Shown here one piece after another: positions 1 to 64,000 of a stretch of DNA of 64,000 nt; position 1 is the first letter of the stretch, and each line of letters starts with the position of its first letter. This stretch comes from Embleya hyalina. GTDB taxonomy: Bacteria > Actinomycetota > Actinomycetes > Streptomycetales > Streptomycetaceae. The DNA lies in NCBI RefSeq assembly GCF_003967355.1, contig NZ_BIFH01000034.1:1-64000 (forward strand). Reading direction: 5' to 3'. The notes beneath the pieces are model-generated. The model made no database searches. It saw only the letters and a list, made by a program, of their open reading frames with translations, and had not been told where the DNA came from. The translations under genes and the position numbers were made by a program.

Positions 1-63
1 CGACTCCCGACCACCTTGCTCAGGAACTGCGCTGGCAGCAAATAGGTTCGCATCCGGGACTGC

Positions 64-101
64 GTTCACTCCGGGGCCGGGACGCCGACCCTGGAGTGAA
101 C
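64..101. repeat. Hairpin-forming inverted repeat at the left edge
   Basis: Nine-base perfect arms (64-72 and 93-101, GTTCACTCC / GGAGTGAAC) extend inward through a G/C mismatch to a further GGG/CCC pair, enclosing about 12 nt. The structure could be a terminator for a gene ending left of the window or an end of a mobile element. No T-tract follows, so neither role can be fixed. Confidence 0.5.
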
Positions 102-1556
102 CAACACCTCACAACACCACGGGACTTGGAACCGTCATCGCCAACCATCATTGGAAACAGGCGACTTCACCACCGGCCGGCCACTTCCAATATAGGTGGG
201 AACCACACTACGGACAAGACCATGCATCAAAACATGACCCGGGTACGATTCGGGGAAATCCACGGGCCCCACCGGGGACATCGGACGGTCCGCTCCGCGG
301 CCCCACCATCGCGCCCGCCGGGCCGAGCCGGCACTCACCCCTCGGATACATCGCACCGGCCCTCCACGGCCATCAGAGCCCGCCCGGGACACCACCGGGA
401 ACCCCCGACAAGCCCCCTGGACGGCCCCTCGGGCCCTCGATGCCCGATCTCCGCCACCGAAGGCCCTGCAACGGGACGACAACCCCAGGCGGCCCCGATC
501 GAAAAGCCCGAAAGTTGTAAGGAAAATCCGGGCAGGAATCGGGACACCGCAGAGCAACCACCTCCACTCGGCACAGCGCCCCAACCCACACGACGGACCG
601 GGCACGGCCAACTCCCGGGCACGCATGGGAGGTTGCGGGACGCTGCCCTGCAGGACGTCGTCTCCACGACACCGGAAACCATCCAAACGACACGAACGGC
701 GCCCTGCACGGCCGCGACCAGGCACACCCGTCATACCGACCCACGACATCCTCACACGGCCACCACGACACCCAACCGCAACTCCACAACCCCTACGCCA
801 CTCCCCCACACCAAACGAACCGGCACCGACCTCCAGGCGCAGCGAACAGGCCTCCACCGTGTCGCGAGCCCCGCCTCGGACCACCAGGACGGCCCGACAG
901 GAAGCCGCCCGACGCCCCTGCGGCCCTCACGCTCCGATTCCGCCACGGCCCGCAACCGAGCCCGAACAACGCCGCAGGACGACGCGCCGCGACACCGACG
1001 AACCCACACCCTCCCACCGCATGTCGTAAGGAAAACCACACAGAAACCCCACCACAGAAACCAGACAACAAACCACCACACCACCACACGACCCGAACCG
1101 GCAGAGACCAGGACGACATGGCCTGCCACCGCGACCACACACGGCGCAGCGGACGACACCGTCGGGGCCGGGCCGACACGGGCCCGGACGACCGCTCAAG
1201 GACAACAGGATTGTTCGCCTCGAGTCGGCGCGGTCATCCGCACTCCCCCGGGTGTCCCCCAAGCCAGCGCACATGGCGCAGCACGGGCGATCGTCGACGG
1301 GACCGACGACGACACGGGTGGTGCGGTCGGCAACGGCGCGGTGACGCCCGGCGCAGCGGTCGGCGATGCGGGAGTTGCCGAGGGCTTGGGTGGGGTTGTC
1401 GAGGGCGCGACGGGGCCGGTGGGATCGGGCCGGGGGCGTGGAGGCGGAGACGCAGCCGTTTCTGCGTTCTCCGGCCCCCGCGGCCCTGCGGTCGTCGACG
1501 ACTTCGTGCGGCTACGGGTCATCGAGCCCGACTGATGGGACTGGATCCGCGGGTAG
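102..1556. other. Gene-free spacer with strand-biased composition
   Basis: No credible gene is seen. Open frames here translate to Arg/Thr/Pro/His-rich strings without domains, as expected when GC-rich DNA is read out of frame. The plus strand is conspicuously rich in C and A (and the minus strand in G and T) up to about 1200, the same asymmetry seen in the spacers at 9.9-10.1 kb and 19.4-20.1 kb. Confidence 0.5.
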
Positions 1557-1780
1557 TTCGCCGCGCGGCGGTTCCTGCCGGCGGAGGGTCATGTGACGAT
1601 CCCGCTCGGCGCACGCGACGAGCACGATCACGACTACCGGGTCGGGCAAATGGGATGTGGTTCAACGCAGGGGGTACGCCGCCGGACGCCTGGACGTCGG
1701 CTGCGTGCGCAAACTCGTGTCGTTCGGCTGCCGGAGCAGGGCAAGCTGGTTCGTTGGGCGTCACGGTCTTGAGCTGGGAT
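1557..1780 (+). pseudogene. Remnant of a helicase-associated (HA) domain
   Basis: Two plus-strand frames joined by a +1 shift near 1655 give a recognisable helicase-associated repeat. The first half reads FAARRFLPAEGHVTIPLGAR then DYRVGQMG. The second reads QRRGYAAGRLDVGCVRKL then VSFG. This follows the family pattern (aromatic-Ala-x-x-his near a Gly-His, a basic Arg-x-x-Tyr-x-x-Gly-Arg-Leu-Asp segment, a closing Leu-Gly). Such repeats lie at the C-terminus of large SNF2/DEAD-type helicases; no helicase core is present here. The fragment is frameshifted, lacks start and partner domains, and runs head-on into the minus-strand gene that ends at 1761. Confidence 0.45.
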
Positions 1781-3443
1781 GTGCGGATCGCGGGACGGGT
1801 CGGGGTCTATACGTAGGTTGCGGGTTGAGGTAGGGCGTGACGCCGGAGTAGGACATGCCCAGGGCTGCAGTGAGCATTTCGATGTCGAGGTGCTGGACGA
1901 GAGTCAGCAGTCGGGTGGAGCGCAGGATCTGTGGGAGCAGGCCGACGGGGGCGAGGGCTTCGCGGATGTGCGCCGCGCCGGGTGGGGTCCGGGTGGTGCG
2001 GGTGCGGCGGGTGATCAGCGGGTGGGGATTGGTCGATCCGAGTCGGGTGCGATGGCGTAGGCAGTTGTGCAGCGCGGTCCATGTCGCGTCGTCCAGTGGG
2101 GTGGCGACCGGGCGGGCGGGGAGGTGAAGGGTCCGGCTGGTGGTGTCGATGCCGTCGTCGGTGATCAGGCGTAGTTCGGTGATGGTCGCGGCGTGGAGGA
2201 GGGCGGCCAGGCCGATGAACGCCTCGTGGGGGTGGACGTCGTCGTCGGGGTTGAGAACCCAGCGGCGGTAGAGGGTTCGTTGGTCGTCCAGGGTCAGGCT
2301 CGGGCCTTTGAAGCCGCGGTTCTGGGACGCGGTCAGCGGCGCGGTGGGGTCGTGGAGGGTGTGGCCGGTGCGGTGTGCGTGGCCGAAGAACTGGCGCATT
2401 CCCGCCAGCCACGCTGCGCGGCGCGCCGGGTTGCGGGCGAGGAAGGCTTCCAGGTCGGCGGTGGTGGCGCTCGCCCAGGTGGTGTGGCCTTGGGCGTGGA
2501 GGTGTTGGGCGAGGTCGCGGACGGTGTCCAGGCGGACCTCGACGGTGCGGAGCTTGACGGGCTGCAGACCGAGTGTGGGGGCGTGGTCGCGGCGCGACAT
2601 CAGGGCGTCGGCGAATTCCTCGACGGCTTGGCGCAGCGGGATGGGGACGGCGTGGATGCGCTTCGCCCGGCGGGCGGTGGCGCGGGTGTGGGTGGGGTCG
2701 GCCGGTGGGTCGATGAGGTGGTGGGCGTGGAAGAAGTCGGCGAGGGCGGGGCGAATTTCGGGGGCGTGGGTGTGGGCGCGGGCCAGGACGGTGTGGGGGT
2801 CGGTCGATTCGGCTCCGGGTGTGGCGAGGAGAAGACGGGCGGTGCGGGCGACGAGATCGGCGGCGAACATCGGGTTGCGGTGGGTGGTCAGGTGCGCCGC
2901 GTAGTCGTCCCACCAGGACGGGACGTGCGGGAGGCGTTGGGTGAGGGTGGCGGCGCGCGCCAGGACGGTGTGGGGCGAGCGCGGGTAGCAGCGGTGGCAC
3001 ATGCCTTTGGCCCACTGGCCGGTGGTGCCGCAGGTGGTACACGAGGGCGGGGCTTCGTCGGCGGGGTCGGCGTTCGTGCACGGGTTGCACCTCTGGGTGT
3101 GGGGCTGGAGGGTGCGACGGCGGCCGCAGCGCAGGCACGGGCCCCGGGCGGGACGATTCGCCGCGCGGCGACGACACGCAGCGCAGTGTTCGTCCTCAAT
3201 CCGCCGGCCGCCTCCACAGCCCGGGCACACGCGTGAGCACCAGGCGCAGCGGCCGGTCGCGGTGCGCAGCTGGCGCAGGTTGCGGCAGGCGGGACAACGA
3301 CTTCGGGCGCTGTCGGCCGGCGGCGGGATCACCGGCTGGGCCGAGGGTGTGGTCGTTGCGGGTGCGGGGGTGTTTCCCGGCGGGAACGGCGCGGGCCGAA
3401 CACGCGTGGAGACGTCGTCCTGCATTGGTCGCTGGAGAGCCAC
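1761..3443 (-). CDS. Zinc-ribbon protein with degenerate tyrosine-recombinase domain
   Basis: 560 residues from a GTG start; an ATG six codons further in is an alternative. The N-terminal 150 residues contain eight CxxC pairs (50/53, 66/69, 73/76, 87/90, 103/106, 119/122, 135/138, 149/152), enough for about four zinc ribbons. The middle (about 290-390) resembles the SAM-like core-binding domain of phage integrases. The C-terminal 150 residues follow the integrase catalytic fold, ending ALGMSYSGVTPYL, where TPYL carries the nucleophile-position Tyr. The other active-site positions look altered: Thr in place of the first Arg (TITEL), no His before the second Arg, and Met in GMS where GHS is usual. 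It may therefore bind DNA without recombining it. It lies 28 bp after the acetyltransferase gene in the same direction, so cotranscription is likely. A role in the surrounding transposon family is possible but inferred. Confidence 0.6.
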   Translation of the reverse strand: MALQRPMQDDVSTRVRPAPFPPGNTPAPATTTPSAQPVIPPPADSARSRCPACRNLRQLRTATGRCAWCSRVCPGCGGGRRIEDEHCAACRRRAANRPARGPCLRCGRRRTLQPHTQRCNPCTNADPADEAPPSCTTCGTTGQWAKGMCHRCYPRSPHTVLARAATLTQRLPHVPSWWDDYAAHLTTHRNPMFAADLVARTARLLLATPGAESTDPHTVLARAHTHAPEIRPALADFFHAHHLIDPPADPTHTRATARRAKRIHAVPIPLRQAVEEFADALMSRRDHAPTLGLQPVKLRTVEVRLDTVRDLAQHLHAQGHTTWASATTADLEAFLARNPARRAAWLAGMRQFFGHAHRTGHTLHDPTAPLTASQNRGFKGPSLTLDDQRTLYRRWVLNPDDDVHPHEAFIGLAALLHAATITELRLITDDGIDTTSRTLHLPARPVATPLDDATWTALHNCLRHRTRLGSTNPHPLITRRTRTTRTPPGAAHIREALAPVGLLPQILRSTRLLTLVQHLDIEMLTAALGMSYSGVTPYLNPQPTYRPRPVPRSAHPSSRP

Positions 3444-3471
3444 TGTGCCTCGTCGAGGACGACGAGCGGTG

Positions 3472-3987
3472 CTACGTCCGTTTCACCAGCCGTGCCTCGA
3501 CGACGGCCGTACCATCCTCCTCGTCAAGCCGCGTGGTGCCGTCCCGGGCGAAGCCGGCCCGCTCGTAAAAAGCGATGGCAGAGATGTTGGGCTCGTAGGC
3601 GTACACGCACAGGGGGCGACGACCGCGCCCCTCGAGGTCGGCCACGGCGTGCCGGAACAGCCTGCCGCCCAGGCCCGTCCCGATGCGATCCGGCTCGATG
3701 TAGAGGCCGAGGATCTCGGCCGCCGCGTGCCCCAGATCCGCGTCCCGGCCCTCGTCGACGGGTCCGGTACGGCAGAAGCCGACCACGACCCCTGCCTCCT
3801 CCGCGACCCACAGCCGGTGTTCCCCCGGCAGGTCGGCCAGGTACTCGGCCCAGTCCTCGGCCTCCTCGACCGCGTCCAGCGTGTCCAGGTATGCCCGACT
3901 CATGAACCCCGCGTACGCCGCCCGCCACGCCCGCACCTTGAGCCGGCCGATCGCGAACCCGTCCGCAGGAGCAGCGGAGCGAATCAT
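3472..3987 (-). CDS. GNAT-family N-acetyltransferase
   Basis: 171 residues starting MIRSAAPADG; an upstream in-frame start is possible but this ATG matches the usual family N-terminus. The RAWRAAYAGF segment and the acetyl-CoA loop (EPDRIGTGLGGRLFRHAV, the Q/RxxGxG/A motif) are clear, and the C-terminal AIAFYERAGF motif is the standard GNAT beta6-alpha4 element. It is cytoplasmic and transfers an acetyl group from acetyl-CoA to an amine; the substrate is unknown, with the RimI/PhnO-like class the closest guess. The start codon overlaps the stop of the upstream small gene as ATGA, so translation is probably coupled. That layout is compatible with an antitoxin-toxin pair, but nothing in the acetyltransferase itself proves it is a toxin. 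Confidence 0.85.
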   Translation of the reverse strand: MIRSAAPADGFAIGRLKVRAWRAAYAGFMSRAYLDTLDAVEEAEDWAEYLADLPGEHRLWVAEEAGVVVGFCRTGPVDEGRDADLGHAAAEILGLYIEPDRIGTGLGGRLFRHAVADLEGRGRRPLCVYAYEPNISAIAFYERAGFARDGTTRLDEEDGTAVVEARLVKRT

Positions 3988-4292
3988 GACGCGAGGGTAG
4001 AACACGAACCACGTCGTACGCACACCGGCCGCGCGAGAGCCGATGCAGGTGGTGTTTCCTTGGGCCCGGTTGTCCGATCGCGGATCACGTGAGGCGGTTG
4101 GGCACCACCCGTTCCCTCGGTTCGGCCGGTGGTGAGGTCCTGGAACCCGGCGAGGCGGTTGCGAACCGAATCCGCCACATGGTCCTCGACCGACGCGGCG
4201 AGCCCGAGGCCGATCAACTCCCGTACACGCTCCACCGCTTCGGGGGAAAGCTTGATGCGGATCTCGGCGCCGAGGGTCGTATCGATACTCAT
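3984..4292 (-). CDS. Small protein coupled to the acetyltransferase
   Basis: 102 residues starting MSIDTTLGAEIRIKLSPEAV. The first 50 residues have a beta-strand followed by two predicted helices, similar in size and layout to ribbon-helix-helix or ParD-like proteins. The C-terminal half is Pro/Thr/Gly-rich and looks disordered. The stop overlaps the acetyltransferase start (ATGA). No family could be assigned with confidence; a DNA-binding antitoxin or regulator is one possibility. The gene begins about 100 bp after the transposase remnant, so its promoter may lie in decayed transposon sequence. Confidence 0.5.
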   Translation of the reverse strand: MSIDTTLGAEIRIKLSPEAVERVRELIGLGLAASVEDHVADSVRNRLAGFQDLTTGRTEGTGGAQPPHVIRDRTTGPKETPPASALARPVCVRRGSCSTLAS

Positions 4293-4399
4293 CCGGCGGA
4301 CGCTACCGGCGGCGTCCACCGACACCGCGCTCAGCGGGCCGGTTCGTAGCCGGCTTTCGAGAAATGCCCTGTGGCCGTGCACGGGTTCCGGAGGAGGGC

Positions 4400-4880
4400 G
4401 GGAGGGCGGTGGTGACGGTGGTCGAGAGGAAGTCCTTGCCGCAGTCGATCCGCAGGTTCTCCGGGGCTCCCCCGGCGGGGCCGTAGGGGTCGTCGCGGAG
4501 CACGGCAACGCGCGGGGCGGTGGGGATCGACGTCCGGGTGGGGTGGCCGGGGGTGACGGCGACACCGGTGACGACCTTGGTGGTGGTGTCGATGAACCAG
4601 GTGACGTGCGGGCGCACGGGGTGCCGTCGGCGTCGACGGTGAGGGGGGCTTGGACGTGGTCGGCTTCCCAGGTGTGGTTGCGCCACGTGGGCGGGCGCCG
4701 GGCGAACACGTCCAGGGCGCGAGCGGCCTCGGGGCCCGCGCGCAGACCTGCCCGCTCCCCCGCGGTCGGATCCCGACGCACCGCACGGAGCAGCGAGGGG
4801 ACCGGTGCCGGCAACGGCACGGCGGACACCGGGGCACCACCCGGAAGGGCGGACGCAGCCGTCCCGAGGTCGGGGGGTGG
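4400..4880 (-). pseudogene. TniA-like DDE transposase remnant (catalytic core)
   Basis: Two minus-strand frames joined by a shift near 4625 give part of an integrase-core (rve) transposase. The upstream piece has the linker SLLRAVRRDPTAGERAGLRA and then WEADHVQAPLTVDADG, which carries the first catalytic Asp. The downstream piece has VRPHVTWFIDTTTKVVTGVA and ENLRIDCGKDFLSTTV, which carries the second Asp in the usual D-x-G-x-(D/E)-F context. The segment with the catalytic Glu and the C-terminal Mu-type domain is missing. It belongs to the TniA/Mu class that works with a TniB ATPase. Similar N-terminal pieces recur at 7.3-7.6 and 9.2-9.8 kb. Confidence 0.7.
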
Positions 4881-5081
4881 GCGAGGTGGTAGGGGGACAG
4901 TCGGGCAGGTCGCAAGGGTTGGGGCGGGTGGCGTCGTGGCGGGGGGCCGGTGGCGTTCGGGTGTCGGCTGTGTGCGCGGCGTATCGGTGGGACGGTACGG
5001 GTGGTTCGGTACGCGGCGCGGTGGGACCGGGTGTGCGTGCGGCACGCCCGGTGGGGGCTGGACGCGGGCTCGGGGTCCTCG

Positions 5082-6509
5082 CTACTCCCAGGCGGTGAGT
5101 AGGTCTTGGGGTCCGTAGGCGTAGTCGATGCCTTGGGTGGTGGTGATGCCGGAGCGGCTGGCGGCGATGAGGGGGGTGTCGGGGCCGGCTCCGGGGAGGC
5201 GGTCGCGGTGGACGGTCAGTGCGGCCAGGTCGCGGTGGTCGAACGGGCCTTCGAGCCATTTGATGGAGCCGACGGCGGTGACGTGTTTGGCGATGGGGGC
5301 GCGGTCGGCGGCGACGATGTCGATCTCGGGGTCGTTGGTGCGGGTCCAGTAGCCGCCGAATGTTTCGCATCCGGGTGGGAGGCGTTCGGGGGGGAGCAGG
5401 GCGAGGGCCTCTCGGATCACGGGTTCGACGGCGCGGCCGCGCCAGCTGCTCCACGAGGCGCGCAGGCGTCGGTTGGCGCGGTCGCCGCGGCCGCGTTCGA
5501 TCTCGGCGAGGTGCGGGCCCACGAAGGCCAGCCACAGCCGTAGATGGGGGTCGGTGACCCGGTAGCGGGTGTCCTTGTTCGCGGGTTTGGTCGACAGGGG
5601 TGTCTCGGCGGCGACGATGCGTTTGTGGGTCAGGAGTGCGAGGGCGCGGGTGAGGCTGGCGCCGGGGATGTCGCCGGCGGCGCGGGCGATGTTGGTGAAG
5701 GTGCGTTCGCCGCTGCCGATCGCCTCCAGGACCCGGCGCGCTTGGGCCTCGGTGGGGAACTCGGCGGCCAGGCTGCGCTCCCCCGACACCACCAGGGCCG
5801 AGAGTGGGTCGGCCAGGCAGGTGGCGAGGTAGCCGGCGGTGTCCGTGCCCGGTTCCCATTCCGCGCACAGCAGCGGCAGGCCGCCCGTGGCCAGGTACGC
5901 GTCGAAGGCCTCTGCCGCGGGAAGATCGAGCATGGCGGCGACCTCGCGCGGGTTCAACTGGGGGACGACCATCTCGGTGGCGCGCTGGTAGAACGGGCGT
6001 CCGTAGGTGCCCATCGCCTCCATCACGGCCAGGTCCGAGCCGATGCCGATCAGCAGCACCGGCTTGCGGGACAACTCGCGGTCGAAGAGCTTTTGCAGCG
6101 TGCCCTCGAACGCCGGGTCCTTCTCGATCAGGTACGGCATCTCGTCGAACACCACGATGCTCGGGCCGTCGGTGGGCAGGGCTGCGGCCAGCAGGCGCAG
6201 CGCGGCGTCCCAGCCGTCCGGGTGCGCGCCCGTGAACAGGGCGGCGCCGGGCAGGTCGGACGCTGCGGCCTCGGCGACGAACAGGTCGATCTCCTCGCGG
6301 GTGGTCCGGGTCGAGGCCGTGAAGAACACAATCGGCACGCCGGCGCGATCGACGAACTCCTCCACGAGACGGGACTTCCCCACCCGACGCCGCCCGCGCA
6401 TCAACAACGCCGTCCCCGGCCGGCCGCCCGGCCCGGCCTGTCGTTCCACGCGGCGCAGCATCTTGTCCAACCGCCGCAGTTGCGGCTGACGTCCGATGAA
6501 CTCCGTCAT
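5082..6509 (-). CDS. AAA ATPase with DUF234-type nuclease-like C-terminus
   Basis: 475 residues from an ATG with GAAGG upstream; a GTG four codons earlier lacks a binding site. The Walker A motif is GRRRVGKS near residue 45 and the Walker B region is IVVFDEMPYL near 120, the hallmark of archaeal-type STAND/MNS ATPases. A winged-helix segment follows (ARRVLEAIGSGERTFTNIAR). The C-terminal third matches the DUF234 layout: an RYRVTDPHLRLWLAFV element, then GYWTRTNDPEIDIVAADR, which resembles a restriction-endonuclease-like (D)x(E/D)xD core. Members are cytoplasmic and often lie in mobile or defence contexts; the biochemical role is unsettled. It stands alone on the minus strand, behind a large imperfect palindrome that may control it. 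Confidence 0.8.
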   Translation of the reverse strand: MTEFIGRQPQLRRLDKMLRRVERQAGPGGRPGTALLMRGRRRVGKSRLVEEFVDRAGVPIVFFTASTRTTREEIDLFVAEAAASDLPGAALFTGAHPDGWDAALRLLAAALPTDGPSIVVFDEMPYLIEKDPAFEGTLQKLFDRELSRKPVLLIGIGSDLAVMEAMGTYGRPFYQRATEMVVPQLNPREVAAMLDLPAAEAFDAYLATGGLPLLCAEWEPGTDTAGYLATCLADPLSALVVSGERSLAAEFPTEAQARRVLEAIGSGERTFTNIARAAGDIPGASLTRALALLTHKRIVAAETPLSTKPANKDTRYRVTDPHLRLWLAFVGPHLAEIERGRGDRANRRLRASWSSWRGRAVEPVIREALALLPPERLPPGCETFGGYWTRTNDPEIDIVAADRAPIAKHVTAVGSIKWLEGPFDHRDLAALTVHRDRLPGAGPDTPLIAASRSGITTTQGIDYAYGPQDLLTAWE

Positions 6510-6525
6510 CCCGACCTTCACTCAC

Positions 6526-6561
6526 ATCGATGTTTGTTTCATGGACGAAACTTACATCAAT
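6526..6561. promoter_or_regulatory. Imperfect palindrome at the 5' end of the AAA ATPase gene
   Basis: Fifteen-base arms (6526-6540 and 6547-6561) pair at 12 of 15 positions around a 6-bp centre. The sequence is AT-rich against its surroundings and starts 16 bp upstream of the likely ATG. The size and position suit an operator for a dimeric repressor, possibly autoregulation. No clear -10/-35 pair was identified within it. Confidence 0.45.
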
Positions 6562-6951
6562 GATAGTTATGTGACGGGTGTGGGGCAACGATGATGCTCC
6601 AGGCGCAGCCGGCCGGTGATGAGGGGCGGCAACGTGGCGGGCCGCACTCCTTGCGGAAAACGTCCGACCGGCGCGTCGTGACCGATCGACGGACGCGACA
6701 CCCGCGCCGGTCGACGCGGACTCTCGCCGCGCGTCCGCAAGGCCGAGGCCGGCCGCGGCAACACGGTGGGCCCGGACGAAGGCCTCAGACCCATGCAGGC
6801 GGGAGCCGGTTCGCGGTGGGACGACCGGACCAGGCAGCGCCGAGCGCTGGTCCCGATGGGACGACGGAAACGAGCGACCCCGGTTCACATCCCGACGAGG
6901 CCGCTCGCCTCGTGCGGGGCCCGGGCCGTTTCGCGAGCCCGGCCGCAACTG

Positions 6952-7262
6952 TCACCGCGGCAGGAGGAACAGGAGGTTGAAGGCGAACACCAAGCACAGC
7001 CCGCCGAAGGAGGGCATGAACGCCACCACCATCCGCCAGGCGCGGACCCATGGGAACAGCAGAACGCTCTCGGGATCGTCGCGGCGAAACGCGACCGGCA
7101 CCTCTCAGTGCTGCCACACGCGAGTGAACGTCGGCAGTTCCATCGGACGCACCCGTACGCCGTCCCCCCGGGTCGAACGCCACGTGCACCCACACCGCGG
7201 CGCCGTCGTCCGGCCTTTCGTCCATGCTCCAGCGGTCCGACACATCGATCCGCCTACTCGGC
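6952..7262 (-). pseudogene. Frameshifted DUF3592-like membrane protein remnant
   Basis: Reading the minus strand across one frame change and one in-frame stop gives VWVHVAFDPGDG, then VRVRPMELPTFTRVW, then a stop, then EVPVAFRRDDPESVLLFP. A hydrophobic C-terminus follows (MVVAFMPSFGGLCLVFAFNL) and a natural stop. The order (beta-rich extracytoplasmic part, VxVxxxxxDP motif, terminal membrane helix) is like DUF3592 proteins of actinomycetes. The 5' end is lost into transposase debris at about 7260. Confidence 0.4.
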
Positions 7263-7329
7263 GGCCGAACACCACCGTCCGCACGTCCGCGAGCGCGGCC
7301 GGGGCGCGGTCGTAGCGGTCCCGGTCGCG

Positions 7330-7620
7330 CCGGGCGCGCGCAGGAACGTCGACAGCGACGGCACCGGGTCCGGCAACGGCACGGCTGCCAGCGGAGCGCC
7401 GCCCGGGAGCGATGTACCGCTCGGTGGCGAGGCGGGCGACGCCGGCGGGGCGCGGTCGCCGGCCGTCGTCCCCGGACCGGCGGGTGACCGTACGGGCTCG
7501 GACGAGGAGTTCGCGGTGGATCGCACAAACGTTGCCGCAGCGGGCGTCCGCGGAGGCGGCGGTGGCGGGTGTCGTGGTGGCATCTGCGGCCGGCGCCACA
7601 CCGTGCGGTCGGAGACGTTC
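7330..7620 (-). pseudogene. Second TniA-like transposase remnant (N-terminal part)
   Basis: The minus strand contains scattered pieces of the same transposase N-terminus found at 9.2-9.8 kb: a SDRTVWRR helix-turn-helix tip, a CGNVCAIHRELLVRAR segment in one frame, and LPGGAPLAAVPLPDPVPSLS in another. The last closely matches LPGGAPVSAVPLPAPVPSLL in the 4.4-4.9 kb remnant. Several frame changes are needed, and no catalytic domain follows because the DUF3592-like remnant is joined directly. Confidence 0.5.
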
Positions 7621-7700
7621 GGTAGGGGTTCGGTGGTGGGCCTTGGCATCCGCTCGCATCGGAGATGTCGGAAGTCGCGGAATCGCGTCTGTAGCGTGCC

Positions 7701-7706
7701 TATAGT
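7701..7706 (+). promoter_or_regulatory. -10 element of a likely leaderless promoter
   Basis: TATAGT lies six bases before the ATG of the antitoxin gene at 7713. In actinobacteria this spacing places the transcription start at or on the start codon, so the mRNA would be leaderless. No ribosome binding site precedes the ATG, which supports this reading. Confidence 0.55.
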
Positions 7707-7712
7707 GGTGCT

Positions 7713-7988
7713 ATGACGTCGACGACGATCCAGGTGCCGCGCGAGACCCGCGACCATCTCGCCGAGCTCGCCAGGGAACGCGGGCTGAGCATCGGTCAAC
7801 TGGTCGAGGCGTTGGCCGCCGAGCAGCCCACCGCCGCCCAGCGGGCCGAGCGTCTGGCCGCGGACCGGGAGACGGTGCGTTCGGTGATCGGCGTGCCGAT
7901 CACGGACGAGGAGTTCGACGACGCGCCCGACATCCTCGGCAACATTCATCGGATCGCCGCGGAGAAGGCCCGGAAGACGCGCGCGTGA
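7713..7988 (+). CDS. Ribbon-helix-helix antitoxin (VapB-like)
   Basis: 91 residues, MTSTTIQVPRETRDHLAELA followed by RERGLSIGQLVEALA. This is the beta-strand, helix, helix arrangement of ribbon-helix-helix repressors, and the acidic, flexible C-terminal half would wrap the toxin. It overlaps the downstream PIN gene by four bases (GTGA). The pair is expected to repress its own promoter, and the -10 element six bases upstream suggests leaderless translation. Surrounding DNA is decayed transposon, so the module is an intact island between remnants, as often seen for addiction cassettes on mobile DNA. The family name VapB is by layout; sequence-level assignment was not tested. Confidence 0.8.
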   Translation: MTSTTIQVPRETRDHLAELARERGLSIGQLVEALAAEQPTAAQRAERLAADRETVRSVIGVPITDEEFDDAPDILGNIHRIAAEKARKTRA

Positions 7989-8383
7989 TCATCCTGGACA
8001 CCGGCGCCGTCAAGGCCCTCGCCACCGGCCACAAGACCCTGGGCCTGCTCGCGGGCAACATGGCCCGCACCCCCGGCGACCACCTGGTCGTCCCCGCGCT
8101 GTGCCTGGTGCAGGCCGAGGCCGACGCGCAGGGCGTCGCCCACCGGGTCCTGGCGCTGTCGAGCGTGAACGTCGACCCCCTGGAAACGGTCGCGTCGGTG
8201 GCGGTCGGCACGATGATCCGCGACGGCCTCGGCGGGGCGGACACCTGCCACGCGCTGTACTGCGCCCTGCCCCGGGCCGAGTTCACCGGCATGTCCATCC
8301 TCCTCACCACCCACGAGGACGCCTACCCACCCGGCATCGTCACCGTCGACATCGACTCCCCCGGCATGCTCGGATTCGGGTAA
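7985..8383 (+). CDS. PIN-domain toxin (VapC-like)
   Basis: 132 residues from a GTG that overlaps the antitoxin stop. The PIN signature is visible: IILDTGAV with Asp5 at the start, Glu45 in CLVQAEADAQ, and Asp86 in GGADTCHALYCAL, with further Asp near residue 112. These acidic residues bind the metal used for RNA cleavage. Family toxins act in the cytoplasm on tRNA or rRNA and are neutralised by the cognate antitoxin encoded immediately upstream. Length and gene order are typical of a two-gene toxin-antitoxin operon. The RNA target cannot be told from the sequence. Confidence 0.8.
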   Translation: MIILDTGAVKALATGHKTLGLLAGNMARTPGDHLVVPALCLVQAEADAQGVAHRVLALSSVNVDPLETVASVAVGTMIRDGLGGADTCHALYCALPRAEFTGMSILLTTHEDAYPPGIVTVDIDSPGMLGFG

Positions 8384-8429
8384 CGGTGACGACCCCCTCG
8401 GACCCGCCGGCCGCAACCGAAGCCGCATC

Positions 8430-9205
8430 GGTGGGGAATCCGTCGGTACCCACGTCGGGCGCGCGCCGAGGCGCTGCGTGCGGCCGGGACAAGCGATCGA
8501 GGCGGGGCGCGGCCGGCACGGCGAGGACGCGGAGGAACTCGCGGATTTGTTCAGCGAGGACCTCGTGTGAGGCTCGCGCGCGGCCAGGTCCGGAGGTTCC
8601 TCCGCGCGCCTGCGGTCGGTACGGAGCAGGCCCTCGTCGTTCGCGACGTCCCACAGGGGATGCAACAGCCTTGGCAAGAACGGGACTTGGGAGATGTCGA
8701 AGCGCGGCGTGTGCTGCCGGCTCAGCACACGTGAGGCCAACGCCGGGGCCTTGGCGAGAGTGCGTTCGGCGCCCGCGCCGCACGGCACCGGGTTGGTGTG
8801 GGTGGCGGGGGGCGTCGACCGACAGGCGCAGGTAGTCCCACGCGGGGGCGGCGATGCGCCGGCGTCGTCGATCACGAGCACGCCCGGAGGCTCGAGGGCT
8901 TCCAGGAGTGTGCGGTCGGCCGCGTCGGTACGGTTCGTCAAGGAGGTGGCCGGCAGGCCGAACGCGGTGAGCAGCGCGGCCCGCAACCGGGGCATGGCCG
9001 GTTTCACCGCGACCAGGGCGCGGTGTATCGGGACGCGGCGCGGGAGCAGGCGCAGGGCCTGGTGGAGTGCGATCGTCTTGCCGTGGCCGGGGTCGCCGTA
9101 CACGCACAGGATGCCGTGGGCGGCGACGGTGTGGACGAGGGCTTCGGTCACCGCGCCGAGTTGGCGCGTAGACACCGGGTGCGCGCCGGGTGTGTACAGG
9201 CGCAC
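8430..9205 (-). pseudogene. TniB-like transposition ATPase remnant
   Basis: The minus strand begins MRLYTPGAHPVSTRQLGAV and has a clear Walker A (YGDPGHGKT) and Walker B (VLVIDDAG), typical of the TniB/IstB-class AAA ATPases that deliver a DDE transposase to target DNA. After Walker B the reading frame breaks: AWDYLRLSVDAP sits in a second frame, GAERTLAKAPALASRVLSR back in the first, and ASHEVLAEQIREFLRVLAV in another. At least two frameshifts make it non-functional. It directly follows the transposase N-terminus at 9.2-9.8 kb, so the two are one decayed tniA-tniB unit with an internal deletion of the transposase catalytic core. Confidence 0.75.
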
Positions 9206-9229
9206 ACCATCACCCGGGGTGCCGGTTGC

Positions 9230-9814
9230 GCGATCGGATCGGCCCCATGGTCGGCTTCGACGGTCAAGGCCGGCGATGCGAGTCGGCCCTGCTCGTCCAC
9301 CGTCCCCGGCAGCGCGAGCTCCGCCAACGCACGGCCGTGATCATCCACGGCGGCACGCCGAACCGGTCGGGCGATCTCCAGCACGCGACCGACGCGAAGC
9401 CCTCGGCGCACCGCGTGATACAGCGTCGTCAACGACACCACCGGGGCCACTGGAACATCGTCGTTCTCGGCGTCCTGCCGTGCCCTGTCACACATCCAGC
9501 GGTGGAACGCCCTCACGTTCCCGCCCAGATCCGACAGGCATGACCAGAGCGCGTCGTCCGGCGTGAAACGCCGACCTCCCGGCGGGACCCGCACGACCCG
9601 ACCCGCGTGCCGACGCCACGCCGGCGCCACACCGTACGCTCCGACACCCCACCGCCTCGGCGGCGACCGCCACATGCGCGCGGGAGACACCCCCCGCTTC
9701 CGCCACCGCGAGCAGACGCCGCACCACCAGCGGCCGCAACATTGCCATATCCGAGGCACCGGCAGCAGGACGTACCGAAACCGAAGAACGATCCCTCGCC
9801 ATACCGGCAAGCAC
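9230..9814 (-). pseudogene. TniA-like transposase N-terminal remnant
   Basis: A helix-turn-helix region (RPLVVRRLLAVAEAGGVSRA then HVAVAAEAVG) continues after a frame change into GRVVRVPPGGRRFTPDDALW, CLSDLGGNVRAFHRWMCDRA and SLTTLYHAVRRGLRVGRVLE. This is the DNA-binding half of the same transposase family as the 4.4-4.9 kb core, whose linker RAVRRDPTAGERAGLR is homologous. The catalytic domain is absent, and sequence passes straight into the TniB remnant. Confidence 0.65.
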
Positions 9815-9889
9815 ACCCGCACCATCGGGGGCCCGACACAGGAACGGGCAACTCCATGACAGAACAACCCGCTTGTGTCAGGCACCCGA

Positions 9890-10338
9890 CGTCAATCGAC
9901 GGTCACGCCCGTGACAGTCGAAACGATCACACACCTCCACACCCCGACCAGCACACAAACACCCACAACACGCATTAACCCGACCGACGACCAACCACCC
10001 CCACCCCAACACACACTCACAACCACACCCGAAAACCAAATCAACGCCCCCGGACAGCGGAAACGGGCCGTCAGCGAACTGGCGACCGTCCTCGTCGCAC
10101 CCATCTGAAACCTGGGCCCATCATCCTGACGAACCGCCACAAAACCCCGAAGAGGTGGAACATGACACCCATCCGACGCGACAATCTGGCCATGGGAATA
10201 CCCCGGACCGTGGAACAGTCGCACCTCAAAAGCGCAGAGCCTTCGTCAGTGAACTGACGAGGACCGAACGCTCGAGGCCACCTGCGCGTGCCGCCGTCCA
10301 CCATAATGATCACGACATGATATGCCTTGGGAGGACGA
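9890..10338. other. Spacer with low-complexity C/A-rich stretch
   Basis: No gene seen. From about 9920 to 10060 the plus strand is dominated by short CA, CAC and CCA words with few G residues, unlike the neighbouring coding DNA. The last 40 bases before 10339 hold the ribosome binding site of the next gene. Confidence 0.4.
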
Positions 10339-10938
10339 ATGACTCTGAGTGGAGTTCGATGGCTGGCGGGAACTGAGGCGCTGGATCCGGACTACTGCGT
10401 CACTTTTGCGCGCGGGTTCAGCCCGATGGAACTTCTCGCGAGCATGGGCTGCGCCGTCGACGAAGCATCTCCCATGACATCGGATGATGCGGCAGATTTC
10501 ATGTCCCAACAGTACGACGATGACAATCTTCGCATCATGATTCGTGCCGGAATGGCCGGAGATTGGGCTTTCGCAATAGAAGACGGCAGCATTTATGGCC
10601 AGCGCCCTGAGATTATGAAGGGGGTGGCGGCGAACACAGAGGCCATCTGCCTATATCGAACCATTCGAGGAATCTCCGGGTTCGGCTACGCCCGGGAGTC
10701 AGATATCATCTGCGCATTCATGGCGAAATATCCCTTGTCGGCCTCGGGAAGCGATCCCGCGAGATTAGAGTCGGCCCTGCAGCGCGTGGGACTGGGCTTC
10801 GGAGGAAACGGCCCGTTCCCTTCGGAGTCCCCATGGGAGGATATTCTGCGGATGGCGGAGGAGGAATTTTCCCTCGCCCTGCCCCTTCCTGACATCTTCA
10901 CAGCAGGACTCCTAGCGGCTCCGGTCATGTACGAATGA
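10339..10938 (+). CDS. DUF6461-family protein
   Basis: 199 residues; the ATG at 10339 is chosen because GGAGG lies four bases upstream, while the in-frame TTG four codons earlier has no site. The region DYCVTFARGFSPMELLASMG near residue 20 and the later WAFAIEDGS segment match what I recall of DUF6461, a streptomycete-centred family of unknown function. No signal peptide or membrane segment is seen, so it should be cytoplasmic. GC content is visibly lower than in the flanking genes, suggesting recent transfer. It converges on the large secreted-protein gene, sharing a bidirectional terminator. Confidence 0.65.
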   Translation: MTLSGVRWLAGTEALDPDYCVTFARGFSPMELLASMGCAVDEASPMTSDDAADFMSQQYDDDNLRIMIRAGMAGDWAFAIEDGSIYGQRPEIMKGVAANTEAICLYRTIRGISGFGYARESDIICAFMAKYPLSASGSDPARLESALQRVGLGFGGNGPFPSESPWEDILRMAEEEFSLALPLPDIFTAGLLAAPVMYE

Positions 10939-10944
10939 AACGGA

Positions 10945-10989
10945 AGGGCGGGTGTGTTCTGCCCTCATTGACGATCACACACCCGCCCT
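10945..10989. terminator. Bidirectional terminator between convergent genes
   Basis: A perfect 13-bp stem (10945-10957 with 10977-10989, core GGGCGGGTGTGT / ACACACCCGCCC) encloses a 19-nt loop. It sits between the stop at 10938 and the opposing stop at 11013, the expected place for a terminator serving both strands. Confidence 0.8.
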
Positions 10990-11012
10990 GTTCGCTCAGA
11001 GTCGAGATGACT

Positions 11013-14000
11013 CTATGGGAGTGTCACGACGCAGGCGATGTCCGGGTTGCAGTTCTGGAATCCCGGAATCTTAATGTAGAAGGGGTCTCCGTCTAGGATC
11101 CGAAAATCCTTGAATCTGACTCCCAACCAGTTGAAGGCCCCCTCGTTCTGGCTCTTAGTCATCGTGGCTCGGCCGCAGACGAGATTTTGCCAGTCGGCAG
11201 CTGGATAGTTCTCGTCCATCGTCACGTTCCACTTCTTCCCGCCCATGGGCCACGCGACAATCTGAGCGCACTGATTACCTGAAGTGGCGCCCTTCATCGC
11301 CCCGCTTTCCTTCGAAGAAGCGATCGGAAACTCGTCACACTGGGCAGGCTCGGGGTAGTTCGACACTTGCTGGTGAGCCGCGAACGTATTGTCGCAAATG
11401 ACGTTGTAGTTCGACGCCCGGTCGTCATGGCGATGGAGCGGATGATCATCCAAGAGATTGTCGGGCAATTGTCCGGGGTGGGGATTCTTGGGGCTGATCA
11501 TTCTTTGTTGCATGATCCAATAGTAGGCTGCGGCGACAGGGTACTTCTTGGTGTTCACCGGATAGGCATATCCGTACGCGGGAAACACACAGCCCGGGAA
11601 CTTGCCCGGCACGATGCGGTCGCAGCGAACCTGAAACTTTGGATCCTGCCACTCCCACCAACCTGTGGACGCGGTCGGGATGAACGGAGCGGTCACCATG
11701 GCGAACCAGCCGAGATTCAGTTCGTTCTTGCTGCTTGTGCCAGTCCACGAGTGGTCCACGAGCATCCGAACCTCGTGTAGATCGGTGGGCATCCAACTCG
11801 TGGCGCCAGTAGTGGTGACATGGGTGTCACACGCGGGGGCGGCAGGCGGCGGCGCGGTGCACGTGAAGGTCATGGCAACGTTGATCGACTGCAGCGCGGG
11901 ATCAATCTTGACCGGCTTTAGGTAGACCCATTCCTGGAAATTGATCCCCGCGATGTCCAGTTCGATCTCGTGCTTATAGATGAACTGGGCCGTGCCGATC
12001 GTTGTGCCATCTTTTTTGAGTTCGGCGTTGAGAGGCGACATCGAACCCAGACACGCAGCGTCGCGGTTCATCCAGTCGCCGATGAGATTGCCGTTGTTGC
12101 ACCAGTCGACGGGGCCGTTGATCACGGAGGCAATGGGGGGCGTCGCCGCCCGGGACGGAGTGCTCCCGACCTGCCCGATCGAGGTGCACCACTGTGCTCC
12201 TGTGGCAGGGTCGATCGGACCACATTTGGGCGCGGCAGGATCGCTTCCGAGCTTGGCCGTTTGTGATGCCGCAGAAAAACCGTTGACGAGGCGAGGCTGA
12301 TTGTCGACCGGGTCAGGAGCCGTTGGGTCGGGTTCGGGAACTGTTATGTCCAGCCCTCCGACGGCGTAGTTGCCGGGGGCGACCGCCACGGCGTCGAATG
12401 CGACGTCCTGGTCGCCAGTACCGTCCGCAGTGATCGAGTTCAGGCGGATCTTGGGTACGCCTGCGAACCTGAAAACTCCCAGCTCGACCCATCGGTTCGT
12501 CGCGCCCGCCTGGGAAATGGTGCGGCGCACCGGCTTACCCCAGCCGTTCTCGATCTCGTATGTCGCCTGTTTGGTCTGTGCGCCGTGGTCGGGTAGATGG
12601 ACGAACACCTTCGCTGGGCCGGTGACCGCCTGGTTGAAGGCCCATTCGCCCAAGACTTTCAGGAGTTGGCCCTTGGGGTCGTCCCTGCGGGTGTGGGCGA
12701 AGTAGAAGTGTCCACCGAAACCCGCGCCGAGTTGGTGCGTGTCTACCTTCGCCGGGAACGTGCCGGCGTTGGGGTCGTTTCCGAAGGTCATGGTGAAGGT
12801 GCCCGCGTTGGTCCATGAGTGTCCGCAGTCGGGGCGGATGGACGGCACGTTGTCGGGGACGTCATCGACGACCAGGGCGCCTGCGGGCAGGCCGTTGAGG
12901 GTGCAGGCCGGAGGGTAGGCGGTGCCGTCCGGTTCCTCGGGGTAGGTGGTGTTGAAGCGTACGAGGTCGTTGCCGCAGGAGTAGTCGCAGTCGAGTTTGT
13001 AGGTGGCGGGTTTGTTCCACCAGCATTTGTGGTCGGCTCGAGTGCAGGGACCGACGCCGGGGTCGTTGGACGCGGCGTCGGTGATCTTGGTGGCGTCGCA
13101 GGCGTTCTCCGGTGCGCAGAACAGGCCCTCGGGGGGCTTGGCCTGGGCGCGGTAGTACTTGGCGGTGCCGACGGTGGTGGCGTCGCCGTCGCGTCCGTTC
13201 CACCAGGCCTGGCGGTAGCCGGCGACCATCTTGCCGGGTGATTCGAGTCCTTCGAGGGGGTGGCCGGCCCAGCCGATGACCTTCTCCTGGTAGGGCCAGT
13301 CCTGGGGGTGGGCGGCGTCGGGGTAGTTGTCGCTGCCGTCGCCCTTCTCGAGGAACGGCAGGCGTCCGGCGTCCCACTCGGGGTTGGCGGGGTTGTTGGC
13401 CCAGCCCACCCCCCAGGGGCCGCCGTCGCCGGGGTTGGGGTAGAACCCGGAGTTGTAGGCCCACAGGGCGAAGTACCAGTTCTCGATCTTCGCGGAGTTG
13501 CCGTTGTTGACGATCAGGCCGTTGTCGTGGGTGACGTTCCACTTCTCGGTGAGGATCTGCAGGCCCGCAGCGATGTTGGCGGTGTAGTCGAGGGCGACGG
13601 CGCGTTGTTGCTGATAGTCCCAGGCGGGGAGTTTGCCGTCCTCGCGGCCGGCGAGGCGCATGTGGTCGGTGACCTGGGTGATGCCGTAGCCGCAGTCGGC
13701 CTTGGACCAGTCGATGTCCCAGTCGTTGGCGGGGTTTCCGTCGTAGTAGTTGATGCCGTAGTAGTTGCCGATGAGGGGGTTTCCGGTGACGCCGGGGACG
13801 GTGGTGCGCGAGGCCTGCCACATATTGGATTCCTGCGCGGTGACGCCGAGCATCACTTGGGCGGGCACCCGACTGCCGCCGCCGGACAGTGCCTGGAGGG
13901 GGAACATCGCCTGCGGCTGATAGGCGGGCATGCCGAGGTTCTTCCAGTTCGCCGGTCGGCTGACCTTGTTGTCGAGGTTGCCGACGATGGCCTGGTCGAC

Positions 14001-15374
14001 CGCCCACTCCACCTGACGGGGCTTCGGCTGCATGGCTTGGTTGCTCGGGTCGTTGCGCGGCACGGCGCAGGTGCGCTCCGCCTCGACGATCTGCGTCGAA
14101 CTCCCTGGCGGGCGGGGGTCGGTAAGGCTTTGGCCGCCACCGGCCAAAGCGGCCTGCGGCTGGTCCTTGGGGGCGGGGAGTTTCGGGGAACGGTCCTTGC
14201 CCTGAACGATGTTGGGTCCGGGCTTGGCGGCGGGGTCGACGACGGCGGAGGCGGTGCGGCCGGTCGCGCGAACGGTGAGGTCGATGCTCACCGGGCGAAC
14301 GGCGACGGCCTCGTCGGGGTCGATCCGGGTGTCCTTGCCGTCCGCCCAGGCGGTACGGGTCAGGACGCTCTCGCCTCGGGTACCGACCTTCGCGTCCTTG
14401 GGCGCCGTCGGCAACAGTCGCACGACGTCGGGGAGTTTGTCCGCGGTCTGCTTGACGGGGCCGGTGACGTAGACCGTTCCTGCGGCGTCGCGGGCCAGGC
14501 CGGTCTCGGCCAGCGGTCCGGCGGCCAGCTCGGTCGGTTTGGTCTTCTTCGGTTCGGGTTTGCGAATCTGGGTGGCGGTGAGGCGCTCGGCCGCCGCGCT
14601 CTTGGCCTGAGGGGCGGTGAGCTTGTCGAGGTAGACGACGCCGCCGTCCCTGTCGGCGGTGAGCCGGAAGGGGACGCCGCGGGTGGCCGCGAGCCGAGTG
14701 CTCGCTCCGTTGGCCTCGATCTTGACGAGGGCGCCGCCGTCGGCGGCAACGATGCTGCCGTCCTTGGCCGGGACGGCCGAGGTGACCTGTCCCTTGGTCT
14801 CAACTGCGGGACTCAGGGCCCCGGTGGCGGCGTCGACGCGCACGAGGCGGGTGGAGGTCTTGTCCTCGCCGGGGGACTGGGTCAGGATCGCGCCCTCGTC
14901 AACGCCGCAGCCGGGGTTGTAGTACGACAGCGACGCCTGCAGGTCGAGCTTGGTGACCTGCCCGGAGGCCAGGTCGACGATCGCGGTGAACCCGCCGCGG
15001 GCCATCAGTTGGGGCTTGTTCGTGAACGTGCGCGGCGCGTAGACCACGACGGCGCGCTGCCCGGATCCGGTTACGCAGGCGTTCCCGATCCAGGTGTCGG
15101 TGTCGAAACCCGGCTCGGACAGGCTCGCGGCGGTCCGCCACCCGTATTGGTCCTTCGCGTCGGCGACCATGACGTGGAACCCGTCCGCGTCACCGGTGGT
15201 CGTCCACGCCCGATCCTGCGACCCGGCGGGCGCGGCCGGGGTTGCGGACTTGCGTTCGCCGGCGTTGGCGGCGGTGCCGCTGGCTAACGTCGTGATCGCC
15301 ATGAGGGCCGCCGCCCCCAGGGCTGTTCGACGATTTAATGTGCGGACCAACCTTCTTCTTCTCGCGTTTCGCAT
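11013..15374 (-). CDS. Secreted golvesin-type protein with lysozyme-like domain
   Basis: 1453 residues with a classic export signal: a basic start (MRNARRRRLVRTLNRR), a hydrophobic stretch and an ANA-GE cleavage site near 39. Residues about 40-360 are rich in beta-strand and Ala/Thr and look like a degenerate propeller. Residues about 440-650 resemble a transglycosylase/lysozyme fold (VMLGVTAQESNMW with a candidate catalytic Glu, CGYGITQVTDHMR, NIAAGLQILTEKWN, WYFALWAYNSGFYP). Residues about 860-1010 resemble a golvesin C-terminal-like carbohydrate or adhesion domain (AGFGGHFYFAHTRRDD, WVELGVFRFAG). The C-terminal 400 residues are Cys-containing and unassigned. Its likely site is the cell surface or medium, acting on or attaching to peptidoglycan. 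It is monocistronic, ending at the shared terminator. Assignment rests on motif order, not on a database match. Confidence 0.7.
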   Translation of the reverse strand: MRNARRRRLVRTLNRRTALGAAALMAITTLASGTAANAGERKSATPAAPAGSQDRAWTTTGDADGFHVMVADAKDQYGWRTAASLSEPGFDTDTWIGNACVTGSGQRAVVVYAPRTFTNKPQLMARGGFTAIVDLASGQVTKLDLQASLSYYNPGCGVDEGAILTQSPGEDKTSTRLVRVDAATGALSPAVETKGQVTSAVPAKDGSIVAADGGALVKIEANGASTRLAATRGVPFRLTADRDGGVVYLDKLTAPQAKSAAAERLTATQIRKPEPKKTKPTELAAGPLAETGLARDAAGTVYVTGPVKQTADKLPDVVRLLPTAPKDAKVGTRGESVLTRTAWADGKDTRIDPDEAVAVRPVSIDLTVRATGRTASAVVDPAAKPGPNIVQGKDRSPKLPAPKDQPQAALAGGGQSLTDPRPPGSSTQIVEAERTCAVPRNDPSNQAMQPKPRQVEWAVDQAIVGNLDNKVSRPANWKNLGMPAYQPQAMFPLQALSGGGSRVPAQVMLGVTAQESNMWQASRTTVPGVTGNPLIGNYYGINYYDGNPANDWDIDWSKADCGYGITQVTDHMRLAGREDGKLPAWDYQQQRAVALDYTANIAAGLQILTEKWNVTHDNGLIVNNGNSAKIENWYFALWAYNSGFYPNPGDGGPWGVGWANNPANPEWDAGRLPFLEKGDGSDNYPDAAHPQDWPYQEKVIGWAGHPLEGLESPGKMVAGYRQAWWNGRDGDATTVGTAKYYRAQAKPPEGLFCAPENACDATKITDAASNDPGVGPCTRADHKCWWNKPATYKLDCDYSCGNDLVRFNTTYPEEPDGTAYPPACTLNGLPAGALVVDDVPDNVPSIRPDCGHSWTNAGTFTMTFGNDPNAGTFPAKVDTHQLGAGFGGHFYFAHTRRDDPKGQLLKVLGEWAFNQAVTGPAKVFVHLPDHGAQTKQATYEIENGWGKPVRRTISQAGATNRWVELGVFRFAGVPKIRLNSITADGTGDQDVAFDAVAVAPGNYAVGGLDITVPEPDPTAPDPVDNQPRLVNGFSAASQTAKLGSDPAAPKCGPIDPATGAQWCTSIGQVGSTPSRAATPPIASVINGPVDWCNNGNLIGDWMNRDAACLGSMSPLNAELKKDGTTIGTAQFIYKHEIELDIAGINFQEWVYLKPVKIDPALQSINVAMTFTCTAPPPAAPACDTHVTTTGATSWMPTDLHEVRMLVDHSWTGTSSKNELNLGWFAMVTAPFIPTASTGWWEWQDPKFQVRCDRIVPGKFPGCVFPAYGYAYPVNTKKYPVAAAYYWIMQQRMISPKNPHPGQLPDNLLDDHPLHRHDDRASNYNVICDNTFAAHQQVSNYPEPAQCDEFPIASSKESGAMKGATSGNQCAQIVAWPMGGKKWNVTMDENYPAADWQNLVCGRATMTKSQNEGAFNWLGVRFKDFRILDGDPFYIKIPGFQNCNPDIACVVTLP

Positions 15375-15386
15375 GACAGCCTCTCG

Positions 15387-15697
15387 CTAGGGAACACGCG
15401 CCGATCGACGCGCGCGGCCACCGCGTGTGCACGGCGCGAATGCCGGGCACCGCGCTGGAGAACAAGGCGTGCCGCGTCGTCGGCGGCGCATGGCTTCGAC
15501 GGGTTCGACTCGGGCGGCACGCCAGGCGAGGTACAGGCCCGCGAGGACACCGGTGGCGAGGCCGACCAAGGGTGCTGCTGCGGCAACGGTGAGGGGATCA
15601 ACGGCCTGGGTCCACTGTTTCGCGGCGGTGGTCACGGTGCCCAGGATGGTGCCGACCAGGCCACCGAGTGCGCCGAGGACGGCGGATTCGGCCGATC
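15387..15697 (-). pseudogene. 3' remnant of an FtsX/MacB-like ABC permease
   Basis: The minus strand reads AESAVLGALGGLVGTILGT, then a membrane helix VAAAAPLVGLATGVLAGLY and LAWRAARVEPVEAMR. This is the characteristic last transmembrane helix and P/S-x-EAL/MR tail of FtsX-type permeases. Upstream coding sequence is absent: an in-frame stop and unrelated DNA precede 15697. It is a truncated leftover of a transporter gene. Confidence 0.6.
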
Positions 15698-15699
15698 AA

Positions 15700-17169
15700 G
15701 CATTGAACAAGCGGCCCCACTCAAGCAGCCGCCTCCTCCTGGGACAAGAAGTAATTTCCGATGAGATGACTCACGGTAGTCATTGCAATTTCTTTGCCAA
15801 TACGCTCCGCTTTCCAAGGCCATGGCAGTTGTTTCTCCGCGCTTCCGGACCAAACCGTCGGCGAACGCATCCACCTATCGGCTCGATGACCTTGCGATCG
15901 GAAGATCCGACCATCAGAGGGACGAAGATTCACGGGGATCAACCACGCAGAGTGAACAGACGATGGGTCCGAGCGATTGCGGCCAGTCACATTCCGTTCG
16001 TGTGGTGTATGACACGATTGGTTGGGTGGGCGTCCGAAACCGGATCGCGCGCCGAGAGTCCACTCGACCCCTAAGCGCGAGCCCGCACCGCGACAGCCGC
16101 GCCGACCCTTGGTCGGGGGTACCGCCACCTGCGGATTGGTTACACGCGGCGCCTCCTGCAACAAAGCAGGGCAAATCATGCGCTGATGGCTGCGGGTGCC
16201 CACGCAGGTCAGCGCGTTCGATCAGGTGGGCGTGTTCGCCAGCCTTTACGCCCGGTTAGCGCATGAGCGGGCGCAACACGTTGTAGGGATCGGCGCTTCC
16301 GCACACCGTGGCCCGAGCCCCACATGACAGTCTGGCCGACGTCGTCAATGTCCCGGCCGACGCGACTCCGAACCGGCCGTAGTACACGTCCTCGCCCTGC
16401 TTACCGGGGCGATCACCCGCACGTTGACCAGCCCCGACCTGCTTGGGTTGTGAGCAGATTCGAGGCAGACCTGCGGTGGTGAGTTCGCCCTGGGCCGGCT
16501 CGCATTCCCTCTCACACCGGCACACGGGTCTCAGCTTCGCGGCGGACCTTCGGTCTCGGCAAACGAAATACTCGCGTTCACCCGCGCGGTTTCGGTGTCG
16601 ACGCCGATCGTGCGGGTTCGACGGCATCGTCCTCGTCGCGCTCTGGCTGCCCACGGACGGCCACAGCCTTGGTTTCGCAACTTGGCGTCGGCGATCTCGC
16701 GGCCGACGTTCGGCATGCCGGGCCGTTCGGCGAACGCCCTGATCACCATGGACGCCAACGCCGGTGGTTCCGACACCGGCTCGCCGGCGCCTTGACCAGC
16801 ATGCATCTCGCTCATCGCGACGAGGTGCGAACCGAGTCCGGGCGCCACGCACACCCCCGCATCACATCACCGCGATCGCACAACATGGGTTTACAACGAG
16901 CCCGTGCGCGATTCCCGAGAATCATGATCCCGAAACTCGGATTCCACCGGGAAATATTCGGTTCCCCTGCACTCACGGGGCTCTCGGGATCGAGTAGTAG
17001 TGGCGCGGCCGTTGGCAGCGGAATACTCTATTCCGATCATATCGCGTACTGGTCGAACCGACGTAGACATCGCCAAACCAAGCCAGAAACACCCATTGCC
17101 AGCGATACTCAGCCATGACAAATAAATGTGGCCTTGGCATGCTAGATGTTTGCATCTGAAGAAAGTTGC
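15700..17169. other. Long spacer without supported genes
   Basis: About 1.5 kb in which no frame shows a domain or a convincing start context. A 20-codon frame with an ATG at 15783 (minus) is noted but unsupported. The segment 16890-17170 becomes AT-richer toward the downstream promoter. Confidence 0.4.
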
Positions 17170-17233
17170 CGAAATTCTCGGCACGATGCAACGCGCCGAG
17201 AGTATTGACTTTCTGCGACGGCGAAAATACGGT
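17170..17233 (+). promoter_or_regulatory. Promoter with upstream inverted repeat (copy 1)
   Basis: TTGACT (17205-17210) and TACGGT (17228-17233) are separated by exactly 17 bp, a good sigma-70-type promoter. Just upstream, TTCTCGGC pairs with GCCGAGAG across about 12 nt, overlapping the approach to the -35 box. A second copy with the same spacing lies at 20.25-20.32 kb. It should drive the two exported proteins downstream. Confidence 0.7.
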
Positions 17234-17322
17234 GAAATCCGGGATGCAGAACCCGGAGAAAGATATTGCTTCTTGATCGTCCAGCCCTGATATCGCTCGC
17301 CCTCTCCTCGAAAGGTCCTTTC

Positions 17323-17748
17323 ATGCGCCTCAGGTACCTTCTCGCTTCCACCGTTCTGGCCGGCGCTGCTGTCATCGGGCAGGCGCCCAGCGCGCAAGCG
17401 GCTCCCCCTTCTCCCAGGTGCTTGTTGCATGGGAGCGCCACACGAGCGTTCTGCTACTTCTATAACAGTGGCCAGCAGGGCGGGGTGGCCGGTTGGGACC
17501 TGACCTATGCCGACGGGGTCGGCAATCTCGCAGGGTTTGAGTTTGCACTCGGCGCAGGCGCTGGACTACCAGTGAAAAATAATGCCGCATCCGCAACCTA
17601 TCAGGTCGCCGGCTCCTGCACGGGCTACGCCCTCAGCTACTACCTCAGCAACTTCGCCGGACCCGCCGACTTCATCTTCGCTTGCACCGGAGATAATTTG
17701 GTGGAAACCTACAACCAAAATGCATCGTTCAAACGTTGGACCAGTTGA
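17323..17748 (+). CDS. Small secreted protein
   Basis: 141 residues from an ATG preceded by GAAAGG. The N-terminus MRLRYLLASTVLAGAAVIGQ leads to an AQA-AP signal cleavage site near 28. The mature 113 residues contain four Cys, consistent with disulphides after export, and are rich in Gly, Ala and aromatic residues (FCYFYNSGQQGGVAGWDLTY). No family was recognised. The gene lies about 90 bp after a strong promoter and about 115 bp before a lipoprotein gene in the same direction, so the two probably form a unit. GC content is lower than in the flanking regions. Confidence 0.6.
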   Translation: MRLRYLLASTVLAGAAVIGQAPSAQAAPPSPRCLLHGSATRAFCYFYNSGQQGGVAGWDLTYADGVGNLAGFEFALGAGAGLPVKNNAASATYQVAGSCTGYALSYYLSNFAGPADFIFACTGDNLVETYNQNASFKRWTS

Positions 17749-17863
17749 CGGCCGGAAGCGCGACGTCTCAGTAGTATTCTCTGCTCGACAGTCGGAAGCG
17801 CGGCGTACCAGTTGGTATTTTCTGCCACTCGAACGCCGCGCTTTCGCGCTCCGGAAACGGGAG

Positions 17864-18769
17864 ATGTACTCTTTCATGTTCATGCGCCGCCCCGGCGGAA
17901 AACTCGCCCTTTTCCTTTCGGTGCTCACAACGGGATGCATACTGGGGTCCTGCTCCGCCGACAGCGCCCGAACATCGGCCCCCATCACACGGATCGCGCC
18001 TCCGGTCGTCGACTCGTTACCGAATTATTCCGATGATGTCGTGCCCGCGCTACCGCTCGATCCGTACTTTCTGTCCCCGGATGACAGCGACAAACTCCTC
18101 AAGGCATTGGACATCCTGGTTCGAGACTGCGTCCGACGCGCGGGATTGGCGCCGCCTCGAGAGCATCCCTCAAAAAATTTCTATCCGTCGCGAAACAACA
18201 GGCGATACGGAATCATGGACAGCCGAGAAGCCGATGCCAACGGTTATCGACTTGTATTTCCGGAGGCGAGGCCGGACGAGGTGCTGACCGAGGAGCAAAT
18301 CAAAGCTCTGTCCGGAACGAAGAACGGAAAGCCCGGGCCAGGAGGGGCACCTGCGGAAGGTTGCAATGCATCGGCCGCGCGACAGGTGACGGGCACTTCC
18401 GGATATCCGAGCGACTTCCCGGTCGTGCAGCAGATCAACCATGAGTCGTTCAGAATATCAAAAGAAGACGGACGAGTCACGAAGGTAATCGAACTGTGGT
18501 CCGAATGCATGAAGGGGAAAGGCTTCTCCTACAAGACACCATTCGATACAGAGTTTCGGCAAGACCAGCCGCCGTCGCCGCTTGAGATCGAAACGGCGAA
18601 AGCAGACGTCGGCTGCAAAAGACAAGTCAATTTCGTGAATACGTGGAGCGGAATCGAAAGCGCGTATCAGAAAGTATTGATTGATCGCAACAAAAAAGCA
18701 CTTGACAACGTCCTATTGAAACGCAACGAGCAGCTTCAAAAAGCACACCTCATTCTCGAAAGCCGGTGA
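17864..18769 (+). CDS. Lipoprotein of unknown function
   Basis: 301 residues. Three ATGs (17864, 17876, 17882) could start it; the first has GGAAA seven bases upstream. A basic N-terminus and hydrophobic stretch end in a lipobox (ILGSC), so the product should be lipid-anchored on the outer face of the membrane. The mature part has a conserved-looking acidic/polar region, scattered Cys (SECMKGKGF, DVGCKRQ) and a charged helical C-terminus (VLIDRNKKALDNVLLKRNEQ). This layout is common among actinomycete lipoproteins of unknown role. A decayed copy with an internal deletion lies at 20.43-20.83 kb. The relatively low GC suggests transfer from a different background. Confidence 0.65.
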   Translation: MYSFMFMRRPGGKLALFLSVLTTGCILGSCSADSARTSAPITRIAPPVVDSLPNYSDDVVPALPLDPYFLSPDDSDKLLKALDILVRDCVRRAGLAPPREHPSKNFYPSRNNRRYGIMDSREADANGYRLVFPEARPDEVLTEEQIKALSGTKNGKPGPGGAPAEGCNASAARQVTGTSGYPSDFPVVQQINHESFRISKEDGRVTKVIELWSECMKGKGFSYKTPFDTEFRQDQPPSPLEIETAKADVGCKRQVNFVNTWSGIESAYQKVLIDRNKKALDNVLLKRNEQLQKAHLILESR

Positions 18770-20240
18770 CAAGCGCATCCCCTGGAAAGATTTCGGTGTC
18801 GATGTTGTTCGTCGTGACTGGGCCCCGGACTCAGCCGCATCGCGTCCTTCCCATCCGTCCCGGCTGAGCCGTGATGAAGCCGGTTGAACCCACTGACGTG
18901 TCCCCCGGATGGAACATGTTCGCAAGCGCGTGCACGGCATGGCATTGGTCGGCAGGATCGGCACGATTCTCACCGGCTCCCCCAGTCCTACCAATGTTCG
19001 CGCGAGGACGAACCCGAACAGCGCATCGATCTGGACGGACCGCTCCACTTCCTCTGCCCACGCGGGCACTGTTCGCGCCCGACCCCCGGCGACTGCCGAC
19101 CATGCCAATCCGACCTCCGGCCCTCAACCCCACTGTGAATCGGTCCGACGAGACGGGAACGCCGCAGGGTTCGGAGTCATCACGAAGTCGTGGAACACCC
19201 GAAGGAGGAAAACCTCCGATCACGGGGAAGAGGACCCGATGCCGTCGGGGCGGGCATCGCCGCGTGACACCACCCCGACCCGTACGAACAACCTTCGTGG
19301 GCGTGCCCGTGGTGGCATCCTGCGCCACACCCATCGTCACCCCGCCGGCAACGACCACGAGCTGTGTCTCACCGGCCCGTGGCGGACGCGAGAGCACCGC
19401 CTTGCGGTGGCCAACCCCGACCACACGACCACGAACGGCAGTTCGTGGGCACTGACAACTCGACCTGTGACCACCCACCCCGAAACGGTCGCCTTCGCCC
19501 CACACGCCCACCGGCGACACCCCGGGCCGGGCCGTGACCACATTCCGCGAACGCACCACCCACACACGCTCGGACTCACCCGCCTGGCACCCGTACCCGA
19601 CGACCTCTCACGGTCCTGGTCCCGCCGCCATACCCAACCCTGCCCCCCGGCCGATTCCCCGGACCCACCGGCAACGGAGCAGGCAACCGCTGCCCATGGA
19701 ATCCCCATTCCAACCGCACAAAATCTCACTGCACTCCACAACACCCGCGAATCCCCACGGAATCGAGGGAACCTCAGCTCACACACTCGACCGAGCCCGC
19801 CTCACACCCCACTCCCCGCATCCCGAAACCCATCCAGCCAGCCCTACGCCCCGAAAACATCACGATACATCTGCGAAACCCCAGCCCAAAAATCCCACAC
19901 CACCCACAACAATCGACCACTCACAGCCCTTCGAGCAGCCTTGGACCCGGGTTTTCCCAGTCCACGGGACTTTTCGGCATGCGGGATCACGGTGGCAGCT
20001 GCCGCCTCGAACACCCGCACCGACATGCACACGATCGCCATGAACACTGCCTCTGTTCGCCGTTCCCCACCCTGGGAATGCTCTCGCCAGCGGCGACAAC
20101 GGCCGCACCACACCGCACAAACCGTCGGGATCGATCCAATCTCAGCCCGAATCCCCATAACAAACCCAACGATCCGTCACTCGCATAGGGCACGTCCGAA
20201 GTGGCGTCCGAAAAACACAACCCGGATGGTGTGTTTGGTG
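18770..20240. other. Spacer with C/A-rich plus strand
   Basis: No gene supported. Long open frames give Thr/Pro/Arg/His-rich strings without domains. Between about 19400 and 20160 the plus strand is rich in C and A, resembling the spacers at 1-1200 and 9920-10060. Confidence 0.4.
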
Positions 20241-20244
20241 TAAT

Positions 20245-20322
20245 AATCCCTGAATGGGCGAGATATTCGGTATTCTCTCACGCGCTGAGAGTATTGACTT
20301 GGGGTGACGGCAAAAATACGGT
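20245..20322 (+). promoter_or_regulatory. Promoter with upstream inverted repeat (copy 2)
   Basis: TTGACT (20294-20299) and TACGGT (20317-20322) are again 17 bp apart, in nearly the same sequence context as copy 1 (GACGGC then AAAATACGGTGA). The upstream inverted repeat is CTCTCA/TGAGAG with a 5-nt centre, where copy 1 has CTCGGC/GCCGAG. Both arms changed together. The promoter now leads into a lipoprotein pseudogene. Confidence 0.65.
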
Positions 20323-20428
20323 GAGATCCGTCGGACGCACACGTTGGAGAGGATCGTTACGTCGTCATCGTTCGCCGCGCCCGAGTGAACTCGTCGCTTA
20401 CCTCCCGGTGATCATCGTGGAACGCGTC

Positions 20429-20830
20429 CTGGGATCCTGCTCCGCCGACGGCGCCCGTACCGAGAACGGAGAGCCCGGACCAAGAGAGGCACCCGCGGAA
20501 GGTTGCAATGCGTCGGCTGCCCGACGGGAGACCGGGACCTCCGATTATCCGGGCAACTTCCCAATCATGCAAGATCGACCATGACTCTTTCGACATGTCC
20601 AGGAAAGACGGACGAGTCCTCGAATTTTTCGCACCGTGGCACGGATCCATGAAGAAGGAAGTTGCTCGCTCGAGACGCCATAGGAAATTCCTGGGCTTCA
20701 TCAGGAACAGCCGTCGTCGTTGCGTGATTACGAGACCGCGAAAGCACACATCACCGACCAATCGAACGAAACAAAGACGCACTCGACACTGTCGTCTTGA
20801 AACGTAGCGAACAGATGCAAAAGCGCGCGA
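20429..20830 (+). pseudogene. Decayed duplicate of the lipoprotein gene
   Basis: The sequence reads VLGSCSADGART, then EAPAEGCNASAARRETGTS in one frame and SRKDGRVLEFF in another. These match ILGSCSADSART, GAPAEGCNASAARQVTGTS and SKEDGRVTKVI of the intact lipoprotein. About 110 codons are deleted between the lipobox region and the Gly/Pro-rich segment, a frameshift lies near 20575, and further changes scramble the C-terminus, where a trace of the KRNEQLQKA motif survives at DNA level. The promoter duplicate upstream shows the copied unit included regulatory DNA. Confidence 0.8.
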
Positions 20831-20964
20831 CATCCTCGGGGGACGCTGAGAAGCACATCGGCGTGAGATGCTCTCAAGCGATCGCATAATCAGATCCCAG
20901 TGAAGTCGACGATCCGCAACCGCACTTACCTCGCCCCCGCCCATGTTCGAACACTGGATAAGCG

Positions 20965-22758
20965 TTGCCCAATAGCTCTCCTGCCGCGAAAGACAAGGCA
21001 ACCCCCGCTGTCGCGAGGTCGCCCTTCCTGCCGTCTCGCCGGTGGGTTGGTCCTTGGAACTCCGCCCTGACGTGGCTGCCCGCCCTTGTAGTAGCCGTGT
21101 TGGGGTGGCGAAACCGAGCACTCACCGACGACGGCACAATCTTTCTCCGCACCGTGCGGCAGATCCTCGCCGGCAACGGCCCAGTCTTCAACGTAGACGA
21201 ACGTGTCGAGGCGAACACGAGCACCCTGTGGCAATGGGTGCTGGTCCTCTTGGGCGCACTGCTGCCCGGAGACCTCGGTCGCATCGCCGTCATCACCGGT
21301 CTGCTTATGACGGTCACCGGGGTCTTCATCGCCTGTGACGCCACACGACGTCTCTACTCCACGAACGCGCCCACCCGCTGGATGCTCCCCGCCGGGGTAT
21401 TGGTGATCTTCGCCGTCCCACCCTTCCAGGACTTCGCTTCGGCGGGGCTCGACTCCGGACTGGGTACCCTCTGGCTGAGCGCATGTTGGTGGCTGCTCGT
21501 ACGCTTACGCAACGACCCCAGCCCGCTCGAACTCACGGCACACGCGGTCGTATACGGCCTGGGTGTCCTCGTGCGACCCGACCTGTTCCTGGTCACCGTC
21601 ATCTTCTTCACCGCATCATGGCTCCTGCGCCGCCCCTCATTCCCGCAGGCCGCAGCGCAACTGGCGGCTCTGGGCACGCTACCGATCTCCTACGAGGTCT
21701 TCCGAGCCGGCTACTACGGCCTGCTCCTACCGATGCCCGCACTCACCAAGGAAGCCGGCCAAACCGAACTCGCCGCCGGCCTGCGATACCTGCGCGATTT
21801 CGCCGACCCGTACGCGCTGTACGCACCTGCGGCCCTCCTGCTCATCGCCGCATGCCTGATCGCCAAACGCCACTCGCTCGACCGCGCCCTCCTGGTACCG
21901 GCAACCCCCGTATGCGCCGCCCTCGCGCTCACCGCCTACGTCACCAAGGTAGGCGGGGACTACATGCACGCCCGCATGCTGCTCCCGGCGACGTACCTCG
22001 CGCTGCTCCCGGTGTTCCTCATTCCCTGCACCCGCGCTTTGGCCGCGATCACGGTGTCGATCGCGACCTGGTGCGCGGTTGTCGCGGGGCCCTGGCACAC
22101 GACCACCCTCGACCCGAACTCGCAGACAGTCCGCGTCCGCGTCGAGGACACCAGACTCACCGGCAATGACAACGCCGACAACACTCGCGCCTGGACATCG
22201 GCGTTTCCAGGACTGCGAGAGAGCGTGGCCGCAGCACTCGCGGCAAAGACGCCGGTCCTGCTGCGTCTCCGGCCCGATGACTTCCGCCCGGATCTCCTCA
22301 TGCCCCTCAACCCGATGTACAAGGGCACCAAAATCTCCATACCCGGCTGGTACCTCGGCGTCACCGGCGCCGTGGTGCCCCTCGATCAACGCATCGTCGA
22401 AATGTGGGGCCTCGCACACACCTTGGGCGCGCATCTCGAATACACCCCCGGCTGGGAGAAGAAGCTGCCCGGCCACGGCAAGCTCATTGACGACGTTTGG
22501 CTACTGGCGCTCGACCTCGACCCTCAGGTCCTTGACCCACCCCCCGGCAGCATCGCCGTCACCCGGGAAGGCCTGGCCGCGGCACGGCACGCGCTGTCCT
22601 GCGGCGACCTCAAGGAACTCCTCGATTCCACCCGGAAACCATTGACCGCGGGTCGCTTCTGGGACAACTTGACAGGCGCGTGGGAGCGTACCAACCTGCG
22701 CATACCTCGAGACCCGTTCGACGCCGAGCGCAAGTTCTGTGGCCGTCGTCAACCATGA
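20965..22758 (+). CDS. GT-C type membrane glycosyltransferase (AftB/ZomB-like)
   Basis: 597 residues, with a TTG start used for lack of a better upstream codon; the true start may differ. About nine to ten hydrophobic helices fill residues 38-380, followed by a 200-residue extracytoplasmic domain. The first loop has TDDGTIFLRTVRQILAGNG with the Asp55-Asp56 pair typical of GT-C enzymes that use polyprenyl-phosphate donors, and then the NVDERVEANTSTLW segment characteristic of the AftB/ZomB group. In mycobacteria AftB adds terminal arabinofuranose to cell-wall arabinan; streptomycete homologues are uncharacterised. The lipoprotein gene 126 bp downstream may be cotranscribed. Cell-envelope glycosylation is the best guess; donor and acceptor are unknown. 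Confidence 0.75.
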   Translation: MPNSSPAAKDKATPAVARSPFLPSRRWVGPWNSALTWLPALVVAVLGWRNRALTDDGTIFLRTVRQILAGNGPVFNVDERVEANTSTLWQWVLVLLGALLPGDLGRIAVITGLLMTVTGVFIACDATRRLYSTNAPTRWMLPAGVLVIFAVPPFQDFASAGLDSGLGTLWLSACWWLLVRLRNDPSPLELTAHAVVYGLGVLVRPDLFLVTVIFFTASWLLRRPSFPQAAAQLAALGTLPISYEVFRAGYYGLLLPMPALTKEAGQTELAAGLRYLRDFADPYALYAPAALLLIAACLIAKRHSLDRALLVPATPVCAALALTAYVTKVGGDYMHARMLLPATYLALLPVFLIPCTRALAAITVSIATWCAVVAGPWHTTTLDPNSQTVRVRVEDTRLTGNDNADNTRAWTSAFPGLRESVAAALAAKTPVLLRLRPDDFRPDLLMPLNPMYKGTKISIPGWYLGVTGAVVPLDQRIVEMWGLAHTLGAHLEYTPGWEKKLPGHGKLIDDVWLLALDLDPQVLDPPPGSIAVTREGLAAARHALSCGDLKELLDSTRKPLTAGRFWDNLTGAWERTNLRIPRDPFDAERKFCGRRQP

Positions 22759-22883
22759 TCGACGCCGCCGCACGCCTCGATCCGGGCTGTGAAAGCTGGT
22801 CGGAGCGAGCCCACGGCTCCTATGTGTGGTTTCCCGTCCGTGACGCTAGGGTCGTGCGATTCGACGACCGCAGGAGGCTTTTC

Positions 22884-23348
22884 ATGTTCAAGTCGTTCAC
22901 ACCATCGGTGCGCAGGGCGGTGCTTGCCGTGACGGCGTCCATCGTATTCGGCGTCTCCTGCAACAGCTCGAACAACGGATCGCAGGAGACGGCCGCGGCG
23001 GGTGCATCCGAGAGTGCGTTAGACCCGTCGGCTGCGGTTCCGGAGGTGAAGGTACGGGACGCGTTCGCCGGACTCCAGGCGACCCTGAAGGACACCTGCA
23101 CACCGGGCACCTGCGCCTACTTCCTCGGGCGGGTCCACGACGAACTGCACCGCCTGGACCGGGCGATGAAGACGGATCCGAAGGGCGCCGGTCACTTCCC
23201 CGAACCGATAGCCCTGATCAAGGCACTCGACGCCGAAGTCGGCGGCGACCGATCCTTCGAGAACCTGAAGAAGCACCAGACCATGCTGATCAGCACCCGG
23301 GACCGGATCAACACCTGGATGCAGGGCCACCCCGACGACTACCGCTGA
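22884..23348 (+). CDS. Small exported protein, probable lipoprotein
   Basis: 154 residues; the ATG is fixed by AGGAGG seven bases upstream. The N-terminus (MFKSFTPSVRRAVLAVTASI then VFGVSC) is a signal peptide with a weak lipobox at Cys28. The mature part begins with a Ser/Asn/Ala-rich linker and is then helical, with a Cys pair (DTCTPGTCAYFLGRVHDELH). No family was recognised. It follows the membrane glycosyltransferase in the same direction with a 125-bp gap, so a related envelope role is possible. Confidence 0.6.
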   Translation: MFKSFTPSVRRAVLAVTASIVFGVSCNSSNNGSQETAAAGASESALDPSAAVPEVKVRDAFAGLQATLKDTCTPGTCAYFLGRVHDELHRLDRAMKTDPKGAGHFPEPIALIKALDAEVGGDRSFENLKKHQTMLISTRDRINTWMQGHPDDYR

Positions 23349-23529
23349 CACGCCACCACCGGCCCGCGAGTCGACATGTCGCCCGAGCGTGGATGAACGA
23401 ACCGGGGGCGCTCCCGCCCGTTCCCGGCGCCGACATCCCGGTCGGGTCCGACGCGTGACTCGTGGAGGCGCATGGCGGGAACGACTCCCGTCCTCGTGCT
23501 GTCGCGCTGAGGCTGCCCGACGTGGCTGG

Positions 23530-23850
23530 AGACACACGGTGGGACCGTGTGGAGGCTGTGGGACACCGGCCGGGCCTGGGCGCTGGTCGACGACCGGCAC
23601 GGGATCGGCAAGGCCGTCCGGGGCGGGCCGAGACGGCTGTGGGAAGAGGTCTACGCCGCTCTGCATTGACGGGACGAACACCTCGTCCACAGCTACGACT
23701 TCGGCATAGCCGTCGAACGTGGTCGGCAGTCGGCCTGGGCAAAACGGCCCGACCGACGCTGGGAGATGTGGCCGGCCGCTCCCGAACGCGTGAGCCACGA
23801 CCGGCGCGGCGTAGCGGCTGGGGTGTCCGGTCCTGCGGTTTTGCTCTGAG
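23530..23850 (+). pseudogene. Possible C-terminal gene remnant
   Basis: One plus frame reads GTVWRLWDTGRAWALVDD, GGPRRLWEEVYAALH, a stop, then RDEHLVHSYDFGIAVERGRQ and AWAKRPDRRWEMWP. The pattern RLW-E-V-x-A followed by a charged helix, FG-hydrophobic and a closing W resembles the tail of a common actinomycete protein type, but I could not name the family with confidence. The internal stop and missing 5' part argue for decay. Confidence 0.25.
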
Positions 23851-24285
23851 GTCGTCTCCGGTCCGGGTGCGTGGAGCAGGTGAAGCACCGGCGCGCACTT
23901 GGCCGCGGCCGCGCCGGCGAACCGCGCAACCGCAGACGAAGCCATGGGTGGAGTGGGGTGGGCGAGGTTCGCAGCGTGTCAGGCCCGCGATGCCGGCCGG
24001 CTACGAGGAGCTTTTCATTCCGCCGTCACACCGCCGTCCGTCGGAACTGGTGGACAGTGACGCGGCGTTCGGCGGGACGGCCCGGAACCGGGCACGCCGC
24101 GTACGGCGCGAGTTGGTGGCGCTGACTGTGGTTTCCGGCGGGGAGTCGGCGGCGTGGGGCCGGGTCCACCTGCCGCAGCAAACGTGCCCTGCGGCGTGTC
24201 GACGACCAGGGTCATGTGCGCCTTCGACGCATCACCGAACAACTCGGTGTGGTGTGCGTTCGGGAGAAAATGGGTGCAGGTGGAT

Positions 24286-25278
24286 CTACCAGGGTTCGGC
24301 TTCGTCGTCGTCCTCGAACCAGTTGTCCACCGCCGGTGGTGCGGCGGACCGGGTTCGTCCGGATGTGTGGGTCGTCCCGGTCTCGATCGGCCTGGGTGCG
24401 GCCGACGTGGGCACGACCGCGTCCAGGTGTGCCAAGCGCACTCGGGGCGGTCGTGCGTTCAGTGGTATCCACAGAGGCTCGGCCGGGGAAGTGCCGGGTG
24501 TCCACACGCCGGTGGCGATCGGGACGGTGGTCGGGGAACGGCGCAGCGCGGCGCGGGCCTCGGTCTCACGGCGGGTGGAGGCGAAGACGAACAGCACGAC
24601 GGGCCGTTCGTGGCCGAACAGTTCGTCGGCTTCCCATCCGTCCGCGGCGTGGGGGTCGAGGTACAGCAGGGCGGCGTACCCGTGGGTCTTTTCGACGAGG
24701 CGGGTCAGTCGTTCGGTGCCGGTGTCGTATTCCACGGCGAGGGTCGCTTGCATGTCGTTTTTACGCCAGGTCAGGACGGCGTCGGGACGTGCGCGGTGTG
24801 AATAGGGACCTTGTTCGGGCATCTCGCGTTCGCTGAGCCAGCGTTCGACAGCTGTGTCGGGGTGGGTACGCGCGTGGGCTTCGAGGGCCGTGTGGACGCC
24901 GTTGACGCCGAGCAGGTGGCGGAGCCGGTGGGGGGATTTGAGGCCGAGTTCGCGGTCGCGACGGGCCCGGCGGATCGCCGGCCTCGTGTCCTCGCCGGCG
25001 TCGGCGGCCACCACTGCGGCGCTGGCCGGGGCCAGGACGAACTGTGAGGGGTTCGAGCCGCGTTCCGCTCTCGGGCGGAAGCGGTCAACGACCTGCATCT
25101 CCTCGAGCTGCTGCATGCGGTGGCGGCCTGTGACTGCGCTGGTGAACGCCAGCTCCGTGATCTGGTGGGTGGTCAACAGACGGTGCGTCGCGAGGGTGCG
25201 CAGGATCAGACGATCCCGGTCGGTCAGGCAGGCAGCGAGCCTTCGGATGCGGGGCAACGAGACTTCGTCGGCGGACAT
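24286..25278 (-). CDS. Replication-relaxation family protein
   Basis: 330 residues from an ATG preceded by GAAGGAGAAG. The N-terminal winged helix (LTDRDRLILRTLATHRLLTT then HQITELAF) is followed by the family's conserved middle, RLRHLLGVNGVHTALEAHAR, and RARPDAVLTW then LAVEYDTGTERL, resembling a nuclease-like fold with Asp and Glu in place. The C-terminal 70 residues are low-complexity with an acidic tail. The Replic_Relax family is found on actinomycete and firmicute plasmids and integrative elements, where it is linked to relaxation of plasmid DNA before replication or transfer. No partner transfer ATPase is found here. Together with the Prim-Pol operon and iterons 13 kb away, it marks plasmid ancestry. 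Confidence 0.8.
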   Translation of the reverse strand: MSADEVSLPRIRRLAACLTDRDRLILRTLATHRLLTTHQITELAFTSAVTGRHRMQQLEEMQVVDRFRPRAERGSNPSQFVLAPASAAVVAADAGEDTRPAIRRARRDRELGLKSPHRLRHLLGVNGVHTALEAHARTHPDTAVERWLSEREMPEQGPYSHRARPDAVLTWRKNDMQATLAVEYDTGTERLTRLVEKTHGYAALLYLDPHAADGWEADELFGHERPVVLFVFASTRRETEARAALRRSPTTVPIATGVWTPGTSPAEPLWIPLNARPPRVRLAHLDAVVPTSAAPRPIETGTTHTSGRTRSAAPPAVDNWFEDDDEAEPW

Positions 25279-26492
25279 CGCGGACTTCTCCTTCTCGATC
25301 GTGGGACGAGGCAGGACCGCCGGTCGGGCGGGCACCGAGGGTGGGCCGGGCACCGACACGGTGGCGAGGCTGGGCCGGCCCGAGGTGGTGGGGATGGCCG
25401 CAAGGAGCGGACCGGGAAAGCCCGTTCGGCAGGGCCGACCGGGCGTGGCGAGGGGGACATGGAGATCGATCCGCAGGCCGCCGCAGGGATCTGGAGCGAG
25501 GGATGAACTTCCTACAAACAGTCCGGGACACCATCGGCCTGCATACGGGCACCATGACCTGCGGCGACGGAGAGAGCATCCCGGACGATGAGAGCGTCCA
25601 CCCGAGTTGCCGCCCGAATGTCCGACCGGATGGCCGGGGGTGCGTCCGAGGCCGATTCGGCCCATGCGTCGGGGACTGTGGCAGGGGAGACCGGTATCCG
25701 CCCGGCTGGTTCGGAGGAGTCCGGTATCCGAGTACACACCACGCACACGAATCCCGACTAGGTCTCCGGTCACGGCCGCCGAGACCGTCGCCGAGGTCAC
25801 CGCGACCGGTCGTGGGGGCGACGCGCCACACCAACCAGGGTGAACGAAACGGTACGTCCTGGCCGACGCGATCGACGATGCCAGACCCGGGCCACGCCCG
25901 GACACCTCCTCGGCCCACGACTGTCGGATCCCTCGGACGAGGCGCATCCCGTGTGACCACGGCACACTGCAGCACTCGGGGGCGGGTGCACCGAAGGTGT
26001 GTCGAAAGTGCACGGAAGGTGCGCGAAGGTCGCATGGGCGAGTGATAGGGCACGCGAGTGCCGCAGCCGGATTCCGCCCCGGCGCACTGCCGTCCCGCCC
26101 GGTCCGCGACTCGGAACCGGCCGTGTCGCGCAACAGATCGGAACGGCCGTCCCCGCCGCCGCGGCGGTGAACTCATCGCCACCGACCGGTCGCCGGGCCC
26201 ACCCGCTTATGCCCCTTCACGAGGCACGCCCGTGGGTTCCCTACGGGAAGAACCCCACTGGCGTCCCTGGACACCGCGACCTGGGCCCAGGGCATCGTGA
26301 ACTGGGCTCGCGTGACGCCGGTGCTCCCGTGGTACCCGGTCGGCGTCGTCGAAGACCCTCCCTCGCCTAAGGCACGCCGACACCGTGTGGATACTCTCGG
26401 TGGTCACGGGTCGACCGCGGGTTCCGCCTTCGAGATTCCGCAGCGGTGTGAAAACGCGATACGCCGGTGTGCGTGGTGCGCGGCTCCATACG
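25279..26492. other. Spacer upstream of the Wadjet operon
   Basis: About 1.2 kb with no supported gene. It separates the divergently oriented replication-relaxation gene from jetA and must hold the promoters of both. No clear -10/-35 pair or repeat was recognised. Confidence 0.35.
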
Positions 26493-27956
26493 ATGATGAA
26501 CGTGGAGTTCGAAGAGGTGGACGCACTGCGTCGGGGCAGTCCGGCGTGGAAGCTCCTCAGGGCCGAGCATGCGCCGCTGGTGCTGTCGTTCTTGGGGCGG
26601 GTGTTCGTCGAGGAGAACGTACGGTCGCTATCCGCCGCCGACCTGGCCTCACGCCTGGACGACGTCTTGTACGCGCTCAACGCCCGCTCGGGCGGTCACG
26701 CGTTCCCCAGGACCGCCAAGGCGTACCTGGACGACTGGTCCGCGCCGGAGAATGGCTGGCTGCGCAAGTACTACCCTCCAGGTTCCGACGAGGCGCACTT
26801 CGACGCGACTCCGGCCGTGGAGAAGGCTCTGGCGTGGATCGCATCTTTGCAGGCTCGTTCCTTCGTGGGAACCGAGTCGCGCTTGAACACGGCATTCGAG
26901 CTGCTTCGCCAGATGGCGTTCGGCACCGAGCCGGATCGTGGGACGCGACTTACGGAACTGCGCCGCCGCAGAGCGGAGATCGACGCCGAGATCGCCCGGG
27001 TGAGCGACGGTGACTTGGACGTGATGAACGACACCGCGCTGCGTGATCGCTATCAGCAATTCGCCGCGACCGCACGGGGCCTGCTCGCGGATTTCCGCGA
27101 AGTCGAGGAGAACTTCCGACGTCTCGACCGGGAACTGCGTGAGCGGGTCGCCTCGTGGGACGGCCCGAAAGGCAAACTCCTCGATCGCGTACTCGGCGAC
27201 CGCAGCAACATCGCCGACTCCGATCAGGGCCGCAGTTTTCACGCGTTTTACGACTTTCTGCTCTCCCACCGGCGCCAATCCGAGTTCAGCGACCTCCTCG
27301 CCAAGGTCCACCGGCTGGAGTCCATCGGTGAGACGGACCATCGGATGCGCCGCATTCATCACGACTGGCTGGACGCTGGTGAACGCACCCAGGCGACCGT
27401 CCGCCTGCTATCGGAACAACTGCGTCGATTCCTCGATGACCAGGTGTGGTTGGAGAACCGGAGGGTGGTCGAGATCCTCAGGTCCATCGAGGTGAAGGCC
27501 CTGCGACTGCGTGAGCGCCCCGACTCGGCGCTCACCATGCGCATCGACGCGATGTCCCCCGCGGTCACCTTGCCGATGGAGAGACCGATGTATCGGCCCA
27601 AGAGGAAAGTCCCGGTGGATGACACCGTCGTGCTGGCCGATGCCGACGGCAATGACGTCTCGTTGTTGTTCGAGCAGGTCCACGTCGATCCCTCGCGCCT
27701 GGTCCACGCCGTGTGCTCCGCGTTACACGGACGCACCCAGGTGGGTCTGGTCAAGGTGCTGGGCGAGTTCCCCCTCGAGCAGGGATTGGCGGAACTCGTG
27801 ACGTACCTGTCCTTGACGGACTCGGCGTTCGACGTGGTCTTCGATGAGAACACCCGTGAAGAGATCGCCTGGGACGGCGACGACGGACGCGGTCGGTGCG
27901 CGTCGGTACCCCAGGTCACGTTCGTGAGCCGCGCTCCGCAGGCGGCGAGACGATGA
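26493..27956 (+). CDS. jetA: Wadjet protein JetA (DUF3375)
   Basis: 487 residues; the ATG at 26493 (or 26496) is chosen because the family starts with an aspartate/leucine-rich helix like VDALRRGSPAWKLLRAEHAP. The body is helical with coiled-coil stretches (RLTELRRRRAEIDAEIARVS, RRLDRELRERV) and a mid-protein FHAFYDFLLSHRRQSEFSDL segment seen in DUF3375 proteins. The C-terminal winged-helix part includes GLVKVLGEFPLEQGLAELVT. JetA is the kleisin-like subunit (MukF analogue) of the SMC-type Wadjet complex, which extrudes and cleaves circular plasmid DNA in the cytoplasm. It overlaps jetB by ATGA, the first of four tightly packed genes. Confidence 0.9.
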   Translation: MMNVEFEEVDALRRGSPAWKLLRAEHAPLVLSFLGRVFVEENVRSLSAADLASRLDDVLYALNARSGGHAFPRTAKAYLDDWSAPENGWLRKYYPPGSDEAHFDATPAVEKALAWIASLQARSFVGTESRLNTAFELLRQMAFGTEPDRGTRLTELRRRRAEIDAEIARVSDGDLDVMNDTALRDRYQQFAATARGLLADFREVEENFRRLDRELRERVASWDGPKGKLLDRVLGDRSNIADSDQGRSFHAFYDFLLSHRRQSEFSDLLAKVHRLESIGETDHRMRRIHHDWLDAGERTQATVRLLSEQLRRFLDDQVWLENRRVVEILRSIEVKALRLRERPDSALTMRIDAMSPAVTLPMERPMYRPKRKVPVDDTVVLADADGNDVSLLFEQVHVDPSRLVHAVCSALHGRTQVGLVKVLGEFPLEQGLAELVTYLSLTDSAFDVVFDENTREEIAWDGDDGRGRCASVPQVTFVSRAPQAARR

Positions 27957-28540
27957 CGAACGCGGATCTGTCGGTGGCTTTGGCACAGTTGATGAAGGGC
28001 GTCGTGTATCGCGACACTCACGAAACGCAGTGGCGGCACGTAATCGCCCTGCAGACGCAGGTACGCGACTACTTCACGCTGGTGGGCCTGTCGGTGATCG
28101 TCGACGAGGCGGAGGGCTACGCGTTCCTGCGTTCGTCCCCCGACGATGATGACGACGCCCCGGCGCTGCCCAGGCTGATCCCTCGCCGGTCGCTGTCGTT
28201 GCATGTCAGCCTGCTGCTGGCGTTGCTGCGGAAGAAGCTCGCCGAGCACGACGCGACGGGTGGAGAGGCACGCCTGGTCTTGAGCAGGGAGCAGATCGTC
28301 GAGACGCTGCGTGTCTTCATGGCGTCCACGAGCAACGAGGCCCGCCTGGTCGACCAGATCGATTCCCATCTGGGCAAGATCGTGGACCTGGGATACCTGC
28401 GACGAATCGGCGACGGGTCGTTCGAGGTGCGCAGGATCCTGAAGGCTTTCGTCGATGCCGAGTGGTTGTCCGGCTTCAACGACGCCTTGGACGTCTACAC
28501 GGAGGACCTTGCCGGCCGCGCGAAGCCGGGGGAGGCGTGA
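27953..28540 (+). CDS. jetB: Wadjet protein JetB (DUF4194)
   Basis: 195 residues starting MTNADLSVALAQLMKG; the start overlaps the jetA stop. The layout fits DUF4194, the MukE-like winged-helix partner: YFTLVGLSVIVDEAEGYAFL, then PRLIPRRSLSLHVSLLLALL, then a helix-rich segment with DSHLGKIVDLGYLRRI and SFEVRRILKAFVDAEWL. JetB binds JetA and regulates the SMC motor. Length is normal for the family. It ends one base into the jetC start (TGATG), so its translation is coupled to the motor gene. Confidence 0.9.
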   Translation: MTNADLSVALAQLMKGVVYRDTHETQWRHVIALQTQVRDYFTLVGLSVIVDEAEGYAFLRSSPDDDDDAPALPRLIPRRSLSLHVSLLLALLRKKLAEHDATGGEARLVLSREQIVETLRVFMASTSNEARLVDQIDSHLGKIVDLGYLRRIGDGSFEVRRILKAFVDAEWLSGFNDALDVYTEDLAGRAKPGEA

Positions 28541-31500
28541 TGGAAGGCCTGTTCGGCGCGGTGGAGTTGGCGGACCCGGACGCCGACGATCGTCCGGGAT
28601 ATCGTCTGGTCCGGCTGGAGATGTTCAACTGGGGCACATTCGACAAGCGGGTCTGGGTGTTCCCCGTGGACGGGGCCAACGGTCTGCTGACCGGTGACAT
28701 CGGGTCGGGCAAATCCACCATCGTCGACGCCATCACGACCCTGCTGCTGCCCGCGGCCAAGATCTCGTACAACAAGGCCGCCGGCGCCGAGGTGCGCGAG
28801 CGCTCGCTGCGCTCGTATGTCGCGGGCTACCACAAATCCGAGCGCAGCGAGGAAACGGGGGCGTCCCGCCCTGTGGGGTTGAGGGGTCCCGGCTCGTATT
28901 CGGTGATCTTGGGTGTGTTCGGGAACCGCGCACTCGGAACGTCCGTCACGCTGGCCCAGGTCTTCTGGATCCGAGAGGGCCAACAGGGGCAGCCCGACCG
29001 CTTCTTCGTCACGATGGACGACACATTGTCGATCGTCGACGATTTCTCGGCGTTCGGTCCGGAGGTGACGGCTCTCCGCAAGCGTCTGCGCGGTCGCGGA
29101 GCGAAGACGTACGAGCATTTCCCCGACTACGGCAAGGACTACCGCCGCCGCCTGGGAATCGACTCCGAACAGGCGATGGACCTTTTCCACCAGACCGTGT
29201 CCATGAAGGCCGTCGGGGACCTCAACGATTTCGTCCGCACCCATATGCTCGAGCCCTTCGACGCCGAGCACCGGATCGAGGGCTTGGTCGCCCACTTCGA
29301 CGATCTGACCAGGGCACACGAGGCCGTACTGAAGGCCCGCAGCCAGCTGGCCGATCTGGAACCGCTGCTCGCCGACTGCGACCGCCACGACGCGCTCGGA
29401 CGGACCATGGCCATACTGTCCGCCCAACGCGACGCGCTGCCGTTCTACGCGGCCGGCCGGAAGGTCGGCCTCCTCCAGGCGCGGATCGCCACCGCGCGCA
29501 CCGCGCTCGCCAGACATCGCGGCGACCTGGACACCGGCAAGGAACACCTCGCGAGGCTGCGCGCCACGGCCAGTCGTCTGGAACTCCAGCAGGCCGGCCA
29601 CGGCGGCGACCGCGTCACCGACCTCGATCGACGCATCCAGGAGGCGACCGTGGAGCGGGACACCAGACGTCGACGTGCGCAGCGATTCGACGAACTCGTG
29701 GCCGACGCTCACCTGGAACCGGTGCACACCGCGGAACGGTTCGAGGCCATGCGCGAGACCCTGGAAGAAGCCCGGGCCGCGAGCGAGAAGACCCTCGTCG
29801 ACGCACAGAACCGGCTTACCGATGTCGGGGTCCTGCTCAACACGCTCGACAACGAGATCGCCGAAGTGGACGCCGAACTGCGCAGCCTGGCCGAACGCCG
29901 CAACAACATTCCACGACGCAACCTGGAGCTGCGCCGGCTCATGTGCGCGGACTTGCGCCTCGCGGAATCGGACCTGCCGTACGCGGGAGAGCTCGTCCAG
30001 GTTCGCGCCGACGAGTCCGAGTGGGAGGGAGCCGCAGAGCGGGTGCTGCGTGGATTCGCCTTGTCCCTCCTGGTCGCGCAGGCACACTATCCTGCGGTCT
30101 CCGAGTGGATCGACGCCCGCCATCTCGGCATCCGAGTCGTTTACTTCCACGTCCCCGCCGCCGTGTCCCGCAGCCACGAGGTGGGCTCTGCCGACGGCCG
30201 ACGGTTGTACGCCAAGCTCGAGATAGACCGGAGCCCGTTCACCGCCTGGCTGGGCAACGAACTGAGTATCCGAGCCGGTCACGAGTGTGTCGAGAACATG
30301 GTCGAGTTCCGCCGGAGCGACCGGGCCCTTACCCGGGCCGGCCAGATCAAGGACTCACGAGGCCGCCACGAGAAGAACGACTCCTCACGTATCGACGATC
30401 GCGGCACCTACGTCCTGGGTTGGAGCAACGAGCGCAAGATCGACGCCCTTGTCACGGACAAGACGGCGCAACACGTACGTCGTCAAAGCCTCCTCGCCGC
30501 ACAGGCTCGCGCGCGCACGGACCACGAGGCCGCCCGGGAACGGGTCTCCTTGCTCGCCATGATCGGCGAGTTCGCGGCCTTCGCGGACATCGACTGGCAA
30601 CGGTCGGCCCATCTGATCACGAAGCTCGAAACCGAGAAGCAGGAACTGCTCTCCTCCTCACGCGTCCTCGCCGGCATAGCCCGGGAACTCGAATCGACCA
30701 TGTCGGCGATTCGGCGGACCGAGGACGAACAGGAATCACATGTTCGCGCCGTCACCACGACCGAGAACCGGCTCACAGCGGCCGAAGAGGCTGCGGCGCG
30801 CACCCGCAGGGTGCTCGACGCCCCGGGATACGCAACGGCACTGCCTCATTTCCCGGAGATCGAGCGACGACTCGGTGGCGGTCCCTTGGGGGATCCCGAC
30901 GACTACGACCGGGCCGTGACCGACGCGAGCCGCACGCTGACCACCGAGCGCGAATCCTGCGCGCGGACCCAGGGCACACTCGGCAACAGGATCGTCGCGC
31001 AGATGAGTCGCTTCCGGGACAAATACCCCCTGGAAACCTCCGAGATCGACAACTCCGTCCTCGCCGCCAGCGAATACCGAACCCTGCACGACCGTCTGGT
31101 CCAAGACGACCTTCCCCGCTTCGAGAGCGACTTCAAGACATACCTCAACACCAACACCATCCGCGACATCGCCGGGTTCCACTCGCTGCTGAGCAAACAG
31201 GAGACCCTGATCCGCGAGCGGATCGACACCATCAACGAGTCTCTCGTGGGCATCGACTACAACCAGGACCGCTACATCCGTCTGGAAGCCGCCCGCACTC
31301 CCAACGTCGACATCCGCAACTTCATCGCCGACCTTCGAGCATGCACCGACAACGCGCTCGCCACGCACACGGAAGACCAATATTCGGAACACAAATTCCT
31401 CCAGGTCAAAAACCTGATCGAACGCTTCAAAGGCCGCCCGGGGCACGCAGACGCCGACAGGGCCTGGACAGCCCGTGTGACCGATGTTCGCAACTGGTTC

Positions 31501-31941
31501 GTTTTCACCGCGTCCGAACGGTGGCGCACGGACGACACCGAACACGAGAACTACACGGGGTCGGGCGGTAAATCCGGAGGCCAGAAGGAGAAACTCGCCT
31601 ACACCATCCTCGCCGCGTCCCTGGCCTACCAATTCAAACTCGACTGGGGCGCGGCTGTGTCCAAGACGTTCCGGTTCGTCGTCATCGACGAGGCCTTCGG
31701 TCGCGGGTCCGACGAGTCCACCCGATTCGCCCTCGGCCTCTTCCGCCGCCTCGGCCTGCAACTCCTCATCGTCACACCACTCCAGAAGATCCACGTGATC
31801 GAGCCCTACGTAGCCGCAGTCGGCTTCGTCGACAACCCCACCGGAAGCAACTCGAGGCTGCAGACCCTGACCATCGACGAATACCGCGATCGACAGCGTG
31901 CCCACGCCACCAACGGCGGCCTCACCGACCGGCGGGCCTGA
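28540..31941 (+). CDS. jetC: Wadjet protein JetC (SMC-like motor ATPase)
   Basis: 1133 residues from an ATG with GGGGGAGG upstream. Walker A is GDIGSGKST at about residues 52-60. Long coiled-coil arms occupy roughly 230-470 and 660-900 around a hinge-like middle. The ABC signature is SGGKSGGQKEKLAYTILAAS near the C-terminus, followed by Walker B FRFVVIDEAFGRGSDEST and a D-loop/H-loop region ending in LLIVTPLQKIHVIEP. These are the features of the MukB/JetC class of condensin-like ATPases. With JetA and JetB it forms a DNA loop-extruding complex that recognises small circular DNA and presents it to JetD. Nothing appears missing. Confidence 0.93.
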   Translation: MEGLFGAVELADPDADDRPGYRLVRLEMFNWGTFDKRVWVFPVDGANGLLTGDIGSGKSTIVDAITTLLLPAAKISYNKAAGAEVRERSLRSYVAGYHKSERSEETGASRPVGLRGPGSYSVILGVFGNRALGTSVTLAQVFWIREGQQGQPDRFFVTMDDTLSIVDDFSAFGPEVTALRKRLRGRGAKTYEHFPDYGKDYRRRLGIDSEQAMDLFHQTVSMKAVGDLNDFVRTHMLEPFDAEHRIEGLVAHFDDLTRAHEAVLKARSQLADLEPLLADCDRHDALGRTMAILSAQRDALPFYAAGRKVGLLQARIATARTALARHRGDLDTGKEHLARLRATASRLELQQAGHGGDRVTDLDRRIQEATVERDTRRRRAQRFDELVADAHLEPVHTAERFEAMRETLEEARAASEKTLVDAQNRLTDVGVLLNTLDNEIAEVDAELRSLAERRNNIPRRNLELRRLMCADLRLAESDLPYAGELVQVRADESEWEGAAERVLRGFALSLLVAQAHYPAVSEWIDARHLGIRVVYFHVPAAVSRSHEVGSADGRRLYAKLEIDRSPFTAWLGNELSIRAGHECVENMVEFRRSDRALTRAGQIKDSRGRHEKNDSSRIDDRGTYVLGWSNERKIDALVTDKTAQHVRRQSLLAAQARARTDHEAARERVSLLAMIGEFAAFADIDWQRSAHLITKLETEKQELLSSSRVLAGIARELESTMSAIRRTEDEQESHVRAVTTTENRLTAAEEAAARTRRVLDAPGYATALPHFPEIERRLGGGPLGDPDDYDRAVTDASRTLTTERESCARTQGTLGNRIVAQMSRFRDKYPLETSEIDNSVLAASEYRTLHDRLVQDDLPRFESDFKTYLNTNTIRDIAGFHSLLSKQETLIRERIDTINESLVGIDYNQDRYIRLEAARTPNVDIRNFIADLRACTDNALATHTEDQYSEHKFLQVKNLIERFKGRPGHADADRAWTARVTDVRNWFVFTASERWRTDDTEHENYTGSGGKSGGQKEKLAYTILAASLAYQFKLDWGAAVSKTFRFVVIDEAFGRGSDESTRFALGLFRRLGLQLLIVTPLQKIHVIEPYVAAVGFVDNPTGSNSRLQTLTIDEYRDRQRAHATNGGLTDRRA

Positions 31942-31945
31942 GACC

Positions 31946-33127
31946 ATGCCCCAACCCCGGCCATGGACGACGCCCCGCGACCTCGCGGCGAAACTGCGCG
32001 CGCGATTCGACCGCGGCGAGTTCCTGACCATGCTCGCCACGGGTCAACCCTGGCACCCACTCGAGCTGCCGATCCGCGGCCCCGGCCCACGCGAACTCGT
32101 CGACAACTTCGCCGCCGCCCAAACCTGGGTCCGCCTCTGGGAGGACACCGCTCCCCCAGCCATGCGCGTCGAATACCGCAATGTCGGAGGCCGCCTCCTC
32201 GGCACGAACCGACTCCCCGCCAGCGTCGTGATCGACGACTACTCACACCTGTGGGACCTCCTCGGCGTCCGCGGAACCGTACGCCGCTACACCGATCTCC
32301 TCAGCCACACCGAGGAGTTCGCTCCGCGTGTCGCGGCGTGGATGATCGAGAACCCGCGACACGTCCTCGCGCACCACGACATCTGGCCGACACTGATCAC
32401 GGCGGTGATCTGGATCGAACGACACGCACGGCCGGGCACCCACCTGCGCCATCTCGACATCCCCGGAGTCGACACCAAGTTCGTCGAGACCCACCGAGGC
32501 GTCCTCACCGACATCCTGGATCGACACCTCCCCGACGAAAGGATCGACCCGGGCGCACCACGCTCGGACTTCATCGGCCGCTACCGCTTCGCCCGCAAAC
32601 CCGAGTACGTGCGAATCCGCCGGCTCGGCGGCCCGGAAAACCTCTTCGGTCCTTTCAGCGAAGCCGCCGTCCGAGTCGACGAGCTCGCCACCACCGCCTT
32701 GCGAGTCGACACGGTCTACGTCGTAGAGAACGAGATCACCTACCTGGCTTTTCCACCTGTCCGCGACGCGATCGTCGTCTTCGGCGCGGGCTATGCCGTG
32801 ACCCGACTCGCCCCACTCGGCTGGCTTCACGATCGGAGCCTGCTCTACTGGGGCGACATAGACACGCACGGTTTCGCGATCCTCGACCGGCTCCGCCGCA
32901 CCTTTCCCCACACCCGATCGATGCTCATGGACCACGCGACCCTCCTCGCGCACCGCACCCAATGGGTCGTCGAGACCAGGCCCATCAAAGAGGAGCTCCC
33001 CCACCTCACGAAATCCGAGACGGACGTCTACCGAGCCCTGACCGATGACGGCCTCGGTACCGGCGTGCGATTGGAGCAGGAACGCATCCGCTTCTCGACC
33101 GTCGAGAAAGCCATCTCCCAGTCCTGA
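31946..33127 (+). CDS. jetD: Wadjet nuclease JetD (DUF3322/DUF2220, toprim-like)
   Basis: 393 residues; the ATG four bases after the jetC stop gives the standard opening (WTTPRDLAAKLRARFDRGE). The N-terminal DUF3322 domain precedes a toprim-like DUF2220 domain with VYVVENEITYLAFP (Glu261 and Glu263) and LLYWGDIDTHGFAILDRLR (Asp304 and Asp306), the metal-binding acidic sets. A third acidic pair lies in GVRLEQERI. JetD is the endonuclease that cuts plasmid DNA trapped by JetABC. All motifs are intact, so the four-gene system looks functional. The gene order A-B-C-D matches the established type I arrangement. Confidence 0.92.
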   Translation: MPQPRPWTTPRDLAAKLRARFDRGEFLTMLATGQPWHPLELPIRGPGPRELVDNFAAAQTWVRLWEDTAPPAMRVEYRNVGGRLLGTNRLPASVVIDDYSHLWDLLGVRGTVRRYTDLLSHTEEFAPRVAAWMIENPRHVLAHHDIWPTLITAVIWIERHARPGTHLRHLDIPGVDTKFVETHRGVLTDILDRHLPDERIDPGAPRSDFIGRYRFARKPEYVRIRRLGGPENLFGPFSEAAVRVDELATTALRVDTVYVVENEITYLAFPPVRDAIVVFGAGYAVTRLAPLGWLHDRSLLYWGDIDTHGFAILDRLRRTFPHTRSMLMDHATLLAHRTQWVVETRPIKEELPHLTKSETDVYRALTDDGLGTGVRLEQERIRFSTVEKAISQS

Positions 33128-33484
33128 ATCCCTACCCAGGGCCCGTCCGAGAGGGCCGCCGCCGCGTCAACGCCCCCGACGCGGCACAACACCCTCACCG
33201 CAGGGCGCCGTCCACAGCGGTAGTCGTCGACGCCGAACCGCCCCGAAAAGCGGGCCGGTCCCGGCCCGGGGGGCTCAACACCTGGCCCGCGCTCCCTGTC
33301 GACGACGAAATCGACTCGAAAGGCGGCCTCCACACCGCGGTCGGCGACACGTACGTCGACGTCTCCGAACCCGGAGGAAACACCTTTCACGCGTCCCACA
33401 CCTCGAGGGCCGAACCTCTCGCAGGAGAGCAGGCGAGGCCATGACAGTCTGGGGGCAACACCGAGACATCCTGGGCAGGGTCGA
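33128..33484. other. Spacer after the Wadjet operon
   Basis: About 360 bp with no clear gene. A plus frame reaching 33430 reads VDDEIDSKGGLHTAVGD and may be the end of a lost gene, but it lacks a start and a recognisable family. Confidence 0.35.
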
Positions 33485-34530
33485 GTGAGCGAGTTCCTGA
33501 GAGTCGGCGAGATCTTCCGGTACAAGAAGGCGGCCGATCCCACCCACGCCGTCGAAAACGGGTACCGGAACTTCTGGCACGCCACCGCCACCCCGGGTAT
33601 CCCCGTACGCGCGCAGGTGGAATTCGGGATCAACAGGATCAAGGAGATCGACGCCCAGGGAATCACACGAAGTCCCGCGATATTGATCCGGTCCAGCCCG
33701 CCGAAAGCAGGGCGCGAACAGACCCCCTGGCACGACGTCTTCAACCTTGAGGACGGGCATGTCGGCTACTTCGGAGACCACAAACACACCGAGACGAAAC
33801 CGACGGGCAGCACGGTCGGCAACGCCGCCCTTCTCCAGCCCTTCATCCGGCACCGGGCGCCGACCGCGATCGAACGTACAAACGCGGAACCACTGCTGCT
33901 GTTCCGAACCGTCAAACGCGGGCCCAGCCCGAAGGGCCATGTCCAGTTCTGCGGTGTGGGATTGGTCGAGCGCGCGGAAAGGTTGGTGCAGTGGGGGGCG
34001 CGGACCGCAAAACGTTCGTCAACTACGTCTACGATCTCGCGATGCTCGACCTCTGCGACGAGGACGACAAGATCGACTGGTCCTGGATCGCCGATCGCCG
34101 GAGCCCTCGACTCGCGGCGACCGAAACGTTGCGGTGGGCACCCCGAGCCTGGCGCGACTGGGTGAAGGACGGCCGTTCGGCGCTCCCGCGTCTCCGCCGC
34201 CGTGTCGCCCGCAACCGCGTCGTCAAGATCAAGGAGCAAAAACCCGCGCCGACGACTCCCGAAACCAGAGATCTCGACGTCATCTATCGCCACTTCGACG
34301 GACGCAAACACGACTTCGAGTCGGTCGCCGCCACCATCGCGGCACGCCTCCTCGGAGCGGGCGGATCGTATGGGCAGGGCTGGTTGACTCGCCGTTCGGG
34401 CGACGGTGGCGCCGACTTCGTCGGCCGCTTGGACATCGGCAGGGGCTTGGCGGGAACCAGTCTCGTGGTTCTGGGACAAGCCAAGTGTGTGGGCGACTTG
34501 ATCTGCGAGTTCGACAGAACCGTCTCCGTG
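33485..34530 (+). pseudogene. AspBHI-like modification-dependent endonuclease, frameshifted
   Basis: Frame one from a GTG (MSEFLRVGEIFRYKK) has the N-terminal DNA-recognition region seen in AspBHI-type enzymes, including WHDVFNLEDGHVGYFGDHK and HVQFCGVGLVERAERLVQ. At the six-G run 33993-33998 the frame must shift by -1 to continue as KTFVNYVYDLAMLDL and DKIDWSWIADRR. The Mrr-like catalytic domain follows: HDFESVAATIAARLLG, then GWLTRRSGDGGADFVGRLD and SLVVLGQAKCVG, giving the D...QxK active-site pattern. The protein ends soon after the QxK, short of the normal C-terminus, where unrelated sequence joins. Family members cleave DNA carrying 5-methylcytosine. A single missing G could be a mutation, a sequencing error or a phase-variation switch, but the lost C-terminus suggests real decay. 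Confidence 0.75.
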
Positions 34531-34607
34531 TTGCCGCGATGTCGGTCCACTGGTCGAGGCGCTGCGGCCCCGGCTAGGGTCGAGGGCGCCGGTGCGTTCC
34601 GACAGAG

Positions 34608-36764
34608 GTGGACAAGGCACCGGGCTCGTCGGGAACGGACACGGGGGCGGGTTTGGCGATCGGGCGCGTGCTGGCTGGGCGTTACGAGCTCACGGGGCTG
34701 CTGGGTCGAGGCGGGATGGGCGAGGTGTGGGCGGCGGTCGATGCGCGCATGGCTCGACGCGTGGCGGTGAAGCTCCTGTCGTCGGGCGGCGGAGGCAATC
34801 CGCAGGCGCTCTTACGCGAGGCTCGCGTCGCCGGCGCGCTCAATCATCCGGGCGTTGTCACCGTCCACGACCTCGGACACGAGCCCGACGGCACGGTGTT
34901 CGTGGTCATGGAACTCGTCGCCGGGAGGGACTTGGCGCGCGTCCTCCGGGAGGACGGGCGGGTCACGGTGCGCGACGCGGTCGACTGGTCCGGGCAGTGC
35001 GCGCACGCACTGGTCGCGGCGCATGAGGCGGGCATCGTGCACCGTGACCTGAAGCCTGCGAACGTCCTGCTGACGCCCGCAGGCACGATCAAGGTCCTGG
35101 ACTTCGGGATCGCCCGATACACGGCGGCCACGACCCGGTCGAGCCAGGTCGTCGGAACCCCGGCGTACATCGCCCCCGAACGCTTCGGCGGCCAACCCGG
35201 GGACGCGCGGGTCGACCTATACGCGCTGGGCTGCATACTCTACGAACTCATAAGCGGCCAACCGCCGTTCACGGCGCCGGACCCGATGGCGCTGATGTAC
35301 GCGCATCTACACCAGGATCCGGCCCCGCTCGGCGCCCACCGCGCGGATCTGCCGCCCGGCGTGGAACCGCTGGTCGCGGAGCTGCTAGCCAAGGACCCCA
35401 CGCACCGCCCCGCCACCGCCCGCGAGGTCCACCAGCGACTGCACGCCCTGACCGGGCCGGCGGAACGACCGGACAGGTCCTCGGTCGTACCCGATCCCAC
35501 CGCGGGGCCCGGCAACGGAGCCGGCGCGGGAGTCAGCCCCTATGAAGCGCTCGCTGCCTGGAACCTCGACGCGGCCGCTCCCGCCGACACGCTCATCCAC
35601 CACACCGGTCCAGGACACGAGCGGGACACACGCCTGCATGAACCGCGTCCGCCACGCGGGCTCTCCCGCCGAGGCGCGGTGTTGCTGGCGCTCGGCACGG
35701 CCACAGCCGCAGGCACCGCGCTCGCCGTCCGCTTCCGGGGCTCGGACGCCGACGACGAATCCTCACCGCGCAAGCGGTGGGAGTTCACCACCGGCGGTGA
35801 AATCACAACCGCACCCGTGGCGGTCGACAACACGGTCTACGTCGCCGGCCAGGACGGAAACCTCTACGCGGTCGACGCTGCCTCCGGGGCCAGGCGCTGG
35901 GTGTACCGAACCGGCGGCAAGCGACTGACCGACGTCGACGTGACCGACGGAATCGTCTACGTTCAAAGCAATCCCCTCGAGGCCGGCAACCAGGCGGGCA
36001 CTCTGCATGCCGTGGAGACAAGAAACGGAACCGCCGTGTGGTCCGTCCCCTTCATGTCGTATGGCGGCGCCCCCACCGTGGTCGACGACGTTTGCTACAC
36101 CGGCGGCGCCGTCACGGAAAACGGGGCCGGCCGCACCGGGTACACCGGTCGATATCATGCCCTGGACGCCCGCACCGGCGCCGAGCGTTGGCGCTTCGAA
36201 GCCGACGGCGGGTTCTACGACCGCCCCGCAGTGGTGAACGGCGTCGTGTATCTCGGGTGCTTGGACGGCAATGTGTACGCGCTCGACGCGGCCACCGGCC
36301 GGCAGCGTTGGGCGTTCAGGACCGGCAGTGCCGTCCAGAACACCCTGACGGTGGACGGGGCCGTCTACGCGGCCAGTTACGACGCCAACGTATACGCGAT
36401 CGACGCCGCCTCGGGGACCATGCGATGGGCTTACGGAACCGGTGGCCCGGCGGGGTCCCTTGCCGTCGAAGGCGACATCCTCGTTGTCGACAGCGGGAAG
36501 TACGTCCACGCAGTCAACCGGGCCCCCGGGACCAGGCGTTGGACGTGGGCCGCCCCCGACTTCGTCGGTCCTGCGACGCTCGCCAACGGCCTCGTCTACA
36601 TCGGCAGTCGGGACGGCAGGCTCTACGGCATCGAGATCACGGCCGGCATCAAGGAGTGGGCATTCAAGACCCGGGGCTCCATCGTCTCCGCGCCCGCGGT
36701 CACCCGCGAAGGCATCTACGTCACGAGCCGCGACAAGAGGCTGTACGCCATCGCGCACCAGTGA
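34608..36764 (+). CDS. Membrane Ser/Thr kinase with PQQ-type propeller sensor
   Basis: 718 residues from a GTG. Residues 25-290 are a complete Hanks-type kinase: glycine loop LLGRGGMGEV, Lys55 in VAVKLL, HRDLKPANV (145-153), DFG (165-167) and the activation-segment GTPAYIAPE. A Pro/Gly-rich linker leads to one membrane helix around 357-375 (AVLLALGTATAAGTALAV). The outer C-terminal 340 residues are a beta-propeller of PQQ-like repeats, each ending like NLYAVDAASGARRWVYRTGG or NVYALDAATGRQRWAFRTG. PknB-like kinases of this shape phosphorylate cytoplasmic proteins in response to an extracellular ligand. The gene starts within the truncated end of the nuclease pseudogene. Whether it relates to the defence genes is unknown. 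Confidence 0.88.
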   Translation: MDKAPGSSGTDTGAGLAIGRVLAGRYELTGLLGRGGMGEVWAAVDARMARRVAVKLLSSGGGGNPQALLREARVAGALNHPGVVTVHDLGHEPDGTVFVVMELVAGRDLARVLREDGRVTVRDAVDWSGQCAHALVAAHEAGIVHRDLKPANVLLTPAGTIKVLDFGIARYTAATTRSSQVVGTPAYIAPERFGGQPGDARVDLYALGCILYELISGQPPFTAPDPMALMYAHLHQDPAPLGAHRADLPPGVEPLVAELLAKDPTHRPATAREVHQRLHALTGPAERPDRSSVVPDPTAGPGNGAGAGVSPYEALAAWNLDAAAPADTLIHHTGPGHERDTRLHEPRPPRGLSRRGAVLLALGTATAAGTALAVRFRGSDADDESSPRKRWEFTTGGEITTAPVAVDNTVYVAGQDGNLYAVDAASGARRWVYRTGGKRLTDVDVTDGIVYVQSNPLEAGNQAGTLHAVETRNGTAVWSVPFMSYGGAPTVVDDVCYTGGAVTENGAGRTGYTGRYHALDARTGAERWRFEADGGFYDRPAVVNGVVYLGCLDGNVYALDAATGRQRWAFRTGSAVQNTLTVDGAVYAASYDANVYAIDAASGTMRWAYGTGGPAGSLAVEGDILVVDSGKYVHAVNRAPGTRRWTWAAPDFVGPATLANGLVYIGSRDGRLYGIEITAGIKEWAFKTRGSIVSAPAVTREGIYVTSRDKRLYAIAHQ

Positions 36765-36948
36765 CGAACCCAAACGTGGCACCTTCGACGGCCACAGGCC
36801 CCGGGCGCTGCCGACCGAAGTCCCGAAAGCCCCAGGTCGGGACCCTTACACTCCGCGAATACCGGACGAGGTTGCCTCGAACACACCCCCAGGCTCCACC
36901 ACTCCGAACACGGCCCCGGGAAGCACGCCGTCGACGAGTCATAAGTCC

Positions 36949-36969
36949 AGTTATCATAACTGCAGTTAT
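36949..36969. promoter_or_regulatory. Two overlapping AT-rich palindromes
   Basis: AGTTATCATAACT (36949-36961) is a palindrome around a central base, and ATAACTGCAGTTAT (36956-36969) is a perfect palindrome overlapping it. The local AT content is far above that of the surroundings. This looks like an operator, though the gene downstream on the plus strand is a remnant. Confidence 0.45.
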
Positions 36970-37196
36970 CACAACCAGGCGGAAAAGTTCTATGAACCTC
37001 TCCAGGCCGGACGAAACGTTCGATCACGAGTCCGAATAGTCGGGCCTCGACCGATTCGCAACGCACCAGCAGCCGGGCGCGACGCCCGGAGGTCTCAAGT
37101 CGACATCGACAAGGCAAGACTCACCTGTTGCGAGGGCTGTGCCAGACAACGAGAAGACTGCACTTCGCCGTGAACCGGGGCCCGGGCGGCGAGCGG

Positions 37197-37400
37197 CTTC
37201 ACCAAAGCGGCGAAGTCCTCACCGAGTATCCGGGGACGCTCGCCCCTCTGACCTCCACCGCCTGGCACAGTGTCATCGACGCGCTCCTCGCCGTGGGCCA
37301 CGAACACGCCGTCCCGGTAGTCTTCGACAAGTTCCCCCACCTCGCGAAGGCAAGTCCCCCGCCTGCCCCCTCCATCGCCCAAACACACTCGTACCGCTGC
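37197..37400 (+). pseudogene. Remnant of an AAA/STAND ATPase
   Basis: The plus strand reads TAWHSVIDALLAVGHEHAVP then VVFDKFPHLAKASP. This matches the segment before and across Walker B of the intact ATPase at 5.1-6.5 kb (WDAALRLLAA, IVVFDEMPYLIEKDP), with Glu of Walker B changed to Lys. No Walker A and no C-terminal domain are present in frame. It is a fragment of a related ATPase gene, perhaps cut when the replication module inserted. Confidence 0.5.
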
Positions 37401-37619
37401 GCCCGGAACATGGATTTCTCCTTTCCGCGCAGGAATGTCACGAGCGTGCCCACGCGTCGGATCTGGGGCGACGCACCGTGCCGGCATGGGCGGCCTGCAG
37501 GGCAACCGAATTGCCTTCGGCAGCCAACGTTCACCGCCGCCGACGCCATCGGTTCGGGTCACCGGGTGGGGCATGGTCCTCAGTTAACATCGGGGCGTCG
37601 CCGGAGGTCGCCGAGCGGT

Positions 37620-38024
37620 CTATCCCTTCGGGAGGGTTATCCCCAGCGCACGCATCGCCTCGGATGGCGGTCCGCCTTCGGAGCGCTCGGTCTTGTGTCC
37701 GGGCACTGTGGGTTTGAGCGTGCGGGGGTCGACTGCTTCGGATGGGGCGCCGGAGACATAGGCTCCCGCCGGAGCCTGGTCGCGGTCGTGTGGGGCGAGC
37801 CAGAACACGCGCCGTCGGTAGGTGCCGGAGGCTCTGGACGCCTTCGCCTGGCGACCGAGAGTGGCGTAGCCGACCATGCGGCCGTCACGGTGGAACGCGG
37901 GGACACCCGCGCGACGCGGAAGGCGGTCGAGAACCTGCCGTACGTAGTCGAGGTCGGTGGGGTCCTCGAGCCAGACGATGCCGGTCTCGTGGGCGATCTG
38001 GTCCGGCGTGATCAGCGCGCTCAC
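37620..38024 (-). CDS. Small protein of the replication operon
   Basis: 134 residues from a GTG that overlaps the helicase stop (GTGA). It opens SALITPDQIAHETGIVWLED and has a compact basic middle (HRDGRMVGYATLGRQAKASR). No known family was recognised. The strict overlap and shared direction make it the last gene of the primase-helicase operon, so it could be a replication accessory or copy-control protein; that is inference from position only. Confidence 0.6.
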   Translation of the reverse strand: MSALITPDQIAHETGIVWLEDPTDLDYVRQVLDRLPRRAGVPAFHRDGRMVGYATLGRQAKASRASGTYRRRVFWLAPHDRDQAPAGAYVSGAPSEAVDPRTLKPTVPGHKTERSEGGPPSEAMRALGITLPKG

Positions 38025-39529
38025 GGCGTCTCCTCGGTGTCGTCGAGCAGGCCGATGCCCGGGTAGTACTTGCGTTGGTTGGACGTGGTCATCTGACGGG
38101 GCGAGGTGAGTCCGACCGTCTCCCGGATCCTGGCCGCGAACGCGCGGGCGGAAACCGGTGAGGCGTCCTCGAAGCCGCACCAGGTGCGGTACGCGGCGTA
38201 CAGGCCCGTCTGTTCCGCGCGCATCCCGGCGGCGAGGGTGCAGCGTTCGTCGACGAAGCGACCGATGTGGTCCTCGGTCTCCGCGTAGGCGTGGGTGGCG
38301 ACGCGCACTCGCGGCGGCCCGGTGAGGTCGCGGTCGCCGGCGAGGTAGCGGCGGGCGCCCTCGACCAGCCGTGCCAGGATGCCGGGACCCTCCTCGGAGA
38401 CGAGGACCTGGGCGAGGTTGTCGACGCGGTGTTCGTCGGCGACGACGCGCTCGAACGGGACCAGGCGCATGCGGCGCCAGAACGCGAAGCCACCGGAGGT
38501 GACTTCGGGGCGGTGGTTGCCGAGCAGCCAGAGTTTGTGGGTGGGTTCGAAGCTGAAGAAGTCCTGCCGCATGCGGCGGGCCTTGAGGCGGTCGCCGCCG
38601 GTGAGGAGTTTGAAGCGGGCCTCGTCGAAGCGGTCGCCGGGTTTGAGTTCGGAGCAGACGATGACGCGGCGGCCGTGGAGTTCGGCGAGGTCGGTGGGGT
38701 GACCCTCGAAGGGTTTGGCCATGAGGAATCCGGGTGGGGCGGCGTCGGCGTAGTCGCCGAGGAGTGTCACCAGGACGTCCAGGAGGACGCTCTTGCCGTT
38801 CTTTCCGAGGCCGTATAGGAACGGCATGATCTGCGCTCCCACGTCGCCGGTGACGGAGTAGCCGAGGAGCAGGTGCAGGAAGTCGATCATCTCCGCGCCT
38901 TCGGCGTCGTCGCCGAAGGTGTCGGCGAGGAACCGGTTCCACCGCGGGGTGGGCATCGCGGCGGGGGCGACGGTGCACGAGCGGGAGTGGTTGTGTTTCT
39001 CCGGGTCGGGGGCTTCGACCGCTCCGGTGTGCAGGTCGACGACCCCGCCGGGGGTGCACAGTGCGTAGGGGTCGGCGTCCAGGTGCTCGGCGCGAAGCAC
39101 CATGCCGGGGGCTGCCTGGGCCTGCATGAGCATGGACTTCAGGCCCGAGGTGGACAGCGATCGGCGGCGGTGCTTGCGCAGTTCGCCGTCGGAGTGCACA
39201 CGGTTGGGATCGGACGTGGCGAGGGTCTCCGCCATGTCGCCGGCCGCCCACAGCACGGTGTCGTCCTCGTCGAGCTGCCAACGGTGTCCGGCCCATCGGT
39301 ACCAGCCCAGGCCGGGGACGTGCCGAAAGTCCGCGCCGTAGAGGGCGACGAAGGCCTTGGCGTTGCCGCGGTCGGAGAGCGAATCGGGGACCAGGCCCTG
39401 GCTGGTCGCCCCGCCCGGGCCCGGGATCTGGGCGGGGCCGGTGTCCTGGGCGGGGAAGAGCGGCAGGGTCGCCTGGATCTGCGCCGCGACGGCGGCCGCG
39501 TCGAAGCGGGAGGACGGGATACCGCTCAC
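38021..39529 (-). CDS. P4/D5-type phage-plasmid helicase
   Basis: 502 residues from a GTG that overlaps the stop of the upstream primase gene (GTGA). The N-terminal half matches the D5_N region (FVALYGADFRHVPGLGWYRW, PYALCTPGGVVDLHTGA). The helicase core has Walker A YGLGKNGKSVLL (about 239-250), then RRVIVCSELKPGDRFDEARF with LLTGGDRLKARRMRQDFFSF, and sensor WLLGNHRPEV, all typical of superfamily 3 helicases of phage P4 alpha type. A C-terminal winged helix is probable (RAFAARIRETVGL). It should unwind the origin next to the iterons while the upstream Prim-Pol makes primers. The gene looks intact. Confidence 0.88.
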   Translation of the reverse strand: MSGIPSSRFDAAAVAAQIQATLPLFPAQDTGPAQIPGPGGATSQGLVPDSLSDRGNAKAFVALYGADFRHVPGLGWYRWAGHRWQLDEDDTVLWAAGDMAETLATSDPNRVHSDGELRKHRRRSLSTSGLKSMLMQAQAAPGMVLRAEHLDADPYALCTPGGVVDLHTGAVEAPDPEKHNHSRSCTVAPAAMPTPRWNRFLADTFGDDAEGAEMIDFLHLLLGYSVTGDVGAQIMPFLYGLGKNGKSVLLDVLVTLLGDYADAAPPGFLMAKPFEGHPTDLAELHGRRVIVCSELKPGDRFDEARFKLLTGGDRLKARRMRQDFFSFEPTHKLWLLGNHRPEVTSGGFAFWRRMRLVPFERVVADEHRVDNLAQVLVSEEGPGILARLVEGARRYLAGDRDLTGPPRVRVATHAYAETEDHIGRFVDERCTLAAGMRAEQTGLYAAYRTWCGFEDASPVSARAFAARIRETVGLTSPRQMTTSNQRKYYPGIGLLDDTEETP

Positions 39530-40602
39530 GGGCGGCCTCCGAGGTTCAGGGGCCTGACGCGGCCGGCGGTCATACCGCCGCGAATGGTGGACAGGGACCG
39601 TTGGACGTGACCGGGGCGGGCGTGTTCGGCCGCCTCCAAGAGCAGGCGTTCGGCGTCTGCCGGGTCAAGGTGCCCTGCGGCGACCAGGCCACCGGCGGTG
39701 TAGGCGGCCCGGTTGAGTTTGTCGTTGAACCCGGTGCCCGAGGACACGAGTGCGCAGTCGGCGACTTCCCGGAGGACGGTCCCCAGCGTCTTGGCGGCGA
39801 GGTGTGCGCTGCCTCCTGCGGCCGCCACGGCGAGTCGGGCACGTTGCGGCACCGGATTGGGGCGGGTCGCCGAGTCGGGTCGGTCGGCGTGACCGGTGCG
39901 GACGAGCTCGGATGCCAGCCATGCGGGCAGCGGTGCCGGGACACGGCAGGACCCTTCGGGGGTGTAGGCGCCGGTGGGGGTGCGGGTGCCGGGGGCGACG
40001 ATGTAGCCGCCGACACCGCGTACGTCCACCTGCCAGGCCAGTGCGCGGCCGGTGCTCGATCCGGTGGAGCACAGCCACCTGCGGTTCGGGGTGGTGCGGT
40101 ACCAGATGTGCATGCCGCCGGAGGGGGTGCGTACGCGGAGGGTGTCCTCGTCCTCGGTGGGGTCCGGGGCACTGCGGAGCGCGGCCAGGAGGGCCAGGCT
40201 GTCGAAGCCGCTCGCGAGGCCCGTCAGGTCCACGTGGTCGCCGATCGCGATGCCCGGCAACAGCCGGGCCCGAGCGGGCGGGGCCGCGTCGTGGGCGTCG
40301 ACGTCGATGACGACCAGATCTGCCGGTCCGCACGCCACGCCCACGCCGAAGCGTGATCCGCGTCCCCACCAGGCGCGGATCCGTTCGGGGTCGAGCGTTG
40401 CGGCGTGGAAGCCGTGACACCAGCGACCGGCCGCCAGGCAGGGGCAGTCGAGATGGGTGTGGCCGGGCTCGTGGCAGGCGTCGCAGTTGGCGGGTGGGGT
40501 CTTGCGTTGCGGGGTCAAGGGGTGCACGGGCCAGCCGGACCGCGCGCACCACCGTGCTACGGCCAACGCCCCGGGAACCGCGTCCCGTTCCTGCCGCACC
40601 AC
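39526..40602 (-). CDS. Bifunctional Prim-Pol DNA primase/polymerase
   Basis: 358 residues from a GTG; first gene of a three-gene overlapping operon. The Prim-Pol domain occupies roughly 10-220: ALAVARWCARSGWPVHPL, a Cys/His cluster (CDACHEPGHTHLDCPC) that may bind zinc, the catalytic DLVVIDVDAHD (Asp100 and Asp102), GGMHIWYRT with the family His, and VDVRGVGGYIVAPGTRT. A helical primase C-terminal region follows (NDKLNRAAYTAGGLVAAGHL). Archaeo-eukaryotic-type primases of this kind start replication on actinomycete plasmids and on integrative elements of the RepPP type. Its start lies about 200 bp from the first strong iteron. Confidence 0.88.
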   Translation of the reverse strand: MVRQERDAVPGALAVARWCARSGWPVHPLTPQRKTPPANCDACHEPGHTHLDCPCLAAGRWCHGFHAATLDPERIRAWWGRGSRFGVGVACGPADLVVIDVDAHDAAPPARARLLPGIAIGDHVDLTGLASGFDSLALLAALRSAPDPTEDEDTLRVRTPSGGMHIWYRTTPNRRWLCSTGSSTGRALAWQVDVRGVGGYIVAPGTRTPTGAYTPEGSCRVPAPLPAWLASELVRTGHADRPDSATRPNPVPQRARLAVAAAGGSAHLAAKTLGTVLREVADCALVSSGTGFNDKLNRAAYTAGGLVAAGHLDPADAERLLLEAAEHARPGHVQRSLSTIRGGMTAGRVRPLNLGGRP

Positions 40603-40803
40603 ACCGGCCTCCCCGATAACCGCTCCTTCGCCGCGTCCGACGACCGAAGTCCGACGATGGACCCCGTGTCGGGGCGAGGCCCCCTGGTCCGAAGGATCTC
40701 GCCGAGCCGCCTAAACGGCCGAGTATGTGTACACCGACGGCGCTCGGTCCGGCCTCGGCCGCTTGCACACGGTCGCCGACTGAACCTGTCGATCGGGCGT
40801 CGT

Positions 40804-41301
40804 CCTTTCGGTCGCTGACCGAAAGGCCAGGTCAGAGTGTATGTACGGCCTCGATAGCGACCGAAGCGACTGAAGGTTCCAATTGGTTCAGGCACGCCAG
40901 GGTAGCGGAGACCACCTCCAGGAGGCGTCTCGAACCGACGTTCCGCGTGTCAGCGACCGAAGGATTGCCGGTCCAGCGACCGAAGATGTTCGGTCGCTGC
41001 CGTCCCCGATTCACGAAAGACCAGGTCAGAGTTCTGCCGGCGACACAACAGCGACCGAAGCGACTGAAGGTCGGACTCTATGACGCACACGCGCGCACGC
41101 GAATGTCCTCATAATTGGGAAGTTCGGTCGCTTCGGTCGCTGTTTGACCACGAACAGCGCTCTGACCTGCGTATTTATCGAGCGACCGGGCCAGCGACCG
41201 AACGTCTTCGGTCGCTCTGCGGGATACGTGCACGTGTTTCTCACATGCGGAAAACCTGATTCCTATTGAGGATCTCGGTCGCTTCGGTCGCTTCGGTCGC
41301 T
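40804..41301. repeat. Iteron cluster, probable replication origin
   Basis: About fifteen copies or near copies of AGCGACCGAA / TTCGGTCGCT lie in 500 bp, at 40807, 40856, 40952, 40975, 40989, 41050, 41123, 41132, 41193, 41207, 41283 and 41292, with variants at 40865, 41059, 41181 and 41274. Some are in tandem with a 9-bp period (three units at 41274-41301). Some form inverted pairs with a 4-bp centre (40975-40998 and 41193-41216). A 10-bp palindrome CCTTTCGGTC/GACCGAAAGG is at 40804-40826. A second motif, CAGGTCAGAG, occurs at 40828 and 41022 and inverted at 41160. AT-rich patches lie between. The cluster is directly upstream of the Prim-Pol operon, as expected for an origin bound by an initiator. 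Confidence 0.85.
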
Positions 41302-41339
41302 CAGGGCATGGCGTCACGCCCCTCGCCTCACAGTGGGAG

Positions 41340-42020
41340 GCCGTGTGCCGTGCAACCGTCACCACGCGTCTCGGATTCGTCCACGTAGGCGAACGCTTTG
41401 CGGGCCCCGTCCGGTGGGACGGCACGACGTTGCCAGGGTTCGCGAGATTCACCCATCTTGCGATACCGGGTGGTCGGGCCCCTCTGCCGTTCACGGGTTC
41501 GGGTACCAGCCTGGGTAATACGACGTGGGCCAGAGCCAGAGGCGAACCGAGGGCGATCGGCAAGTCGATGGCCAGGTCGGGCTGTTCCCACAGGGCTTCG
41601 TAAGCTACGACGGACCCCAGGGAGTGTCGCGATCACCACCCCGCGCGTCCGAGGCCACGACGCTCGGCGACGCGGGTCCGGATGGCCTTCCGCACGACGC
41701 CGTCGGGATCCCGCATGTAAGCGCCGACCTCGCGTGCCGAGTGATTCGTCAACCACTGCAACTCGGCTAGGTCCAGGTGCCGTCTGGTGGCCGGCCGGCG
41801 GCTTGGCGAACGAACGCGGTGAAGTGCCGTGTCGACACCGCTGCAGGCAAGCCGAGTTCGGTCAGAGCTGCGTGAACGACCTCGATCGTCTCACAGGGAT
41901 CGAGGCGATCGAGGTCGTCGGATGCTCCCTTGTGACCGGGTCGGTGAAAAAGGGTCGGCGTAGTAGGCCATGCTCAGTGCGGACACGACCATCGGGTCCG
42001 TATAGGTCGACAACTCGGCG
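41340..42020 (-). pseudogene. Decayed paralogue of the alpha/beta hydrolase
   Basis: Pieces in several minus-strand frames match the intact hydrolase at 61.7-62.6 kb in order: SALSMAYYADPF (VTVAYYADLL), ALGSPLALAHVVLPRLV (TLGSPLALPGVVLPRLC), GARPPGIARWVNLANPGN (GARPPGVSRWVNLADPGD) and KAFAYVDESETRGD (RAFANVDVDDHTEIG). Frameshifts and missing segments make it non-functional. Its 3' end stops close to the iteron cluster, which may mark the junction of the plasmid module. Confidence 0.75.
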
Positions 42021-42303
42021 TGGGTGAGCTTGAGCGGGCGTTCCGCCGCCTGTCCGGGTCTGCAGTTTTCGCCGAGTCGGGCTCGTCACCGGATCATGTC
42101 GTGCCCATCCTGGTTCCCCGTGGCGAGTACCCAACGAGCCGTTGCCGGTCGGTCGCGAAGGGACGTCACGGCGACTCGACTTCGCCGGAGGTGGCGTCGT
42201 CATTACCGGGGACTCGATCGACCGGGAACGCCGTCGGCGACCACGTCCACGACCTTCGGCAGCCCCGGATCCTTCCGACATCCTGCAGTGAACCGGAGCC
42301 CCG

Positions 42304-42364
42304 GTCCGGTGGATCAATGATGAACGTACCTATAATAGGTACGTTCATCATTGATCCACCGGAC
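42304..42364. repeat. Perfect 61-nt palindrome
   Basis: Thirty-base arms (42304-42333 and 42335-42364) are exact reverse complements around a single central A at 42334. The sequence is much less GC-rich than its neighbourhood. It lies 45 bp beyond the stop of the Mrr-type gene and could end transcription from that side, but its length and perfection exceed a usual terminator. Confidence 0.9.
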
Positions 42365-42409
42365 GCTCGTGCGGCTCTCAGGAGCCGGTCGAATGGCCTT
42401 CGTGGGTGG

Positions 42410-43390
42410 TCACTTCCTCCCCAGGATGGTGTCGAGGGGCTCCCCGTGACTCGCCCAGCGCCGTAGTTCGTCGCGGGGCATGAGGTGTATGTGTTGGTTT
42501 CGGGCGAAGGCGACCGCAGGCCGGGAAAAGGAACCGTTCGTGAGGGCGATCACCGTCTCCGCCCCGTGCACAGGCCGTGCCGTGCCGTTGAGACGCTGCA
42601 ACTCGGGTGATCCGACGGACGCTTGACGGCGTGTGTGTTTGCACTGGATCACAACGATCCTCCCGTCGGGGTCCGTTGCCACGATGTCGGCTCCGAGGTC
42701 GCCCGGTCCTCCCCCGGCACGCTCCACGCGGTAGCCGTCTCGTCGCATGAGGACCGCCGCAAGGTGTTCGAACTCGTGGTGTGACATGCGGTCGATGTCG
42801 GCGAGGGCCACGACCTCGCCCTTGTGGACACGGGTCATCCGCAGGTCCTCGGCTAGGGCCAGCTCGTGCATCGCGTCGTGATACTCCGTCCGACGGCGTG
42901 CGAGTCGACGCTCCGCTCGTTCGTATGCCTGGTACAGGGCGGGACCCTCTTCGACCACGGCGGTGGCTCCCGATCGAGGTGTTGCCCCGTCGAAAAGGGA
43001 GACCGGGTCGACACCGAAGTCCTCGGTGAGTCGACTCCAGACGTGCCTGGCCTCGTCGGTTCTGGTACGGGCCGCCCGGAGTTCGGTCTCCAGGAGACGT
43101 GCCCATGCTCGGGACGTCGCACGCCACTGCTGCGTGAAGGACGTACCGTCCCCGTCCGTGCCATCGTGTTCGAGTCGGCGCAGGATTTCGGAGTGCTCGT
43201 GGCGCAGGCGTGCGACGTGTTGGTCGAGGTGGCCGTGGATCGCTCGTACGAAGGCGCTCTCGGAGACGAGAAGCCAGGCGGCGATGAGATCGTCGGGTGC
43301 GGCCTTGCCTATCCTGTCGCCCATCCAGGTTCGCAGGTCCCGGTTCTCGTATCGGGGCGGAACGACAGCGGCCTTCGAATCGATGATCAT
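42410..43390 (-). CDS. Mrr-type restriction endonuclease
   Basis: 326 residues from an ATG. The first 200 residues are helical with coiled-coil character (RAIHGHLDQHVARLRHEHSE, YERAERRLARRRTEYHDAMH) and are unassigned. The C-terminal 120 residues are a typical Mrr_cat domain: SHHEFEHLAAVLMRRDGYRV, GGPGDLGADIVATDPDGRI and VVIQCKHTRRQASVGS, giving D...QxK with the Asp in GADIV and Gln-Cys-Lys. Mrr enzymes cut DNA with foreign methylation; others of this class are plain nucleases. It is monocistronic, with repeated CTACGTAG sites just upstream and a long palindrome just downstream. Confidence 0.85.
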   Translation of the reverse strand: MIIDSKAAVVPPRYENRDLRTWMGDRIGKAAPDDLIAAWLLVSESAFVRAIHGHLDQHVARLRHEHSEILRRLEHDGTDGDGTSFTQQWRATSRAWARLLETELRAARTRTDEARHVWSRLTEDFGVDPVSLFDGATPRSGATAVVEEGPALYQAYERAERRLARRRTEYHDAMHELALAEDLRMTRVHKGEVVALADIDRMSHHEFEHLAAVLMRRDGYRVERAGGGPGDLGADIVATDPDGRIVVIQCKHTRRQASVGSPELQRLNGTARPVHGAETVIALTNGSFSRPAVAFARNQHIHLMPRDELRRWASHGEPLDTILGRK

Positions 43391-43456
43391 TTCGGCAGGT
43401 TAGCGGTATGTCGGTTTTCAGCCGACAACCCCTTCGACCCGGTTGCCGGCTTGCGA

Positions 43457-43509
43457 CTACGTAGTTGCCGTCTACGTAGTTGCCATCTACGTAGACGACA
43501 ACTACGCGA
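43457..43509. repeat. 15-bp direct repeats with CTACGTAG core
   Basis: CTACGTAG, itself an 8-bp palindrome, occurs at 43457, 43472 and 43487 with an exact 15-bp period, and a degenerate CTACGCGA follows at 43502. The array begins 67 bp upstream of the Mrr-type gene. This looks like a multi-site operator; a 15-bp step also equals five codons, so a coding repeat cannot be ruled out. Confidence 0.65.
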
Positions 43510-44050
43510 AGGACTTCACCGTCGTCGAGTTGGAACGCCCGGCTGCTGTCGAACCGACATGGCACTCCGGTGTACCCACGAAGGGGCGCTCCGCAGCGCA
43601 GTGTCCGTATGCCGCCGCATTGAAACCCGAACCGGGATCCTCCGAAACCATCCATACGCGATGGTGGATCGGGCCTTCTCCCCCGTCGTTCGGCTCATCG
43701 CCTTGGGCGCTTCTTGGGGAGCGGACTGCGCGGAGCGCTTGCCAATCCTCCCAACGCAAGCATCCGGCAGGAAAGTTGCCGGAGACGAGCATGGGTCACG
43801 GGAGAGGACCGCGTGTACTCGTCGCGGGTGTCAATCACGCCCCCGGCGCATTCCGGACCCGGGTGAGAGGCATGGCACAGCGACTGGTGTCACACCTGGA
43901 CGTAGTGGAGTCTCGACACGGGTGCGGGAGATCGTCACGAACGGCGGCCCGGTGCCGCGAGGCCGGGTTCGACGAGACGACTCCCCGAACCTCGGTTATC
44001 CGTGTCGGCGTCGCGTGAATCGTGCTCCACTTTCGGCGGTTGGGTTCTAA
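43510..44050. other. Spacer between Mrr operator and IS30 element
   Basis: About 540 bp with no recognised gene, family motif or convincing start site in any frame. Confidence 0.35.
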
Positions 44051-45283
44051 CACTCGTCGCAACATTCCTTGATCATTGGGGGTGTGTCGATGGCGAGGCG
44101 GGGGCGTAAGCGCAGGCTGGAGATCGAGGCCGAATACTGGCGCCTGTTGGCGGCCGGGGTGGGCACGGTCGAGGCGTGCAAGCGGCTGGGGATCGGGCGG
44201 AAGACGGGCTATCGATGGAGGGCGGAGAGCGGCGGCCTGCCACCGGTCGTCCTTCCGGAGGCTTCCCGTTCGCGCCGCTATCTGTCACTGCTGGAACGCA
44301 AGAGGATCGCCACTCTGCGCGAACGTGGCCTGGGCGTCCGGGACATAGCCGAGCGACTCGGTCGGGCACCGTCGACGATCAGCCGTGAGCCGCGCCGTAA
44401 CAGCCTCCCGCACGACCGCGGCGTCTACGACGCCGACCTCGCCCATCACCGCAGTCTCGAACGCGGCGGGCGACCGCGCCGCGTCAAGCTCGCCGCGGAC
44501 CCCGAGCTGAAGGCCGAGGTCCAGAGGCTCAACCTGGAGTGGAGCCCCGAACAGATCGCCGCCCATCTCCGCGCTCTCTGGCCCGACCATCCCGAACGAC
44601 ATCTGTGCCACGAGAGCATCTACCGGGCCCTCTACCAGGGCGCCCGAGGCGGCCTGAGCAGGACACTCACCAGAAAACTCCGAACCGGACGGCCCCTTCG
44701 CAAGAAGCGCCGCCGCTCCGACCAACGGGCCGCCAGGTTCGCGGCGCCGGCCGTCCTCATCGACCGCCGACCACAAGTCGTCGAGCTGCGGTCACGTCTG
44801 GGCGATTGGGAGGGCGACCTGATCGTCGGTCCCCGCAGCCAATCAGCGGTGGCCACCCTCGTCGACCGCCGCACCCGCTACCTCCTTCTGGTGGCGCTGC
44901 CCGACGGACACTCCGCGGGTCATCTCCGCGACGCCCTCGTCGCCGCACTCGATGCACTCCCGGATCACGCTCGCCGGACCCTCACCTGGGACCAGGGCTC
45001 GGAAATGGCCCGCCACCACGAACTCGCGCCCTACTTCACCGATGGTGTCTTCCTCGCCCACCCCGGCAGCCCCTGGCAACGCGGCACCAACGAGAACACG
45101 AACGGGCTGATCCGCCAGTACCTGCCCAAGCGCACGAACCTGTCGCTCCACACTCCGGACGATCTCCGCGTGATCGAGGACAGACTCAACAACCGACCCC
45201 GCAAGACCCTCGGTTGGCAGACCCCCGCCCTCGCGTTCGCCGCAGCCCTGGCACCATGACGCTGCAACGTTGCGACGCTCACG
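44051..45283 (+). mobile_element. IS30-family insertion sequence
   Basis: A single transposase gene is flanked by imperfect inverted repeats sharing the core CGTCGCAAC: the left end is near 44051-44066 and the right end near 45266-45283, inverted. The total size of about 1.23 kb is normal for IS30. Exact ends and target duplication could not be fixed by eye. Confidence 0.75.
44090..45259 (+). CDS. IS30-family transposase
   Basis: 389 residues; the ATG at 44090 has GGGGG eight bases upstream. The N-terminal helix-turn-helix (GTVEACKRLGIGRKTGYRWR) and a second one (GLGVRDIAERLGRAPSTISR) are IS30-like. The DDE core is complete: GDWEGDLIVG with the first Asp, LTWDQGSEMARH with the second, and RGTNENTNGLIRQYLPK with the Glu, followed by RLNNRPRKTLGWQTP, the standard closing motif. 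It cuts and joins DNA at the element ends. No frameshift is present, so the element may be active. Confidence 0.92.
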   Translation: MARRGRKRRLEIEAEYWRLLAAGVGTVEACKRLGIGRKTGYRWRAESGGLPPVVLPEASRSRRYLSLLERKRIATLRERGLGVRDIAERLGRAPSTISREPRRNSLPHDRGVYDADLAHHRSLERGGRPRRVKLAADPELKAEVQRLNLEWSPEQIAAHLRALWPDHPERHLCHESIYRALYQGARGGLSRTLTRKLRTGRPLRKKRRRSDQRAARFAAPAVLIDRRPQVVELRSRLGDWEGDLIVGPRSQSAVATLVDRRTRYLLLVALPDGHSAGHLRDALVAALDALPDHARRTLTWDQGSEMARHHELAPYFTDGVFLAHPGSPWQRGTNENTNGLIRQYLPKRTNLSLHTPDDLRVIEDRLNNRPRKTLGWQTPALAFAAALAP

Positions 45284-45413
45284 CGAATCCGCCACAGCTG
45301 GACATTCTCCCGAGGGGCCAAAACCCCTTAGTCAGGGTGTCCGTCAAACCGGATCAAGCCCATCCGTGAGTGCGTTGGTCCAGCAGACACCGGTCCGGCC
45401 GACCGATAGCCGG

Positions 45414-46403
45414 TCATGCTTGTGTCGGTGGCCACGGTAGTGGAGCTGATGCGGCGAGCCATGGTTCACATGCTGCCGTGTCCAGCCGGTACGAGATGCC
45501 GCCGATGCCGGGTGGGAGCCCTTGGGGAAAGGTTCCAGGGGTTAGACGTGGAAAATCCCCTTCGACGCGGTAGAGGTACTCCTCAACCACTCTGTAGCGA
45601 GTACCCAGGGTCCGGCGGTGCGCTGGTGTGTATCCCCGGTTGCCCAGCTTCCGAGCGAAGAGTTCCTGTGTCACTGGATCTTGGCCAAGTGCCGAGGCGA
45701 CGTGGTCCACCAAGCGCGGCAGGGTGTTTTTGGCCAGCTGGTCGCGCACCAATTGGAGACTGAACAAGTAGAGGTCGCCTGTTTCCGGCGCTGCCAACTG
45801 ATCGAGGCTCTTGATCGTGTGGGAGGCGCGGATCTCGGAGCGTCGTGCCGTGGTCTTCACCTCGACCGAGACCGAGGGCCATTGAAAGTCGTGCCGAGAG
45901 CCGTCAGATCCTGTCCACGCGGCGAGGCTGGTTGGCGTGGGCCGGGCCCAGCGCGCCAGGAACCAAAGCTCTCCGAAGAGGCCGAGTGCCTCGGAGTCCG
46001 TCAGTCGCGAGGAGTCGACCTCCCAGAACCACTTCCACCGTTCCAGGACATCCGTGACAACGGAAACCGCTTCGGCGGGGGTCGTCTCCGTGGCGGCGCG
46101 AACGATGTCTGCGGCGACGGCTGCGAATGTGGGTAACACACTCGGGTCTACACAGCTGAAGTCCAGGAAGGGCGCGGGCTCCCGATCGGCGACCTGATGC
46201 ATGGCGACGATCGCTCGCAGCCCCTTCACCTGCAATCTGGGAGCATCGGACCCTGACGGTGTTTCCACGAGCAGGTGACACTGCCCGGACGAGTCGAGCG
46301 CTGCCCACAGATGCTCTCGGCCAAGCGGAACGGCGTTCAAGATCCCGACGGCGGACGCGGCAGACAGGTTTTCCCAGATGCGTTCGAGTTCGGCCGCGTT
46401 CAT
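45414..46403 (-). CDS. PD-(D/E)xK motif protein (DUF4420)
   Basis: 329 residues; the start overlaps the Z1 gene stop (ATGA). The nuclease core is ALGLFGELWFLARWA (Glu145), then GSDGSRHDFQWPSVSVEVKT with Asp172, Glu181 and Lys183 in the D-x(n)-ExK arrangement. DUF4420 proteins are recurrent partners of Z1 and MORC-type ATPases in restriction-type operons and are the presumed DNA-cutting subunit. The remaining C-terminal 130 residues are alpha/beta without a named domain (YRVVEEYLYRVEGDFPRL). It is the last gene of the ATPase-Z1-nuclease operon. Confidence 0.85.
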   Translation of the reverse strand: MNAAELERIWENLSAASAVGILNAVPLGREHLWAALDSSGQCHLLVETPSGSDAPRLQVKGLRAIVAMHQVADREPAPFLDFSCVDPSVLPTFAAVAADIVRAATETTPAEAVSVVTDVLERWKWFWEVDSSRLTDSEALGLFGELWFLARWARPTPTSLAAWTGSDGSRHDFQWPSVSVEVKTTARRSEIRASHTIKSLDQLAAPETGDLYLFSLQLVRDQLAKNTLPRLVDHVASALGQDPVTQELFARKLGNRGYTPAHRRTLGTRYRVVEEYLYRVEGDFPRLTPGTFPQGLPPGIGGISYRLDTAACEPWLAASAPLPWPPTQA

Positions 46404-49051
46404 GCCCGTTCGCTCCTGGGACCGGACAGATACTGCGCATCGCCGATCGTTCGTGTGTGCGGGAAGCTGATCGAGTAGGCCATGACACAGTCTGGACGTG
46501 GGGCATTCGGTTCGAAGAGGGCCCGTCTCAGTTTCGCGTTACTGCCAGGTTGACTGTTCGGGTCGATCGGATAGAGCACGAGAAGACCCTCTTGCGGGGT
46601 ACGGCTGCAACGGTAGGCGTCAGCAAGCCTGACCCGGGGATCCGATTGGTAGAACCGTTCCGCCTCGGTTTTCTGGGTATCGGTAAGCCCGAAGCTTTCG
46701 TCACCCGGTTCGGTCACCACACCCAGTGACTGAGGATCCGTCGACTTGCGGCTACGTGTGATCATTCCGATTTTCGGGTGATCGACGATACCCAGGTCGA
46801 CGGTGGCGCCGGGGTCGTGAAGGCCGGACACGAGTATGTGCCAGAGGGTGAGTTCGTTGACCCGTACCCGATCACGTATGTAGTCGACGATCGACTCCCG
46901 CTCGAAGGATCCCTGGCTGATCGAGCTGAACGCCTCCACGAACTCGAGGACGGGCTGGGCGTCGACCCTGTTCCAGCCGAAGTGGCCCGCGTGCACGTGA
47001 ACCGGGGCTCCGAGACCCGAGAGCAGTCGGCGGGTCAGCGCCAGGTTCTCCTCGAACGCGGTAGTGGGACTGCCGATCCCGAAGGGGAATCGGAGCGTTT
47101 GGAGTTTCCTTCCGTCGAAGGCCTGCTCCACCAAGGCCGCATCGCGCATTTTGTTCCTGGCGGTGGGCTGCATCCTCGCGTGGCTGCGGATGCGAGGCGC
47201 AGCCCTCAAGGGGGTGAGACCTCGCCGGACGTAGTCCTCGATCTGACGACGCAGTTCCTCCTCGATCGTGGCGAGGTCGTGGAACCAACCCACAAGCTGC
47301 TGGGTGCTGTACAGACGGGTCAGATCCACGTGGTCGCCTCGGTATCCGAACCAACGACCCATCTGCAGGAGAGTGTCGTAGTACGGCGTGCGTCGCACGT
47401 AGTAGGAGACGAGCAGGCCTTCGATGGTGACGCCACGCGAGAGTTTGTTGCCGCCGACCAGAACGGCCTTGAGCGTGGGTTCGACATCGAAGTCGATCTC
47501 GTTCCCGTGATTGGAGTTGAGGACCCGGACCTCCACGCCGCGTCCCAACAACGGGTCCAGGTACGGCTCGATCGTTTCGAACGACACATCGGCATCGATG
47601 TTCATGGACGCCGTCAGCGGCCGAAAGTCCCGGTCCCACCGCTCGCGAAGCTGCGGCTCGAACTCCGTCCGGTCATAGCGCCACGACTGGCGCATGCTAC
47701 TCAATTCGGCCCCGATTACCTCTGCCAGCCGATCCTGCGCATCCTTCTTCACGTCGACATGCACGAGCATCGTGCAGGGGCGGTCTGTCTCCGCGCGGGC
47801 GAGACGCCCCGCAGAGGCGAGCAGATAGTCGCACAGAGCCGCTCTGAGGGACGCCGGCACACGGACCGCAGCGTTCCCACCGGTGGGCACGACCTGGCTC
47901 ACGTCCGCGTCGGGCACGATGCGGATCACATCGAGCCCGTCGGTTCCCTCCGCGTCCCCCATGAGTTCGTCGCGGCCGAACAGTCGCTCGGTCCCGACGT
48001 AGTCGGTCCCAGGAGGGTGCGGCAGCGTGAGGATGAAGTCGCGCGGGAAGAGATCCTCTCCGGCCTCGTGGTCGTTGGCGTCCGGGTTGATCAGGACGTT
48101 GGCGAACGGCGTGGCGGTGTAGGCGACGTACGAGCAGCGTGCGAACAGACCCAGCAGGCGTCTGACCCGCAGATTGATCGCGCTCGGGTCGAGTTCATCG
48201 GAGGCGGGGCCCTCGGCGTCGAAGTCTGCGGACGTCAGGTCCAGTTCCTCCAGGGCTGGCCCCCGATCACCGCGATTGCCGCCCGTGTTGACCGACGCCT
48301 GGTCCGCCTCGTCGTCGATGACGAGTACCGGCACGTGCTCGGGAACCCGGTCGATCCAATCGATCAGCCGATCCAGACGACTCTTGTTCTTTTTCACGAC
48401 GAGGATGACCTGGCTCTGGCCTTGCAGACAGGCCGTGTTCGTATGGGGCACGAAGTCCCCGTCCAAGCCCTCCCCCGTCATCCAGGTCCACCACTTCTCG
48501 GCCACGCCCTGGCCTACACCGGTCGGTGAATCCTCGTGTCCGAGGTCCCGCTGCAGCCGACGCTGCGTCTGCTGGCGTAGGGAGTTGTGCAGCCCCGAGA
48601 GCACGATCACGATCTTGTATCCGGCATCCGCAGCCTTGGCGATGAGGGCGGAGAAATTACTCGTCTTGCCGCTCTGCACATGCCCCACGACCAAGCCGCG
48701 GACGTCAAACGGTTCCCGATGCTGCGGGTCCTCCAAGTGGGCGAGGACCCGATCGCTGGACAGGTCGATGTTGTCGACCTCGGCGTCCTTGCGCTTCAGC
48801 TCGAACTTGAGGAAGGAGCGTTGACGTGTCCAGTAGTAACCCTGTGACGTGTCGTGCGTTTCGAACCACGACCTTGGGCCTGCGGCGCTGAGTTCGGTGG
48901 GTTCCAGCACCTGGATCACCACGGAACTCTGCGCCTTCCACGCCTCCCGGACCGCATCGTGATCCTCGTCCGGGATCAGGCCCGGAACTTTCACCAACGC
49001 CTGATCGACGGTCAGTCCGTCTCGTTCCATGAGCGCTCGCAGCACTTGCAT
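46400..49051 (-). CDS. Z1-domain helicase-like ATPase
   Basis: 883 residues from the ATG at 49051, 16 bp after the upstream ATPase stop; a longer frame exists but overlaps that gene and is compositionally poor. Superfamily 2-like motifs: Walker A GHVQSGKTSNFSALI (123-130), Walker B VLVIDDEADQAS (about 243-250), motif III AYTATPFANVLI (about 315). The Z1 domain then has VGGNKLSRGVTIEGLLVSYY and DTLLQMGRWFGYRGDHVDL, which are its defining motifs. Z1 proteins act in MORC/MutL-linked restriction systems, presumably translocating or remodelling DNA for the DUF4420 nuclease encoded next. The gene is intact. Confidence 0.9.
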   Translation of the reverse strand: MQVLRALMERDGLTVDQALVKVPGLIPDEDHDAVREAWKAQSSVVIQVLEPTELSAAGPRSWFETHDTSQGYYWTRQRSFLKFELKRKDAEVDNIDLSSDRVLAHLEDPQHREPFDVRGLVVGHVQSGKTSNFSALIAKAADAGYKIVIVLSGLHNSLRQQTQRRLQRDLGHEDSPTGVGQGVAEKWWTWMTGEGLDGDFVPHTNTACLQGQSQVILVVKKNKSRLDRLIDWIDRVPEHVPVLVIDDEADQASVNTGGNRGDRGPALEELDLTSADFDAEGPASDELDPSAINLRVRRLLGLFARCSYVAYTATPFANVLINPDANDHEAGEDLFPRDFILTLPHPPGTDYVGTERLFGRDELMGDAEGTDGLDVIRIVPDADVSQVVPTGGNAAVRVPASLRAALCDYLLASAGRLARAETDRPCTMLVHVDVKKDAQDRLAEVIGAELSSMRQSWRYDRTEFEPQLRERWDRDFRPLTASMNIDADVSFETIEPYLDPLLGRGVEVRVLNSNHGNEIDFDVEPTLKAVLVGGNKLSRGVTIEGLLVSYYVRRTPYYDTLLQMGRWFGYRGDHVDLTRLYSTQQLVGWFHDLATIEEELRRQIEDYVRRGLTPLRAAPRIRSHARMQPTARNKMRDAALVEQAFDGRKLQTLRFPFGIGSPTTAFEENLALTRRLLSGLGAPVHVHAGHFGWNRVDAQPVLEFVEAFSSISQGSFERESIVDYIRDRVRVNELTLWHILVSGLHDPGATVDLGIVDHPKIGMITRSRKSTDPQSLGVVTEPGDESFGLTDTQKTEAERFYQSDPRVRLADAYRCSRTPQEGLLVLYPIDPNSQPGSNAKLRRALFEPNAPRPDCVMAYSISFPHTRTIGDAQYLSGPRSERA

Positions 49052-49067
49052 ATGGCGCTCTACGCCT

Positions 49068-50477
49068 TCACCACCCGAGGTCACGGGCCACCTCCGGTGA
49101 CGAGTCGCGCAGCGCTGCCACGATCCGATGAAGTGCCACGTCTTCGCCGACACTGGCCGCAGCCGCCTCGAGCGCGACCCGGGCCCGTCCGCCCGAATCC
49201 GGCATTGGAGAGGCCGGGACGAAGGTCCTGATCGGGGCAAAAGCGGCGCGTGGTGCCTGGGGCCGCCCTGTGGTCGACGAGGAGGGGGACGGGGGCGGGC
49301 GCAGCGCATCCGCCTGTGGTCGCTCGGGCGATCTCGTGGCCACCGCTGCGGGTGCGGCGCTGCGGGTGGGCCTGGGCTTCGACTGGCCGTCGCGATAGGT
49401 CCGTTCCGCAGCTCGGATCCACTGCGGCACAAGAGGCGTCAGCCGTTCGCGCAGCTCCGAGGGAAGACGCACGGTCGCCTTGGCGACGTTCAGACCGAAA
49501 GCGTGATCAAGCTGCGGAAAGAACTCGATTGCCACACGGGCGAGCTTGGTGTGCTCGTCGACCGCCCGCATCTTGTTCCATCCACCGGATTGAATGAGCC
49601 TGTGACCCCTGTAGATGTAGAACCCCTGCTGGCGGTTCCACTTCTTGATCCCGTTGGCGCGCCGCCACGCCTCCTTCGAGGAGAAGTGGCTCTGCCTGGG
49701 CAGGATGAACGGCCGGACGCGAACGATGGCCGCTCCCTCCGTCGAGCCCACTGTCAAATGCTCTTCGGGGAAGGGATAGGTCTCGGCCTCATCGCGGCAG
49801 AAGGGATCCCACGCGTCGACGACAGAACCGTTGATCGTGATCCGCAGCGGTGCACGCTTCGGTATCTCGCCCGCGATGAACTTGTGGAAAACCATGCCGA
49901 GGTGGGCGTCGACCTCCTCCGCCACTTTCGCCAGGTTGTTCCTGGCCCAACCACCGAACGGATCCTCGTAACGCAGCACGCGATCGAGCCTGCGCCAGAG
50001 CACGACGGTCCCGGTCCGTGAGCGCAACTGTGCCAGTACCGCCTCGGGAAGATCTCCTTCGGCGAGTTCGAAGATCTGCCATTTGTCGGTGGTCTCGATG
50101 TGATCCAGATCGAGGCGGCGACCGATGACGCGAACGTGGCGCTTCGCTTTGGTGGCGACGGTCACCTCACGGCAGTGTGACGTCGACGCCGTCTTGAGCC
50201 CGAACCCGAAGCGCCCCAAATCGTCGTTGCCGTAGGTACCGTTGCTGCCGTAGCGCAGGGCCTCGGTCAGTTGACGCGCATCCATGCCGTGACCGTTGTC
50301 AGCGACGCTGATCCACGATGCAGACCCGTCGAACTTGAAAGTCACTGCCACTTCGGTGGCCCCGGCGGACACGGAGTTGTCCACCAGATCCGCCACCGAT
50401 TGCTGCACGGTGTACCCGAGGTTGCGCATGGACGCCGTGGTCCTTGCCGCTCCCGGGGGCACATCGATGGTTCGCAT
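49068..50477 (-). CDS. MORC/MutL-like GHKL ATPase (first copy)
   Basis: 469 residues from the ATG at 50477, with GGGAG just upstream. The GHKL ATP-binding fold is clear: SVADLVDNSVSAGATEVAV (Asn34; Asp30 where Glu is usual), SVADNGHGMD (60-65) and LGRFGFGLKTAS (88-98). A transducer/S5-like domain follows, with KKWNRQQGFYIYRGHRLIQS. The tail from about 340 is Pro/Arg-rich with a short helical end (LHRIVAALRDSSPEVARDLG). MORC-type ATPases dimerise on ATP binding and clamp DNA. It heads the operon with Z1 and DUF4420 and is a close relative of the divergent gene at 51.3 kb. Confidence 0.87.
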   Translation of the reverse strand: MRTIDVPPGAARTTASMRNLGYTVQQSVADLVDNSVSAGATEVAVTFKFDGSASWISVADNGHGMDARQLTEALRYGSNGTYGNDDLGRFGFGLKTASTSHCREVTVATKAKRHVRVIGRRLDLDHIETTDKWQIFELAEGDLPEAVLAQLRSRTGTVVLWRRLDRVLRYEDPFGGWARNNLAKVAEEVDAHLGMVFHKFIAGEIPKRAPLRITINGSVVDAWDPFCRDEAETYPFPEEHLTVGSTEGAAIVRVRPFILPRQSHFSSKEAWRRANGIKKWNRQQGFYIYRGHRLIQSGGWNKMRAVDEHTKLARVAIEFFPQLDHAFGLNVAKATVRLPSELRERLTPLVPQWIRAAERTYRDGQSKPRPTRSAAPAAVATRSPERPQADALRPPPSPSSSTTGRPQAPRAAFAPIRTFVPASPMPDSGGRARVALEAAAASVGEDVALHRIVAALRDSSPEVARDLGW

Positions 50478-51309
50478 GGCTCCCAAGTGCGATCGCCTCC
50501 CGCGCCGTGGTGTTGAGATGTGCCCGACGTGCCGCCGCCACCGGATCGGCGGATTCTGGGCGACCGCTCGGAGTGTCACGGCATGCCACCGGACGCTCTG
50601 GGCATCGTGTGCGCACAAGCGGATGATCAGCCTAACCGTTGGACGAGGGTTCCGTGCACTCGAGGCACGAAGTATGGCCTCAATAGGCCAAGTTCACGAC
50701 GTGACGGACGAAGCAAGCGCGATCGTGCGCATGCCTCGAACCTCAGTTTTCACGGCACGGTTCGATCGGGATGGCCGCTAGCTAGGCCCCGGATACACGC
50801 ACGCCCGAGCTGGCGGGCCGTTGCCGTTCGTCGTGTCGGGTTGGCCAAATGCGTCACGCGTCAGATCGTCACCCGAAAGGTCCGGGCCGCAATCCCCGTC
50901 CGGACTCACCCGATTGCGCTCCCGATCGGGCAGGATGTCCGACATAGCGTCGTGTTGCTGAGAGAACTGCAGATCGCCGGGGCTGCCCCTTGCACCTAAC
51001 CCGACATGTGGCCTGTGACAGGCGCGAGGAAGACCGGTCGATTCGTCGTCAGCGCACGATCGCTACGCGTTGCGGTGGACAACCGTGCAGGCATGAGTTG
51101 CGCGAGACCAACCCGAGTCGGAGCAACTGCGTCGCGTTGCGAAGTCCGCGCGATGCCGCCCGCGCACAGTCCCTGGGTCGGGTCAGGCGGCCCGTATCGA
51201 AGCGATCCGTCATCGCGCCCGACGGATCAGGGTCGACCTCGGCCTGCGATCCGATGAGGTGCCTGTGGGACCCTGGAGCTCGTTGTCGACGCCTCGGAGG
51301 CCAACGCCC
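50478..51309. promoter_or_regulatory. Divergent control region between two MORC-like genes
   Basis: About 830 bp lie between the divergent ATPase starts, with no supported gene. It must hold both promoters. GGAGG at about 51296 serves the plus-strand gene. No operator repeat was recognised. Confidence 0.4.
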
Positions 51310-52617
51310 ATGACCCTGAACAGACTTGCGAATATCGCTCCGTCCGCCGCCCGGCTCACGAAGTCGTTGCGGGACATCGGCTACGACTTTCCGGCCGCAG
51401 TCGCCGACCTCGTGGACAACAGCGTGTGCGCCGGGGCCGAGCGGGTCGAAGTCGTCGTCGCGTTCGACGGTGCGGAGTCCTATGTCATGATCGCCGACGA
51501 CGGGAGCGGCATGAGCGAACCCCAGCTCACCGAGGCCATGCGATTCGGCAGCCGTCGGGACTACGAGCCCGGAGACCTCGGGCGTTACGGTCTCGGATTG
51601 AAGACCGCCTCCCTTTCGCAGTGTCGTGCGATCACGGTGGCGACGCGGACCTCACCCAGGACACCCCGTCTGCACGTACGAACCCTCGACCTCGATCTGA
51701 TCGCCGAGACCGACGAATGGCTGGTCCTCAATCCGCGACGGGAAGGTCTTCCTCCGCGCGCCCTCCGGCTGCTCACGGAGGGCACAGGCACAGCCGTGAT
51801 ATGGCAGAAACTCGACCGCGTGCTACCGGAGCGGCGTCCGGAAGGCGGGTGGGCGCGACGCAGGCTGGAGGGCATGGCAACGCGAACGATGGAGCATCTC
51901 GGCATGGTGTTCCACCGGTTCCTCACCGGAACTGCGGGACGTCGCTTGGTCATCTCGGTCAACGGAAACAGGGTCGAGCCGTGGGACCCATTCGCCCCCG
52001 ACGAGGCGGGTCGGGTCGAACTCCCCGAGCAGAGGTTCGAGGTCACCGTCGGGGAAGCCCACGGTGCGGTGCGCATGAGGCGCTACGTCCTCCCGCCCAA
52101 GAGTGCGTTCAGTTCGTTGGAGCAGTTCGATCGCCTGTCCGGACCGTTGAAGTGGAACCGCCAGCAGGGTTTGTACATCTACCGGGCCAACCGACTCGTC
52201 CAATGGGGCGGTTGGAGTGGCATCCGCAGCATCGACGAGCACACGAAACTGGCCCGTGCATCCATGGACTTCGACACCGACCTCGACGGCGTGTTCAACA
52301 TCGACGTCGCCAAGGTACGCGTGACCGTTCCCACCCAAATCCGTCAGATGCTCGAGCGACCCATCAACGAGTTGTGCAGCCGGGCTGACGAGACGTATCG
52401 CAGGGCCTCTCGGTCATCGACTCACTATCGGAGCTCGGACGCCGCCTCCGAGGCTCCGTGGTCCGGGCCGGTAGACCCGCCGGTCGCGGCGGACGCGGGA
52501 CTGGCGCTGCGGGCCGCAGCCATGCATGCGGGCGAGTACCCGGCGTTTCGACGAATCGCGGAGACCCTGCGGGAGAGGTCTCCGGAGGCCGCCCGGGCAC
52601 TGGGATTCAGCAACTGA
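51310..52617 (+). CDS. MORC/MutL-like GHKL ATPase (second copy)
   Basis: 435 residues from an ATG preceded by GGAGG at nine bases. Motifs parallel the first copy: AVADLVDNSVCAGAERVEVV, MIADDGSGMS and DLGRYGLGLKTASLSQCRAI, then LKWNRQQGLYIYRANRLVQW. The C-terminus again ends in a short helical module (FRRIAETLRERSPEAARALG), which matches the first copy's LHRIVAALRDSSPEVARDLG and is probably a shared docking element. The long Pro-rich linker of the first copy is much shorter here. Two such ATPases in one locus suggest heterodimer formation or separate duties. Confidence 0.87.
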   Translation: MTLNRLANIAPSAARLTKSLRDIGYDFPAAVADLVDNSVCAGAERVEVVVAFDGAESYVMIADDGSGMSEPQLTEAMRFGSRRDYEPGDLGRYGLGLKTASLSQCRAITVATRTSPRTPRLHVRTLDLDLIAETDEWLVLNPRREGLPPRALRLLTEGTGTAVIWQKLDRVLPERRPEGGWARRRLEGMATRTMEHLGMVFHRFLTGTAGRRLVISVNGNRVEPWDPFAPDEAGRVELPEQRFEVTVGEAHGAVRMRRYVLPPKSAFSSLEQFDRLSGPLKWNRQQGLYIYRANRLVQWGGWSGIRSIDEHTKLARASMDFDTDLDGVFNIDVAKVRVTVPTQIRQMLERPINELCSRADETYRRASRSSTHYRSSDAASEAPWSGPVDPPVAADAGLALRAAAMHAGEYPAFRRIAETLRERSPEAARALGFSN

Positions 52618-52896
52618 AGAGTTCATCTTGGTGGGCGCACCGTGAAGGCGGTGGCGTTCGACGATCGAGGAAGGGTCACACCCGGCGGCGTGCCGGTCGT
52701 TCGTCGTCCCGACGGGCCCACTCCTGATCGTCGTCGGCGGGCTTCGTGAAAGCGCGAGAAGGCTTCGACGGCGACTCCGAGACAACCAGCCTCGCCTTTC
52801 GCGGTCGCCGTCCTCGATCGTGCGGGCAACAGTCGGCCGCGGTTCGCCGCTGCCGAGGTTCCGCTGTAACGCCCCGTCGCCCGACATCTCAAGGCC

Positions 52897-54720
52897 TCAC
52901 ACTCCGACGACAGCACCGCCGTCCCCAGCGGCGCGACCGGGTTCACGATGCCTTCCCGTCCGGGCGTTCGCGCCCCGGGCGGACATCTCCGGAAGTTCCG
53001 CGCGCACGTCGTGGGATACGCTCCAGTCCAACCCGAGGACGTCCTCCCAGCATTCGATCTTCTTGGCCCATTCCCCCGAGTGATTCCCGGTGCGAGGGCG
53101 GGTGATGACGCCCAGGACGAGCGGACTGAGCTCCGTCAAGGCCGTCTGGACGGCGGCGCTGACCCGTTGCTCACGCCATATTTGGTCCAGGTCCAGGCGT
53201 CGATTCACGGCATGACTGAGGCGGGCGACCGTATAGGTGGTGACCGCAGCCTTGAAACTACCCGCGTGGGCGAGGCGGGCACTGCGGTCGGCCGCCTTGA
53301 AGAGGATGGCCAAGGCGACGAGCCTTTTGCAGTAGCGGACATCCACGTCGGGCTTGCTCGCGGTGATCACGCTCATGAACTGCTGGAAGTTCTTCTGGTT
53401 GCCGCGACTGACCCAGTACGGCTGCTGATTCCACGACTGGACGTACTTGGCCAGGTCCTGCTTGGTGAACTTCTGAGTGGAGGGATGCAGCGCCTTGAAC
53501 CGTCGGCGCTCGGCGACGCTGCCCGCCCGGGTCTCGGCGTCGACGTACTGTCCACGTGCCCGCTCGTAGAACCACTTGGTGTCCTGCCCGCTGCCGTCCA
53601 AGGGGCGTGCCCATAGACTCCTGGTGACCCGCTCCACTTGAACGTGGTACGCGTCGTTGGAGCTGAAATCGACCACGCTGACCTTGTTCTGCGTGTTGGA
53701 GTACTTGGAGATCTCCGGGACGATCTCGTGGAGTCGATCGGGGGAGACCACGGTGAGTTTCATCTGGACGAAGACGCCGTCGAGGTCGACCCTGTCGCGT
53801 TCGCGCACGTAGTGGAGCGACGCGGTCGTCTGTCCACCGTTGACGATCTGCATGTCGTGGATGCGTTGGATGGCGCGGTCGTCCCCGGGGACGAAATCGA
53901 CCTGGGACGCGGTGGCCGTGATGCCGTTGTTGTAGGCGAGGAATCGCTCCGGCGCGTTGAGGATCGTCTCCCGCAACCCCTTGTTCACGGCTCCCCGACC
54001 CTGCAGGAACGAGCGGACGTTGAGCTCAAGCAGCCGAGGGCCGTGGTCCCTGTACAGATCCGCCAGCACATGCCCGGGAACGACGGCCAGGATGACGTCG
54101 TAGTCGCCGTCTGTGCGCGGAGCGGGCAGACAATCGACGGGGGGATCGAACTCGGCGACTACGGGTGCGCTCAGACTGCCCGAGGTGGCCATCCGGTGGA
54201 ATCGGGTGACGTCCCAGATCTCCTGTCTGACCGGCAGACCATCGAGATCGGGAGCAGCCGACGCCGGGGTGGAGGCCACCGCGTTCGTGAGGAGGAAAAA
54301 CCGGAACCCGGACACCTCGGGGAGTGCCTTCTCCACCGCGACGCACATGTCATGGACGCCCGATGCCCCGTCCACCGTGTGCCGAAGGCCCGACTTCACC
54401 TTGTGGACGAAGGTGCCCACGCGGCGAAACAGGTGGTCGGCCTGCGTCTTCGTGAGCTTTTCCTCGGCCGGGGACTGGCGGAAGTCGCTGACGAAAAGGT
54501 CGAGTGTGTTCGTCACATCGTTGCGCGCGTAGCCGCTGACCTCGAGGCCCCACGCGCGGTAGCAGCCGACGAAAAAGTTCTCGATCTCCCCAGCCTGTTC
54601 GAGTTCGTCAAGGATCCGCTCGGTGAACACCTCCAGAGCATCCCCGTCCCCCACTTCGGTCGTTGCCAAGATGTCGGCCACGAGACCCCGGTTGTACGCG
54701 GAGCGGTCCAGGTCAGCCAT
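52897..54720 (-). CDS. AIPR-family protein
   Basis: 607 residues with GGGGGACC before the ATG. The AIPR core is recognisable: FLQGRGAVNKGLRETILNAP, RFLAYNNGITATASQVDFV, QIVNGGQTTASLHYVRER and EISKYSNTQNKVSVVDFSSN. AIPR stands for abortive infection phage resistance; these proteins often accompany methyltransferases, Z1 and MORC-type ATPases. The N-terminal 200 residues include an acidic alpha/beta part with DVTNTLDLFVSDF, possibly nuclease-like. Its C-terminal end is low-complexity. It is divergent from the methyltransferase gene across a short control region and convergent with the second ATPase. Confidence 0.85.
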   Translation of the reverse strand: MADLDRSAYNRGLVADILATTEVGDGDALEVFTERILDELEQAGEIENFFVGCYRAWGLEVSGYARNDVTNTLDLFVSDFRQSPAEEKLTKTQADHLFRRVGTFVHKVKSGLRHTVDGASGVHDMCVAVEKALPEVSGFRFFLLTNAVASTPASAAPDLDGLPVRQEIWDVTRFHRMATSGSLSAPVVAEFDPPVDCLPAPRTDGDYDVILAVVPGHVLADLYRDHGPRLLELNVRSFLQGRGAVNKGLRETILNAPERFLAYNNGITATASQVDFVPGDDRAIQRIHDMQIVNGGQTTASLHYVRERDRVDLDGVFVQMKLTVVSPDRLHEIVPEISKYSNTQNKVSVVDFSSNDAYHVQVERVTRSLWARPLDGSGQDTKWFYERARGQYVDAETRAGSVAERRRFKALHPSTQKFTKQDLAKYVQSWNQQPYWVSRGNQKNFQQFMSVITASKPDVDVRYCKRLVALAILFKAADRSARLAHAGSFKAAVTTYTVARLSHAVNRRLDLDQIWREQRVSAAVQTALTELSPLVLGVITRPRTGNHSGEWAKKIECWEDVLGLDWSVSHDVRAELPEMSARGANARTGRHREPGRAAGDGGAVVGV

Positions 54721-55194
54721 CGGTCCCCCTGAGTGCTGCGGCCGGTGCCTACGGTGCGACCTGATGGTCCTCCAGCCGACGGTGTTGACACCGTACTGTC
54801 AATTGCTCACGCTCGGACGCGGAGATCCTCCGGAACCGGCCGAATCGTTGGTCACTCGTTCGTCGACAACCACACGATGGTCACGGCCGACGGGACGGCC
54901 CCGTCCATGTGTGTTGGGGGTTCACCGGGACCCGGTACCTCTCGTCCCTCCCGAGCGAAGTCGACACGGACACACCGCCGACGTGTGCTGGGCCGCGTCC
55001 TCTTCAAGCATAGGGAGATACCCAGGTCAAGAGGGGTATCGACGACGCGGAGTCCACAGATGGGGACATACCGCGATCATCCGCCCTGACCCTCCGCGTG
55101 GATTTTCCACGGTCGCCCCCGACGCCGCCTAGGAGCGGTCATCGACAATCGCACGGGGACGGTAACCTGCCTGGGTGTCGGATCGGGAGGTGTC
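54721..55194. other. Divergent intergenic region, AIPR and methyltransferase genes
   Basis: About 470 bp with no gene seen. It contains the inverted repeat at 55017-55040 and the GGGAGG site of the methyltransferase gene. Confidence 0.4.
55017..55040. promoter_or_regulatory. Inverted repeat between AIPR and methyltransferase genes
   Basis: GATACCC (55017-55023) and GGGTATC (55034-55040) form perfect 7-bp arms with a 10-bp centre. The size suits an operator for a dimeric regulator controlling one or both divergent genes. No controller gene is adjacent. Confidence 0.45.
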
Positions 55195-57210
55195 ATGACG
55201 GAGGCTGCGGAATCACCGCGCCGCCCCTATGGAGTGAAGCTCGTACGCGGGCCGTTCATCCGCCTGGAGCCGCACCCCGAACACTGCGAGGACGCCCTGT
55301 CGTTCCTCGCCTATGCCGCCCGACTACGCGCCGACGGGGCGTTGTTGGCCGCAGATCTCTTCTCCGGCGCAGGTGGCATGAGCTTCGGCTTGGAAGCCGC
55401 CGGCTTCAAGGTCGTTCTCGGGGCCGACCACGACCGCGAGGCGGTTGAGACCCACCGACACCACTTCGGCGGTCTCACCCTGGACGGCGACCTCGGCGAT
55501 CCCGATCTCGTCGCGCACGTCGCCGGATTGATCCGCGACGCGGGCGTCACCCTCCTTGCCGGCGGGCCGCCCTGCCAACCCTTCTCCAAAGCCGGTCGCT
55601 ACAAGATCCGACACCGGGTCCGCACCGGACTGCGTGACCCGTACGACGAACGCCGGGACCTGTGGCGCTCCTACCTTGAGGTGATCCGGCTCGCGCGACC
55701 CGCCGCCGTCGTCATGGAGAACGTCCCCGACATGGCGCTGGACCGTGAGATGTTCATCCTGCGCACCATGGTCCACGAGCTGGAGTCGCTCGGCTACGCG
55801 GTCGAGGAACGTGCCGTGGACACGTGGCGCTACGGCGTCCCCCAATTCCGGCAGCGCCTGATCCTGGTCGCCCTGCGCGACGGCCACGCCTTTGCCTGGC
55901 CTGCGGAAACCCCGGACAAGGTCACGGTGTGGAACGCCATCGGGGACCTTCCCGAAGTGAAGGGCGGCTGGCGCCCCGCGGGCGGGGCGGACGGTTGGTC
56001 CGACTACGATTCGCCGGTCACCGGCTTCCAGAAGCGGATGCGCGACCAGATACCCGACGCCGACGCACACAAGGTGTTCGATCACGTCACACGCCCTGTC
56101 CGCCCCGACGACGAGGTCGCGTTCGAGTCGATGACCTCCGGCACCCGATACTCGGATCTGCCCCAGGGCATGAAGCGTTACCGCGACGACATCTTCCAGG
56201 ACAAGTACAAGCGCTTGGACGAGGACGGACTGTCCCGGACGATCACCGCACACATCGCCAAGGACGGCTACTGGTACATCCACCCTCGTCAGAACCGCAC
56301 CCTGACGGTACGTGAGGCCGCGCGCCTGCAGACGTTCCCCGATCGGTTCCGCTTCGCCGGCCCGCCGTCCGCCGCATTCCGCCAGATCGGCAACGCGGTA
56401 CCGCCACTGCTGGGCGAGCACTTGGGCACCGCGGTGATCGCGGCGCTCCACGAGCCGCGGCCGGCCGGACCGAACACCCAGCGCATGGCGGCGTCGCTCG
56501 CCGACTGGTTCTCCGGTCTCGCCCACCGGAACGTGCCCTGGTTGACCGCCAGCACGCGCTGGCAGGTGGTTTCCGCCGAGATCATGCTGGACCGGATGGC
56601 ACCACAGCAGGCGCGTCACCTGTGGCCGCTGCTCCGACGGTGGGAGTTCCCCGTCGACACGCTCACCGCCGAGGACGAGATCCGCGAAATCGCCACGTGG
56701 ATAGGGCGCGAACCACGCGGTGAGCAGCTCGTCGCCGTGGCCACCGAGCTGGTCGGTGCCCCGGACATGCTTCAGGACGACGAGCGGTTGTCGAATGTGG
56801 CCGGGATCAGCCAGAGCGTGGCCGATCTGGCCATCCTGGTTGTACCGGCGACGCTCGGAGCCGTGGTTCCCGAGGACGATCCCGACGAACGGATCGGTGA
56901 CGATGCGGCGGACAGGGAGGCGGACGACGCCGTGTCCGAGGAACCCGTGTTGGCGGGTCGCGGGGTCCTGCGTGTCGCGGCCCGCGTCACCGGGGAGGAC
57001 GTCGACCGCCGCAACCGACTCACCGACGGTCGCCTGGCGGTCGCGCGCCTGATCGGTTACGGGGACGAGGCCCGCAACGCGCACTTGGGGCTGGTCGAGC
57101 TCGCGGCGAGTTTGTGCCGACCGACGGATCCTCTGTGCAGTGCCTGCCCGCTGGAGACGATGTGCGCCGGAGCATCTGCGGATTCCCAGGATCAGCTCCT
57201 GCTCTACTGA
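55195..57210 (+). CDS. Cytosine-C5 methyltransferase fused to MutY/EndoIII-like domain
   Basis: 671 residues, ATG preceded by GGGAGG. The N-terminal two-thirds is a complete C5 methyltransferase: motif I DLFSGAGGMSFGLE (54-67), motif IV GGPPCQPFSKAG with the nucleophile Cys127, motif VI VVMENVPDM (173-181), motif VIII FRQRL, and motif X FRQIGNAVPPLLGEHLG. From about 430 the protein continues into a base-excision glycosylase-like fold: WLTASTRWQVVSAEIMLDRM, LSNVAGISQSVADLAIL, and four Cys at 641, 648, 651 and 657, the exact C-x6-C-x2-C-x5-C of the EndoIII/MutY iron-sulphur loop. The position of the catalytic Asp (LDGN/VDTH) reads PVLAGRGVLRVAAR, so the Asp seems replaced. It probably protects host DNA for the Z1/MORC nuclease; the second domain may detect mismatches left by deaminated 5-methylcytosine. 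Confidence 0.85.
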   Translation: MTEAAESPRRPYGVKLVRGPFIRLEPHPEHCEDALSFLAYAARLRADGALLAADLFSGAGGMSFGLEAAGFKVVLGADHDREAVETHRHHFGGLTLDGDLGDPDLVAHVAGLIRDAGVTLLAGGPPCQPFSKAGRYKIRHRVRTGLRDPYDERRDLWRSYLEVIRLARPAAVVMENVPDMALDREMFILRTMVHELESLGYAVEERAVDTWRYGVPQFRQRLILVALRDGHAFAWPAETPDKVTVWNAIGDLPEVKGGWRPAGGADGWSDYDSPVTGFQKRMRDQIPDADAHKVFDHVTRPVRPDDEVAFESMTSGTRYSDLPQGMKRYRDDIFQDKYKRLDEDGLSRTITAHIAKDGYWYIHPRQNRTLTVREAARLQTFPDRFRFAGPPSAAFRQIGNAVPPLLGEHLGTAVIAALHEPRPAGPNTQRMAASLADWFSGLAHRNVPWLTASTRWQVVSAEIMLDRMAPQQARHLWPLLRRWEFPVDTLTAEDEIREIATWIGREPRGEQLVAVATELVGAPDMLQDDERLSNVAGISQSVADLAILVVPATLGAVVPEDDPDERIGDDAADREADDAVSEEPVLAGRGVLRVAARVTGEDVDRRNRLTDGRLAVARLIGYGDEARNAHLGLVELAASLCRPTDPLCSACPLETMCAGASADSQDQLLLY

Positions 57211-57221
57211 AAAGGCCCGGA

Positions 57222-57250
57222 GCAAGGTGTTCGGCCTCGTCACGCCTTGC
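57222..57250. terminator. Hairpin after the methyltransferase gene
   Basis: GCAAGGTGT (57222-57230) pairs with ACGCCTTGC (57242-57250) with one G-T wobble, about 12 bp after the stop codon. It is a plausible terminator without a strong T-tract. Confidence 0.45.
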
Positions 57251-57556
57251 GGACCCCTTCTCCACGTCGGTGGTCCGCAGGAAAGGACGGTGTACTCGAC
57301 GCACGCGACGTAACCGCAGGAGGTGTTCCGCCCGGAAGGGGCATCCACGGGCAGCGTTCACGGGCCCTGCGCCACACGAGTGCCGGATGAACCGAGAGCC
57401 GACTGCCCCACGCGTCCCGACGCTTGCATTGCACACATCCTGCGGGCAACGAGACCCATCGGGGAACTATCCGGGATATGTGCTCGCGAACAGACGAGCT
57501 CGTAGCGAATATCGGCGACGCGCCGCTCGCCTGCGTGAACGTGTCGTGCTCACGAC
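57251..57556. other. Convergent spacer
   Basis: About 300 bp between convergent stops; no gene, repeat or RNA feature recognised. Confidence 0.35.
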
Positions 57557-58954
57557 TCAGCCGTCTGCCCCCCGTTGTTGCGCGGGAATAATGCGCGCGA
57601 GACTGTCGCGCTCCGTGGGAGACAGACCCCTCAACAACGGGATGGCGTAGCGCAGCATCTCCAAGAGATAGAACTTGGCTCCTGTTCTGCCTGACGCGGT
57701 GAGGTTCTCCAGGTCGCATTTCAGGTGTCGGGTTCCGCCTGCCAAGGGAGTGGTGGCCGAGATCACCACCGAGTGCCGACCGAGGACGCTGGAGAGCTGC
57801 CCCAGCACCTCGTCGGCCCACATCCTGGTCCCGGTCGGCGACCGGTAGTCGATACGCCGTCCGTTATCGGATTCGATCGTCACCTCGTCGACGTCGACAT
57901 CGGCCGCTTGGGCACGGTCCATCAACAGACCGAGCCGTAGAGGCGATGACTCGCCATCCTCGTAGAAGGCGGTTGAGGAGACCGGCCCCGGTGAGAACAG
58001 AGAGACGTAGTCGCGACTCTTGAAGGCGAGTACACCGGAGGAGACAAACCAGCGTACGGAGTGGGCCGCGACTTCAGCGTTGCCGATTTGTGAGACTCGG
58101 CAACTCTTGGCCCTCAGGTGATCGAGATTGGATTCGACCAGATATTGCAGGCTGTTCGACTCGCTGGACACCTCGAGTTCGCAGAGTTGTTCCAGGGAGA
58201 TGCCTTTGCCGATTCTCCGCCAGAATTCCGTGTCGTCGGAGATGGAGATGTCCAGGAGCAGCCTGAGACCCGCGGAGTCGAGGTGTGCCGTGATTCCGGT
58301 GGCTCCGGGGAAGGTGGAGGCGGGCGCCCCCGATCCCAACCAAACGGCATGTAACAGACGGGTCAGAACGGCGGCACGCGCGGGGTCGAGAAGTGCTTCC
58401 GCGGCCATCACCGCCCTCCGCGTTTCCTCGGTTTCGGATACCTGGGCGGCCGTGAACCCGGCGTCGATCACGGCGCTCACCGAGCGGGCCCGTTGTTCGC
58501 TGAGTAGCCCACGTCCGCCTTGGAGGACGGCGTGGGAGAGCAACCCCGCGATGGTTCTCTCCCCATGCGTTGTGGCGAACTCGGTGATCGTCGATGGTGT
58601 GGCGACCAGAGTGCGGGCATTGGTCGACTCGAGCTCCAGGGAGCCGTCGTCATGCTCGCGCAGTGAAACCAGGGGCATAATGATCGGGCTGGTCTCGGAG
58701 ACGACGGCGAGGTCTTCACGGATATAGTCCGGATTGTCGCTCGTGCGCAAATAGATGTGTCGGAAAGAATTGTCGTTTTTCCAGTGGAGCACAAGATCCG
58801 GCGCGTAGGTGTGATTGAAGTATTCCGTCGACTCGACGCGGACGTCCGCGTCGGAGGCTTCCAGGCGCGCGATGACCGCGTTCTTGATCGATGCGACATT
58901 GAGAAAAGGATCACCGTCGGTCAGATCCGAGAGAACGTTCGAGAAATCGTCCAT
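57557..58954 (-). CDS. Unknown protein of a two-gene nuclease module
   Basis: 465 residues from an ATG whose A is the last base of the upstream stop (TGATG), so translation is coupled. I recognise no family. The N-terminal 80 residues (VASIKNAVIARLEASDADVR, YAPDLVLHWKNDNSFRHIYL) have an alpha/beta pattern with PDLVLHW resembling the middle strand of a PD-(D/E)xK nuclease, but the Lys is not obvious. The middle is helical and the last part alternates strands (KCDLENLTASGRTGAKFYLL). No membrane segment or signal is present, so it is cytoplasmic. Its obligate neighbour is the nuclease gene upstream; together they may form an uncharacterised restriction or abortive-infection pair. Confidence 0.6.
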   Translation of the reverse strand: MDDFSNVLSDLTDGDPFLNVASIKNAVIARLEASDADVRVESTEYFNHTYAPDLVLHWKNDNSFRHIYLRTSDNPDYIREDLAVVSETSPIIMPLVSLREHDDGSLELESTNARTLVATPSTITEFATTHGERTIAGLLSHAVLQGGRGLLSEQRARSVSAVIDAGFTAAQVSETEETRRAVMAAEALLDPARAAVLTRLLHAVWLGSGAPASTFPGATGITAHLDSAGLRLLLDISISDDTEFWRRIGKGISLEQLCELEVSSESNSLQYLVESNLDHLRAKSCRVSQIGNAEVAAHSVRWFVSSGVLAFKSRDYVSLFSPGPVSSTAFYEDGESSPLRLGLLMDRAQAADVDVDEVTIESDNGRRIDYRSPTGTRMWADEVLGQLSSVLGRHSVVISATTPLAGGTRHLKCDLENLTASGRTGAKFYLLEMLRYAIPLLRGLSPTERDSLARIIPAQQRGADG

Positions 58955-59562
58955 CAAAGTTCACCCCTCTCTAACTGTTGAGCGAAGACCAGTGCGCGGT
59001 TTCTGGGGCTGATGACCAGACGCTCTTGTTTGTCGGAGAGAACGATCACCCACATTCGGTCGGCGACGTCCCGAGCAAGATCGCGATCGATCATGGCGTC
59101 GGCCTCGGCTCTGTCGGTGGTGCCGAAGACCCGGTCGATGTTGCGTTCCAGGAGCAGACCTTTTATGACGCTTTCCGGGGTGCAGAGATCCGTCCACGTG
59201 CTCGACCTGAATGGATGCCACGTGATCCACATGAAGTGGTCGGCCAGTCGATGGTTGTCCCTTCTGGTCAGGTAGCACTTTGCCACCCAGTCGTCGAAAT
59301 GGACGCCTTGATCGGACGCGCCGGCATATTTCTTGCACTCGGCCACGAAGAATTGCCCATGGAACTCGTCGCCACTCAGAATTCCCCCCACATCGAAGGA
59401 GAACGGCCTTTTCTCGCCGTGTGGCCACGTGAACTCGAGGCGGGCCGCGTGCACCGCGTCCTCGTTCGTCCACGAGGCGCTCACTCTCGTGGTCGCGTCG
59501 AGCCAGAGTTTGGCGCGTCGTGTCCCATCGGCACCCTTTTGGTGCATGGCCTCACCTGACAT
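58954..59562 (-). CDS. PD-(D/E)xK nuclease-like protein
   Basis: 202 residues; a second ATG at 59547 has a better site (GGTGAGG) and may be the true start. The core reads KRPFSFDVGGILSGDEFHGQ then FFVAECKKYAG, giving Asp57, Glu75 and Lys77, the metal-binding D-x(n)-ExK set of a restriction-endonuclease fold. The rest (WVAKCYLTRRDNHRLADHFM then WITWHPFRSSTW) forms the usual flanking helices and strands. Small proteins of this type cut DNA or act as the nuclease part of two-gene defence modules. It is the first gene of a coupled pair with the unknown protein downstream. Confidence 0.7.
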   Translation of the reverse strand: MSGEAMHQKGADGTRRAKLWLDATTRVSASWTNEDAVHAARLEFTWPHGEKRPFSFDVGGILSGDEFHGQFFVAECKKYAGASDQGVHFDDWVAKCYLTRRDNHRLADHFMWITWHPFRSSTWTDLCTPESVIKGLLLERNIDRVFGTTDRAEADAMIDRDLARDVADRMWVIVLSDKQERLVISPRNRALVFAQQLERGEL

Positions 59563-59571
59563 GCGGGGATC

Positions 59572-60108
59572 CTAGCCGCACCCGCAGGGGGCGAGAAACG
59601 GATGCCTCGATTCTTCCGTGGGAATTCTCGAACGTCGACGGCCGCGGTATGAATGAGAACACCTTAATCGGAGGGATGGACTCCGCATATTGGGTGGTGA
59701 AATCCCGAGACGCCCCTTTTCGAGCCCGACGGCACAATTCGGTTGGCTCGCCGGTCCCTCACTCGAACCCCCGGCGGGATTCCCCGAGCGGGCGGGGGCC
59801 GGCACCCGGTCGTGCTTCGGCCACGCGGACCCCGCGATGACAGACGGACTCGCGTTCGAGCACCCCTGCGCCACAATCGCCTCCGGCGTTGGCCTCCAAC
59901 ATGGTGGTTCGGTCGGGTCACCGAAGCCGCAGTCGAGAACATGTGCCGATGATGACGGGACGATCCCGCGCGACGGCCCGCAAAGGCGGCGGTCGTGAGT
60001 CCGGCGATCCCGCACGGCGTCGTCGCCGGAGTACGTGGCGTCGTCGTACTCTTCCAGGTCGACACAGTCGATCACCCTGCCGATTTCGATACGTTCGCGT
60101 AGCTCCAT
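59572..60108 (-). pseudogene. Possible small gene or 5' remnant
   Basis: An ATG at 60108 is preceded by an excellent site (GGGGGAGAC) and opens MELRERIEIGRVIDCVDLEE then YDDATYSGDDAVRD, which looks like true protein. After about 35 residues the composition turns to Arg/Ser/Pro-rich strings without structure, suggesting a frameshift or deletion. I do not recognise the family. Confidence 0.4.
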
Positions 60109-60525
60109 GTCTCCCCCATCGCTCGAACTCGCTTTGGCGGTCCAGTCGTTGAGCAGCGTACGGCGCAGTGCCCACATCGCGTGACGAACCCGTCACCATC
60201 GAACGAATCGAAGCGACGGATCCCCGAAGCGGCCCGAGATATGGGGCCGAGTCATCCGCACAACCACTAGGCCGATCGACCGGCCGCGAGCCTCGCATGC
60301 GCACAGACGTTCGCGGTGCTGGCCTATATGACCCGGGGATCTACCAGCAGGTAACACCATCTCTGTTTGGTTGCGCCTTGTCCTTCACGGACCATCTTGC
60401 GAGGTTGACCCTTGGTGACCTGACTCGCGTCGGCGCCGCGAGCACGCTAGCTCGAAAGTGCTGTGGCTTCCCTGTCACTCGATGGGCGTTCGGATCAGAT
60501 CGGGTCGGACGCTGATCTCCCGGGG
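60109..60525. other. Spacer
   Basis: About 420 bp with no supported gene or repeat. It follows the stop of the minus-strand HNH gene and precedes the small minus-strand frame. Confidence 0.35.
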
Positions 60526-61539
60526 TCAAAGCGGTCCTTTGTGGGGGGGTTGCGGGATGTCGGGATGTTCGTCTCGGACGCAGAGTGCTCGGTGATAGCG
60601 CAGGTGTTCGAGGTTCACGCCGTGGCCCGGTCTGAACGTCAGATGGGCTTCGGTTTCCCCAGTGTCGGTGGCGACGACGTCGCCTTGGTCGGTGACGTGT
60701 ATCGCGAGGGCATCGAACTCGACGTGGTGGGTGGCGCACATCACCAGGAGGTTGTCCATCGAGTCCGGACCGCCCTCCTGCAGCGCACGCACGTGTGCCC
60801 CTTCGCTCCTGCTCCTCCCGTCGATGGCGCGCATGGTCGCGTCGCAGACCTGACACCTGTTGTCGTAGAGGTCCTTGAGGTAGCGAACGAATGCCGGGTC
60901 GCGCTTGAACCGGGTCGTTTTCGTGCTTGTTTTGCCGGGCGGTACGCCCTCGTCCGTCGCCCCGGTTCCCGGGACGGGAACCTTGGTGGTCGACGGGTCG
61001 GTTGCGTCGTTGGGGGCGATCCTCGTTCGCGCAAGCAGCGCGTTTTGGTCGGCGTGAGAGAAATACCGGGTCAGCAGGTACCCAACCGCAGCGGCGCGGA
61101 CGTCGGGCGCTCCCAAGTCTGCGGCGGCCTCGGCGGTAAAGCCCACCAGCGGATTGACGGCGTCGAGCCTGGCAACACTGGGCACCCGGTCGTCCGCGGT
61201 CGTGAGACCGTCGACCTCCCAGATCCCGTCCGTGCGCAGATACCAGACCGGGTTCTCCGGTGTGACCCCGGACTTCTCGTGGCCGAACTTGTCCAGCAGA
61301 GGGCTGACTTCGTCTCGGAATTGCACCCATCGCACTTGGTGGTGCTCCTCGCAGGCGATGCGGCCGAGCGCCCACATGAGCGTGATCGGCTTGTGGAGAC
61401 TCACGGGCATGTCCGCGGCCCGGTGCAGGCGCATGTTCCGCAGCCGCAGAAGCGTTGTGTTCGCCGGGACCGAAGCCGCCGACTTGCCGAGGAACTTCGC
61501 CTCGGGAGCCGAACTAAGGGCGCCTTCACCGATTGTCAT
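60526..61539 (-). CDS. Phosphorothioate-dependent HNH endonuclease (ScoMcrA-like)
   Basis: 337 residues. The N-terminal half matches the sulphur-binding domain of ScoMcrA-type type IV enzymes: VSLHKPITLMWALGRIACEE, HHQVRWVQFRDEVSPLLDKF and TPENPVWYLRTDGIWEV. A Pro/Thr-rich linker of about 40 residues follows. The C-terminal HNH domain has RCQVCDATMRAIDGR, SEGAHVRALQEGGPDSMDN and LLVMCATHHVEFD, with a Cys pair, the catalytic His in AHVRAL, Asn in MDN and a closing Cys/His pair for metal. These enzymes cut DNA whose backbone carries phosphorothioates made by Dnd systems. No dnd genes are in the window, consistent with a host that must lack that modification. Confidence 0.85.
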   Translation of the reverse strand: MTIGEGALSSAPEAKFLGKSAASVPANTTLLRLRNMRLHRAADMPVSLHKPITLMWALGRIACEEHHQVRWVQFRDEVSPLLDKFGHEKSGVTPENPVWYLRTDGIWEVDGLTTADDRVPSVARLDAVNPLVGFTAEAAADLGAPDVRAAAVGYLLTRYFSHADQNALLARTRIAPNDATDPSTTKVPVPGTGATDEGVPPGKTSTKTTRFKRDPAFVRYLKDLYDNRCQVCDATMRAIDGRSRSEGAHVRALQEGGPDSMDNLLVMCATHHVEFDALAIHVTDQGDVVATDTGETEAHLTFRPGHGVNLEHLRYHRALCVRDEHPDIPQPPHKGPL

Positions 61540-61741
61540 GGGCAGAGGCTATGAGGTGGGGCAGACACCGCCGACGACCCGCCCGCCACCCGCCGGACCA
61601 AGCGCTCCCCCCCGACCGTACGGGTCTCCCCACGCTTGCGATGCCGACGTCGAGACGAACCGTGATCGTGACGGAGAGCCGGAGCCATCCCAGCGCTCAG
61701 CAGGACGCGCCAATGCCCATACCCTGAAATACGAAGGAGCC

Positions 61742-62605
61742 CTACCGCGTGGTTTGGCCCCAGTTCGAGATCAAGGCTTGTCCGACTCTGGGATGAGCGA
61801 GGTAATTCTTGGCGAAGTGGAAGTCGAATATGCCGATCTCGGTGTGGTCGTCCACGTCCACGTTCGCGAACGCGCGACCGATCCCCCGGGGCGGGATCGC
61901 GACGATGTCGCCGGGGTCCGCGAGGTTGACCCATCGGGAGACTCCGGGAGGCCGTGCGCCCATGCCGTCGATCGGCGGCGGGCACAGTCGGGGGAGCACG
62001 ACGCCGGGCAGTGCCAAGGGCGAGCCGAGTGTGATGAGCAGGTCGATCGGCAGGTCGGGTCGTTCCCACAGGGCCTCGTAGGCGACGATCGATCCCAGGG
62101 AGTGCGCGATCACCACCCGTGCCCCCGAGGACGCGACCGCGTCGGTCACGCGTGCGCGGGCGGCTTTGCGGGCCGGGCTGTCGGGGTCGCGGAGATAGGC
62201 GCCGACCTCGCGGGCGATCCGGTTCGTGAACCAGGCCACCGAGGCCTCGGGCAGCCCGCGACTTTGGGCGAGCCAGGTGGCGGCTTGGCGAACGCGGATG
62301 AAGGAGCGTCCCATCGGCACGGCTTCGGGTAGGCCGAGTTCGGTCAACCAGGCGAGGGCGATTTCTTGCTCGAGCGGGTCGAGGTCCTCGAGGTCCTCGG
62401 ACGCACCCTGTCGGTCGGATCTGCGCAGTAGGTCGGCGTAGTACGCCACCGTCACCGTCGGCGTCGGGCCCGCGTGCCCGGCGCCCTCGAGGGATCGGGC
62501 GAGGGCGGGGGTCCACACACGATTCGCGAGGTTCGCCGCCGCCTCCTCGGGGGTCAGGCGACGTTTGAAGTTCCAGATCCCGTGTACGCCCACGATCGCG
62601 TTCAT
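61742..62605 (-). CDS. Alpha/beta hydrolase-like protein
   Basis: 287 residues starting MNAIVGVHGIWNFKRRLTPE; the start codon shares its first base with the stop of the WD40-repeat gene (TAATG). VGVHGIWNF is the oxyanion-loop strand, and VVIAHSLGSIVAYEALW carries the nucleophile elbow with Ser in HSLGS. TLGSPLALPGVVLPRL and WVNLADPGDIVAIP, with an Asp, precede a late His candidate in IFDFHFAKNYLAHP. The Ser-Asp-His triad of the family therefore looks available. Substrate unknown; esterase or lipase-like. Coupling to a STAND/WD40-type protein is a common arrangement in actinomycete effector modules, where the hydrolase may be the output. A decayed paralogue is at 41.3-42.0 kb. Confidence 0.8.
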   Translation of the reverse strand: MNAIVGVHGIWNFKRRLTPEEAAANLANRVWTPALARSLEGAGHAGPTPTVTVAYYADLLRRSDRQGASEDLEDLDPLEQEIALAWLTELGLPEAVPMGRSFIRVRQAATWLAQSRGLPEASVAWFTNRIAREVGAYLRDPDSPARKAARARVTDAVASSGARVVIAHSLGSIVAYEALWERPDLPIDLLITLGSPLALPGVVLPRLCPPPIDGMGARPPGVSRWVNLADPGDIVAIPPRGIGRAFANVDVDDHTEIGIFDFHFAKNYLAHPRVGQALISNWGQTTR

Positions 62606-63999
62606 TACGGCCTCTCGTTGGGTTCCAGGACGACGACGTCGTGGCCGCCTCCGATGACGAGGGACCCGTCGGACGCGGCCCGAACCGCGTAGGCGGGGTG
62701 GAACACGGCGTAGTGGTCGACGCCGTTCTCGAGCGGGTCCCATACCAGGAGGCGGTGGTCCAGGCCGCCGGCAGCGATCACGGCCCGCTCTCCGATCCGC
62801 AGGACGGCGAGGTCCAGGGCCGCGTCATCGATCGCGGCGACTTCCCGGCCGTTCGTCAAGTCGCTTGCCCGCAGGCCACGATCGCCGCCGGTTACGAGTG
62901 TGGCGTGTCCGTCGAGCATCGCGATGGTCACCGCACGTGTGGTGTCGGTGTCGGGATCCGAATCGACCGGGGTGTCTGTGAGCATTCCCGTGCGCGCGTT
63001 CCAGGTGCGTACGGTGTCGTCGGAGCCCGCGCTGAGCACGAGGGGTCCCGTCTCGGTCTCCGCGACGGACAGGGAACGCACCCGGCTCTGCTCGTCGTGA
63101 CTCATGACCGGGTGCGACAGTTGCTCTCCCGCGACGGGGTCCCACAGGCGGACGGTGCCGTCCGCGCCACCGGTGACGATCACGTCGCGCTCGTCCACGC
63201 GTGCGTGCGCCACTGCGGTGACGGCACCGACGTGACCGGTCATCGGCGCCCCTGCGGCGGTGCCGGAGTCGGCGTCCCACAGGCGGACGGTGCCGTCGGC
63301 GCCTCCGGTGATCACCACGTCCCGTCCGGCCAGGCGTGCGCACGCCACCGCGAGTACCGATCCCGTGTGCCCCTGCAGGCGTTGGCCGCGCTGTTTCCCG
63401 GTCTCCAGGTCGCGGACGAGGACGTCGCCGGTCGCGTCGCCGGCCACTATGATCCCGTCTTCGCGGATCCAACCGCAGTCGAGGGCGAGTACCCAGCCGG
63501 GTGGGGCGGCCGTCGGTTCCATCGGTCCCAGGACGGCCCACCGGGGCCGCCACGACTGCCCGTGCGCGAAGGCGTCGACGAGTTCCCGGGAGGCGTTCGC
63601 CGCGGCCAGGACCGCCAGGAGTTGGCGACGCCCGATCGGTTCGACCCGGGCCAGCGACTCGTAGCGACTTGAGTACAACCGAACGGCGAGGCGGGCCTCG
63701 GGGCCTCGGGCGTGCCGGAACCCCTCCTTGAGCACCGCCGGATCCGCGTGGACGAGGAACTCGGGATCGACGAGGAGTTCGTCCGCGCGATCCGCTGCCG
63801 CCGCGTGGTCCAGGACGTGGCGCAGAATGTAACGCGGGCTGATCTCCCACAGTCGACGCTTTCCGTCGTGGAAGGTGTGCGTCGCGAGAAGGTGGTCCAG
63901 GACGGTCCCGAAATCCGGGTTCCGGGGTGTGTCGACGAGCGCCGCCGGTGCGGCGGATTTCGTATCGCGGGGCGCGAGGTAGTCGATGAGCCCTTGGTG
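62605..63999 (-). CDS. WD40-repeat protein, C-terminal part (runs off the window)
   Basis: The frame is open to the right edge, so the 5' end is missing. The visible 464 residues begin with a helical region (HQGLIDYLAP, ISPRYILRHVLDHAAAADRA) like the winged-helix/TPR linker between an NTPase and its repeats in STAND proteins. A WD40 propeller follows with repeats ending VVITGGADGTVRLWDADSG, VIVTGGADGTVRLWDPVAG and LVLSAGSDDTVRTWNARTG. STAND-type NTPases with propellers sense a ligand and activate a partner. The hydrolase gene overlaps its stop by one base and is the likely partner. The NTPase or caspase-like domain expected upstream is not visible here. Confidence 0.8.
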   Translation of the reverse strand, partial: HQGLIDYLAPRDTKSAAPAALVDTPRNPDFGTVLDHLLATHTFHDGKRRLWEISPRYILRHVLDHAAAADRADELLVDPEFLVHADPAVLKEGFRHARGPEARLAVRLYSSRYESLARVEPIGRRQLLAVLAAANASRELVDAFAHGQSWRPRWAVLGPMEPTAAPPGWVLALDCGWIREDGIIVAGDATGDVLVRDLETGKQRGQRLQGHTGSVLAVACARLAGRDVVITGGADGTVRLWDADSGTAAGAPMTGHVGAVTAVAHARVDERDVIVTGGADGTVRLWDPVAGEQLSHPVMSHDEQSRVRSLSVAETETGPLVLSAGSDDTVRTWNARTGMLTDTPVDSDPDTDTTRAVTIAMLDGHATLVTGGDRGLRASDLTNGREVAAIDDAALDLAVLRIGERAVIAAGGLDHRLLVWDPLENGVDHYAVFHPAYAVRAASDGSLVIGGGHDVVVLEPNERP

Positions 64000-64000
64000 G

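What the first reader, a model, noticed from the sequence alone, without database searches (positions are those of the whole stretch)
55195..57210. C5 methyltransferase fused to an EndoIII/MutY-like domain that seems to lack the catalytic Asp
The FeS loop spacing C-x6-C-x2-C-x5-C is exact and the EIML motif of MutY is kept, yet the Asp of the LDGN/VDTH motif is replaced by Ala and the EndoIII Lys position is Ser. 5-methylcytosine deaminates to T, so a methylase carrying its own mismatch sensor makes sense. An inactive glycosylase would have to recognise without cutting, or recruit repair or the MORC/Z1 complex.
Basis: partly seen in the sequence, partly recalled or inferred. Interest (0 to 1): 0.82.

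Follow-up and report, generated by a model that had tools for sequence, protein, structure and literature searches.

The report
DNA methylase fused to dead glycosylase
A bacterial DNA-methylating enzyme from a predicted anti-phage system carries, as a permanent part of its own chain, a DNA-repair enzyme fold that has lost its cutting residues but is still maintained by selection, which suggests a repair enzyme was recycled into a non-cutting part of a defence machine.

Summary
ORF 55195-57210 (671 aa) is a C5-cytosine methyltransferase fused to a full HhH-GPD glycosylase fold with an intact four-Cys FeS motif. Profile searches and an AlphaFold2 model (pLDDT 91) match MutY and the thymine glycosylase Mig. 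One correction: on the invariant Args the catalytic Asp falls on Gly588, not Ala587. The conclusion stands: 0 of 80 homologues carry an acid at 584-592, and Ser541 sits where Tyr126 of Mig acts. The hairpin glycines are eroded, yet dN/dS is 0.06-0.24, so this is a maintained pseudo-glycosylase. The fusion is obligate in its family (79 of 80 loci; the other is cut near a contig end). It lies beside MORC, Z1, DUF4420 and AIPR genes, the MZA-like defence system predicted by Miller et al. 2022. In trees the domain groups with standalone Mig-type glycosylases that sit beside cytosine methylases (96/92), though the AU test does not exclude other placements. Vsr, a separate T:G-repair endonuclease, lies in 69 of 80 loci (not the window's), which weakens the 'own mismatch sensor' idea. 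My best reading is a non-catalytic scaffold or docking arm of the methylase; a non-cutting DNA reader is the main rival. No paper found describes the fusion.

The parts
55195..57210 (+). C5-cytosine methyltransferase with C-terminal pseudo-glycosylase domain, 671 aa
   Evidence: GGAGG ribosome-site-like sequence just upstream of ATG
55351..56436 (+). methyltransferase domain, residues 53-414, with the PCQ, ENV and GNAVPP motifs intact
   Evidence: PF00145 1.3e-53; motif residues invariant in 59 aligned homologues
56476..57174 (+). HhH-GPD-fold C-terminal domain, residues 428-660
56578..56580 (+). Glu462, equivalent to MutY E37 / Mig E42; acidic in 62 of 63 class A sequences, never acidic in class B
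   Evidence: E37/E42 equivalence from PMC2714593
56815..56817 (+). Ser541 at the Mig Tyr126 / EndoIII Lys120 position
   Evidence: PMC2714593 reports that Mig Y126S is inactive on T:G
56956..56958 (+). Gly588 at the position of the catalytic Asp; no acid at 584-592 in 80 of 80
57013..57033 (+). family-specific motif N-R-x-(T/S)-D-G-R, residues 607-613; G612 and R613 invariant
57115..57165 (+). four-cysteine FeS motif C641/C648/C651/C657
51301..52617 (+). MORC/GHKL ATPase that accompanies this methylase class (61 of 62 class A loci, 0 of 17 class B); exact start codon not settled
52897..54720 (-). AIPR protein (MzaE-like)
   Evidence: PF10592 5.9e-94
49068..50474 (-). second MORC/GHKL ATPase (MzaB-like); exact start codon not settled
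46400..49132 (-). Z1-domain protein (MzaC-like); exact start codon not settled
   Evidence: PF10593 4.5e-63
45414..46403 (-). DUF4420 PD-(D/E)XK protein (MzaD-like)
   Evidence: PF14390 1.8e-56

Best explanation
A standalone T:G mismatch glycosylase (Mig type), encoded beside a cytosine methylase, was fused to it in the ancestor of this family and then lost glycosylase chemistry. What remains is a FeS-stabilised helical domain fixed to the methylase. It most likely works without cutting, as a scaffold or docking arm that positions the methylase within the MORC/Z1/DUF4420/AIPR defence system; where a Vsr gene is present, mismatch repair of deaminated 5mC would be left to it. Shown by computation: the fold, the obligate fusion, loss of the catalytic residues, purifying selection and the gene neighbourhood. 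Supported but not proven: the Mig ancestry. Inferred: the scaffold/docking role.
For: Fold; the full-length model has pTM 0.89, which fits a defined packing of the two domains. Loss of Asp in 80/80 and of Tyr in 80/80; the second hairpin Gly (539) is changed in at least 67 of 80 and the first kept in only 34 of 80. FeS Cys kept and a new conserved motif N-R-x-(T/S)-D-G-R present. dN/dS of the domain 0.06-0.24 in 15 pairs. Tree: fused domains form one clade, grouped with 12 Mig-type glycosylases at 96/92 (96/95). Mig-type genes lie beside a cytosine methylase in 6/6 genomic cases and 5/6 plasmid cases opened. At least one MZA-type gene in 74 of 79 loci. Vsr in 69 of 80 loci.
Against: No direct evidence for docking: no interaction, structure or interface was tested and no coordinates were available. 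The AU test does not reject grouping with MutY (p 0.34) or Nth (p 0.43), and the fused stem is long. Class A keeps the base-pocket Glu, which leaves room for base or mismatch recognition. No Vsr is linked in the window, L004 and L005. Loss of canonical DNA contacts was inferred from sequence only.
Confidence: 0.5

Rival explanations
1. The domain is a non-cutting DNA reader: it recognises T:G mismatches, 5mC or base-flipped DNA next to the methylase site and holds or recruits repair or the MORC/Z1 proteins.
For: Mig ancestry; class A keeps E462 and, in 54 of 63, the Arg at the Mig R47 position; FeS Cys retained. Asp-to-Asn MutY bound to DNA has been crystallised (4ypr in the list), so losing the Asp need not abolish binding.
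Against: The HhH hairpin glycines are largely lost, the pocket Glu is absent in class B, and residue 642 in the FeS loop is variable. A separate Vsr is present in 69 of 80 loci.
Confidence: 0.28
2. The domain is only a structural extension needed for folding or stability of the methylase, with no partner or reading role.
For: High full-length model confidence (pTM 0.89); the C-terminal half is far better conserved than the N-terminal half (0.50 against 0.25); constant fusion.
Against: Invariant charged residues R593, R613 and near-invariant R597, N607 go beyond what a fold alone would seem to need; other C5 methylases fold without such a domain.
Confidence: 0.15
3. It is still an active glycosylase or lyase with relocated catalytic residues (E462, E583 or D611).
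For: Acidic at 583 in 75 of 80 and D611 in 71 of 80.
Against: No acidic position is invariant; E462 is absent from class B; the Asp and Tyr positions are lost in 80/80.
Confidence: 0.07

Closest known systems
Mig.MthI-type T:G mismatch glycosylases encoded beside cytosine methylases
   Same: Fold, FeS motif, genetic link to a C5 methylase, nearest clade in the trees; Arg/Lys at the Mig R47 position and a conserved Asp aligned to D611
   Different: Separate genes with intact Asp, Tyr and Glu and a mostly intact hairpin in 12/12 sampled; the window domain is fused and lacks Asp and Tyr
MutY adenine glycosylase
   Same: Best PDB sequence and fold matches; the EIML Glu
   Different: No catalytic Asp; no C-terminal 8-oxoG-recognition domain (the chain ends 14 residues after the last FeS Cys); not grouped with MutY in the best tree
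Putative Z1/DUF4420/cytosine-methylase defence system of Miller et al. 2022 (PMC9523054), related to MZA
   Same: Z1, DUF4420, cytosine methylase, AIPR and MORC together in the window; Vsr-type repair nuclease in most related loci
   Different: That paper's system section does not mention a glycosylase domain on the methylase
MORC/paraMORC restriction-modification neighbourhoods of Iyer et al. 2008 (PMC2292703)
   Same: MORC, superfamily II helicase, RE-fold, cytosine methylase, Vsr and AIPR genes
   Different: Its main text has no mention of glycosylase, MutY or HhH

Membership tests
HhH-GPD T:G glycosylase (Mig type) | HhH-GPD fold with four-Cys FeS motif | tested here: met
HhH-GPD T:G glycosylase (Mig type) | catalytic Asp | tested here: not met
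   position 588 is Gly; 0/80 acidic at 584-592
HhH-GPD T:G glycosylase (Mig type) | Tyr126, needed for T:G activity | tested here: not met
   Ser541; family S/A/G/T/V; role from PMC2714593
HhH-GPD T:G glycosylase (Mig type) | thymine excision activity | not testable with these tools
   needs a bench assay
HhH-GPD T:G glycosylase (Mig type) | phylogenetic grouping with Mig | tested here: inconclusive
   96/92, but AU p 0.34 and 0.43 for the alternatives
MutY | catalytic Asp | tested here: not met
MutY | C-terminal 8-oxoG-recognition domain | tested here: not met
   ORF ends 14 residues after C657
EndoIII | catalytic Lys | tested here: not met
   Ser541; no Lys at this position in 80 sequences
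C5-cytosine DNA methyltransferase | catalytic motifs (PCQ, ENV, GNAVPP) | tested here: met
Miller et al. 2022 Z1 defence system | Z1 + DUF4420 + cytosine methylase, with AIPR and MORC | tested here: met
   definition
MZA (NCBIfam equivalogs) | scores over the curated cut-offs of MzaB-E | tested here: not met
   e.g. MzaC 417 against a cut-off of 1500
MZA | MzaA sigma factor | not tested
   not searched for

The most novel reading that the evidence does not exclude
The dead glycosylase domain is the part through which the methylase reports DNA state to the MORC/Z1 machinery: a pseudo-glycosylase checkpoint that licenses or restrains the nucleases, made from a recycled repair enzyme.
Probability: 0.15. 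Interest if true: 0.85.

Novelty: new variant of a known kind. Interest (0 to 1): 0.56.

Why it matters
It shows a mismatch-repair glycosylase, apparently from a restriction-modification context, turned into a maintained pseudoenzyme inside a methylase. It gives a specific handle on how a widespread but mechanistically uncharacterised MORC/Z1 defence system uses its methylase, and the domain boundary is clear enough for a simple deletion test.

Tried and rejected
Housekeeping MutY or EndoIII origin was considered; the best trees disfavour it but AU does not exclude it. Relocated catalytic acid: no invariant acid. A decaying remnant was rejected on dN/dS. Vsr supplying repair at the window's own locus: no Vsr found there; the genome's two Vsr genes sit beside other methylases. 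Viral contigs gave no relatives of either domain profile and phages no match; plasmids gave one diverged fused member in Synechococcus. In 299 genomes of the phylum of G325 (the Erythrobacter MAG behind L056), the centre itself was the only full-length fused match. One locus (L058) stops shortly after the methylase, about 120 bases from its contig end, so it cannot count as a natural unfused form.

Full report
The ORF and its first domain. The ORF at 55195-57210 (+) encodes 671 aa. Residues 53-414 are a complete C5-cytosine methyltransferase (PF00145, 1.3e-53), with the catalytic motifs invariant in the 59 homologues aligned.

The C-terminal domain. Pfam HhH-GPD does not detect residues 428-671 even at E<=1. 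NCBIfam MutY (1.7e-9), phmmer against PDB (8e-7) and a profile of 59 homologues (1.9e-15 to MutY 5kn8, 1.7e-14 to the thymine glycosylase 1kea) do. An AlphaFold2 model of the domain alone has pLDDT 91.2 and pTM 0.87, and Foldseek matches it to MutY and Mig (TMt about 0.74). The full-length model has pTM 0.89, which fits a defined arrangement of the two domains, but I had no coordinates or error matrix to confirm it.

Active site. Anchored on R593 (invariant) and R597 (near-invariant), HMMER, MAFFT and hhalign against Mig-type glycosylases all put the catalytic Asp on residue 588, Gly in the window and Thr, Asn, Gly or Ser in most of the family. It does not change the conclusion: none of 80 sequences has an acid at 584-592. 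Residue 541 is Ser where Mig has Tyr126; PMC2714593 reports that Mig Y126S loses T:G activity. The pocket Glu (E462) is acidic in 62 of 63 class A sequences and in none of 17 class B sequences, and the hairpin glycines are eroded. The four FeS cysteines are nearly invariant, and a family-specific N-R-x-(T/S)-D-G-R motif has appeared. Class A here means the window and the 62 loci nearest to it; class B is the more distant set of 17 (about 40-44% identity).

Not a remnant, and not optional. In 15 pairs the domain's dN/dS is 0.06-0.24, against 0.04-0.11 for the methylase (NG86, with dS near saturation in several pairs). Of 80 loci from genome contigs, 79 encode the full fusion; the other, L058, stops after the domain's first helix, close to its contig end. 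In 397 genomes of the window's phylum, every methylase scoring above 380 bits had an ORF of 584 aa or more, and the next methylases fell to about 150 bits.

Ancestry. Fused domains form one clade that groups with Mig-type glycosylases at 96/95 with 4 Mig rows and 96/92 with 12. Those glycosylases are standalone genes beside a cytosine methylase: 6 of 6 in the genome search and 5 of 6 plasmid cases opened. All 12 keep the Tyr and the Glu, and their printed sequences show the Asp. The AU test does not reject MutY (p 0.34) or Nth (p 0.43) as partners, and the fused stem is long, so Mig ancestry is favoured rather than proven.

Neighbourhood. In the window the methylase sits with two MORC ATPases, a Z1 protein, a DUF4420 nuclease and AIPR. 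At least one of these genes occurs in 74 of 79 related loci; the MORC next to the methylase is in 61 of 62 class A loci and 0 of 17 class B. This matches the putative defence system of Miller et al. 2022 and the MORC neighbourhoods of Iyer et al. 2008. NCBIfam MZA equivalog cut-offs are not reached, so it is MZA-like, not MZA. A Vsr gene lies in 69 of 80 loci. All 51 genomes searched carry Vsr, against 4 of 14 controls. The window's own locus has none; its genome's two Vsr genes sit beside other methylases.

Mechanism. Non-catalysis is well supported. Which non-catalytic role it has is inferred. Erosion of the hairpin and loss of the pocket residues, alongside a new conserved motif and constant MORC/Z1 linkage, lead me to prefer a scaffold or docking arm (0.5) over a DNA reader (0.28), a purely structural part (0.15) or a hidden active enzyme (0.07).

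Literature. Nine paper searches were submitted; two were rejected for a malformed term and seven ran. Four papers were then opened for the system or the glycosylase (PMC2292703, PMC9523054, PMC8011034, PMC2714593), plus two on related systems (PMC12907096, PMC10273834). None of the passages read describes this fusion. Subscription journals are mostly missing from the library, so prior description elsewhere cannot be excluded.

Noticed in passing
window 26385-31938 (+): Wadjet-type genes: JetA (DUF3375, PADLOC 2.8e-206) and JetC (MukB-like, E 0).
   Followed up: partly
window 60526-61539 (-): HNH protein resembling phosphorothioate/methyl-dependent restriction enzymes (NCBIfam PT-DNA_restrict 5.7e-29, below its curated cut-off; PADLOC mREase_IV 2.1e-15), near a 5mC methylase.
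   Followed up: no
window 57557-58957 and 58954-59562 (-): Two adjacent ORFs of 466 and 202 aa with no confident family in Pfam, PADLOC or NCBIfam and no blastp match in the 80 related loci.
   Followed up: no
window 44069-45259 (+): Transposase-like ORF (looks IS30-type by eye) next to the MZA-like genes; no family search was run on it.
   Followed up: no
L183 and L187 (haloarchaeal plasmids): Mig-type glycosylase gene, cytosine methylase and a large ATP-binding protein lie together, a possible archaeal parallel.
   Followed up: no
L182:3895-5820: Diverged fused methylase on a Synechococcus plasmid; the FeS cysteines are kept but the DGR motif is not.
   Followed up: partly
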